Below the pieces are notes generated by a model. That model made no database searches and had not been told where the DNA came from. It saw nothing but the letters and a program-made list of their open reading frames with translations. Positions 1 to 41,943 of a stretch of DNA of 41,943 nt are shown here, one piece after another. Source of the stretch: Deltaproteobacteria bacterium (GTDB lineage: Bacteria > Myxococcota > JACPTQ01); the NCBI GenBank assembly GCA_016192705.1, contig JACPTQ010000014.1:79503-121445 (forward strand), read 5' to 3'. Each line of letters begins with the position of its first letter. Position 1 is the first letter of the stretch. A program made the translations under genes and the position numbers.

Positions 1-231
1 GTCCATTTGGGCCTTGAAATCGATCGCCTTTCGAAAGCAATCGACCATTTCCTTGGGAACTTGCGCCGCCATTGAATCCATCATCGCGTTGATCCCGCTG
101 TTAATGTCCATGAGCTCATAGACTTCGAACAGCTTTTTTCGCATCGCGGGCGACAACTCGCTCCCCTTCTCCGGCGCCACCTGGCACGCCAGCACACTCG
201 CGACCGCTATCCATCCAAGTTTCTTCATCAT
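1..231 (-). CDS. partial lipoprotein, possibly DUF2059-like (5' part only)
   Basis: The first 77 codons of a minus-strand gene that runs off the left edge of the window. It starts at ATG 231, behind AGGGGACAC, with a second ATG directly after. The N-terminus (MMKKLGWIAVASVLAC) is a typical lipoprotein signal with a VLAC lipobox. The following region (AMRKKLFEVYEL, then INAMMDSMAAQVPKEMVDCF) resembles the helical DUF2059 family seen in many proteobacterial secreted proteins. The family match is by eye on an incomplete sequence. The gene follows the FGE-like gene at 311-1591 in the same direction, with only a short repeat-containing gap between them, so the two may be cotranscribed. Confidence 0.6.
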   Translation of the reverse strand, partial: MMKKLGWIAVASVLACQVAPEKGSELSPAMRKKLFEVYELMDINSGINAMMDSMAAQVPKEMVDCFRKAIDFKAQMD

Positions 232-270
232 GTGTCCCCTATTCATTTTCTTCCTCCTCAGATCTCCATT

Positions 271-309
271 CCTCTGTGTCTCTGTGGTTTCTCTTCTCTT
301 TTTCTTCAT
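271..309. repeat. dispersed repeat, copy A (CTCTGTGTCTCTGTGGT type)
   Basis: Pyrimidine-rich on the plus strand. The 17-base core at 272-288 is identical to 17800-17816, inside pbpC. GTGGTTTCTCTTCTC at 284-298 is identical to 12872-12886, at the 3' end of the thioesterase gene. Copy A lies immediately downstream of the stop codon of the FGE-like gene. It resembles scattered repeats I recall from several bacterial phyla, but I cannot assign it to a named family. Confidence 0.65.
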
Positions 310-310
310 C

Positions 311-1591
311 TCACTTCGCGCACCGAAACCCAAGCCACGGCACACGATTCTCAGGATAGGTGTGGCTGCGATTGGTCGTCGTCGTAAAAAACGCGACTTC
401 GTATTTCCACGTGCCTCCGCGCATGATTCGACGCCCGCGCGGCGACGACGCCGGTCCCTTCGGGTTTTTCCGCGGCTCGTTTGGTAACGACCCATACGTG
501 TCCGGCGCCCACCAATCTTCGCACCACTCCCACGCGTTCCCCGCCATATCGAGCGCGCCGTAAGGGCTCGCGCCGCATTCAAAGCTCCCAACCGGCGACG
601 TGTATTTGTACCCATCGATCCCGTCACGCGTGTTCATGCATTCTCGCTTCAACACGTTGCCCCACGGCCATTTCCTCTCATCGGTCCCGCGCGCGGCCTT
701 TTCCCACTCCGCTTCCGTTGGGAGTCGCTTTCCCACAAACGCGCAGTAGTTTCGAGCGTCGGTCCAGCTCACCGAGACGACCGGCTGCGTCGCCCCACCG
801 AGCGTTGGGCTTCGATCGGTGAGCGAGGCCCGGCATTTTTTCGCGGCAACGCACTTTCGGTACTCTGCGTTCGACACCTCCAGCTTGTCGATGAAAAACG
901 CGTCGAGCGCCACGACGTGACGCGGGTCCTCGTCAAACTCGCCAAACTCCGAGCCCATCACGAATTCGCCAGCTGGCACGAACACCATCCCCGGCTCGTC
1001 ACGCGGCGGAGTGCCACGGTCGACTGGGGCTGTGTTTCGCGGCGGGCCTTGCGGCGGTGCCAGCATGCGGCGCACGAGCCAGCGCGTTATGAACCGCAGG
1101 TGGTGAAATCCGCACCCGAGCGTTTTCGCCGTTTCGATGTTGGGACAGCGCGCTGAGCCGAGCTCCGTGAGATAGATTTCGGCGTACTTATCCATTTCGC
1201 GAATCAGTTTTCCGTCGGCGCCGCGCTGCTCGAGCTCAATGTGGTAAACCCAGCCAGGCGCGTAGATCTTTTTTTGGACCGACAGCCGCCCGCCCCAACT
1301 CTCGACAGGCAGCGGCGCGCCCCGCAGCGCGAGTGCCCGCGACCCGGACGCCGCATGGTCGCCCGCGCCGTGGACGATTTCGTAGCCCGACAACTTGAGC
1401 GACGTCCTAAGCTCCGCCGTAAGCCCCGCGAGAAATCCCGGTGGAAGTGGCTCCCTTTGTTTCACCTCGGCGAGCGGCACAACGCGCGTGCGGCGAGCTG
1501 CGGTTGCGGCCATTAGGGAGTCTTGGCTTTTGGCGGATGCGCGGGTCGCGACCAGATTCAATACGGCCAGGGCGACAATTTGAAATCGCAT
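311..1591 (-). CDS. secreted SUMF1/FGE-fold protein, probably non-catalytic
   Basis: A 426-residue protein with an N-terminal signal peptide (MRFQIVALAVLNLVATRASA). Residues about 30-190 are an unassigned domain, followed by a Pro-rich linker. Residues about 200-426 form a formylglycine-generating-enzyme/SUMF1 fold: it opens with GMVFVPAGEFVMGS, then DKLEVSNAEY, RLPTEAEWEKAARG, GNAWEWCEDWW, and closes with RIMRGGTWK...WLGFRCAK. In true FGEs the segment after the RGGS(Y/W) motif carries the two redox cysteines. Here that segment (GGTWKYEVAFFTTTTNRSH) has none, so sulfatase activation is unlikely. Such domains are common in myxobacterial secreted and kinase-linked proteins, where their role is usually unknown. 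It lies 43 bases downstream of the transglycosylase gene in the same direction. Confidence 0.85.
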   Translation of the reverse strand: MRFQIVALAVLNLVATRASAKSQDSLMAATAARRTRVVPLAEVKQREPLPPGFLAGLTAELRTSLKLSGYEIVHGAGDHAASGSRALALRGAPLPVESWGGRLSVQKKIYAPGWVYHIELEQRGADGKLIREMDKYAEIYLTELGSARCPNIETAKTLGCGFHHLRFITRWLVRRMLAPPQGPPRNTAPVDRGTPPRDEPGMVFVPAGEFVMGSEFGEFDEDPRHVVALDAFFIDKLEVSNAEYRKCVAAKKCRASLTDRSPTLGGATQPVVSVSWTDARNYCAFVGKRLPTEAEWEKAARGTDERKWPWGNVLKRECMNTRDGIDGYKYTSPVGSFECGASPYGALDMAGNAWEWCEDWWAPDTYGSLPNEPRKNPKGPASSPRGRRIMRGGTWKYEVAFFTTTTNRSHTYPENRVPWLGFRCAK

Positions 1592-1634
1592 GGCGGCGAA
1601 CCGTAGTTCTCAGACGCGCAACCTGTCAATCGAA

Positions 1635-2339
1635 TTACAAAGAGATTTCGATAGAAGCCGACGGCCCTTCGATCTGCCAGAGCCGACCAAAGTAGCTCAG
1701 CATCTCGCGCTCGCCCCACTGGCTGCGAACTGAGCGGTAGACCGCCATGACGCGCTGCGCAAACGGGCCGGTCGCGACCGGGTCGCCCGCCGCGCGCCGC
1801 TCAGCGACTTTTTCGGGGCCGATGTTGTACGCCTCGAGCACCGTCTCGATGTCGCGGAACCGTTCGACGAGCTCGACAAAGTAGCGCGCGCCGACTTCGA
1901 CGTTGGTTGTCGCGTCAAACAACGCGTCAGGTCCGAGCCACGCAATCTCGTTGCGTCGCGCGACATGCACTCCGGTAATCGGTGCGATCTGCATCAAGCC
2001 GATGGCGCCGGCCCGCGAAACAACGCCCGCGCGATACGAACTCTCGACTTCGATGAGGCTCACTAAGAGAAGCGGGTCGACTCCGGTCGATTCGGCGCTC
2101 GCCAAAACCACCCGAACGACTTCGTCGGCCTCGGCTGGGGTGATTCCGATGGCGCGTCGGTGAACGAGCTCTCGGAAGCCTTTTGAAATCACGGTTGAAG
2201 TTGGCTGAACGCGCTTTGGGGGGGCCGCCTCCGCATACGCCTCTGACGGGCGTCGAAGCGTTGGACCAAGCGGCGCCGCGAACAGGGTCGTCGCAACGAC
2301 CCCGACTCCGAGGAGCACTCTGTTCGAACATCGCTTCAA
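1635..2339 (-). CDS. lytic transglycosylase, SLT domain
   Basis: A 234-residue exported murein lytic transglycosylase. An N-terminal hydrophobic signal (VLLGVGVVATTLFAAP) is followed by a family-1 SLT domain at about 65-215. The catalytic Glu (about residue 98) sits in IEVESSYRAGVVSRAGAIGL, followed by MQIAPITG and the late AYNIGP motif. The family cleaves the peptidoglycan glycan strand to form 1,6-anhydro-muropeptides. No in-frame ATG precedes the domain: the start is TTG at 2339, behind AAGGGAAG, or GTG at 2318. Either leaves a usable signal peptide. Confidence 0.85.
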   Translation of the reverse strand: MKRCSNRVLLGVGVVATTLFAAPLGPTLRRPSEAYAEAAPPKRVQPTSTVISKGFRELVHRRAIGITPAEADEVVRVVLASAESTGVDPLLLVSLIEVESSYRAGVVSRAGAIGLMQIAPITGVHVARRNEIAWLGPDALFDATTNVEVGARYFVELVERFRDIETVLEAYNIGPEKVAERRAAGDPVATGPFAQRVMAVYRSVRSQWGEREMLSYFGRLWQIEGPSASIEISL

Positions 2340-2462
2340 CCGGCCAACTTCCCTTTCTTTCGATTGTGTTTTACAACCACCCCCGCGTAGGCGGGTGTAG
2401 GTAGCTCATTTATAGCAGAAAACGCAACCCGAAGGGAAAAAATTAGGCGGCGAAATAATTAT

Positions 2463-5138
2463 CTATTGTTTATATGTAGTTACAGACGCTCTGGGCGTAG
2501 GTGGAAGCGGACGGAGGAAGAGATGGCTGCTTGATAAGTCTAGGGTTTCAGGTTTTGGATGGGCGGTCCAAAGCTGTCGAGCGAGGCTCGTTCGGATAAC
2601 AAAGGCAAACTTTACGCCCGCTCGTACGAGGGTCTCTTGGGCCTCGGCCGGTCGAGCAACACCGGCTGTGACGAAAATCCGTTGACCCAAGGCGCCGACT
2701 ATCGTCAGTGGCACGGCTCGGTCGGGTTGGAGTCCCCCAAGGTCGGCGGCGCGACCGCCGGTAATGAACTCCGACCCTTGCTTAAGCGCTTGAAGGCCAA
2801 CGGTTCCCGCGAAGTCGACGCCCCACGTTCCGACCCGTAGCTTCCCCTCGCGCGTAACGGCGACCGTCGGTGCGCCGGATCGCGGCGGGAACGCGATTTT
2901 CCCAGCGACCATCAGCCCGCTCGGGTTTTTCGGATCGGTCCGGCCGAGGTCGAGCGCCATCGAATAGCCTTCGACCCAGCCGGTCAGCGCGGGAGGCGGC
3001 TGCAACCCGGTCGACGGCTTGGGTTCTCCGGCGCCGTAACCTAACTCCGCGACAACTCGGTCGGGGGAAAGCGAAATAATCGTCAAGTCTTGGGAACCAG
3101 AGGCGGACCACGATGTTCGCATTGTTGCTTGGGCCCAGGCCGGGGGGATGCCGCCGCCGCCTGGGGGCAAGGTCGCCGCGGACCAGGACCTGCCGAGGAG
3201 GGGCGTCATGGCGTCGAGCCCCTTGCGGTAGGCGAGGTAAAAGAAATCGCGCGGGTCGGCGCGCGACAAATAGCGAGGGAATTTAAAAACTTGCGCCGGG
3301 TCGAGCTTTGTCGATTTGTACTTTTTGCCGACGGTGTCGAAGACCTTGAAGAATTCGAACGCGCAGTGCCACGGGTTCATGTCGAGGTGAATCGCGTAGA
3401 CGACGCCGGCGCGGCGCATCCCTTCGGCGAGAGTTTCGGCGGAAAGGCTCGGGCCGAACGCGTATATAAGGTAGCCGTCTTTGGTGACGCCGATGGCGGA
3501 GCGGTGGACGAAGATTGAATCGCCGCCCGGGAGCGCGTAACCCCAACGCTTTTGGCCGTGCGGGTTGAACTTGCCGTTTTCGACGAGCGCCGCGAGGTTT
3601 TGGCGAAGCGACTTGAATTCGCTCGGGATTTCTTTTGTTTTTGGCCACGTGAGAAACGCGATGTCGCCGTTCTCCTTGGTCGCGACGGTGCCGAGGCCGG
3701 GGACCGGATAGAGCATCGGCCTGCGGTCGACGACCATACCCGCCTTGCCGTGCATCGCTTGAAAACCGCCGTTGAAGGCGGCGACGAGGCGGCTCATCGT
3801 GTCGGGCTCGCGCGGGATGAGGCCGGTTCCTTTGTGGCCGGTCGTCGGTTGTGGATGTTCGGTGCCGGAGAGGATGTAAAGTTCGATTTGGCGGACGTCG
3901 ATGGCGGCGAGGACGACGCGCGCGTATTCGCGTTCTGGGTCGGTGCGGACGAACGATTTGTAAAAGGGGGGCGCGAAGCCGGGGCGCGTCGTGATGAGCG
4001 GTTCGCCGACGGGCGTCCAGGTGCCTTCGCCGGGGAGCGCGGACCGTTTCCATTTCGGGCTCTTCATGAGTGGGATGGGCGCGGGCGGCCAAGTGTCGTC
4101 GAAGCCGAGCAGCGGCGCGGATGCGGATGTGGAGGCGGGGGCGGCTGCGGCTGCGGGAGCGGTTGCGGGGGCGGCTGACTCGTCGTCCGTGGTTACGGAT
4201 GCGGAGGAGGCGTCGGCTGGTTTTGTCGAAAGGAGGCCGAGGCGGTTCATGAAGTTGCGGATGTCGTCCTGGGCGCGGTAGACGCGTTGCTCGAGCCAGG
4301 CGATGAATTCGTGGCCGATGAACGGCAGCTCGCGGACGGTGTTGACCGCCCATTGCACATGTTCCGTCGGCGTTTTGGTGCGCGGGATCGCTTCGAGGAT
4401 TTTCGCGCCGGTTTGTTCGCCGCTCGGTCTGACACGCGCGATTCGGGCTTTTTTGGAATCGTCGGTTGCGGTGACGACGAGGTCGGCGCCGTCAAAGGTG
4501 AGCGATACCGACGTCGGCGGATCCTTAAACTCGAAAATCGTTTCGCCGACGCCGCGCGGCGCGCCCGTTTTTTGCCAGTTGGAGATGCGGTTTTTGAGGC
4601 GTTCGATGAGCGGCCAACCGTTTGTGAGCGCGGGCGACTCGCCAGCGAAATCAAGCAGCGTAAGGCCTTGGAAGCGATCGGCGACGCGCGCGACAAACGC
4701 GAGGCGCGTCCCGTTCCACGCGATGACGCTTTCGTCGGCGGCTTCGGTTTGCGTGAGGTTAAGCGGCGTCGAGACGGCGAGCGGGTGGCCGTCGGGGTCG
4801 AAGCGAACACGCGCGCGGAAGAGGTCGTGATCGGCGGTGCCTTTCTTCGCGGCAAAGACGACGTCGCGCGGGCTGAAGATGCCGGGGAGCGTGTGCGGCG
4901 AGTTTGAAAGCGCGTGCGCCGAGTCTTGTTTGAGGTCGAGGCTAAACTGATTTCGAACGATGGCCGCGAAGGTTTCGCGCCAGTCATGCGAGAGCGAAAC
5001 TCGAATGCCCGTGGCGTCGTTGCCGCGCGCGGCGATAAAACCGAACGCGCACAGAACGACGACTTGTGTGGCGAGCCAGGTGCGATGGGGTCGCAGCGTC
5101 ACCCGGGGAAAGTGCCCGATGAGAGCGGGCGCGGTCAA
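2463..5138 (-). CDS. secreted protein with phosphodiester-glycosidase (NAGPA)-like domain
   Basis: An 891-residue protein with an N-terminal membrane or signal segment (LATQVVVLCAFGFIAA). Residues about 45-310 are an unassigned, probably beta-rich region. Residues about 315-345 are an Ala/Pro/Ser linker encoded by a G-rich hexanucleotide repeat. Residues about 395-640 resemble the phosphodiester-glycosidase/NAGPA domain: AAFNGGF, RPMLYPVPGLGT, IGVTKDGYLIYAFG, and AIHLDMNPWHC. The C-terminal 250 residues are unassigned. The family hydrolyses phosphodiester links on sugars. The start is TTG 5138, whose bases overlap the TGA of the PTS EIIB gene (TTGA), or GTG 5105 just before the hydrophobic segment. 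The coupling suggests a sugar-related role alongside the PTS. Domain assignment is by eye. Confidence 0.65.
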   Translation of the reverse strand: MTAPALIGHFPRVTLRPHRTWLATQVVVLCAFGFIAARGNDATGIRVSLSHDWRETFAAIVRNQFSLDLKQDSAHALSNSPHTLPGIFSPRDVVFAAKKGTADHDLFRARVRFDPDGHPLAVSTPLNLTQTEAADESVIAWNGTRLAFVARVADRFQGLTLLDFAGESPALTNGWPLIERLKNRISNWQKTGAPRGVGETIFEFKDPPTSVSLTFDGADLVVTATDDSKKARIARVRPSGEQTGAKILEAIPRTKTPTEHVQWAVNTVRELPFIGHEFIAWLEQRVYRAQDDIRNFMNRLGLLSTKPADASSASVTTDDESAAPATAPAAAAAPASTSASAPLLGFDDTWPPAPIPLMKSPKWKRSALPGEGTWTPVGEPLITTRPGFAPPFYKSFVRTDPEREYARVVLAAIDVRQIELYILSGTEHPQPTTGHKGTGLIPREPDTMSRLVAAFNGGFQAMHGKAGMVVDRRPMLYPVPGLGTVATKENGDIAFLTWPKTKEIPSEFKSLRQNLAALVENGKFNPHGQKRWGYALPGGDSIFVHRSAIGVTKDGYLIYAFGPSLSAETLAEGMRRAGVVYAIHLDMNPWHCAFEFFKVFDTVGKKYKSTKLDPAQVFKFPRYLSRADPRDFFYLAYRKGLDAMTPLLGRSWSAATLPPGGGGIPPAWAQATMRTSWSASGSQDLTIISLSPDRVVAELGYGAGEPKPSTGLQPPPALTGWVEGYSMALDLGRTDPKNPSGLMVAGKIAFPPRSGAPTVAVTREGKLRVGTWGVDFAGTVGLQALKQGSEFITGGRAADLGGLQPDRAVPLTIVGALGQRIFVTAGVARPAEAQETLVRAGVKFAFVIRTSLARQLWTAHPKPETLDLSSSHLFLRPLPPTPRASVTTYKQ
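4111..4175 (+). repeat. G-rich hexanucleotide array 1
   Basis: Imperfect tandem GCGGNT/GCGGGN units, G-rich on the plus strand. They lie inside the minus-strand gene at 2463-5138 and encode its Ala/Pro/Ser/Thr linker ahead of the glycosidase-like domain. Similar arrays occur at 6791, 16819, 25376 and 41860. Confidence 0.75.
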
Positions 5139-5416
5139 GATTCAGTGAGAATCTTGGTGATGCGGGCCATGTCGGCGTCGATGCCGATGCCAGTGAGGAA
5201 GGAGAGCGTTCGGAGTGCGGGTACGCCCGGAACGTCGGCGACTTGCGTGGTTGCGACGATGAGGTCGAAGCCGGGGGCTTTCGCGGCGACCTCGGAGGCT
5301 TTGCATTGGTCGACGCTGACGGCGATTCCGCGGGCGTGAAGCAGCTCTTCGAGTTTTTTGGCGACGACGGTCGATGTGGCGATGCCGGTTCCGCAGGCGA
5401 CGAGGATCTTTTTCAT
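5135..5416 (-). CDS. PTS galactitol-type EIIB component
   Basis: A 93-residue protein beginning MKKILVACGTGIATSTVVAKK. Cys8, in the CGTGIATST loop, is the expected phospho-acceptor of GatB/SgcB-type IIB proteins, and the length fits. It takes phosphate from EIIA and passes it to sugar bound by EIIC. The chosen ATG (5416) overlaps the TGA of the HPr-EI gene as ATGA. The frame stays open upstream, but that extension has no IIB character. The 3' end overlaps the start of the glycosidase-like gene. Confidence 0.92.
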   Translation of the reverse strand: MKKILVACGTGIATSTVVAKKLEELLHARGIAVSVDQCKASEVAAKAPGFDLIVATTQVADVPGVPALRTLSFLTGIGIDADMARITKILTES

Positions 5417-7080
5417 TTCGACTCGAGAGTGCGCGCGACATCGGGGAAGCGCAAGGGCGAGACGGAGAGGGCGTCGACGCCGAGCGACAAGAAATAATCG
5501 ATCGCGGCTGGGAGCGTCGCGGCCTCGCCGCAAATCGAGACTTCGCGATGGAAGCTCTTCGCGGCGGTTACGATCGCTGCGATCGCGTGCTTTACGTTGG
5601 GGTCGAGGACGTCGTCTGGCGTGAGGGTGTCGCGCGAGCGGCCCGTGAGCGATGCGGTCAAGTCGTTTGTGCCGATCGAGATGAACGCGGCGCGTGCTGC
5701 GATCGCGGAAGCAGCGTGGGCGCCGGCGGCCGATTCGATCATGGCGCCGATGGAGAGATCGGTAATGGCAAGATCCAAGTCGTTCGTTGACGCAACGAAC
5801 GGAACGAGTATCCGAACCCGGTCGCGCGGAAGCGCCGCGAGGGCGTTGAGCTGCGACGCGAGGACGTCTGGAAAGTGGCGAAGGCGCGCAATTCCGCGGG
5901 GTTCAGCGTCGCCGGGCAAGAACGCGACGATCTTGTCGCCGCCCGCGTCGAAGAGGCGAAAGGTAACGAGTTGCTCGCCGGACGAACAGAGCAGCTCGTT
6001 GTACACCGCGGCTTGCTCGTCGACGCTCGGCGCATGTCGATGTGACGCGAAAAGGAGCTCGGTGCGAACGAGGCCGATCCCGTCGGCGCCGAGGGCGAGC
6101 GCTTGCGCGGCTTCGGCAACCGACGCGACGTTGGCGCGAAGGGCGATCGGTCGGCGCGTTGGAAGATCGCCGATAACCGACGGCGTCGAGTCCTCCGAGA
6201 CATCGATCCATTCGTCATCGCGAAACGCGTGGAACGCGGTGTCGCTTACAACTTGGACGGGAAGTGCGACGGCGCGCGCGAGTATCACCGCATGGGCGAG
6301 CGGCGAAAGCGCGGTGGTCACAAAGCCGACGATGCCGCGCGCTCGGGCGTCCGCGACGGTCGCGGCGCCGAGGTGGCGCGTAACGAGAACCCACGGGCCC
6401 GGCGGCTCGGGCAACGAGGTGTCGCTGCGGTCGAGCGCCTCGAGCAGACGTTCCGCGATCTCCCGGACGTCAGCGGACTTGGCCTGGGTTCGCTCGTTTG
6501 CGGTCGCGGCGAGGCGCGCGGTGATCTCGTCGGCTGCGCGCACAATCGCTTCATCCATTCCTTGGCCGGCGCCCAACTGCGTTCGCACCGCGTCCGCGAG
6601 TCCACCTTCACCGGTGAGCAGGGCTTCCTGCGCCGCGAAAATCCCAGCGATGTCGATGTTGGTCGATTGTGCGAGAGCGGCGGCTCGTTTTCGCAACTCT
6701 TTGCGCACGTGATCGATCGCTGCGTCGATGTCTTGTTTTGGCGCGCGTCTCGGCGAGACCACACGGCGTGCGATAAAGGCGCGGCCCGTTGTGGAAGCGG
6801 GTGCGGATGCGGCTGCGGATGCGGGAGCGGGAGCGGTCAAGAGTGTGGCCAGCGCCGACGCGGCTGCGTCTTGGTCGGGACCCTCGATTTCGAGTATGAC
6901 GTTTGCGCCCGCGGGAACACCGAGCACCAGAATCTCTACGATCGCTTTTCCGTTAGCGGAGAGTTCGCCGAATCGTACCGTTACAGACGATTGAAACGAC
7001 TGCGCCGCGCGTACAAACGCATCCGCGGGTCGTGCGTGAAGCCCCGCATCCTTAGTCAGCGCAACATCAACTCGCTTCAT
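5413..7080 (-). CDS. HPr-Enzyme I fusion, PEP-protein phosphotransferase
   Basis: A 555-residue fusion. Residues 1-85 are HPr, with phospho-acceptor His15 in DAGLHARPA. Residues about 86-103 are an Ala/Pro/Ser linker encoded by a hexanucleotide repeat. Residues about 104-555 are Enzyme I: the phospho-His (about 263) is in SPLAHAVILAR, the PEP domain has GLVRTELLF and RLFDAGGDKIV, then MIES, SIGTNDLT and the catalytic Cys in SICGEAA. EI uses PEP to phosphorylate itself and then HPr. The EI part is about 450 residues, against about 570 in E. coli PtsI, with shortening mainly in the PEP-binding barrel, but the residues I can align are kept. It overlaps EIIC by 14 bases and EIIB by 4 and lies between them in one operon. 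Confidence 0.92.
   Translation of the reverse strand: MKRVDVALTKDAGLHARPADAFVRAAQSFQSSVTVRFGELSANGKAIVEILVLGVPAGANVILEIEGPDQDAAASALATLLTAPAPASAAASAPASTTGRAFIARRVVSPRRAPKQDIDAAIDHVRKELRKRAAALAQSTNIDIAGIFAAQEALLTGEGGLADAVRTQLGAGQGMDEAIVRAADEITARLAATANERTQAKSADVREIAERLLEALDRSDTSLPEPPGPWVLVTRHLGAATVADARARGIVGFVTTALSPLAHAVILARAVALPVQVVSDTAFHAFRDDEWIDVSEDSTPSVIGDLPTRRPIALRANVASVAEAAQALALGADGIGLVRTELLFASHRHAPSVDEQAAVYNELLCSSGEQLVTFRLFDAGGDKIVAFLPGDAEPRGIARLRHFPDVLASQLNALAALPRDRVRILVPFVASTNDLDLAITDLSIGAMIESAAGAHAASAIAARAAFISIGTNDLTASLTGRSRDTLTPDDVLDPNVKHAIAAIVTAAKSFHREVSICGEAATLPAAIDYFLSLGVDALSVSPLRFPDVARTLESK
6791..6836 (+). repeat. G-rich hexanucleotide array 2
   Basis: GCGGNTGCGGGA-type units, G-rich on the plus strand. 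On the coding (minus) strand they encode the Ala/Pro/Ser linker that joins the HPr and EI domains of the fusion protein. Confidence 0.75.
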
Positions 7081-8479
7081 GGACGCGCTTTACGTCGTGT
7101 CGCACCCACCACCACGACGCCGCAAAAACGATCGCCGAGCCGAGTGCGATCCAAAACTGCGATTTCGTCGGGTCAAAGAGTCGCAAGATGATCCACGGCA
7201 CGACGTGGCTTCCGAGCGCGATCCCCGACCACGCCGGGAAACTCGCCGCCTCCGCGACACCCGCGCCGGCAGCCGGATCCCAGCCCGCGGTTTTCGCAAC
7301 GGTCGTTGTGAGGTCGGCGAGGTCACTACCGATGTAGAGGATGGCGACGACGACGAGCGTCGAATTGAGGAGGCCGCGGACGAGATTCCCGCGTGCCGCT
7401 GCGACCGCCCAGATGATGTAGAAGGGAAGCGCCGCGAGATCGCCGAATGGGAGCATGCGGTTGCCGGGCAAGAGCACCGCGAGAAAGAGCGCGATGGGGA
7501 TGAGAATCAGCGCGACCGCCATGCCGGCTGGGTGGCCGATGACGACAGCGGCGTCGAGACCGACGTAGATATTTTCGCCCGGGAAGCGACGTCGAATGAA
7601 GTCGCGCGCGCCTTCGGCGATGGGGATGAGTCCCTCCATGAGGATGGCGACCATTTTCGGCAAGATGAAGAGGACGGCCGAGGTTGTGACGGCGACGCTG
7701 AGGAGATTCTTGATGTAGGTGCCCGCGCTGCCGCCCTTCGCGAGCGCGCCGTACCCGCCGAGTGCGCCGATGGCGAGGCCGAGCACGGCGCCGATGACGA
7801 GCGGTTCGCCGATGAGGCCGAGTCGCTTTCGCACGGTCTCGGGTGAAACGTCGAGTCGGGCGAGGCCTGGGACGCGCGCCCAGACGCGTTCGAGGGCGTA
7901 CATGAGCGGCGCCCAGTTGACCGTCTCCGTGTGCGGGAGCGAAATGCCGGGCAGGCCGAAGTGCTTTTCGACGGCGGGCGCGGTCCAGTCGGCGAGCTTG
8001 AAGATGATGACGGCGGTGAGGAGCGTTGCGGCAAGCGCGATCCAAAAGCTTTGGAACGCCGCGTAGACGAGCGCGCCGGTGTAAAGGAAGTGCCAGTAGT
8101 TCCAGATGTCGATGTCCATGGTGCGCGTCGTGCGCGTCGCGAGCATGATGATGTTGAGGACGATGATGCACGGGAAAAGGAGAAAGGCGATCGGGTAGGC
8201 GAACGAGGCTGAGGCGCCGACCGGCCAGCCGACATCGAGGACGTCGAGCCCCGTGCCGAGGACTTGGGAAAACGCTTTGGCTTGCGGGCCGACGGTTGTG
8301 ATGAGAAGGCCGATGATGAGTTGAACGCCGACGAAGCCGATGCCGACGGTGAGCCCGGCGCGAAAGGCGCGCGCGAAACCTTGGCGGAGCGTGAGGCCGA
8401 ACGCGAGGATGACGAACGGCATGAGGACCGGCGCGCCGAGACCGAGGATGTAGTTGAAGACCTGTTTGAGTTCGTTCAC
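7067..8479 (-). CDS. PTS galactitol-type EIIC permease
   Basis: A 470-residue polytopic inner-membrane protein of the GatC family. It begins MNELKQVFNYILGLGAPVLM and has about ten hydrophobic segments. A family-typical central region (PFVILAFGLTLRQGFARAFRAG, then GFVGVQLIIGLL) and a TMDIDIWNYWHFLYTGAL segment support the call. It binds and translocates the sugar, which is phosphorylated by EIIB. Family homology does not fix the substrate. The start is GTG 8479, whose bases overlap the EIIA stop (GTGA), behind AAGGGG. No polyol or tagatose-pathway enzyme lies alongside it. Confidence 0.92.
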   Translation of the reverse strand: MNELKQVFNYILGLGAPVLMPFVILAFGLTLRQGFARAFRAGLTVGIGFVGVQLIIGLLITTVGPQAKAFSQVLGTGLDVLDVGWPVGASASFAYPIAFLLFPCIIVLNIIMLATRTTRTMDIDIWNYWHFLYTGALVYAAFQSFWIALAATLLTAVIIFKLADWTAPAVEKHFGLPGISLPHTETVNWAPLMYALERVWARVPGLARLDVSPETVRKRLGLIGEPLVIGAVLGLAIGALGGYGALAKGGSAGTYIKNLLSVAVTTSAVLFILPKMVAILMEGLIPIAEGARDFIRRRFPGENIYVGLDAAVVIGHPAGMAVALILIPIALFLAVLLPGNRMLPFGDLAALPFYIIWAVAAARGNLVRGLLNSTLVVVAILYIGSDLADLTTTVAKTAGWDPAAGAGVAEAASFPAWSGIALGSHVVPWIILRLFDPTKSQFWIALGSAIVFAASWWWVRHDVKRVHEAS

Positions 8480-8907
8480 GCGATCGACCCCTTTCGAATA
8501 AATTCCTCGGCGCGGGCGCGAAGCTCGGTGGCGTCGCGGGCCGTCTGAAGCGATGCGAGAAGCGTCACAAGCGCCGCTTGCGCTTCCTCTCGCGTTTTAA
8601 GGGCGAGCAAGAAAACGGCGTTTACCGCAAGCGTGATGTCGGGGTTTCCCATCTGCCGAAACGACACGGGCGGCTCGGCGAGCGCGACGGCATCCGCGGG
8701 CGACAGCACGTGATCACCATCGGCATGCGGAACTGCGATCGAGCCCGCAGCGAGTGGCAAACCCGTTGGTGACACCGCCTCGCGCGCAACGACCGCGTCG
8801 GCGTACGCATGCGTTACCTCCCCGCGCCGCGCAAGCTCGCCCGCCAATCGCCGAATTGCATCATCCGCCGATGCGACCGAAATCGCGCCGACGCCTAGAA
8901 TCATCAT
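8476..8907 (-). CDS. PTS EIIA component (fructose/galactitol type)
   Basis: A 143-residue EIIA of the PTS_EIIA_2 fold. The phospho-acceptor His (about 62) is in GSIAVPHAD. The later segment AVNAVFLLALKTREEAQAALVTLL matches the usual F-L-A core. It transfers phosphate from HPr to EIIB. The start is one of two adjacent ATGs (8907 or 8904), behind AGGGGACAGCG, which overlaps the stop codon of the upstream lipoprotein gene. It is the first PTS gene of the operon. Confidence 0.92.
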   Translation of the reverse strand: MMILGVGAISVASADDAIRRLAGELARRGEVTHAYADAVVAREAVSPTGLPLAAGSIAVPHADGDHVLSPADAVALAEPPVSFRQMGNPDITLAVNAVFLLALKTREEAQAALVTLLASLQTARDATELRARAEEFIRKGSIA

Positions 8908-8916
8908 CGCTGTCCC

Positions 8917-9444
8917 CTATCGACCGCCGAGCAACGCTTTAAGCGTCCTCCCCTTCGATTCTCCCTTTCTCTCGAACGCCCCCGTTACCACACAGTCGGC
9001 CGTCGCCCCTGCCGCCGCGCACGCCTTCTTCACCGCCTCCGCGCATGCCGCCGCCTCGCTCGTCTCGGACGTCGCATTCCCATGCACTTGCGGAACGATG
9101 GGCGCCAAACTTACAGTGACGCCAAACTTCGTTTCCACGTTTGACGACATCTTCATCGTGCTGACGCTTGGTCGCCACCTTTTCTCATCGCGGCATTTCG
9201 GCTGTTCTTCGGCTGAAAGTTTAGCGCACACGGCCTTCCACGCTTTTTCCGCAGCTACCTTCTCGTCCGTGTCGCTTTCGTTCGCCGAAAAATCGGACGC
9301 CGCCATTTTCTTGGAGATCCCGATCTTGCATTCATAAACGTATTCCGACTTCGGCCCCGTTGACCCCGAGTCCCCCTTGTCCTTACAGGCCAAGACGACA
9401 AAGCCTGACACGCACAGAAAAAATAGGCAGGCCTTCGCATTCAT
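8917..9444 (-). CDS. small Cys-containing lipoprotein, unknown function
   Basis: A 175-residue protein with a lipoprotein signal (FFLCVSGFVVLAC; Cys about 20). The mature part has several cysteines and two Ala/Lys-rich segments (AAEKAWKAVCAKL and ACAEAVKKACAAAGATADC). No family is recognised. It has a strong ribosome-binding site (GGAGGTGAACA) before ATG 9444. Its stop is 9 bases from the EIIA start, so it is probably the first gene of the PTS transcript. It may be an envelope partner of the transporter, but only position supports that. Confidence 0.75.
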   Translation of the reverse strand: MNAKACLFFLCVSGFVVLACKDKGDSGSTGPKSEYVYECKIGISKKMAASDFSANESDTDEKVAAEKAWKAVCAKLSAEEQPKCRDEKRWRPSVSTMKMSSNVETKFGVTVSLAPIVPQVHGNATSETSEAAACAEAVKKACAAAGATADCVVTGAFERKGESKGRTLKALLGGR

Positions 9445-9523
9445 TGTTCACCTCCGGTTCCCGTGGTTACTCTTCAACCGCTCTTGACGCAAGTCGCTCG
9501 CACCGGTTCCACTCGGTTTGACG

Positions 9524-10609
9524 ATGCCCGAATCGAAACCGGCCGCTTATCGAATCCCCTCGCTTCCCGGCTCGCCGTTGTGGATGGTCACGAAGGAGCC
9601 GCAGCTCAACGAATTTGTGCGCTATCTCGACGAAAAGCGACTCGCCATCGAACACTTTCCGCTTGGGCCGCACGAACTTGTTTTTTCGCGCGCGCGCGTC
9701 GACGAGGTTCGCGTCGAGTTTGCTCGCATGATCCGTCGCGGTGAAAGTAAGCTCCATCGGCTTTGCTCACTCCTGTGCGACGCGTTTTTCCCGGAGCGAT
9801 ACGAAATCGAAAGCGTCGTCATCGCCGAAGTTCCGTCGCGCGGCGAGCGTTTCGTGTTGTCGCAGCCGCTCACGCGCGATGAGCTCTCGCAGTTCACTGA
9901 CATCGACCTCGGGAATCGGCAGATCCAAAAAATCCGGTTCGTCGACGCCGCTGGGCTCGAGCAGCCGCGGCTCGTTGCGAACTTCGTCGAGTATCAGCCG
10001 CTCGAGATGGGCGATCACGGCATCTATAAGATCGGCAGCCGCATCAAGGCCGAGGAGGAAATCTGGAATAAAGTCGTCGATTCGATTTTCGATATCGACC
10101 GCCTCGTGAAGCGCGACAAGAAACTGCGCAAACTCGGGCGATATGTGAAGGACATCTTTGGGCTCAAGATTGTCGTCGGCACCGCGCGCGGGGTTCAGCG
10201 GATTCATCAGCTGCTTCACGAGATGCGGTGGACCCGTGCGCAGCTCATGGCGCATGGGATTGGAGGCGACGCGGCGAATGAGAGCCTGTTGTTCGTGGAA
10301 GTGAAAGACTATCTCGGCACGAGCGAGCAAAAGCGATCCGGCTGGCAAGCGATTAAGTCGGTTGTACGTTGGTGGGGCGACACGTTTGAGATTCAGGTGC
10401 AGCCGCTGCAGAACTACATGAAGGAGCGCGAGCGCGTCACGAAAGAGAGCCACGCCTTTTTCAAAACGCGGCGCGAGGCGATTCGCGATGAAGTTGCCGC
10501 GTCATTCCCGTTGTTCGGCTTTTATCGCGACGTGCTCACGTGGCTTTTTCGCTCGCCCGACGAACCACCGCCGCGCTTTCCGGGCGTCTCCGTCAAGTTG
10601 TTGCCATAG
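9524..10609 (+). CDS. divergent RelA/SpoT-type nucleotidyltransferase-like protein
   Basis: A soluble protein of about 361 residues. Residues about 165-310 carry the order of landmarks seen in RelA/SpoT synthetase domains. First is a basic segment like the 'R-x-K...S-I...K' loop (SRIKAEEEIWNKVV). Next is VKDIFGLKIVV, with the Asp expected to bind metal. Then comes VKDYLGTSEQKRSGWQAIKSVV, matching 'KDYI..PK.NGYQSLH' with Trp for Tyr. Last is FEIQVQP, with the conserved Glu. The first 160 residues are unassigned and no HD hydrolase domain is visible. The chemistry could be (p)ppGpp synthesis or another pyrophosphate or nucleotide transfer. TTG 9518 also opens the frame, but ATG 9524 is preferred; no clear ribosome-binding site precedes it. 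It is monocistronic and converges with the next gene after a 7-base gap. Confidence 0.6.
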   Translation: MPESKPAAYRIPSLPGSPLWMVTKEPQLNEFVRYLDEKRLAIEHFPLGPHELVFSRARVDEVRVEFARMIRRGESKLHRLCSLLCDAFFPERYEIESVVIAEVPSRGERFVLSQPLTRDELSQFTDIDLGNRQIQKIRFVDAAGLEQPRLVANFVEYQPLEMGDHGIYKIGSRIKAEEEIWNKVVDSIFDIDRLVKRDKKLRKLGRYVKDIFGLKIVVGTARGVQRIHQLLHEMRWTRAQLMAHGIGGDAANESLLFVEVKDYLGTSEQKRSGWQAIKSVVRWWGDTFEIQVQPLQNYMKERERVTKESHAFFKTRREAIRDEVAASFPLFGFYRDVLTWLFRSPDEPPPRFPGVSVKLLP

Positions 10610-10616
10610 GAAGTTG

Positions 10617-11876
10617 TTAATGGCCGTTGTTCGGGCCGATGAAGCTCTGGTTTTCTCCGTCGAGCACGCCGTCGCTCGCGGCCCCCGGCTTTCGCAGGTA
10701 GTGCGCGCCCGCCGTTAGATCGACATGAAAGTGATTCCGGTGAGCCGCGTTGAAATCCGGCGTCAGGATGATATTGAAGGTGCGGCTCGTGTACATCCAG
10801 CGCGAAATGTCGTACAGGAATTTCGCCGCGCGCCCCGTCGGGTTCGAGTTTCCCATCTCATAGTCGCGTTCAACATTAAAGATGGCGCCGTCGCGATGCT
10901 TGAACGCCGCGAGATCGATCGCGAGCCCGAGCCCGTGCTGCGAGAGTTCGTTGGTGCCCGCGATGACGCGGCAGTTGTAGGTGCCGATGTGCGCGACCTC
11001 GACGATGTCGAGCGATGCAAGATGCGCCGAGAGTTTCTCGAGCGCGAGTGCGAGTGGGCACGCCATTGTCATCGGCTCCGACGTCGACGAGGATGTATAC
11101 CGGTACATCACCGTGCGCACGGGGCTTGAGAGCTTGCCCGGCGAGTCGAGATGGCACGTGAGATTCGGCTGTCCGCTCGGGTTGCGATCGGGGATCGACG
11201 TCGGTGTCCAGGCGAGTCCCAACGCGACGACTTTGTTGGGGCACGTACCCGTGATGGGTGGCGGCGGGCCCGGCAAGCAAACTTCGCGCACGGTCGATGC
11301 TTCGTTGAACCGTCCACGCGACTCACAGTGGTAGCCGGGGCGACACCCAGTCGGCGATTTTGTGTAGTCGCACTGCGACACGCAGATGCCGCCGCTCTGC
11401 GATGCAACCGGGGACGCGATGCAAAACGTCGTTGTGTTGAGCGCCCCGGCTTGGTCGGGACATGTTCGCGCGCAAAGCTCGGTGCACATGCCGCCGGGGG
11501 GCCCTTGGCTCTCTTCGAGGCAAAATCCGTTCGCGTAGTTGCACGTTGAATCACTCGCGCAGGCGCCGCCGATCCAACCGGGGTTGAGTTCGGGTGCGGC
11601 CGGTCCAGCGTCGCTCGTGCCGCCGTCGCGTGGCGGGTCGGGCGGACGGACACCACCGTCGAACAGGAAACCGCCGTCGAATTGCCATGGTGGAATTTCG
11701 GGACCCTCGCCGGCGTCCGGATCGATCGGCGGATTGCCCGATCCGCCGCTGTCAACAGGTGCCGTTGGTGGCGTCGTGCCGGTGGCGCTTCCGCGCTCTG
11801 CGGGTCCGCCGCACGCGGTAACCAAGAAAGTGGCCGTTGACACGAGGGTGAGATTCTTCACGATGAACGACGCCAA
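10617..11876 (-). CDS. Cys-rich lipoprotein with extensin-like (M15-type) C-terminal domain
   Basis: A 419-residue lipoprotein. The signal is STATFLVTAC, followed by a Pro/Gly/Asp low-complexity stretch to about 110 and a Cys-rich region at about 110-230 (GGACASDSTC, CTELCARTC, CRPGYHC). The C-terminal domain (about 230-400) matches the extensin-like/M15 peptidase fold: SQHGLGLAIDLAAF gives a His and an Asp ligand, and AAHRNHFHVDL the later His motif. These are Zn ligands in D,D-/L,D-peptidases, so peptidoglycan trimming is plausible. The start is TTG 11876 behind AGAGG; GTG 11861 would also leave a complete lipoprotein signal. Confidence 0.8.
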   Translation of the reverse strand: MASFIVKNLTLVSTATFLVTACGGPAERGSATGTTPPTAPVDSGGSGNPPIDPDAGEGPEIPPWQFDGGFLFDGGVRPPDPPRDGGTSDAGPAAPELNPGWIGGACASDSTCNYANGFCLEESQGPPGGMCTELCARTCPDQAGALNTTTFCIASPVASQSGGICVSQCDYTKSPTGCRPGYHCESRGRFNEASTVREVCLPGPPPPITGTCPNKVVALGLAWTPTSIPDRNPSGQPNLTCHLDSPGKLSSPVRTVMYRYTSSSTSEPMTMACPLALALEKLSAHLASLDIVEVAHIGTYNCRVIAGTNELSQHGLGLAIDLAAFKHRDGAIFNVERDYEMGNSNPTGRAAKFLYDISRWMYTSRTFNIILTPDFNAAHRNHFHVDLTAGAHYLRKPGAASDGVLDGENQSFIGPNNGH

Positions 11877-11902
11877 ACTGATACCTCTAGATAAGGTGTA
11901 AC

Positions 11903-11931
11903 ACTTTACAGATCGTAACGCGGCCCGTCAA
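11903..11931 (-). promoter_or_regulatory. candidate promoter for the extensin-like lipoprotein gene
   Basis: On the minus strand there is TTGACG (11931-11926), a 17-base spacer and TAAAGT (11908-11903). The -10 lies within an inverted repeat, TGTAA-CACT-TTACA (11897-11910), which could be an operator. The transcript start would fall about 20 bases before TTG 11876. Confidence 0.4.
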
Positions 11932-12014
11932 CGAAAACCTCGTGAAATGTGGACGCCGTTGACACTTGACGCCCCCCCGTGTTCCGATGATTCTTTCGCC
12001 GAGGAGGAGACGAA

Positions 12015-12839
12015 ATGAAGCTCAAGGATAGGGTTGCGATTGTGACCGGGTCGAGCCGCGGCATCGGGCGCGCTGTGGCGCTCAGGCTCGCGAAGGAGGG
12101 GTGTGCGGTCGTCGTCGCGGCGAAATCGACGGAAGGCTCGGACCGGCTGCCGGGTTCGATTTTTTCGGTTGCTAAAGAGATCGAGGCGCTTGGGTCGCGC
12201 GCGCTCCCGGTCCAGTGCAATGTGCGCGAAGCCGACCAGATCGACGCGATGGTCAAGAAAACGATCGAGACGTTCGGCCGCGTCGATTACCTCGTCAACA
12301 ACGCCGGCGCGCTTTGGTGGCACTCAGTCGTCGAGACGCCGCCGAATCGTTTTGACCTCGTCATGGACATCAACGTTCGTGCGACGTTCCTCTGCATCCG
12401 TGCGTGCTTGCCGCACATGATGGCGGCGAACTACGGGCACATTGTGAATATGTCGCCGCCCGTCGACATGAAATGGATGCCGGGAAAAATCGCCTACTTC
12501 ATCTCGAAGTTTGGCATGACGATGGTCGCCGAGGCCTTGAACGAAGAGCTTCGCGATTACAACATTGCGGCGAACGCGCTTTGGCCCGCGACGATCGTTG
12601 AGAGCTACGCTTCGATCAATTTTTCGATGGGTGACCGCGCCATGTGGCGAAAACCCGAAATCCTCGCCGACGCGACGCTCGCAATCTTCTCGCGCGACCC
12701 GGCGAAGTATCGCGGCAACTCGGTCATCGACGAAGTGATTTTGCGCGAAGACGGCGTGACCGATTTCGATCCTTACAGCTGCGTGCCCGGGTCGAACCCA
12801 CCGCGTATCCTCTGGGACCTCGCGAATAAGATCGGGTAA
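12015..12839 (+). CDS. short-chain dehydrogenase, HSDL2-like
   Basis: A 274-residue SDR oxidoreductase with a Rossmann fold: TGSSRGIG at residues 11-18 for NAD(P), LVNNAG, then an active site with Tyr about 160 and Lys about 164 in YFISK. The sequence between the cofactor motif and strand beta-4, including LPGSIFSVAKEIEALGSRALP and NMSPPVD, matches hydroxysteroid-dehydrogenase-like protein 2 rather than FabG. Substrates of this subgroup are thought to be lipid or acyl derivatives but are poorly known. A good ribosome-binding site (GAGGAGGAGACGAA) precedes the ATG. It converges on the thioesterase of the etf operon with a 9-base gap, so a shared fatty-acid theme is possible. Confidence 0.9.
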   Translation: MKLKDRVAIVTGSSRGIGRAVALRLAKEGCAVVVAAKSTEGSDRLPGSIFSVAKEIEALGSRALPVQCNVREADQIDAMVKKTIETFGRVDYLVNNAGALWWHSVVETPPNRFDLVMDINVRATFLCIRACLPHMMAANYGHIVNMSPPVDMKWMPGKIAYFISKFGMTMVAEALNEELRDYNIAANALWPATIVESYASINFSMGDRAMWRKPEILADATLAIFSRDPAKYRGNSVIDEVILREDGVTDFDPYSCVPGSNPPRILWDLANKIG

Positions 12840-12848
12840 CTCCGTGAT

Positions 12849-13331
12849 CTACTCCGTGCTTCGGTGCTTCCGTGGTTTCTCTTCTCCTTGATTTTCATCT
12901 TCCTTATTCACGCGCCGCACGTTGTAAACCGCCATGCTCACGACAACCGGGTCATCGCTGTCGGGCCCGCGCACGCTCGACTTCACGCACGCGACGCGGT
13001 TCCCCATGCGGATGACCTCGCTCTCGCAGATGAGGTCGGCCGGTTTTGCAGGGCGCAAGTAATCGACGCGCAAATCGACCGTCGACAAGCGGTCGTTCAC
13101 ATGGACCATCGTGAAGCACGCCGCGCCGCCGCACGCGTCGACGAGCGCCGACAAAACGCCACCGTGGATCGCGGGACGCACCGGGTCGCCGAGGAGCTCG
13201 GGTCGATACGGGATGCGGAAACGCGCGTACCCTGGCCGCAGCTCTTCGACTTTGATGCCGAGAACTTTGTTGAAGGCGATCCACTCTTCGGTCGCCTTCG
13301 TCAGCGCGTCGAGGTACTTTTTCGCTTCCAT
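12849..13331 (-). CDS. PaaI-type hotdog thioesterase
   Basis: A 160-residue acyl-CoA thioesterase-like protein. The hotdog signature is RPAIHGGVLSALVDACGGAA, with His-Gly-Gly and the following Asp typical of the PaaI/YbgC-like group, and LSTVDLRVDYLRP is the second core strand. It would hydrolyse acyl- or aryl-CoA thioesters in the cytoplasm. It starts at ATG 13331, 13 bases after etfA, as the last gene of the tetR-etfB-etfA operon. The last 20 codons (VNKEDENQGEEKPRKHRSTE) are unlike the rest: charged, polar and encoded by a copy of the dispersed repeat, so the native C-terminus was probably shorter. Confidence 0.88.
   Translation of the reverse strand: MEAKKYLDALTKATEEWIAFNKVLGIKVEELRPGYARFRIPYRPELLGDPVRPAIHGGVLSALVDACGGAACFTMVHVNDRLSTVDLRVDYLRPAKPADLICESEVIRMGNRVACVKSSVRGPDSDDPVVVSMAVYNVRRVNKEDENQGEEKPRKHRSTE
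12851..12905. repeat. dispersed repeat, copy C, overlapping the thioesterase 3' end
   Basis: It shares GTGGTTTCTCTTCTC (12872-12886) exactly with copy A at 284-298 and has the same overall layout (tandem TCCGTG/TTCGGTG units followed by a pyrimidine run). On the minus strand it encodes the last 18 or so residues and the stop of the thioesterase. Confidence 0.65.
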
Positions 13332-13344
13332 TGAAAGGGGGGAG

Positions 13345-14313
13345 TTATGACGCCTTCGCTTTTATAATCGCCTCAACGAGCTCGGGCACGACCTTGAACA
13401 AGTCGCCGACAAGGCCGTAATCCGACACTTTGAAAATCGGTGCCTCGGCGTCTTTGTTTATGGCGACGATGACCTTCGAGTCTTTCATGCCGGCGACGTG
13501 CTGGATTGCGCCCGAGAGCCCCACGGCGAAATACAGCGTCGGCGCGACGACCTTGCCGGTTTGCCCAATCTGAAAATCGTTCGGGACCCAGCCCGCGTCG
13601 ACGACGGCGCGCGTCGCCCCGAGCCCCGCGCCAAGCGCATCGCAAAGTTTTTCGACGATGGGGATGTTCTCGGGACCCTTCAAACCGCGTCCGAACGACA
13701 CGATGGTCTGCGCTTCGGTGAGCTCGGGCCGCGCCGATTTCGTTTCGTCGAAGCGCACAAACGTCGTTCCCACCGCGTCAGCGGGCGCCGACGTGATCGC
13801 GACAACGTCCGCCGCGTTTCCCGCGGGCTTCGCCGCATCGAACGCCGTGCCGCGCACCGACACAACCTTAATCGTCGACGACACCTTGACGCGCGCGAGC
13901 GCATTGCCCGCGAAAAGCGGACGCACAAACGTCGAGCCATCGACAACATCTGAAATGTCGCTGACCATTCCCGCATCGAGCTTCGCCGCAACGCGCGGCA
14001 AAAGGTCTTTGCCGAACGCCGTCGCCGTTGCCGTCACGAGCGTCACGCCGTTTTCTTTCACAACCTCGGCGACAACCGCTGCGTACGTTGTTGCAAGCGC
14101 GTGCTGATACGCCGCGTTGTCCGCGACGAACACCTTGGCAAGACCGAAACGCCGAAAATCGTCCGCGACCGCGCCGACGCCGCTTCCAACGACGAGCCCA
14201 AAGATCGCGCCACCTTCGTTCGCCGCGGCTTTCTTCGCGAACGTGACCGCCGTGAGCGTTGCCTTGCGGAGGGCGCCGTTATGCACTTCTGCGATGACGA
14301 GTGTATTTCCCAT
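13345..14313 (-). CDS. etfA: electron transfer flavoprotein, alpha subunit
   Basis: A 322-residue ETF alpha subunit. The C-terminal FAD-binding domain is clear: [19 protein letters not shown], then [42 protein letters not shown] and [20 protein letters not shown]. With EtfB it accepts electrons from acyl-CoA dehydrogenases and passes them to ETF-quinone oxidoreductase. It starts 14 bases after etfB. The motifs point to the classical group, not the bifurcating type. Confidence 0.97.
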
Positions 14314-14327
14314 GTTCGTATCCCTCC

Positions 14328-15092
14328 CTACCCCAAAACCTTGGCTTCGTTTTTCAGCTTGTTCACAAGCTCCTCGACCGACGCGACGACGGCGCCCGCC
14401 TTACGCTCCGGCGGCGCAAAAAAACCGACGGCCGTGACCTTCGGCGCCTTCGCGACGCCGAGCGATTCAAACGTGAACTCGTCGATCTTCTTGGCCTTCG
14501 CCTTCATGATGCCGGGCAGCGACGCGTAGCGCGGCTCGTTAAGGCGCAAGTCCGCCGAAATGACCGCCGGCAATCGCACCGACAACGTCTCGAGCCCGCC
14601 ATCGGCCTCGCGCGTGACTTCGGCGCTCGCCTTGTCGGCCGCCACAACGACCTTCGATGCGAACGTCGCCTGCGGCCAGCCGAGGTGTTCCGCGAGCATT
14701 TGCGGGACTTGGTTGCTTTCGCCGTCCGGCGATTGCTTTCCAACGAGCACGAGCGTTGGCTGCTCTTTCGCCACAACGGCCTTCAACGTGCGCGCCACAA
14801 CGTCGGCGTCGATCGCGTTGTCATCGTCATTCACGACCAAGATGCCGCGGTCGGCGCCCATCGCGAGCCCGTGACGAAGCTGCTGCGTCGCGTCCTTCGA
14901 GCCGATCGTCGCGACGATCACCTCGCCGCCGCCCGCCTTTTCTTTGAGGCGAAGCGCTTCCTCAACGGCGATGACGTCGAACGGATTCACCTCGAAGTTG
15001 ACGCCGTCCGTGACGACACCCGTGCCGTCCGGTTTTAGTTTCAACTTCACCGTCGTGTCAGGAACCCTTTTGACTGCAACCAAGATCTTCAT
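14328..15092 (-). CDS. etfB: electron transfer flavoprotein, beta subunit
   Basis: A 254-residue ETF beta subunit starting MKILVAVKRVPDTTVKLK. It contains NPFDVIAVEEALRLKE, GADRGILV, LVGKQSPDGESNQVPQMLAEHLGWPQ (AMP-site region) and the C-terminal PGIMKAKAKK. ATG 15092 overlaps the TGA of the regulator gene as ATGA and is preceded by a near-ideal GGAGGTGAAAA ribosome-binding site. Confidence 0.97.
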   Translation of the reverse strand: MKILVAVKRVPDTTVKLKLKPDGTGVVTDGVNFEVNPFDVIAVEEALRLKEKAGGGEVIVATIGSKDATQQLRHGLAMGADRGILVVNDDDNAIDADVVARTLKAVVAKEQPTLVLVGKQSPDGESNQVPQMLAEHLGWPQATFASKVVVAADKASAEVTREADGGLETLSVRLPAVISADLRLNEPRYASLPGIMKAKAKKIDEFTFESLGVAKAPKVTAVGFFAPPERKAGAVVASVEELVNKLKNEAKVLG

Positions 15093-15730
15093 TTTTCACC
15101 TCCAACGACCCCCGCCAAAACAAAACTCTTTAGCTGCGATGCCGCGCGGAGCAAGCGATTCGCGGGCAGCTTCATCAAGACCCACTGGCTCACGAGTTCG
15201 TGGAGCGCGCCGAAGATCGCGCGTTTCACAACCGCGGGATCGATGTCGCTGCGGAACGTTCCGTCGTCTTTCCCCTCGCGGAGCACGTCGCCGATGAGAT
15301 TTTGGTATTCGAGGAATCGCGTGTTCGCGTACTCCTTCATGAACTTGTTGGATTGGCGAAGTTCGATTGTGATGACATCGCAAACGTCGGGGTACGATGT
15401 CGCGAGCATGATGTGGAAGTCGACGAACTCTTCGAGTTTTCCACGCGCCGTCGGGAGCTTGGCCATGCGCTTCTTGAGCTCGGCGAGGATCCATTCCATC
15501 CGGTCTTCGAAGATCGAGATGAGGATTTCGTCCTTGCTTTTGAAGTAAAGATAAATCGTGCCATCGGCGACGCCCGACGCCTTCGCGACATCCGAAACAC
15601 GTGCGTGAAAGAAACCGCGCTTCGCGAACACTTTGACGGCGCCGTCGAGAATTCGCGCGCGCTTGTCGAGGTCGCGGGCGTGTGCTCCGCCAGAGGCCAC
15701 GGTTCGCGCTGCTGTGGTTGTGGTCGCCAT
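15089..15730 (-). CDS. TetR-family regulator, FadR-like
   Basis: A 213-residue TetR/AcrR repressor. The N-terminal HTH (about residues 25-70) reads ILDGAVKVFAKRGFFHARVSDVA, then VADGTIYLYFKSKDEI. The ligand domain has the long helices of the FadR (YsiA) group, which binds long-chain acyl-CoA in Bacillus and Thermus. The ATG at 15730 was chosen because an 18-bp palindromic operator of FadR type lies just upstream; the open frame further upstream has no protein character. It is the first gene of an operon with etfB, etfA and a thioesterase. The genetic context strongly supports control of fatty-acid oxidation. Confidence 0.9.
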   Translation of the reverse strand: MATTTTAARTVASGGAHARDLDKRARILDGAVKVFAKRGFFHARVSDVAKASGVADGTIYLYFKSKDEILISIFEDRMEWILAELKKRMAKLPTARGKLEEFVDFHIMLATSYPDVCDVITIELRQSNKFMKEYANTRFLEYQNLIGDVLREGKDDGTFRSDIDPAVVKRAIFGALHELVSQWVLMKLPANRLLRAASQLKSFVLAGVVGGEK

Positions 15731-15741
15731 CGTTTTCAAAA

Positions 15742-15759
15742 TGAATGAACGTTCATTCA
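15742..15759. promoter_or_regulatory. FadR-like operator, perfect palindrome
   Basis: TGAATGAACGTTCATTCA is a perfect 18-bp inverted repeat 12 bases before the regulator's start codon. Both half-sites (TGAATGA/TCATTCA) equal those of the B. subtilis FadR consensus as I remember it; only the central four bases differ. It touches the -10 hexamer, so binding would block transcription. Release by acyl-CoA is the expected mode for this family. Confidence 0.8.
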
Positions 15760-15786
15760 GATAGCCGGGAAGGCGGCACGCGTCAA
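15758..15786 (-). promoter_or_regulatory. promoter of the tetR-etfB-etfA-thioesterase operon
   Basis: On the minus strand: TTGACG (15786-15781), a 17-base spacer and TATCTG (15763-15758). The spacing is ideal, and the -10 overlaps the end of the palindromic operator, giving a simple autorepressed promoter. Confidence 0.65.
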
Positions 15787-15825
15787 GAACGATTGACCAC
15801 GAGAAGGGAACCGGTTTGTCTTGAA

Positions 15826-16284
15826 TCAGCCGCGTGAAGAGAGCGCGCTGCGGAGTTTCGCGCCAAGGCGGTCGAGCTCGGCTTGGTGGCTGGGGACAAG
15901 GCCGTCCATGACTTCGCAGGATCCTCTCACGTCGGTATCGTCTACTGTGAAACCGCCCTGAATACATCGTTTTACGTCGGCTCGCAGGATGACCCGGGCG
16001 CTTCCCTCGGCTCGCGAAACGACGGCGGTGAACCGGCGCACGATCGTCGCGGACTGCTCTTGGATGAATCCGTACTTGAACCCCGTGTCTTGCCATTTCG
16101 TGTGAATGATGCCCGATTCACGATTCCCTGTGACCGGCCCAAACCCGTTTGCGGCAAGCTCGCGTGAGACGCGATCGTACGGCGCATCTTTCGCATCTGG
16201 CACCGTGAACTCCACCGGGCGTTGCATTGCTGCGCAACCGATCATGAAAGGTCCGAGGCTCAAACATAAGACCAATGCTCTCAT
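15826..16284 (-). CDS. lipoprotein of unknown function
   Basis: About 152 residues from ATG 16284, which follows AGGAGGAGAA. An upstream extension of the frame is therefore unlikely to be used. It has a lipoprotein signal (LVLCLSLGPFMIGC). The mature part is a small mixed domain with VTGNRESGIIHTKWQDTG and the later CIQGGFTVDDTDVRGSCEV, containing two cysteines. The layout (short N-terminal segment with 'YDRVSRELAANGF', then beta strands) recalls small outer-membrane-associated lipoproteins, but I do not recognise a family. It is divergent from the Cys-rich gene at 16385. Confidence 0.7.
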   Translation of the reverse strand: MRALVLCLSLGPFMIGCAAMQRPVEFTVPDAKDAPYDRVSRELAANGFGPVTGNRESGIIHTKWQDTGFKYGFIQEQSATIVRRFTAVVSRAEGSARVILRADVKRCIQGGFTVDDTDVRGSCEVMDGLVPSHQAELDRLGAKLRSALSSRG

Positions 16285-16384
16285 TTCTCCTCCTGTTCGA
16301 CCGAGGGAGACTGCGTTATATCCCAACGGGCTAAGCTTTGACGCTCATTGCGACGGGGCTTGAAAGAGGAATGGAGGGATGCGA

Positions 16385-16802
16385 ATGAAAACGGCGCGGC
16401 TCGGGATCCTGGTCGGCTTTGTGATTCTATTCCCAGTCGGCCTTCACGCGGCCGAGGCCAAGGGCTGTTTCCCAGTCTGTCGTCAGGGATATGTTTGTGC
16501 GCCCGATGGACGCTGCGTCAGTCGGTGCAATCCGCCATGCACTGACCGTGAGCAGTGCGTGGAGGGTTCGTGTTTGGCGAGTCGTGCCAAGCGTGCCGTT
16601 CGCGCTGGCAACGAACCTCTGGTTTTACACCGGAAATGAAATCTCAGATCCGGTGTTCTTCTACATCGGGGGACAGGTCGCGGGCTTCGTCAAGTACAAG
16701 CGGTTCACAGCACAGATCCCGATCGATGTCGGCGTGCTCCCGTTTTTCAGCCCCACGGTATACGCCGTGACAATTGCATTTCTCGCTGGCGTCTCATTCT
16801 AA
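16385..16802 (+). pseudogene. Cys-rich/beta-barrel protein, probably frameshifted
   Basis: The first frame starts at ATG 16385 (GGAGG eight bases upstream; ATG 16379 also fits). It has a signal peptide and an eight-Cys region (GCFPVCRQGYVCAPDGRC, then CNPPCTDREQCVEGSC), a motif common in myxobacterial secreted proteins, and ends at 16639. From about 16580 a different frame continues to 16802 with alternating hydrophobic strands (LWFYTGNE, VFFYIGGQVAGFVKYKRF) and ends YAVTIAFLAGVSF, a terminal Phe typical of outer-membrane barrels. The two halves look like one gene broken by an indel, with much of the barrel also missing. Alternatively the 84-residue first frame is a stand-alone small secreted protein. 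Confidence 0.5.
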
Positions 16803-16818
16803 TGATGGGAAAATAGAC

Positions 16819-16859
16819 TGGGGACGCGGACGCGGACGCGGATGCGGATGCGCTAGCGG
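16819..16859 (+). repeat. G-rich hexanucleotide array 3, intergenic
   Basis: GCGGACGCGGATGCG-type units on the plus strand, in the gap between the broken barrel gene and the pbpC stop codon. It is the only clear array in the interior of the window that is not translated. Confidence 0.7.
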
Positions 16860-16861
16860 AT

Positions 16862-19309
16862 TCATCGAACGTCGAACGTGATGGCGGGGCTCGTTCGCGC
16901 GCCGATTTTCGCGACGACGGTGTGGCGACCGCGGGCGAGGGGCCACGTCGCGGTGAACGGCGGACCGACGGGCGGAAGGGTGCGGCCATCGACGATGAAC
17001 TCGACCGCGCGATGGCCAGCGATTCGCATTGACGACGCTGTGGTCGAGTCGATGCGCGCGCGCAAGGGTATGGATTGGGCGTCGGGCGCGAGGTCCGGAA
17101 GCCACGCGAAGCGATCGCCGTCGAGTGGGAAGGTGATCGCGATGTCGGCGTCGGCTGTCGCGCTTTGGGCGCTTGGCGGTGGGCACGTCGGTGACTCTCG
17201 AACGGGAGCGATTGGTCGGCCGGCGGCATACGCCCAATCGAGGTATTCGGGCGGGTACGATTCAAACGTGCGCAGCGCGGCGTTGGAACCGCGGCAGCGC
17301 GAGGCGGCGAGGAGCCCACTTTGCGAGTCGATGTGAACGCGATGGTGAAAGGCGCATGGGGCTTGGGGTGCGCGACCTTTGGGCACATGCTCCGTGAGCG
17401 CGCCTGGGCATGCGGGGCCGACGCGGGCGCCCGAGAGCGGACAGACGGCAATCGTCTCAACGCCCGTTGGGTCGGCGAACGGCGGCGGCGGCTCCTTGGC
17501 GTAAAGGGCGAGCATGACGTCGCGCCAAATCGGTGCCGCACCGATGATGCCCGAAGCGCCGCCGAGTGGGCGTGCATCGAAGTCGCCGACCCAGACGCCG
17601 ACTGTGTGCGCCGCGGTGTAGCCGACGGTCCAGTTGTCGCGGAAGTTCGTTGACGTCCCGGTCTTGACCGCCGCACGAAACGGCAGGTCGAGCGCACTCG
17701 ATTCGCCAAAGCTCGCCTTTCGCGCGCTCCGATCCGAAAGAATATTCGTGATCAGCGCAGCCGATGTTTCTGAAAGTACCCTCCCTCTTACTCCCCTATC
17801 TCTGTGTCTCTGTGGTGCATGTTCTTCTTCTCTTATCATTCTCACATCAACCGCAATCCCGCCCCGCGCGAGCGCCGCGTAAGCCGCCGTCAACTCAACG
17901 AGCGTCACTTCGCCGTTTCCAAGCACGGCGCCGAGCCCCACCTTTTCCGCATCGACATCGAGGCTTGCGACGCCAAGCGACCGCAAAAACGAGAGGAACG
18001 CCGGGACCCCGACGCGCTCAACGGCGCGCACCGCTGGGATGTTGTACGAATTGGCGAGCGCCTCGCGAACGCGCACCGGCCCGTGGAACTTCGTGTCGAA
18101 GTTTTGCGGCGCATACTCTTGTCCGCCCGCGACGTAGCGCACCTCGAGATCCGCGAGGAGACTCGCCGGCGTCAGCGTCCCGCGTTCAAATGCAAGCGCA
18201 TAAACAAACGGCTTCAGAGTTGACCCCGGCTGTCGCCGCGCGCGCGCCCCATCGACCTGGCCCTTGTTAACAACGCTCTTGAAATCGGCCGACCCGACGT
18301 ACGACAAGACATCGCCCGTCGCGTTCTCAAGGACGACGACGGCCGCGTTCGTGATGCTGTAACCGCGCAGATCGCGCACGGTGCGCCTGACGATCTCCTC
18401 AACCTCGCCCTGCAATCGCCCATCGAGCGTGGTTGCGACGAGCGTGTTTTTGACGCCAAGGCGCAGCGCTTCGTCTGCGACGCGAGCGACAAAGTGTGGA
18501 GCGTGAAACGGACGCTCGAGCGGCGCAATCGCAAGCGGCTCCGCGGTCGCGGCGGTTCGGTCGGCCGACGTAATTGCGCCCGTTTCTTCCATGAGCCGGA
18601 GGATCGTTTGCTGCCGCGCAATCGCCCGCTCTTTGAAGCGCGTTGGGCTGTATCCAGACGGCGCTCGCGGCAAACCCGCGAGGAGAGCCGCTTCGCCGAG
18701 CGACAACAGCGCGGGTGGCTTTCCAAAGTACGCACGCGCAGCGGCGTCGACGCCATAAAGCTGGTTTCCATAGGGGGCGCGGTTCAAATACTCCTCGAGG
18801 ATTCGCGCCTTTGAAGCTTGGCGCTCGAGGCGCATGGCGAGGATCGCTTCGTCGAGCTTCGTTGAAAGCGTTCGTGGGCGCGGCCGAACGAGTTTCACGA
18901 GCTGCTGCGTAATCGTAGACGCACCTTGGCGGCCACCCGAGCCGACGAGGTTTGCGAGCGCTGCGCGGGCGATGGCGGCAACGTCGATTCCGAAGTGGTT
19001 GTAGAACCGACGATCCTCGGCGGCGATCGTTGCGCGGACAAGGTGTGGCGAGTTGTCGGCGAGCGCGACCCAATGCGCACGGCGCGCCTCGCTTGACGGC
19101 GACTCTCGAAGAAGGACCCCGCGCCGATCCGTGAAGCGCTGCGACTCGAACCCGTCGCGCGAAAGCAGCGCTGACGGGAAATCGCCCGCGGCGACGACGA
19201 TCGCGGTAACGCCCGCGACAAGTGCGACGAACACAGCTACGCCCCCCGCGGACCAAGCCGCTCGTCGCAGCCACTTTCGCCGTCTCGTCATCGTCGTTCT
19301 CGCATTCAC
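16862..19309 (-). CDS. pbpC: penicillin-binding protein 1C
   Basis: An 815-residue bifunctional membrane-anchored PBP. The N-terminal membrane anchor is at about 18-42. The glycosyltransferase domain has catalytic Glu (about 97) in EDRRFYNHFG and the motif GASTITQQLVKL. The transpeptidase has Ser-X-X-Lys in GSTLKPF (about 363), SYN in NSYNIPAV and KTGTS (about 551). A PBP1C-type C-terminal domain follows. It polymerises and crosslinks peptidoglycan. It lies 4 bases after the A2M gene, the usual pairing. The start is GTG 19309, with ATG six codons on. Residues about 488-511 are an odd insertion rich in Arg, Glu and His, encoded by AGA, ATA and GAA codons and matching the dispersed repeat (copy B). 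The frame is intact, so the protein is probably functional. Confidence 0.95.
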   Translation of the reverse strand: MNARTTMTRRRKWLRRAAWSAGGVAVFVALVAGVTAIVVAAGDFPSALLSRDGFESQRFTDRRGVLLRESPSSEARRAHWVALADNSPHLVRATIAAEDRRFYNHFGIDVAAIARAALANLVGSGGRQGASTITQQLVKLVRPRPRTLSTKLDEAILAMRLERQASKARILEEYLNRAPYGNQLYGVDAAARAYFGKPPALLSLGEAALLAGLPRAPSGYSPTRFKERAIARQQTILRLMEETGAITSADRTAATAEPLAIAPLERPFHAPHFVARVADEALRLGVKNTLVATTLDGRLQGEVEEIVRRTVRDLRGYSITNAAVVVLENATGDVLSYVGSADFKSVVNKGQVDGARARRQPGSTLKPFVYALAFERGTLTPASLLADLEVRYVAGGQEYAPQNFDTKFHGPVRVREALANSYNIPAVRAVERVGVPAFLSFLRSLGVASLDVDAEKVGLGAVLGNGEVTLVELTAAYAALARGGIAVDVRMIREEEHAPQRHRDRGVRGRVLSETSAALITNILSDRSARKASFGESSALDLPFRAAVKTGTSTNFRDNWTVGYTAAHTVGVWVGDFDARPLGGASGIIGAAPIWRDVMLALYAKEPPPPFADPTGVETIAVCPLSGARVGPACPGALTEHVPKGRAPQAPCAFHHRVHIDSQSGLLAASRCRGSNAALRTFESYPPEYLDWAYAAGRPIAPVRESPTCPPPSAQSATADADIAITFPLDGDRFAWLPDLAPDAQSIPLRARIDSTTASSMRIAGHRAVEFIVDGRTLPPVGPPFTATWPLARGRHTVVAKIGARTSPAITFDVR
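17791..17848. repeat. dispersed repeat, copy B, inside pbpC
   Basis: CTCTGTGTCTCTGTGGT at 17800-17816 is identical to copy A at 272-288. It adds about 20 residues in frame (minus strand) between the GGIAVDV and RVLSETSAAL segments of PbpC, in a loop well away from the catalytic motifs. Codons AGA and ATA, rare in the rest of this GC-rich gene, cluster here. Confidence 0.75.
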
Positions 19310-19313
19310 CGCA

Positions 19314-22300
19314 TCACTCCGGCGCCTTCACCACGATCATCTGTGCGCGGCCGCGGCCATTCACGCGCGGGTCGTACATCTCCTCCGCGTGCGTCGCCGG
19401 CACCACGTACAGCCCCGGAACCGTCGCGCGCGCGAGGTAGCGGTAGCGGTGGATACCCGCATACATGTATGGCGCGAAGAGCACGACGCGGTCAGCGCGG
19501 TTTTCGCGGTGCGTGAAGCGCGTCCACCGTGAGGCGCTGTCCTTGTCGGAGCGACCTCCTCGGCGTGTCGTCGCCAAGTTGAAGTTGACCGCCTCAGCGC
19601 CGGCCGGGAGCGGATCGTCGACGACGACATCTCTTCGCACTTTCGGTACGACGATCGTCAAGTTCACGCGCAAAAGCTCACCCGCGTTCACTTCGGGCGC
19701 ACTCGGCGCGAACAGCGCGACGCCTTGACCGGACGTTGGCGACTTATCCCCGAGGCGTTCGATCGTTTTCCAGATCGTGATGCCGTCGTCGCGAACGTGT
19801 TTAGGAGGTTTGTTCGGCGCGAAGCGCAATCGCGCGCGATACCGAACGGCATCGCCGCTCATCGACTTGACGACAAAAGCAAGAGGTTCGCTCATGGCCG
19901 TCGCCGCATCCACGCTCGCTGTGCCGCTCGGCGCGATGATCGCCGCAAACGGCAGCGTCGCTGACCAGAACGGTTTACCGCTCTGCGACGGACCGTCGTG
20001 AATGACCACACTGCCGAGCTTCGCTGAAACGTTCAAGCGCGCCGATTTTTCCTTCCCCTTAAAATATTCCGACAACCCGAGCAGCGCGTACGCGTTCTCC
20101 TGCGTGTGAAGCCAATGCCCGTCTTCGCGCGCATCGAGGAGCCCGCGCGCAACCTTCGCCGTGATCGCGTGGTCGGGCGCAATCGCCGTCAGCGCAGACA
20201 AGACGATCGCGTTTGTGCGGACATCGGTGTGCCGAAGCCGCCACATCTCCTTCGTCGGGATGTCGTCGAAACGGACGCCGTCGTCGACGGTGCGCGCCGC
20301 TTTCGCGATGTCGGCGATCAGCGCTTTCACGCGCGCGTCGTCACGTCGCGCAACGTGCATCGCGTGCGCGAGAAACGCCTTTGCAAAAACCGGGAGGTCG
20401 CCGCGACGATCGTAAAGGTACGATGCGATCGACGCGTCCGGCTTGCCGAGCGCCGCAAGCACATAGGCGACCTGCGTCTTTTCAGCGAGCTCCGCGGCCG
20501 GCGAGTTGAGCCCCGCCGTTTTCATTTTCTCTTTGAGCGACGCCGCAAGATACGCCGCGCCCGAATCGCGCACGCTTTTTTCGACGTCGTACCCTTGACG
20601 CTCTGCTTCGGCGAGCGTCCAGAGAACCCACGCCGAAAGCCATGGCTCGGGCTTTGAACCATAGCCGTCGTACTCGTCGCCGCCAGGTCCCCACAAGCTA
20701 AAACCGCCGTTCTCGTGCTGAAACTTGTAAAGTCGCGACACGCCGTGCTTCACCATCTTCGGAATCTCTTTCACCCGTGCGAGATTCAGCCCCTCCGTCA
20801 AATCGCGCAGGCCGAGGAGCGGCGCGAGTGTGCTCGTCGTCTGCTCGGCGCACCCATACGGGTAGTGGATGAGGTACGCCAGGCCATCGGAGAGTTCGAC
20901 GCGCTCGGACGCCGAGAACGACACCGTGAGCTCGCCGACATCGCGTCTGGCGCCCTCGGGCAACGCCACCATCTGTTTCGCGGTGCTGTCGGCGATGCCG
21001 CCCCACGCAATGGTCTCGACGCTCGCCGGAATCTTTATTTCGCGCGTCACCTCCACGCCGTCGGTGTGGTCGCCCATCTTGCCGTGGAATCGCAAAACCG
21101 CGTTGCCGGGTGCTCCGGCGATAAGCGGGAAGCGAACGGTGGCGCCGCGCCCCGCAGCAAGCTCAACTTCGCGAGACGCTGCGCCCGCGACGCGGACGCC
21201 CGTGCCGGTGAATCCAACGACGGCCTTCTCCGCGCCGTTCGTGTGGTTGTGGACGACGACGCCCGCCTCAAACCGGTCGCCTGCGCGCACGAAGCGCGGC
21301 ACCGACGGCATCATCACGAGTGGCTTCGCAACACGGAATTTCGCATCGCCGCTTCCAAACTCCGCGCCCTTTGTGGCCGCGACGGCCATCACGCGAAACG
21401 TCGTCAAGTTGTCGGGCAGCTTGAATTTCACTTCGGCGTTCCCATCGCCGTCGGTCAAAACGCTCGGGTTGAAATACGTCGTCGCCTCGAACTTCGATCG
21501 CAGCCCCGATTTTCCGCCGCCGCCGCCCGCCGGTTCGTCGCCCTTCTCTTGGTACGCGCGCCGCCGCATAGTTCGATAGCGGTTGTCACTCGTCACGACC
21601 GCAAGCCCCCGCGTCGCATAAAGCGCTTTCAACGGGTCGGGTGTTTTGTACGCCGTGAGCGACAAGACGCCCTCATCGACAACGTAAACCGTCATCTCGG
21701 TCGGCACGCCGCCGCCCCGCGCATCGGTTGTGCGAAGCCGCACGGTCACTTCGTCGCCCGGGCGTTTCTCCTCGCTGTCGGGCGTCACGGCGACTTTGAC
21801 GCGCTTCTCTTTCGGATCGACGCGAATCGTTGCGTACCCGATGCGGAACATCGGCCGCCGCGGGTCATCGCCCGTCGGCGTAAAGGCGCCCGGCGCGCGA
21901 CCGCGTACGAGCGCGACCGACACGAACGCGTTCGGCAAAAACTCTTCGGTCACGCGAAGCCGAATCGCTGGCGCCGTGCCTTCGAGGAGTTTCTGCTCTT
22001 GATAAATGACGCCCTCGCGCTCGACCGTGATGAGCGCATGCGCCCGCGGGAACGGCGACTTCACGATGAGCCGCGCCGTGTCGCCAACGGCGTACGCCTG
22101 CTTGTCGGCGATGAGGCCAATCTTCACTTCGTCGCTTGCCGCCCACGCCGTTGTCGTCGGCCCGAGCACGTAAAACCCAAGGCTCGTCTTGACTTCGCGC
22201 CCCTTCGCATCTTTCCCGCGCGCGACAAAAAAGTAGCTTCCGCCTTCGCGTGGCTTGAAGTCGCAGCGCGCAAGTCCGTCGCTGGACGTGACCCGACACG

Positions 22301-25115
22301 ACTTCACGAGCTTGTCGACGACGCGCGACCCGTAGCTCCCAGTGCCGCCCTCGTTCTCACGCCGATACGACGTCCACGTGCGCTTATAGATGTCGCCTGA
22401 CAATGCGACTCCCGCGAGTCGCGACCCGTCGGGCTTCACCGCCGCGAGGTCCGCGCGAAACGTTTCGGTCGACTCAAGGAACGTCCACTCCGCGAGCACC
22501 CCAACATAGAAATCGGCCGGATGCGCCGTCACGACCGTGCGCGCCGAAATCTCCTCCTGTGTGAGTCCCGTCGCCGTCGCCTCGACCACGAAGCTCGCGG
22601 GTTTTAAGCCCCCTTTCCCCATCGCGCCGACCGTGAAATCGCCCGACATCGCGCCCGCCTCATCGGTCACTTCGTTTCGCGACAACACAACCGTCGAGCT
22701 TGATTCGACCTGCCCGCCCGTCTCCGACTCCATCCACCACGCGGTCTCCTCGCCAAAATAAAACCCGCTGTGCTTGGGCGGCGTAAACGACGCGCGCCGC
22801 CGCGTGATCGTGACTTCCATCTTCGCGCCGCGCATCGGTGCGCCAAACAGGTAGCGCGCCTCCGCGTTCCACTTAAACGTGTCGCCCGCGAAAACGTCGC
22901 GCTTGTCGGTCGTCGCCTTCACGCTGAAGTCGGGCGTCTTAAACTCCTCGACGCGAAACGACTCCGTGACCGTCCCCTTTGGCGCCGCATCGCCAATCTC
23001 CGCCTTGATTTCGTAGCGTCCGAGCGTCGCCGATTCGGGCAGCGCGACGTCAAACGCAAACGACCCAAACGCCGACAGCTTCGCCGTGTGCTCCGCGACG
23101 TCGTTGCCGCGTTCGTCCCTAATGGCGAGTTTCACGGCCGCGCCATGAGGCGTCTCCATCGTCTTCAGCCCTGCGCGCCGCGCGATCCCCTTGAGCCGCA
23201 CCTTTTCGCCCGGCCGATAGACGCCGCGGTCGGTGAAAATGATCCCAACGGTTTGGTCCGACACCGTCTGGCCGCCTTCGCCGTCTTCGCCCTCGCCGAT
23301 CCCCGTCGCGTCCGGAATATCGAAACTCGACGGCATCATCATCCATTGGTTTTCGTTTGTTGCGACGTACGCGAGGTCTTTGTCTTTTGCCGCGAACACC
23401 CAAAGTTTTTGAGCTTGCACGCGGCCTTGTCCCTTGGGCGAAATCGCGTCCTTCGGCGCAAAAGCAAGTCCATGCGCGTCGGTCGTGCCTTCCCAAAGCG
23501 CCTTGTTCGCGCCGCTTCGAACGACAACGCGTGCGCCTTCAACCGGCACTCCGCTCGAAAGCGACGTGACCCACGCGGTGACGCCAAACGGCGACCGTTT
23601 CGTCGTGACCCCGAGGTCGGTGACGTTGACGAGGAGACGATCGTTCGTCGACGAGTTGGTCGCTTTTCCATACCCTGTCTGGATTTCAACGACGCCGCCG
23701 CCGCCTGCTGGAAGTTGCTTGGCCGGGTCGATGAGTTTTACGTAGCGCGAACCTTCCCACTTTTTGAAAAGGAAATGGTGCGATGGCTTCTGCCCCGCGG
23801 TGACCGCGGTGCTCGTGCCGCTCGTGAGGCGCGCGACGATTTCGTTTTCTGGAATCGGATTCACATACGTAAACGCGCCCGGGACGCTCTGGTAAACGAC
23901 CGGTACGCCGGTTAACCCCTTGCGCTCGACGAGCGACCCCTCGACCGCGAAATGAACCGCCTCGCGGTATCCACGTGTTTCAAACGTCGCCTTGGCCGGC
24001 GCTTTGATCTTCTCGCCGTCGGTTGATTTGAGCGTGCCCGCGATCGCGACGCTGTATTTCGTCTTTGGGCGAAAAGCGCCGCGAAACGTCACCTCGCGAT
24101 CCGGCTCGGTGACCGTCGGCTCCGTGAGGCGCGCCGCGGGCGTGACTTTAAGCGCTTTCCAAACGTCGCGCGGATTCACGCGCTCCGTGAATTTCACCGT
24201 GAGCCCTTCGGACGGCGTGCAGTCGGCCTCGCACCCGAGCGTGTCGAATTCAAACGCTTCGACAACCTTAAAGGTCGTGCGCTTTGACTCCTCATAGATG
24301 GGAACGCCGCTCGCACTCACATGGCGTTCGACGATTTCGGCTTCGACGGTTGCGCCGACCGGGTACGGCTTTTCGGGGCGCACAAAGAGGCGACGGTAAT
24401 ACGACGCGTCGATCTTGAACGGCACATCGACGGCTTCAGCGGCGCCCGGTGCTGTCGCGCGCAACTTCACGCGCCCTTTGAGGTCGCTCGCATTGACGTG
24501 CGCCGAAAAGAGAAGGTCGATGGGTGTGGTGCGGAGCACGCGGACGGCGCCTTCGGTGGGCTTCAATCCGTGAACGATAATCGGTTTCACTTTGGGCGCT
24601 GCCGTAGGCCCAATCGCCACGACTTTGGGTCGCGCGACGCGCCCCGAAACCCGCCCGGGCACTTCGAACGCCCACGCCCGCGCATCGGCGAGCTTTTGTC
24701 CCGACAGCGACGTCAAGTCGTCGACGAGTCGCGCCGTGAATCGCCCCGACGCGAACCTCCCACCTTTCGGGACAAACGCGAACGCGTGTCGCCCGAGCCA
24801 GCGCACATCGCCCGCGATCGCGTGCGCGCTTTCACCGGCACCGCTCATCACGACGATGGGCGCGCGCTCGACGGGGACGGCCTCCGCCTTTAGGAGCGGC
24901 TGGTTGAACACAACGACCACTTCAGTGACGGCGCCGTCGTGAACGTTCGCATCGAATGCGACAACGCGGAGTGGTTCCGCCGCCTTGCCCGACTGCGAAC
25001 TGCGTTTCGCACCTTTGGGGTCGCCGATGATGCTCGACGAGTCGGCGCACGCGAGCGCAAGAAAGTGCGCGAGAGCCAGAGAATACGCGGGTTTTAGGAA
25101 CAAGCTGTGTTTCAT
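19314..25115 (-). CDS. bacterial alpha-2-macroglobulin lipoprotein
   Basis: A 1933-residue YfhM-type alpha-2-macroglobulin. The lipoprotein signal ends in ALAHFLALAC. A series of macroglobulin (MG) beta domains spans the first 1100 residues. The thioester motif CAEQ lies in YPYGCAEQT at about 1421, within the alpha/alpha thioester domain. A C-terminal macroglobulin domain follows. The family traps attacking proteases by a thioester-linked conformational change and is thought to work with PbpC, whose gene follows by 4 bases. ATG 25115 has GGAG six bases upstream. The length is somewhat above the 1650 residues of E. coli YfhM. Confidence 0.95.
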   Translation of the reverse strand: MKHSLFLKPAYSLALAHFLALACADSSSIIGDPKGAKRSSQSGKAAEPLRVVAFDANVHDGAVTEVVVVFNQPLLKAEAVPVERAPIVVMSGAGESAHAIAGDVRWLGRHAFAFVPKGGRFASGRFTARLVDDLTSLSGQKLADARAWAFEVPGRVSGRVARPKVVAIGPTAAPKVKPIIVHGLKPTEGAVRVLRTTPIDLLFSAHVNASDLKGRVKLRATAPGAAEAVDVPFKIDASYYRRLFVRPEKPYPVGATVEAEIVERHVSASGVPIYEESKRTTFKVVEAFEFDTLGCEADCTPSEGLTVKFTERVNPRDVWKALKVTPAARLTEPTVTEPDREVTFRGAFRPKTKYSVAIAGTLKSTDGEKIKAPAKATFETRGYREAVHFAVEGSLVERKGLTGVPVVYQSVPGAFTYVNPIPENEIVARLTSGTSTAVTAGQKPSHHFLFKKWEGSRYVKLIDPAKQLPAGGGGVVEIQTGYGKATNSSTNDRLLVNVTDLGVTTKRSPFGVTAWVTSLSSGVPVEGARVVVRSGANKALWEGTTDAHGLAFAPKDAISPKGQGRVQAQKLWVFAAKDKDLAYVATNENQWMMMPSSFDIPDATGIGEGEDGEGGQTVSDQTVGIIFTDRGVYRPGEKVRLKGIARRAGLKTMETPHGAAVKLAIRDERGNDVAEHTAKLSAFGSFAFDVALPESATLGRYEIKAEIGDAAPKGTVTESFRVEEFKTPDFSVKATTDKRDVFAGDTFKWNAEARYLFGAPMRGAKMEVTITRRRASFTPPKHSGFYFGEETAWWMESETGGQVESSSTVVLSRNEVTDEAGAMSGDFTVGAMGKGGLKPASFVVEATATGLTQEEISARTVVTAHPADFYVGVLAEWTFLESTETFRADLAAVKPDGSRLAGVALSGDIYKRTWTSYRRENEGGTGSYGSRVVDKLVKSCRVTSSDGLARCDFKPREGGSYFFVARGKDAKGREVKTSLGFYVLGPTTTAWAASDEVKIGLIADKQAYAVGDTARLIVKSPFPRAHALITVEREGVIYQEQKLLEGTAPAIRLRVTEEFLPNAFVSVALVRGRAPGAFTPTGDDPRRPMFRIGYATIRVDPKEKRVKVAVTPDSEEKRPGDEVTVRLRTTDARGGGVPTEMTVYVVDEGVLSLTAYKTPDPLKALYATRGLAVVTSDNRYRTMRRRAYQEKGDEPAGGGGGKSGLRSKFEATTYFNPSVLTDGDGNAEVKFKLPDNLTTFRVMAVAATKGAEFGSGDAKFRVAKPLVMMPSVPRFVRAGDRFEAGVVVHNHTNGAEKAVVGFTGTGVRVAGAASREVELAAGRGATVRFPLIAGAPGNAVLRFHGKMGDHTDGVEVTREIKIPASVETIAWGGIADSTAKQMVALPEGARRDVGELTVSFSASERVELSDGLAYLIHYPYGCAEQTTSTLAPLLGLRDLTEGLNLARVKEIPKMVKHGVSRLYKFQHENGGFSLWGPGGDEYDGYGSKPEPWLSAWVLWTLAEAERQGYDVEKSVRDSGAAYLAASLKEKMKTAGLNSPAAELAEKTQVAYVLAALGKPDASIASYLYDRRGDLPVFAKAFLAHAMHVARRDDARVKALIADIAKAARTVDDGVRFDDIPTKEMWRLRHTDVRTNAIVLSALTAIAPDHAITAKVARGLLDAREDGHWLHTQENAYALLGLSEYFKGKEKSARLNVSAKLGSVVIHDGPSQSGKPFWSATLPFAAIIAPSGTASVDAATAMSEPLAFVVKSMSGDAVRYRARLRFAPNKPPKHVRDDGITIWKTIERLGDKSPTSGQGVALFAPSAPEVNAGELLRVNLTIVVPKVRRDVVVDDPLPAGAEAVNFNLATTRRGGRSDKDSASRWTRFTHRENRADRVVLFAPYMYAGIHRYRYLARATVPGLYVVPATHAEEMYDPRVNGRGRAQMIVVKAPE

Positions 25116-25261
25116 CGAATCTCCATTAAGAGGGGTGACGGGCGGTCGTTCGAATCGATCTGATGACGAGTATGCGTGCCAAAGAGCATATCAAGCACTC
25201 TGTCGCGCGGGGAGGTGAGAAATGACGGTGCGGCTTGACTCCAAGTGTGCGAAACCCAACC

Positions 25262-26518
25262 ATGGGATGTGGAGGTTTTTTGAGAGCGGTCGTTGCGCAC
25301 AGATGGCACGCGGGCCTCGCCTTGGTGCTTGCGTGCACGGGGCTAAAGCCGCGTGATTTTTCTTCGGATGCCGGCGCGCAGTCGGATGCGGGGACGGATG
25401 CGGGAGCGGATGCGGGTGCGGATGCGGGTGCGGATGCGGGGACGGGAGTGGATGCGGGGACGGATGCGGGTTCCGACGCGGGAATGGACGCGGGTGCGGA
25501 TGTCGATGCGGGCGACGGCGGGAGAGCGAGTCTCGGACTTCCGTGTGATGCGGGAGGCGATTGCGACAGCAACAACTGCGTCGACGGCGTCTGCTGTAAT
25601 CAGCCATCGTGTAACAGGTGCTCCGCGTGTAATGTCGTGGGATCGCTCGGGTTCTGCGCCTTTGTCCCGCTCGGACAAGACCCGCACAACGAGTGTCAGC
25701 GAGACGCGGGAAGTTGTGTTGCTGATTTTTGTAACGGCGCCGGAAGCTGCGGCGTCGAGGACGCTGGTTATGTCTGCTCGTCGTCGTGTTCAAAAGCAAA
25801 TTGCAGTTCGGGCCAATGCGGGTCGACGACGTTCAGTCAATCAACTTGTAACGGCTCGACCGAAACGTGTCCGCTCGCCGCGAGTCAGTCGTGCGCAAAC
25901 AACCTGAACTGTGAAAACACGGCCACCTGTTATTCGCACTGCGTCGTGGATGCCCATTGCTTGACGGGGTATTACTGCGGGATCGGCGGTACGTGCACTC
26001 CGAAACAGATCGTGGGAACGAACTGCACGACTGAAAACCAGTGTCAGTCGGGTGTTTGCTCTGGGCAGTGCGTTCAGTGTGCGACGAACACGGATTGCAC
26101 GACGCAAGGGGCACAGTGCGACGCTGGGGTTTGTCTCCTTTGCAACGACAGCGAACAGTGCGACAGCGGCGGTTTTGGAAACATTTGCTTTACGGTCAAC
26201 GACCCCAGTTCTTGCCGTTGTGGCGCAGGGGGCGCGTTCGAGTGCGAGAATCCGCGCGCGCCTTATTGCGATTTCGCGAGTGGCTGCTCGTGTGGCTCAG
26301 GGACCGTCTGTTCACGCGCGATCGGCGAGACCTGTTCAGCGCGAGCGCTTGGAGCGATCTGCAAGATGGCGCCGGGTAAGCCGTGCCAGGATGCGAGCGA
26401 TTGCGCGGGCAATGTTTGCGACGCCGGGAGTTGCGGGAAACTCTCTTCCGCGCAGCCTTGTTCAAAAAACGAGGACTGCGTGTCGAACAGTTGTGTATCG
26501 TTCAGTTGCGCTCCCTAA
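25262..26518 (+). CDS. Cys-rich lipoprotein with Asp-Ala-Gly repeat linker
   Basis: About 418 residues. The N-terminal signal (VVAHRWHAGLALVLAC) is a good lipoprotein signal, followed by an Asp-Ala-Gly linker (residues about 38-90) encoded by a hexanucleotide array. The rest has tens of cysteines in repeats such as CSGQCVQCATNTDC and CDAGVCLLCNDSEQC, typical of Polyangia secreted proteins of unknown role. Start: ATG 25262 has no ribosome-binding site; TTG 25235 or GTG 25247 in the same frame are alternatives. A strong site (GGGGAGGTGAGAA) is followed by ATG 25222 in another frame, which closes after 44 codons. Confidence 0.75.
   Translation: MGCGGFLRAVVAHRWHAGLALVLACTGLKPRDFSSDAGAQSDAGTDAGADAGADAGADAGTGVDAGTDAGSDAGMDAGADVDAGDGGRASLGLPCDAGGDCDSNNCVDGVCCNQPSCNRCSACNVVGSLGFCAFVPLGQDPHNECQRDAGSCVADFCNGAGSCGVEDAGYVCSSSCSKANCSSGQCGSTTFSQSTCNGSTETCPLAASQSCANNLNCENTATCYSHCVVDAHCLTGYYCGIGGTCTPKQIVGTNCTTENQCQSGVCSGQCVQCATNTDCTTQGAQCDAGVCLLCNDSEQCDSGGFGNICFTVNDPSSCRCGAGGAFECENPRAPYCDFASGCSCGSGTVCSRAIGETCSARALGAICKMAPGKPCQDASDCAGNVCDAGSCGKLSSAQPCSKNEDCVSNSCVSFSCAP
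25376..25530 (+). repeat. G-rich hexanucleotide array 4 (DAG repeat)
   Basis: A GATGCGGGN-type array on the plus strand, about 150 bases, the longest in the window. It encodes the Asp-Ala-Gly linker of the Cys-rich lipoprotein. Confidence 0.85.
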
Positions 26519-26646
26519 GCATCGAGCTGCCTTTGACGCGTGAAAGCCGCGTGTAAGCGAATGTAAGTTCAATCCGGCCGGCGACGCGCGTAGTCTTGCC
26601 CGTTCATCGCGGCGCATCGGGCGCTCGAAGAATGGAGTGAAACATC

Positions 26647-27717
26647 ATGAGTCGAACCGGAAGAATGTCGTGGGTTGGGTGCGTGTTCGTGGGTGCGGCT
26701 GTTCAGGGATGCGGCGTCGGATTGGACGAGGTCGACGCGGTTGCCGCGGCACTTAACGACGTGCCAGCGTGGCAGAAGAAGGTCGCGGCGCCGAGCCCCG
26801 GTACGCGTTATGGACACGCGCTTGTTTACGATGCGGCGCGCCGCGAGACCGTCCTTTTCTCGGGAGATGGAAAGAGCGGGCGAAACAACGAAACGTGGAC
26901 GTGGAACGGAACGGCGTGGCGGAAGAAGAGCCCGTCGAAAAAACCGGCCGCGCGGTGTAACGCGTCGGCGGCGTTTGATTCGGCGCGAAACGTCGTCGTC
27001 TTGTTTGGAGGCGACACGTGCGCCGTGACGGAGCCCGAGTTTGCGCCGGTTGACCAGAAGACGTTCGAATGGAATGGAGCGAATTGGGCGCAGAAGTCGT
27101 CGACGGGGCCGGCGAAGCGAACGGGCGCGGGGATGGCGTACGACGTGGCGCGCGGGAAGACGGTGCTCTTTGGCGGGAGTGGCGCGCGGGTCGGCGGGCG
27201 CGGGACTTTTTTGAACGACACGTGGGAGTGGAACGGGTCGACGTGGACGCGGGTCGCGACGCCGGCGGCGCCGAGTGCGCGCACGGGCGTTGGGATGGTG
27301 TACGACAGCGCGCGCGCGAAGATCGTTTTGTTTGGTGGGATGGAGTTTCGGCCGGGTGGCAACGGGCACCTCGCCGACACGTGGGAGTACGACGGCGCGA
27401 CGTGGACGAAAATCGAGACGCCGATTTTGCCACAACCGCTCGCTGAGCACGGGCTGCGCTTGCACGGGATGACGTTTGACAGCTGCCGCGGGAAGACGGT
27501 CGTGTTTGGCGGCGAGCAGACGTGGGGTTACGGCAGCCCCGACCTATTCATGTACGACGGCGCCGCGTGGACGCAGGTGACAGGGCTTCCGGCTGACCTT
27601 TGGGCGCGACGCTCGTCACCGCTCGCGTTCGACAAGGATCGATGCCGCGGAGTTCTGCATGGCGGCTGGGTGCGCGCGACGGGGACGAAACTCGGCGATA
27701 CGTGGGAGACCTATTGA
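26647..27717 (+). CDS. secreted kelch-like beta-propeller protein
   Basis: A 356-residue protein with an N-terminal export signal ending near QGCG, possibly a lipoprotein. Five to six kelch-type units follow, each with a GMAYDVARGKTVLFGG-like strand pair, a DTWEWNGSTWT-like turn and a Pro-rich connector, as in galactose-oxidase-type propellers. No catalytic residues are evident. GGAGTG precedes ATG 26647. It converges on the next gene with a 5-base gap. The ligand is unknown. Confidence 0.8.
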   Translation: MSRTGRMSWVGCVFVGAAVQGCGVGLDEVDAVAAALNDVPAWQKKVAAPSPGTRYGHALVYDAARRETVLFSGDGKSGRNNETWTWNGTAWRKKSPSKKPAARCNASAAFDSARNVVVLFGGDTCAVTEPEFAPVDQKTFEWNGANWAQKSSTGPAKRTGAGMAYDVARGKTVLFGGSGARVGGRGTFLNDTWEWNGSTWTRVATPAAPSARTGVGMVYDSARAKIVLFGGMEFRPGGNGHLADTWEYDGATWTKIETPILPQPLAEHGLRLHGMTFDSCRGKTVVFGGEQTWGYGSPDLFMYDGAAWTQVTGLPADLWARRSSPLAFDKDRCRGVLHGGWVRATGTKLGDTWETY

Positions 27718-27722
27718 GTTGA

Positions 27723-28460
27723 TCAGTATCCCGCGATGATGCGGCGGAGCGTCGTGAGAAGGACGGCGACGCGCTTCGAGAGCGGGTGCTCGGCGAACGG
27801 AGTTTTGGCTTCGCTGCCCGCGACGCGCGTCATGCCGGCAATTTGAATCGTCGATTTCTTGCCGCGCCACTCGACATCGAGCGTGGCTTCAACGTAGCGC
27901 CCGTGCTGGGTTGTGTCGGTTACGTGGGATTCGGACTCCGCGAGGCGCTGCGCTTCGATGACGGAGACAACCTTTGCGAAATCGTCGGGCGACAGGTCGC
28001 CCTCGCGGCGTACGGGTGGTGACGCTGAGGGCCGCCGTCCGCCCGTCGACGTCACCGACACGAGGTGTCCCGCGCGAAGGTCGACGGTCATCGTGCGAGA
28101 GTGACTGTCCTTCGATCGCTCGCCATCTCGGAGTACGAGCTTGAACACAAGGTCGTGGCGACCCGCGTCGCCCATTGCGGTCGTGGCGACAGGCGGCGTT
28201 GACGATGTGGCGCTTGGGCCGCCGATGGTGATCGTCGAATCGGTGCGGACGCCGCTTATAACCGATGGAACCGCAAGGTCGGGCTTTGGGAGTGCGGCGA
28301 TGGCCGAACGTGGGGGCGTCGCAGATGGCGAAGACGCTGGTGGCGTCCGTGAAGCGACGGGGAGCTCTGGAATCGGAACGACGGGTGGCGGTGGCGACGA
28401 TGACTTGCAGGCGAATGCGAAAGCGGCGAGCGAAAGAAAGGGCGCGGTGCATCTGTTCAT
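27723..28460 (-). CDS. lipoprotein of unknown function
   Basis: About 245 residues from ATG 28460. A longer open frame exists but the signal (FLSLAAFAFAC) fits this start. A Pro/Ser-rich stretch follows, then a domain of about 140 residues with KLVLRDGERSKDSHSRTMTVDLRAGHLVSV and YVEATLDVEWRGKKSTIQIAG, which reads as a beta-sheet domain. No family is recognised. It is 51 bases downstream of the 1609-residue protein gene and may be cotranscribed with it. Confidence 0.7.
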   Translation of the reverse strand: MNRCTAPFLSLAAFAFACKSSSPPPPVVPIPELPVASRTPPASSPSATPPRSAIAALPKPDLAVPSVISGVRTDSTITIGGPSATSSTPPVATTAMGDAGRHDLVFKLVLRDGERSKDSHSRTMTVDLRAGHLVSVTSTGGRRPSASPPVRREGDLSPDDFAKVVSVIEAQRLAESESHVTDTTQHGRYVEATLDVEWRGKKSTIQIAGMTRVAGSEAKTPFAEHPLSKRVAVLLTTLRRIIAGY

Positions 28461-28511
28461 TGAGAGAATTGTGAAGGAGTCGGTCCAGAAGAACAAGCGG
28501 GAGCGGGTACG

Positions 28512-31500
28512 TTAGCGCGTGGGCGACGTTCGTTGTCGTTTAATCGAGTCGCTCCACGCGACGAGGTCACGCTCGATCGCGCGCGACCTTGCGAGCACCG
28601 CCGCCTCTGGGTTGCCATTTGCAAACGCGAACCAAGAATCGACCGTGTGCCCGTGTCGCGCGAGATGTCGATTCGCAAACGCGCGTGCGTACTCGGGCGC
28701 CTTTTGTTCAATTTCGCCGATCGTTCGCAACACTTGAATCTCAGCAAGCGCCGCGTCGCGCCGAATCTTCTCGTCAAACGATGGCCCCTCGCACGCCAGC
28801 GCGCGGTTAATCCACTGGTCCTTTTGCGGCATCGCCGCGAACTTCATCTCGCCCTGGCTTGGGCAGGCGCTCGGAAAAAGCGCTGCGCAAACGCCGTACG
28901 CGAGTTTCAAGACTTTGTTCTGCGCGAGCTTGAAGATCGGCGCCGCGACCTTGCGAAGCATCTTCGAGAGCAGCCGCTCGACGAGGCCGGTGAGCGCGTT
29001 CACAGCGGCGTCGGCGAGCTCATCCATGATCGCTTGGTACGCGATCTCCGCGGCCGCCGCGAGCGCCGACCCCGCACCAAACGGAATCGCGGCGAGCGCC
29101 GACGTGAGCGCCGTGATCGCCACATCGAGCGGTTTCCGAACAATCGAAAACACGAGATTCACGAGTTTTCGCGCGAACGGCTCGACGATCGACGCGACGC
29201 GCTCCCCAATCATCTTGATCAGGTCCTCGAGCATCTTGTTCAAGATTTCGCCCGACCCCTCGATGACCTTCTTTTTCGCCGCGATCTCGCGCACCGCATC
29301 GAACGCCTTTTCGTGGTCCTTGAGAAGTTTTTTCGCGTCGTTCAACTTGTCTTGCGCCGCCTTCTTTTTCTCCTCAAAGCTTTTCTTCGCCGCCGCATCG
29401 GCCGCTGCCCACGCGACTTCCGCTTTATGGAAATCGTCGAGCGCCTTCGCGACGACTTCATCCCGCGTTTTTCGGAGCGTCCCCTCGGCGTCTTCAATTC
29501 CCTTCTTCAGCTTCTCCCACTGCGCCTTCGCGACGTCGACGAGTTGCTTCACCCATTTATCAAGGAATTCGCCCGACAAGTGCCCAAGGTCCGCCACGCG
29601 CTCAAGCGCATCGCCGAATTTTCCAAGCCCCATCTTCGCGATCGCCCCCAAGAGCCCGCCGAGTTGACTTGCCATTTCGTCCTTGCCGCCAGACAGCTGG
29701 TTCTCTCCCTGTCGCTGCGCGGCTTCCTTCTTTTCGCTCTCCTTCGCCGTCGCGCTCGCTGGCGGCGCCTTCGCGACCCAATCCCACGGCTTCTCGTCCG
29801 CGTAAGCAAAACCGGCGCACTTCATCCAATGTGCCGTGCTCTTCGGGTTTTTGTCCTTCGGCAAAACCCACTTTGTCTTACCTTCTTTGTCCTTGGTCGC
29901 TTTCCCGCCCGCGACAACCATCGCGGGGATATCCATCGCATAAGGTGAGTTCGACTCGTCGTCGGGAATGACCGCGAGCGATGGTCGCCCACCGTAAGCC
30001 GGATGCCCCGACGTTCCGCCGTAACACCAATCGAACTTCGCGAGCTGCTTCTTCGTGTTCTCAATTTTCGTGGCGCTTTGGCCAACCATCTTAAATGCGC
30101 GCAATCGCCTTTCAATCGCGCCGACGACGAGAAGGGGAGACGACGCGCACGCCATTTTGCCGACCTTCGACTTGTACCAGGTCTGCTCGACGCAATAGAT
30201 GTTTCCCTTGAACCACCACGGGATCGCCGCTTCGCGCGCTCGCCGATGCACTTCGAGTCGCGTCATGAGCGGTGCACGTTCGGCCGCGTCAAATACACTG
30301 TTCGCATATTTTTCCGCGGTCCGAAGGAGAATCGTTCGCGCGCCGTCGAGCACCTCGAACAGGTGACTCACGCGCAGAATGATCGACAGCGCCTCGGGTT
30401 GAATTCGAAGCTGCCCTTCGTCGGTCGCCTCGTTTCGAAACGCCTCGAACCAGCGCCGGTCGGGCGTTCGCTCGCCGCTCGTCACTTCTTTGATGAGGTC
30501 GTTGAGCGACTTCGCGGCGTTCTTGTCGACCGCTTTCTCGTTGCCGTCCGGTGTGAACGTAATCTGCACGCACGGCCCCTTCTTACAATCGGACCCGAGC
30601 GGGACGTAGCTGTGTTTCGTGTCCTCCTTGATGTTGAGGCGCTTCAGCTCTCTCACGATTGGGATGTCCGACTCGATGAGCGCGTAGCGCATCGTCGTGC
30701 GATGGCCGAGCGTGTGCCCCGTTTTCGTGGCCCATCGCACGAGGTCGTCCATATCCTTTTTAACGTCGCGCTCAAAGTCCTTCTTCGCTGTGGTGACGGC
30801 GTTATTCACGGCCGGCCACCAAATCTCGGGTGGCGCCCAGACTCCACCGGGCAAATAGACAGCGGCTTGACCGATGAGCGCGGCCCGCACCTTGACGTAC
30901 TCGGGGTTTGGCTTTTGGACCCAATGTTTCCAGAACCACGACCCTTCTTTTTTTCGGATCTCAGGCGGCAACGATCTCATCGTTCTAAGTCCACGCCAAA
31001 GCACGTGGAACTCGTCGCCGCCGTGGAGCCAGTCCTCGTAATGGGCCTTGTGGTCTTTCGCCGCTTCGCGCACCGCATCGGTCCAGCTCCACCGCCGCAA
31101 GATGTCTTCGCTCTTCTCGGTTTCGCCCCACTGAAAAAGGCGCCGGTAACACTGGAGCGACGAGCGGTCGCCCTTCGGGCTCTGAAACCCGTCTGATCTC
31201 GACCCGCCCACGCACACAGCGGGCGCATCTTTAATCATGTGACGCCCCGCGAGCCCGATGTCGATCCCGCACATCCAAAACGGCTTGCCCGAAAAGAATT
31301 CGCGCGCCTTAAAGAGCGCGCAGTAATAACCGCGCTTGAACGCGCCGCGTTTGCAGACGCCGCTCCCGCACCCTTCCGGCACTTCGTGTTTTCGCATCTC
31401 GAACCAGTGCGCGATCGTCTCTTTCGTGAAGCCGCACATCAGCTTCTTGTTGTGGCCGTCGAAGCGACAAAACTCCTTCGCGCCAAAAATCCCCTCGTCG

Positions 31501-33341
31501 CCACCGCCGTCGTTGAACGCCACGAAATCGCCCCAATCGACGAGTTTTTCGGCGTCTTTCATGTCCCAAAGGTTCCACGCTTCCGGGTTGTGCGTGCGAA
31601 TAAACTGGCGAAGCGCGTCGTAGTGGTCGAACACGTTACTCCTATGAATGCTGTCTTTGCTGTCCGCTTTGGTCGGGTCAGAGATCTCTTCGCACGTCGG
31701 CCGATCGAACTTCCAACAGTGGAGCCGCGCCTTGCGATAGTTGTCGTCGACCTTGCCGTCGGCCTCGCGTCCCGCGTATGGCGCGAGCGCGCACGTCTGC
31801 ACGCCTTCCTCGAATGGCCCCGACTCAATGAGTCCGCGCGGCACGTTGCACGTGAACGTCTCCGTGTGCTTCCAGTCGTTGTAAAGGAAGTGGACGAGCC
31901 CCTTGCGATCGGCGCGGCAGAAAAGTTCTTTGTTGCCAAAAAAGTACATCAGCTCTTCGCGCGAGAGCAGCATGAACGGAATCGGCGGGCTGCCCGGACC
32001 GCCACCTGGGGCACCTTCGGGCGCGCAGATCTTTTTGTTCTTCGGTCCTTTGGGACCGCGGCACCACTTCTGATACTCGGAGTTGATGTCCGGGTATTTT
32101 TCGCCCCACACCTGCTGTCGCATCTCGGAGCACATCGCCGAGATGTTCGCGAGGACGTCGTCCATGCTCTTTTCGGGGCGCTTCACCATCACGCGGAAGA
32201 TTCGTTTGCGACAATAAAAGCCGCTCTGCCCCGCCTCACCGCCCGATGGGATGACCATGTGCGCGTCGGTTAAGTGCGGGCTCCCAAAGCAGGCGACGTC
32301 CGGGATGACGCCGTCTTTCGGCGCGGGCGCGACCTCGCCCTTTTTTGTCCACGGGTCGTAGTCGCCGAGCGTGTCGAGCCAGCTCGATGTGCAGTGGACC
32401 TTTTTGCGCTCGAACTTTCCGTCAGCGCCTTTTTTCGGTGCGCAGAAAACTGGGTAGCTGCCAGCGCCGTGTTCGCCGCCGTAAATCTCCGCGGCGACCT
32501 TGCGATAGCTCCCGTAACATTTTCCCTCGACGCAAAACTCGCTCGGCATCTCTTTCGCGTCGAGTTTTTCGATCCCGAGCGCGAAGTTGTCGTATTTCTT
32601 GACGAGCGACTTTCGTTCGTTGCCAAGCTGCTTGCTGCCTTTGCTCTCGTCCTTTTTCTCGTCCGCTGGGCCCGGCAAATAATTGAGCACGGTCGGTTTG
32701 TCGTCGAGCTTCACAAACGGCGTCGGCTCACCCGTCGTCGGTTTCGGGTCCTCGCCGCATTCGTAACGCGGCGGCCAATCTTTGTCGGTTCGCTTCAACG
32801 CCGCGCGGCAGGGCAGGTGATAAAGCTCGTGGTAAAACTTCGCTTGCAAAATAACATCGTCGCCAATCGGCACTTTGAGTTCGCGGTGCTCCGCGACGAC
32901 CTTTTTCAGCTTCGTTCGAAATCTGTCCGCGGCACCCTTGTCCTCCATGTCGAGAACGAAGAGGGCGCGCGCAAGCTCATCGACCGCAATGTCGCCGAGC
33001 GCCTTTTCGCTCTGGGTCGCGAGACCGCGGGCCGCCACGACGGTTGCGTTCTGCTTCGAGAAGCTGCGCTGCCACTTCTTCACGGCAAACTCGAACCGCT
33101 CAAGTTTCTCGTGGTCGACGACGCGAAATTGAACGCGACCAAACCCGCGTCGCACCGAGACTTCGGTAACGGCGGCTTCTTTCGCCTCGTGTTTTTTGTC
33201 GTCTTTCTTGTCATCCTTCTTAACCGGCTTATTTTCTGCTTTTTTCGCCGGCGCCTTTTTCGCGTCCGCGTCGGCCGCGAGCGGGCCCGCGAGAAATGCG
33301 AAAGCGAGCGCGCCAACGAACCATCGATTTGTTTGGACCAT
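28512..33341 (-). CDS. very large secreted protein of unknown function (1609 aa)
   Basis: A signal peptide (FVGALAFAFLAGPLAADA) is followed by a Lys-rich low-complexity stretch (about 28-55). Residues about 56-1150 form one or more globular regions with many Cys and Trp (for example KWCRGPKGPKNKKIC and CVEGKC) and no family I recognise. Residues about 1267-1360 are charged and helical (KAQWEKLKKGIEDAEGTL, EEKKKAAQDKLNDAKKLL), probably coiled coil. Residues about 1390-1450 are a long hydrophobic/amphipathic helical stretch (AITALTSALAAIPFGAGSALAAA), which could insert into a membrane. It is exported, perhaps a surface or toxin-like structural protein. ATG 33341 is preceded by AAGGGAGGACTCC. 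Its upstream region carries a 125-bp palindromic element. Confidence 0.75.
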   Translation of the reverse strand: MVQTNRWFVGALAFAFLAGPLAADADAKKAPAKKAENKPVKKDDKKDDKKHEAKEAAVTEVSVRRGFGRVQFRVVDHEKLERFEFAVKKWQRSFSKQNATVVAARGLATQSEKALGDIAVDELARALFVLDMEDKGAADRFRTKLKKVVAEHRELKVPIGDDVILQAKFYHELYHLPCRAALKRTDKDWPPRYECGEDPKPTTGEPTPFVKLDDKPTVLNYLPGPADEKKDESKGSKQLGNERKSLVKKYDNFALGIEKLDAKEMPSEFCVEGKCYGSYRKVAAEIYGGEHGAGSYPVFCAPKKGADGKFERKKVHCTSSWLDTLGDYDPWTKKGEVAPAPKDGVIPDVACFGSPHLTDAHMVIPSGGEAGQSGFYCRKRIFRVMVKRPEKSMDDVLANISAMCSEMRQQVWGEKYPDINSEYQKWCRGPKGPKNKKICAPEGAPGGGPGSPPIPFMLLSREELMYFFGNKELFCRADRKGLVHFLYNDWKHTETFTCNVPRGLIESGPFEEGVQTCALAPYAGREADGKVDDNYRKARLHCWKFDRPTCEEISDPTKADSKDSIHRSNVFDHYDALRQFIRTHNPEAWNLWDMKDAEKLVDWGDFVAFNDGGGDEGIFGAKEFCRFDGHNKKLMCGFTKETIAHWFEMRKHEVPEGCGSGVCKRGAFKRGYYCALFKAREFFSGKPFWMCGIDIGLAGRHMIKDAPAVCVGGSRSDGFQSPKGDRSSLQCYRRLFQWGETEKSEDILRRWSWTDAVREAAKDHKAHYEDWLHGGDEFHVLWRGLRTMRSLPPEIRKKEGSWFWKHWVQKPNPEYVKVRAALIGQAAVYLPGGVWAPPEIWWPAVNNAVTTAKKDFERDVKKDMDDLVRWATKTGHTLGHRTTMRYALIESDIPIVRELKRLNIKEDTKHSYVPLGSDCKKGPCVQITFTPDGNEKAVDKNAAKSLNDLIKEVTSGERTPDRRWFEAFRNEATDEGQLRIQPEALSIILRVSHLFEVLDGARTILLRTAEKYANSVFDAAERAPLMTRLEVHRRAREAAIPWWFKGNIYCVEQTWYKSKVGKMACASSPLLVVGAIERRLRAFKMVGQSATKIENTKKQLAKFDWCYGGTSGHPAYGGRPSLAVIPDDESNSPYAMDIPAMVVAGGKATKDKEGKTKWVLPKDKNPKSTAHWMKCAGFAYADEKPWDWVAKAPPASATAKESEKKEAAQRQGENQLSGGKDEMASQLGGLLGAIAKMGLGKFGDALERVADLGHLSGEFLDKWVKQLVDVAKAQWEKLKKGIEDAEGTLRKTRDEVVAKALDDFHKAEVAWAAADAAAKKSFEEKKKAAQDKLNDAKKLLKDHEKAFDAVREIAAKKKVIEGSGEILNKMLEDLIKMIGERVASIVEPFARKLVNLVFSIVRKPLDVAITALTSALAAIPFGAGSALAAAAEIAYQAIMDELADAAVNALTGLVERLLSKMLRKVAAPIFKLAQNKVLKLAYGVCAALFPSACPSQGEMKFAAMPQKDQWINRALACEGPSFDEKIRRDAALAEIQVLRTIGEIEQKAPEYARAFANRHLARHGHTVDSWFAFANGNPEAAVLARSRAIERDLVAWSDSIKRQRTSPTR

Positions 33342-33410
33342 AAAAGGAGTCCTCCCTTCCCAAAGCCTCTATCTATAGACGTATTAGCGTGTGAACTTAT
33401 TCATTACAGC

Positions 33411-33535
33411 AGGTTGCTGAAAAACGCCCATCTGTGGCGTTGGCGCGCCGCCGCTCGCTTCCGCGTATATCTGAATACAGCGTCAGCTCGCGGCTTTCCG
33501 CGCCTGCCTTGCATCTGGACGTTTTTGAGCAACCT
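33411..33535. repeat. 125-bp palindromic dispersed element
   Basis: Terminal inverted repeats of about 36 bases: AGGTTGCTGAAAAACGCCCA at the left, and at the right the reverse complement of AGGTTGCTCAAAAACGTCCA. Inner arms (GCCGCCGCTCGC and GCTCGCGGC) give a long cruciform or hairpin. I recall related 'TTTTTCAGCAACCTGCT' elements as common in deltaproteobacterial genomes, but cannot name the family. It ends 70 bases before the 1609-aa protein gene's start. Confidence 0.75.
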
Positions 33536-33978
33536 GAAAAATCCACTTTTTGGCATCCTGTTAGCGCGGGGGCCTCGGAAGCGTTCGCGGAATCTCGCTG
33601 ATTCATGCCCTGATTCCCGGATAATGGGCAACACTTGCGTGTCTGGGCTCTCTCCGGCTCGCGGAAGTCCTCGGGTCTGAGATGAAAAGTGAGTTTGCAA
33701 CACGGGTGAACTCGTCGTAGCCCTCAAGCCCAGAAAACACGTCTCCGTAAAGCGGTCCGCCCGGATTTGCGTAGGGTCGGCAGGGGCGCCGCGCGGGCGC
33801 GCCTCCGCAGGGTCTGCAGCGCGATATCGGATGGGAATCTCCAAGATCTCGCACGCCACAAAACAGGGGCTCGAGCGCTCGTTTGCGTTCAGACCCGAGG
33901 ACGTCGGCGCGCCGAAGCGGGCTCCTGTCGACCCTCACGCGTACGAACGAATGAACCGCTTAACCGGGGACTGGGGAT
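33536..33978. other. region without recognised gene, possible relic
   Basis: About 440 bases between the palindromic element and the 3' end of the signalling operon. Short frames exist on both strands: on the plus strand a 60-codon frame (33831-34013) with the protein-like segment PVDPHAYERMNRLTGDWGFM; on the minus strand a 111-codon frame (33603-33938). Neither has a clear ribosome-binding site or a family match. It may hold decayed mobile-element DNA linked to the neighbouring palindrome. Confidence 0.4.
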
Positions 33979-34428
33979 TTATGGCCGTCGCATGTGCCGC
34001 GGGATCTCGTTGATAAAGAGCCAGTACAGCACCATTTGGCGGACCGATTCGCTGAATTGTTTGAAGTCAACCGCCTTCCGAACATAGCTGTTGCACCCAG
34101 CGGCGTAACAGTCCAGAAGGTCTCTTTCCTCGTTGGAGGCGGTCAAGACGACGACCGGCAGAAAGCGCGTGCGGTCGTCCGCTCGAATGCGACGCAGCAC
34201 TTCGAGGCCACTCACTTTTGGCAGCTTGAGGTCAAGCAGAACGACCGCTGGCAGCTGGTGGGCATCACGCCCCGCGTAGGTGCCAGTTGCGAACAGGTAA
34301 TCGACCGCTTCGGCGCCGTCCCGCACGACGACGATCTTGTTGTTGATGATCTTTTTTTCGAGAGCGCGCACAGTGAGCTCTTCGTCCATGGGGTTGTCCT
34401 CGACCAACAGGATTGTTTTTTCCGTCAT
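33979..34428 (-). CDS. single-domain response regulator (Rcp1/CheY-like)
   Basis: A 149-residue receiver domain with the acidic pair in LVEDNP, phospho-acceptor Asp (about 66) in VVLLDLKLPKVSG, Thr in VLTAS and Lys in YVRKAVDF. It lacks an output domain. The long alpha-4 region and terminal helix resemble Rcp1-type receivers that pair with bacteriophytochrome or hybrid kinases. ATG 34428 overlaps the TGA of the preceding kinase gene as ATGA. It is the last gene of the signalling operon and probably the direct target of the adjacent kinase. Confidence 0.93.
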   Translation of the reverse strand: MTEKTILLVEDNPMDEELTVRALEKKIINNKIVVVRDGAEAVDYLFATGTYAGRDAHQLPAVVLLDLKLPKVSGLEVLRRIRADDRTRFLPVVVLTASNEERDLLDCYAAGCNSYVRKAVDFKQFSESVRQMVLYWLFINEIPRHMRRP

Positions 34429-35672
34429 TTTTCAGCTCCCTTCGCTAAAGTGAAAAAGAACGTGGCACCCGCGCCTATTCTTGCTTCGGCCCAGACCTGG
34501 CCGCCGAGCCGTCGCACAATGCGCTGGACGGTGGCGAGTCCGATGCCGTGCCCCTCGAATTCGGTCGAGGTGTGAAGCCGTTGAAAGGCGCCGAACAGTT
34601 TGCCGGCGTACACCATGTCAAAGCCCGCGCCGTTGTCGCGAACGAAATAAGCGGTTTGGACCGGTGACCAACCGATTTCGATCCGCGCGTCGGGCTGTTT
34701 GCTCGTGAACTTCCAAGCGTTGCCGATCAAGTTTTCAAGCACAACCGTCAAGAGACGCGTGTCGCCGTCGCACGACAAGCCTTCGTCGACCAAGATCTCG
34801 ACGCGACGCGGAGGCTGCAGAGTGCGGTTCTCGATTCGTCTGATCACGTCGCGGGCGAGCCCGGTCAGATCGACCGGTTCTCGTTGTATTTCGGTCCGCG
34901 TTACGCGCGCGAGCGCAAGGAGCCCATCGATCATTTCAGCCATGTTCTGGGCCGTTTCGCGCATGCATTGGAGGTACTTTTTGCCGACCTCGTCGAGTCG
35001 TTCCGCATAGTCGTCGAGGAGCAGCTGGCTGAAGCCGTCGATGCCGTGGAGCGGCGCTCGAAGATCGTGCGAGACCGAGTAAGAAAATGTTTCGAGCTCC
35101 TTGTTGGCGGCTTCGAGGTCGCGGTTTTTTTGGCCGAGATCCAAAACGAGCTGCTCCCTCACTTCGGCGATTTGCCGCGCTTCGATCTCCCTTTTCGCCA
35201 ACTCGGCGGCTTGTGTGCGGATGAGCGCGGCCTTCCTCTCCATCTCAACGAACACCGAAACTTTTGAACGAAGGACTTCGGCATCGAGCGGCTTGAAAAG
35301 GTAGTCGACCGCTCCAGCGGCGTATCCGCGAACGACTTGCACGTCGGCCTTATGGGACGCCGTAAGGAAGATGATGGGCGTATGGCGGCTTGACGGGCGC
35401 TCGCCAATGAGTTGAGCTGTTTCGTAGCCGTCCATTCTTGGCATCTGCACGTCGAGCAGTATCACCGCGAACTCCCGCGTCATGAGATGTCGAAGCGCCT
35501 CTCGCCCCGACGCCGCCTTGACGAGGTTTTGCCCGAGACTTCCGAGGATCGCTTCGAGCGCGAGGAGGCTGCTCGGCTCGTCGTCGACGAGAAGGATGTC
35601 GACTTTTTTCTCGTCGCGCGTTGTCGCCGCCGACGACGCCGCCACTTCATCCATGATTTTCGCGACCGCCAT
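34425..35672 (-). CDS. receiver-histidine kinase hybrid (REC-HisKA-HATPase)
   Basis: About 415 residues. The N-terminal receiver (about 25-145) has LVDDE, phospho-Asp in VILLDVQMPRMDGYE, TAS and Lys in YLFKPLD. A short coiled coil follows (KAALIRTQAAELAKREIEAR). The HisKA domain has phospho-His in SVSHDLRAPLHGI. The HATPase has an N box (ENLIGNAWKFTSKQ), a G1 box (VRDNGAGFDM) and a G2 box (EGHGIGLATVQRIVRRLGG), all intact, so it should be an active kinase. No transmembrane segment, so it is cytoplasmic. ATG 35672 lies within the CheR stop (TGATG); GTG 35675 is also possible. Confidence 0.92.
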   Translation of the reverse strand: MAVAKIMDEVAASSAATTRDEKKVDILLVDDEPSSLLALEAILGSLGQNLVKAASGREALRHLMTREFAVILLDVQMPRMDGYETAQLIGERPSSRHTPIIFLTASHKADVQVVRGYAAGAVDYLFKPLDAEVLRSKVSVFVEMERKAALIRTQAAELAKREIEARQIAEVREQLVLDLGQKNRDLEAANKELETFSYSVSHDLRAPLHGIDGFSQLLLDDYAERLDEVGKKYLQCMRETAQNMAEMIDGLLALARVTRTEIQREPVDLTGLARDVIRRIENRTLQPPRRVEILVDEGLSCDGDTRLLTVVLENLIGNAWKFTSKQPDARIEIGWSPVQTAYFVRDNGAGFDMVYAGKLFGAFQRLHTSTEFEGHGIGLATVQRIVRRLGGQVWAEARIGAGATFFFTLAKGAEK

Positions 35673-36511
35673 CACGCCACCTTCCGATAAAGGCGCTCTG
35701 GGCCGTCGAGCACTTCATAGTGGTGCTCCTCGGGCGTGAACCGCAGGAACTCCTTTTGCCCAAGGCCGAGGACGCCGCGCGGCGCGAGACTCTCGTAGAG
35801 CAGCCGGTGGACGCGGTCCTGGAGCGATTTGTTGAAGTAGATCATCACGTTGCGGCACAAGATGACGTCGAACTCGTTGAACGAGCCGTCGGTCACGAGG
35901 TTGTGGTGCGCAAAGAGGACGTTCTCCCGAAGCGCTGGTCGAAAGATCACGTGATCGTATTTCGCTGAGTAGTAGTTGGAGAACGTCGCGTGACCGCCGG
36001 CCTCGAGATAGTCTTTCGTGTACTCCTTCATCTCGGTGAGCGGAAAGACACCCTCCTTCGCGATCCGAAGGACGCCCTCCGAGAAGTCGGTCGCGTAAAT
36101 CCGACACTTGTTATAGAGGTCCTCTTCGTGGAGCAAGATGGCGAGCGAATAGACCTCTTCGCCGGTCGAGCAGCCGGCGTGCCAGATCCGCGTGTATTTT
36201 GACGCCCGAAGCAGCGGCACGACCGTCTGTCGGAAGGCGACGTAAAAGCTTGGGTCGCGAAACATCGACGTCACGTGGGTCGCCATCGCAAAGAGCAGGC
36301 GTTCCATCGCCGCGGCGTCGTGGAGCACCTTTTCCTGGAGACCCGAAATCGTCGTCGCGCCCTCCGCCTCGACCTGACGCGCGAACCGGCGTTCGATCGA
36401 TGCGAGCGCGTAGTCGCGAAAGTCGTAGCCGTAGCACCGATAGATGCCCTCGAGCAGCAGTCGGATTTCGACGTTTTCGAGCTCCGAGGTTTTTTCCGCC
36501 GTCTTCGCCAT
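35672..36511 (-). CDS. cheR: CheR-type methyltransferase
   Basis: About 279 residues from ATG 36511; the frame extends upstream but family similarity begins soon after this Met. The N-terminal helical domain is followed by the SAM-dependent fold: HAGCSTGEEVYSLAI (about 114), YATDFSEGVL and DVILCRNVMIYFN. Family members methylate glutamates of chemoreceptors using SAM. No chemoreceptor or cheB lies in the window. It sits 14 bases after the triple-receiver gene and overlaps the next kinase gene. Confidence 0.93.
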   Translation of the reverse strand: MAKTAEKTSELENVEIRLLLEGIYRCYGYDFRDYALASIERRFARQVEAEGATTISGLQEKVLHDAAAMERLLFAMATHVTSMFRDPSFYVAFRQTVVPLLRASKYTRIWHAGCSTGEEVYSLAILLHEEDLYNKCRIYATDFSEGVLRIAKEGVFPLTEMKEYTKDYLEAGGHATFSNYYSAKYDHVIFRPALRENVLFAHHNLVTDGSFNEFDVILCRNVMIYFNKSLQDRVHRLLYESLAPRGVLGLGQKEFLRFTPEEHHYEVLDGPERLYRKVA

Positions 36512-36525
36512 GGGTCGCGCTCCGA

Positions 36526-37854
36526 CTATCGGTACAGCCACACGCGCAGGAGAGACAGCAGTTGTTCGGCGTCGACGGGCTTCGCGATGTAATCCGACGC
36601 GCCGGCTTCGATGCACTTTTCGCGATCGCCCTTCATCGCTTTCGCGGTGAGCGCAATGATTGGCAGCTTCTTGAATTTGGCGATTTTACGAATCGTGCGC
36701 ATGGTTTCGTACCCGTCCATCTCGGGCATCATCACGTCCATCATCACCGCTTCGATGTCCGGCGCTTTCTTGAGCTGCGCGATACCGTCCTTGCCATTCT
36801 CGGCGAAGACAACGCTGATGCCGTGGCGTTCAAGCACCGTGGTCAACGCGAAGATGTTCCGAACGTCGTCATCGACGATGAGCACCTTGCGACTTGCGAG
36901 CGTGTCATCGGTGCTGCGAAGCTTCTCGATGGCCCGTCGCTTGGGCTCGGGCAGGTTGCCCTCCACGCGGTGAAGGAAGAGGGCCGTTTCGTCGAGGAGT
37001 TGCTCGGGCGATTTGGCGCTCATGACCACGACCGATTCCGCCACGCGCCGGATCTCGCTCTCCTCCTTCTTGGAGAAGTCTTTGCCCGAGTAGACGACGA
37101 TCGGAAGGTCTTTGAGCGCGAGATCCTTTTTGATCTTTTCGATGAGTTCGAAGCCGGTCATGTCCGGCAGCGTCGGATCGAGCACCAGGCAGTCGAACGG
37201 CCGCTTACGGAGGACTTCGAGCGCCTCTTTTCCGGTCGCGGCGGCTTCGGTTTCCACGTCGGTGTTGCCGATGAGGGCGATCGTCTTTTTCCGCTGTTCG
37301 GCGTTCGGCTCGACGACGAGGAGCTGACGCATGGGACGCTCGACGAACGTCTTGATTCGGCCGAGCGACGCTTCGAGCGCCTCTTGGCTCGCGGGCTTGT
37401 GTACGAACGCGAGCGCGCCTTGCTTCCGCCCGCGGTGCTCACCCTCGTCGACTGAGATGATGTGCACCGGAATATGGCGCGTCTTTGGGTCGTGCTTCAG
37501 TCGGTCGAGAACGACCCAGCCGTCCCGGTCGGGAAGTCGGAGGTCGAGCGTGATGGCGTCGACCTTACGGTCGCGCGCGAGGCGAAGGGCGGCTTCGGCT
37601 CGGCTCGCGACGATGCCCTTGAAGTCGTGCCTGCGCGCGAGATCGAGGAGGACTTGGGCAAACGCGGCGTCGTCTTCGATGATGAGAAGGACGCGGTCGT
37701 TCGGTTGAATGCCCTCGCGGTCGTCGTCGACCTCGCGGCTCTCCCATTCCGAGATGGCTTGCGCCGTCTCGATGGACGCACTTAATGCGAGGGCCCGAGC
37801 CTTGGCCGCTTCGCTTGGAGACGAAAGCGTCGGCGTCAGGTCCGCGTTGCCCAT
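36526..37854 (-). CDS. triple-receiver response regulator (split part of a hybrid kinase)
   Basis: About 442 residues with three tandem receivers. REC1 has [10 protein letters not shown] and Asp in [15 protein letters not shown]2 has LLVVEPN and [12 protein letters not shown], where the acidic pair is degenerate. REC3 has [11 protein letters not shown] and Asp in [13 protein letters not shown], followed by [27 protein letters not shown], and is the most canonical. No output domain. ATG 37854 is preferred; TTG 37908 would overlap the upstream gene. In related proteins the receivers follow directly behind the histidine-kinase HATPase domain in the same chain, so this reads as the separated C-terminal half of the preceding hybrid kinase. 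Confidence 0.85.
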
Positions 37855-37879
37855 CCCGTCGCCATCCGTTGCCTTGGTC

Positions 37880-40800
37880 TCACCCGTCGGCCTGCTGAAA
37901 CGCTTCAAAGATGACGTGGTGCTTCTCCTTCGCGATCCCGATGCCGGTGTCTTTGACCGCGAATGCGACGACGACGCTGGCTTTGTTCAACGTCTCTTCT
38001 TCCGGGCTCCACCCCAGCGTCGCGGGGCGGACACTAAAAAGGACGCCGCCTTTTTCGGTGAACTTGAATGCGTTCGACAGCAGGTTCTTCAAGATCTGCT
38101 GCAGACGGCGACTGTCGGTCTGGATGCGCGCCGGCAAGTTGCCGTACAGCTCGATCGCGAAGTCGAGTTTCTTTTGTTCGGCCACGGGCCTGAACGTTTG
38201 TTCGCTGAAGTCTCGAATGGCGCCGAACTCCACCTCTTCGACGTCGACCGCCATCGTGCCCGCTTCGATCTTGGAGAGGTCGAGGATGTCGTTGATGAGC
38301 ATCAGCAAGTCGGCCCCCGACGAGTGAACCGTTTGCGCGTATTCGATCTGCTTCGGCGAGAGATTCCCCTCGCCGTTGTCCGAGAGCATCTTCGACAGAA
38401 TCAGCAAGCTGTTGAGCGGCGTGCGCAACTCGTGAGACATGTTCGCGAGAAACTCCGATTTGTACTTCGACGTGAGGGCGAGCTGCTCCGCCTTTTCTTG
38501 AAGGAGCGTCCGCGCCCGTTCGACCTCGCGGTTTTTCGCCTCGACTTCGCCCTTCTGTTTCGTCAGGAGTTGCGCGCGCTCCTCGAGTTCGTCGTTCGCC
38601 TTCTGCAGTTCTTCCTGTTGGCTCTTCAAGCGGTTTTGGTTTTGCCCAAGCTCCTTGTTGGCGGCCTGGAGCTCCTCTTGTTGCGTTTGCAGCTCTCCCG
38701 TCAGCGCTTGAGACTGCTTCAAGAGTTCCTCGGTGCGCATTGTTGCGGCGATGGTGTTCAGCGAGATGCCGAGCCCCTCGCACAGTTGATCGAGGAAGGC
38801 GAGCTGGATTTCGGTGAAGCGATTGAACGACGCGAGCTCGATGACCGCCTTCGGCTCGCGCTCAAAGAGTACCGGAAGGACGACGATGCTTTGCGGTCGC
38901 GCGGCGCCGAGGCCCGAACTCACCTGCACGTAGTCGGGCGGGACGTCGTTGACGTAAATGCGTTCCTTTTCAAGTGCGCACTGGCCGACAAGACCCTCAG
39001 CGAGTTTGAACCGATCGGAGACACCCTTTCGCTCTTTATAGGCGTAGCCGGCGAGCAGCTTGAACGAGAGGTCTTCGTCTTTGCCTTTGGCTTCGCCCTC
39101 GGCGAGATAGAAAGCGCCGTGCTGCGCTCCGATGAGCGGCGCAATTTCGGAGAGGACGGATTTCGCGACCGCGGCGAGGTCGCGCTGGCCTTGGAGCGTG
39201 CGCGTGAGTTTCGCGACGTTCGTTTTGAGCCAGTCCTGATCGGTGTTGCGCTGCGTCGTCTCACGGAGCGTTCGAATCATCTGGTTCAGGTTGTCTTTGA
39301 GCGCCGCGATCTCGCCGGCCGCTTCGACGGTGATCGACCGCGTCAGGTCGCCCTGGGTCACCGAGGTCGCGACGGTGGCGATCGCGCGGACCTGGTTGGT
39401 CAAGTTTCCGGCGAGCTGGTTGACGTTGTCGGTGAGATCTCGCCAGAGGCCCGCGGTGCCGGGAACCGTGGCCTGACCGCCGAGCTTGCCGTCGGTGCCG
39501 ACCTCGCGCGCGACGCGGGTGACCTCCGCGCCGAACGTTCCGAGTGTGTCGATCATGGAGTTGATCGTGTCGGCGAGTTCGGCGATTTCGCCTCCCGCTT
39601 GAAGGATCAGCTTTTTCTTGACGTCGCCCGCGGCAACCGCAGTCACGACTTGCGCGATACTTCGCACTTGTCCGGTCAAGTTCGACGCCATCAGATTGAC
39701 GTTGTCGGTCAAGTCCTTCCACGTGCCGGCGACGCCGCGGACGGTGGCCTGCCCGCCGAGCTTGCCTTCGGTGCCGACCTCGCGCGCGACGCGGGTGACT
39801 TCGGACGCGAAGGCGCGCAGCTGATCGACCATGGTGTTGATCGTCCGTTTCAGCTCGAGGATTTCACCCTGCACGTCGACGGTGATTTTTTTCGACAAGT
39901 CGCCGTTCGCGACGGCGGTCGTGACGTCGGCGATGTTACGCACTTGCGCCGTCAGGTTTGACGCCATTCGATTGACGCTGTCGGTCAAGTCTTTCCAAGT
40001 TCCAGCGGCGCCAGGCACGGCGGCCTGACCACCGAGCTTTCCTTCGGTGCCGACTTCGCGCGCAACACGCGTGACTTCCGACGCGAAAGCGCCGAGCTGA
40101 TCGACCATCGTGTTAATTGTTTTTTTGAGTTCGAAGATTTCACCCTGCACCTCGACGGTGATTTTTTTCGACAGGTCACCGTTTGCGACCGCGGTTGTGA
40201 CCTCGGCGATGTTACGCACTTGGGCGGTCAGGTTTGACGCCATACCGTTGACGCTGTCGGTCAAGTCCTTCCACGTTCCGGCGACGCCGCGCACGACCGC
40301 CTGGCCACCGAGCCGGCCCTCCGTACCAACTTCGCGCGCGACACGCGTGACTTCGCCGGCGAACGTGTTCAGCTGATCGACCGTCCCGTTGATGGTGTCC
40401 TTGAGCTCGAGGATTTCGCCCTTGACGTCGACGGTGATCTTTCGGGCCAAGTCGCCGCGCGCGATCGCGGTTGTGACCTCGGCGATGTTACGCACCTGGG
40501 CGGTCAGGTTTGACGCCATCGCGTTGACGCTGTCCGTCAAGTCTTTCCAGGTGCCGCCGACGCCGGGCAACTCCGCCTGGCCGCCGAGCTTCCCTTCGGT
40601 GCCGACCTCGCGCGCGATACGCGTGACTTCGGAGGCAAATGCGTTCAGCTGATCGACCGTCGTGTTGATGGTGTTTTTGAGGTCGAGGATTTCGCCTTTG
40701 ACGTCGACGGTGATCTTTCGGGCGAGATCGCCGCGGGCGATGGCGCTCGCGACTTCGGCGATGTTACGCACCTGGGCCGTGAGGTTTGACGCCATCGCGT

Positions 40801-41647
40801 TGACGCTGTCTGTCAGGTCTTTCCACGTGCCGCTGACGCTGAGCACCACCGCTTGACCGCCGAGCCGGCCTTCGGTGCCGACCTCGCGCGCGATACGCGT
40901 GACTTCGAGCGAGAACGTTCGCAGCTGGTCGACCATCGTGTTGATCGTCTCTTTCAGTTGAAGGATCTCGCCGCGCACGTCGACGGTGATTTTTCGCGAC
41001 AAGTCGCCGGTCGCGATCGCGGTTGCGACCTCGGCGATGTTACGCACCTGGTCGGTCAGGTTTGACGCCATCAAGTTGACGTTGTCGGTCAAGTCTTTCC
41101 AAATGCCGGCGACCTCTTTAACCATCGCTTGCCCGCCCAGTTTGCCTTCGGTGCCGACCTCACGCGCGACGCGCGTAACCTCGCCGGCGAACGACGACAG
41201 CTGGTCGACCATGCCGTTGACCGCCTTCGCCGTTCGCAGGTATTCGCCTTTGAGCGGGCGGCCTTCGATTTCGAGCGGCATCGTTTGCGAGAGGTCGCCA
41301 CGCGCGACGGCCCCGATGACGCGCGCCGTTTCGTTGAACGGTTGAACAAGGTCGCCGACGAACGCGTTGAACGCCTCGACGTGCTCCGCCCATTCGCCCA
41401 TCACGTTTCCCGCCGACGCGCGCTGCGTGATTTTCCCCTCCTTTCCGACTGAAACGCCGACGCGCGCAAACTCTTTCGTGATGCGCTGGCTTTGCTCAAT
41501 CAAGTCGTTCAATGTGTCGGCGATCTTCCCCGGAACGCCGGTGTGCTCGGCCGGCATTCGCAGCGTGAAGTCGCCCTTCTTGAACGCGGTCAGAACTTGG
41601 AGCAAGACCTTGGCATCCAGGGTTTCGGTGACCTGTTCAGTTGGCAT
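37880..41647 (-). CDS. HAMP-array histidine kinase with GAF domain, HATPase truncated
   Basis: 1255 residues, no transmembrane segment. Two diverged HAMP-like units open the protein, then six near-identical units of 92 residues (about 190-740) of the form [10 protein letters not shown]...VNAMASN and a seventh partial unit. A GAF domain covers about 815-965, a coiled coil about 970-1060 and HisKA has its phospho-His (about 1070) in [10 protein letters not shown]. The HATPase has an N box ([13 protein letters not shown], about 1189) and a G1 box (DTGIGIA, about 1234), but the chain stops at FEAFQQADG, where relatives continue TTSRKYGGTGLGL. The G2 box and ATP lid are missing, so catalysis is doubtful. 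Group III hybrid kinases (Nik1/Os-1) have a comparable layout and respond to osmotic or cell-envelope stress; that link is by analogy. AGGAGGAACCG precedes the ATG. Confidence 0.9.
39360..41090 (-). repeat. 276-bp tandem repeats encoding HAMP units
   Basis: About six tandem units of 276 bases (92 codons) in the HAMP-array kinase gene. The repeated segments remain highly alike at DNA level, including GTTACGCACTTG/CTGG and GCCATCGCGTTGACGCTGTC. Such an array can expand or contract by recombination. Confidence 0.85.
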
Positions 41648-41943
41648 CGGTTCCTCCTTGCAGGCAGAGAGGGGCTGGGAACGCCGTGGCGGCCGGTGCG
41701 ATTACGCTTCGCGCGATAAAGAGTGAAAACGTCCAGTTTATAAGGCGTATCTCGGCTCTAAAGACTTCCACGGCGTCACCCCCCGTAATTCCGTGTACTC
41801 CGACGTTTTAGAGACGGAACCATAATCTCATAAATTTTGGCTCCGGGTCAACGCAAAAGGCGGGAGCGGTTGCGGGTGCGGGTGCGGGGCTTTGACGCAA
41901 AGGCGCGGAGGCGCCAAGGGAAGAGGTCTCATTCCTTGCGTCT
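41648..41943. other. intergenic region upstream of the signalling operon
   Basis: About 296 bases to the right edge with no gene seen. It is relatively AT-rich around 41725-41840 (likely promoter area for the HAMP-array kinase on the minus strand; I see no clear -35/-10 pair). Its distal end holds a G-rich hexanucleotide array and the motif GACGCAAAGGCGCGGAGGCG, another type of short repeat. Confidence 0.5.
41860..41889 (+). repeat. G-rich hexanucleotide array 5, intergenic
   Basis: GCGGGAGCGGTTGCGGGTGCGG-type units on the plus strand, upstream of the HAMP-array kinase. Untranslated as far as seen, and of the same orientation as the other arrays. Confidence 0.7.

What the first reader, a model, noticed from the sequence alone, without database searches (positions are those of the whole stretch)
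9524..10609. Divergent RelA/SpoT-fold protein without a hydrolase domain
Motif order (R-x-K loop, D-I-F-G-L-K, GWQAIKS, FEIQV) parallels RelA/SpoT synthetase domains, with the two acidic metal/catalytic residues kept but the substrate-stacking Tyr replaced by Trp and the YQSLH His replaced by Lys. The unassigned 160-residue N-terminal half is unlike known small alarmone synthetases. It could be a new nucleotide-second-messenger enzyme or a toxin.
Basis: partly seen in the sequence, partly recalled or inferred. Interest (0 to 1): 0.65.

Follow-up and report, generated by a model that had tools for sequence, protein, structure and literature searches.

The report
New divergent RelA/SpoT synthetase family
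This gene encodes a member of a previously unnamed bacterial enzyme family that has the machinery used to make starvation-signal nucleotides such as ppGpp; its substrate-recognising residues are consistently replaced, so it probably makes a different, still unidentified product.

Summary
Window 9524-10609 (+) encodes a 361-residue protein; residues 165-327 are a divergent RelA/SpoT (RSH) synthetase domain with no hydrolase domain. Evidence: Pfam RelA_SpoT (2e-5; 66 of 70 relatives match, best 5.9e-8), and an AlphaFold2 model (pLDDT 85) whose six Foldseek matches with E <= 0.001 are all SpoT/RelSeq. The gene belongs to a strongly conserved, single-copy, chromosomal family (74 loci, about nine phyla, dN/dS 0.02-0.09). 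It has no conserved neighbour and was not found in plasmid, phage or viral collections. By motif spacing the pyrophosphokinase core is invariant in 70/70 sequences: R173, K175, K183, D210, G213, K261, K270, E289, Q291. The specificity positions are fixed to other residues: acceptor-stacking Tyr to Trp (69/70), SxH to AxK, donor-site Arg to Lys, Ser to Glu/Gln, Arg to Asp. The 150-residue N-terminal domain has no known relative and was found only in this family. Best reading: an active stand-alone cytosolic pyrophosphokinase with altered base specificity, more likely a regulator than a toxin. The substrate is not shown. Co-occurrence with a small hydrolase in one myxobacterial lineage is explained by shared ancestry. 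The family is unnamed in Pfam, NCBIfam, PHROGs and PADLOC: a new variant of a known kind.

The parts
9524..10609 (+). Gene of the divergent RelA/SpoT-fold protein (361 aa, ATG start; an in-frame TTG at 9518 is possible)
   Evidence: homologues over full length; dN/dS 0.02-0.09 between close relatives
9572..10015 (+). N-terminal domain, residues 17-164 (starts SPLWMV); predicted helices plus a beta sheet; no known relative; found only with the synthetase domain
10016..10504 (+). RelA/SpoT-like synthetase (pyrophosphokinase) domain, residues 165-327
   Evidence: Pfam PF04607 residues 173-297; Foldseek to SpoT, RelSeq, SAS1, CapRel, FaRel2
10040..10072 (+). Donor-site motif R173-I-K175-A-E-E-E179-I-W-N-K183 (= RelSeq R241/K243/S247/K251); Ser position is Glu/Gln in all relatives
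10151..10168 (+). Catalytic motif D210-I-F-G213-L-K215 (= RelSeq D264 ... R269); Arg replaced by Lys in 70/70
10304..10357 (+). G-loop / acceptor motif K261-D-Y263 ... K270-R-S-G-W274-Q-A276-I-K278 (= K297, Y299, K304, Y308, S310, H312)
   Evidence: RelSeq residue roles from PMC9143738
10388..10396 (+). Catalytic E289-I-Q291 (= RelSeq E323/Q325, FaRel2 E145/Q147)
   Evidence: PMC11782079
10505..10606 (+). C-terminal helix and strand, residues 328-361 (PLFGFYRDVLTWLF...), conserved in the family, function unknown

Best explanation
It is a stand-alone, cytosolic, catalytically competent pyrophosphokinase of the RelA/SpoT (RSH) superfamily. D210 and E289 bind Mg2+ and activate the acceptor hydroxyl. 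R173, K175, K183 and Q291 hold ATP (donor). K261, Y263 and K270, plus the new K278, hold the 5' phosphates of an acceptor nucleotide whose base stacks on W274. It transfers pyrophosphate from ATP to that acceptor. The acceptor is probably a nucleotide di- or triphosphate, but because SxH is replaced by AxK and Tyr by Trp, its base preference differs from canonical ppGpp synthetases. The conserved N-terminal domain probably regulates activity or binds the triggering ligand. Shown: homology, fold, residue conservation, distribution, absence of conserved partners. Inferred: activity, substrate, regulation.
For: RelA_SpoT profile match in 66/70 members. All six Foldseek matches with E <= 0.001 are SpoT or RelSeq, and ranks 7-20 are SpoT, RelSeq, SAS1, CapRel and FaRel2. 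Profile-profile match to long Rel synthetase domains that aligns D210, K261-D-Y, G-loop, E289 and H310 (E 0.0013, low probability). Spacing identical to RelSeq: 173/175/183 = 241/243/251; 270/274/278/289 = 304/308/312/323. 70/70 invariance of R173, K175, K183, D210, G213, K261, K270, E289, Q291, H310. In RelSeq, Lys297, Tyr299, Lys304 and His312 bind the acceptor diphosphate and Tyr308 stacks the base (PMC9143738). [quoted passage not shown] this family keeps the lysines and adds K278. A real pseudo-synthetase (SpoT of A. baumannii) lost its catalytic residues (PMC9974481); this family has not. Strong purifying selection. No partner, no mobile-element association.
Against: No biochemical data. 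Foldseek TM-scores are low (0.18-0.22 over the query), so the model departs from known structures outside the core. The ATP-triphosphate helix is changed too: Ser to Glu/Gln and Arg to Asp, giving an acidic AEEE stretch, which could mean a different donor or chemistry. The profile-profile probability is only 18%. No genomic partner points to a pathway.
Confidence: 0.55

Rival explanations
1. It makes ordinary (p)ppGpp (or (p)ppApp) as an auxiliary small alarmone synthetase; the Trp and Lys are neutral replacements.
For: Core residues that bind ATP and the acceptor phosphates are kept; aromatic stacking is kept (Trp).
Against: The syn3 SxH motif described as guanosine-recognising, and GxN of the ppApp synthetase Apk2 (PMC12226406), are both absent: AxK in 70/70. 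Nearly all carriers examined already have a canonical long Rel.
Confidence: 0.2
2. It is a toxSAS-like toxin or tRNA pyrophosphokinase that modifies the CCA end, held inactive by its own N-terminal domain as in fused CapRel.
For: Fold neighbours include CapRel and FaRel2; a fused extra domain is present; CapRel also has a fused neutralising domain.
Against: CapRel's regulatory domain is C-terminal and has a YXXY motif; here the extra domain is N-terminal, with no fold relative. Not found on plasmids, phages or viral contigs; single copy, vertically inherited in one myxobacterial family; acceptor-phosphate lysines kept.
Confidence: 0.12
3. Pseudo-enzyme: the RSH fold is kept as a nucleotide-sensing regulator without catalysis.
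For: Several substrate-site residues are replaced in all members (S to E/Q, R to K, R to D, SxH to AxK).
Against: Both catalytic acids and all core basic residues are invariant in 70 sequences spanning about nine phyla, unlike the known pseudo-synthetase.
Confidence: 0.1

Closest known systems
Long RSH enzymes (Rel/RelA/SpoT), synthetase domain, e.g. RelSeq 1VJ7
   Same: Synthetase fold; motif order and spacing; catalytic D264/E323 and R241, K243, K251, K297, Y299, K304, Q325 equivalents
   Different: No HD hydrolase, TGS or ACT domains; Y308 to W, H312 to K, S310 to A, S247 to E/Q, R269 to K, R327 to Q; unrelated N-terminal domain
Small alarmone synthetases RelP/RelQ (SAS1/YjbM, YwaC)
   Same: Stand-alone synthetase without hydrolase domain; Foldseek neighbours
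   Different: Nearly twice as long; different N-terminal domain; noncanonical acceptor motif; SAS and long Rel proteins of the same genomes do not match the family profile at E 0.1
toxSAS: FaRel2, CapRel, PhRel
   Same: Donor-site R64/K66/K74/D90/G93/E145/Q147 equivalents kept; CapRel also has a fused extra domain
   Different: No antitoxin gene found, no YXXY regulatory domain, no mobile context, larger predicted acceptor-phosphate patch, Trp instead of G-loop Tyr
(p)ppApp synthetases Tas1/Apk1, Apk2 and exported alarmone synthetases (EAS)
   Same: RSH synthetase fold; EAS genes also stand alone without immunity genes (PMC12691689)
   Different: No apparent signal peptide or secretion domain; acceptor motif AxK, neither SxH nor GxN

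Membership tests
RelA/SpoT homologue (RSH) superfamily, synthetase domain | Significant match to the RelA_SpoT profile | tested here: met
   Window 25.3 bits as protein (cut-off 27), 27.2 bits on the genomic frame (over cut-off); 66/70 members match, best 5.9e-8; several relatives over the cut-off
RelA/SpoT homologue (RSH) superfamily, synthetase domain | Synthetase fold | tested here: met
   AlphaFold2 pLDDT 84.6, pTM 0.83; ranks 1-20 of the PDB Foldseek list are RSH synthetases
RelA/SpoT homologue (RSH) superfamily, synthetase domain | Catalytic Asp and Glu and donor-site Arg/Lys in register | tested here: met
   D210, E289, R173, K175, K183 invariant with RelSeq spacing within each motif
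Guanosine 3'-pyrophosphokinase ((p)ppGpp synthetase) | G-loop Tyr and SxH acceptor motif | tested here: not met
   W274 in 69/70 (Phe in 1) and A276-x-K278 in 70/70
Guanosine 3'-pyrophosphokinase ((p)ppGpp synthetase) | Synthesis of (p)ppGpp from ATP and GDP/GTP | not testable with these tools
   Needs biochemistry
toxSAS toxin-antitoxin system | Adjacent or fused antitoxin/immunity gene | tested here: not met
   No conserved neighbour in 74 loci; no YXXY-type C-terminal domain; an inhibitory role of the N-terminal domain is not excluded
toxSAS toxin-antitoxin system | Toxicity on expression | not testable with these tools
   Needs an experiment
Long RSH | HD hydrolase domain before the synthetase | tested here: not met
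   No HD_4 match in the protein; the genome's HD_4 hits lie on other contigs

The most novel reading that the evidence does not exclude
A widespread but undescribed nucleotide signalling enzyme. It would use the RelA/SpoT fold with an indole-stacking, lysine-rich acceptor pocket and an acidic donor helix to make a pyrophosphorylated nucleotide other than (p)ppGpp or (p)ppApp, controlled by a previously unknown sensor domain.
Probability: 0.3. Interest if true: 0.8.

Novelty: new variant of a known kind. Interest (0 to 1): 0.52.

Why it matters
RSH enzymes were thought to make ppGpp until relatives were found that make ppApp or modify tRNA. This is another subfamily, conserved across about nine phyla and almost entirely in uncultured bacteria, whose substrate-recognition residues differ in a fixed way from those of both guanosine and adenosine synthetases. 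A single in vitro assay would show whether bacteria have a further alarmone or RNA-modifying pyrophosphokinase. The new N-terminal domain may reveal a new trigger.

Tried and rejected
Toxin-antitoxin or defence module: no conserved neighbour, no PADLOC or PHROG match, nothing on plasmids, phages or viral contigs. Operon with SUF genes: seen only in one lineage (L029/L034-type loci), not elsewhere. Dedicated hydrolase partner: in family f8, 15 of 16 carriers have a second HD_4 protein (orthologous, mostly about 180 aa) against 3 of about 80 non-carriers. On a Rel tree this collapses to shared ancestry (5 independent pairs, same direction in 1.4 on average, p = 1), and most carriers in other phyla lack it, so it is rejected as a demonstrated link. 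A first version of that tree used wrong reading frames for seven rows and was discarded. Single-sequence searches of PDB and genome contigs found nothing; an alignment-based scan was needed to reach the wider family. N-terminal fold search gave no hit at E 0.001. A text search for an earlier description of the family gave nothing relevant, but most subscription papers are not in that library.

Full report
Observation. The ORF at 9524-10609 (+) encodes 361 aa. Pfam RelA_SpoT (PF04607) matches residues 173-297 with E 2e-5, just under the curated cut-off as a protein and 27.2 bits, just over it, in the genomic frame. NCBIfam, PADLOC, PHROGs and PDB sequence searches gave no informative match.

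A family, not an orphan. 20 of 195 genomes of the phylum carry one copy each. An alignment-based scan of 84,980 species genomes returned 74 loci at about 30-55% identity. By submitter titles they are labelled Myxococcota, Acidobacteriota, Chloroflexota, Vulcanimicrobiota/Eremiobacterota, Bdellovibrionota, Bacteroidota, Calditrichota, Melainabacteria and Pseudomonadota; a 'Bifidobacterium' bin is probably mis-binned. Nearly all are metagenome-assembled genomes. The distribution is patchy: apart from the genome used as the centre, none of 200 sampled Chloroflexota genomes has it. dN/dS between close pairs is 0.02-0.09. Within family f8 the carriers fall in one clade of the Rel tree with a few absences, consistent with vertical inheritance. 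It was not found in 72,556 plasmids, 50,697 phage records or the viral-contig collection.

Fold. AlphaFold2 on 70 sequences gave pLDDT 84.6 and pTM 0.83. The six PDB Foldseek matches with E <= 0.001 are all SpoT or RelSeq; ranks 7-20 are further SpoT and RelSeq chains, B. subtilis SAS1, CapRel and FaRel2. TM-scores are low (0.18-0.22 over the query), so the core is shared but the surroundings differ. The best viral-library hits include phage RelA/SpoT proteins. The N-terminal 164 residues, modelled alone, give pLDDT 86.2 but no significant structural relative, and a search of 195 genomes found that domain only in the same 20 carriers.

Active site. Aligned by spacing to RelSeq and FaRel2: R173 = R241/R64, K175 = K243/K66, K183 = K251/K74, D210 = D264/D90, G213 = G93, K261 = K297, Y263 = Y299, K270 = K304, W274 = Y308/Y128, K278 = H312, E289 = E323/E145, Q291 = Q325/Q147. 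The distances 173-175-183 and 270-274-278-289 are identical to RelSeq 241-243-251 and 304-308-312-323. All of these except Y263 (68/70) and W274 (69/70) are invariant in 70 sequences. Profile-profile alignment with long Rel domains gives the same register from D210 onward (E 0.0013, low probability). Residue roles come from PMC9143738 and PMC11782079. RelSeq numbering was laid on by motif spacing and is partly from my own knowledge of the family.

What is changed is also fixed: Tyr to Trp at the acceptor-stacking position; SxH to AxK at the motif described as guanosine-recognising (Apk2, a ppApp synthetase, has GxN: PMC12226406); Arg to Lys at beta2; Ser to Glu/Gln and Arg to Asp along the ATP-triphosphate helix; Arg to Gln after EIQ (69/70). 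The acceptor-phosphate lysines are kept and one is added. [quoted passage not shown] I infer a phosphorylated small-molecule acceptor rather than a tRNA end, with altered base choice. A real pseudo-synthetase, SpoT of A. baumannii, has lost its catalytic residues; this family has not.

Context. No neighbour is conserved across lineages. Nearly all carriers examined also have a canonical long Rel; the exception is one Melainabacteria bin (G199) where the only RelA_SpoT hit is the family member itself. In family f8, 15 of 16 carriers have an extra small HD_4 protein against few non-carriers, but a tree-aware test gives no support for a link beyond common descent.

Conclusion. A new RSH subfamily, most likely an active pyrophosphokinase with noncanonical substrate choice and a new regulatory domain. 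Homology, fold and conservation are shown; activity, substrate and regulation are inferred. The toxin reading is possible but not favoured.

Noticed in passing
window 5413-8907 (-): A PTS set (HPr-enzyme I fusion, EIIC-GAT, EIIA-2) lies about 600 bp from the gene, in the opposite orientation. EIIA-type PTS proteins regulate Rel/SpoT in some bacteria, but no PTS family appears among the commonest neighbours of the relatives, so this is probably coincidence.
   Followed up: partly
L112 976-2043 (-) (same genome, contig C57): A second, unrelated small RelA_SpoT protein (356 aa, 39 bits) directly follows a 432-aa protein with no Pfam hit that looked to me like the end of a BREX/PglX-type methylase; possibly a defence-linked toxSAS.
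   Followed up: no
L153 (G000:C58:12900-14300): A small HD_4 hydrolase (open frame of 324 aa) in the same genome, 57% identical to one in a non-carrier genome; possible small alarmone hydrolase.
   Followed up: partly
L158-L175: An orthologous small HD_4 protein (about 180 aa) in 15 of 16 family-f8 carriers, in G039 and in three non-carriers; co-occurrence not significant after correcting for ancestry.
   Followed up: yes
L037 2899-3936 (+): A contig labelled Bifidobacterium breve (MAG, 66% GC, 4.1 kb) carries a member nested among Acidobacteriota; probably mis-binned.
   Followed up: partly
window 28512-33341 (-): A 1609-aa ORF with no Pfam match at E 0.001.
   Followed up: no
window 16862-25115 (-): Bacterial alpha-2-macroglobulin (1933 aa) next to a penicillin-binding protein with transglycosylase, transpeptidase and BiPBP_C domains; an ordinary pairing.
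   Followed up: no
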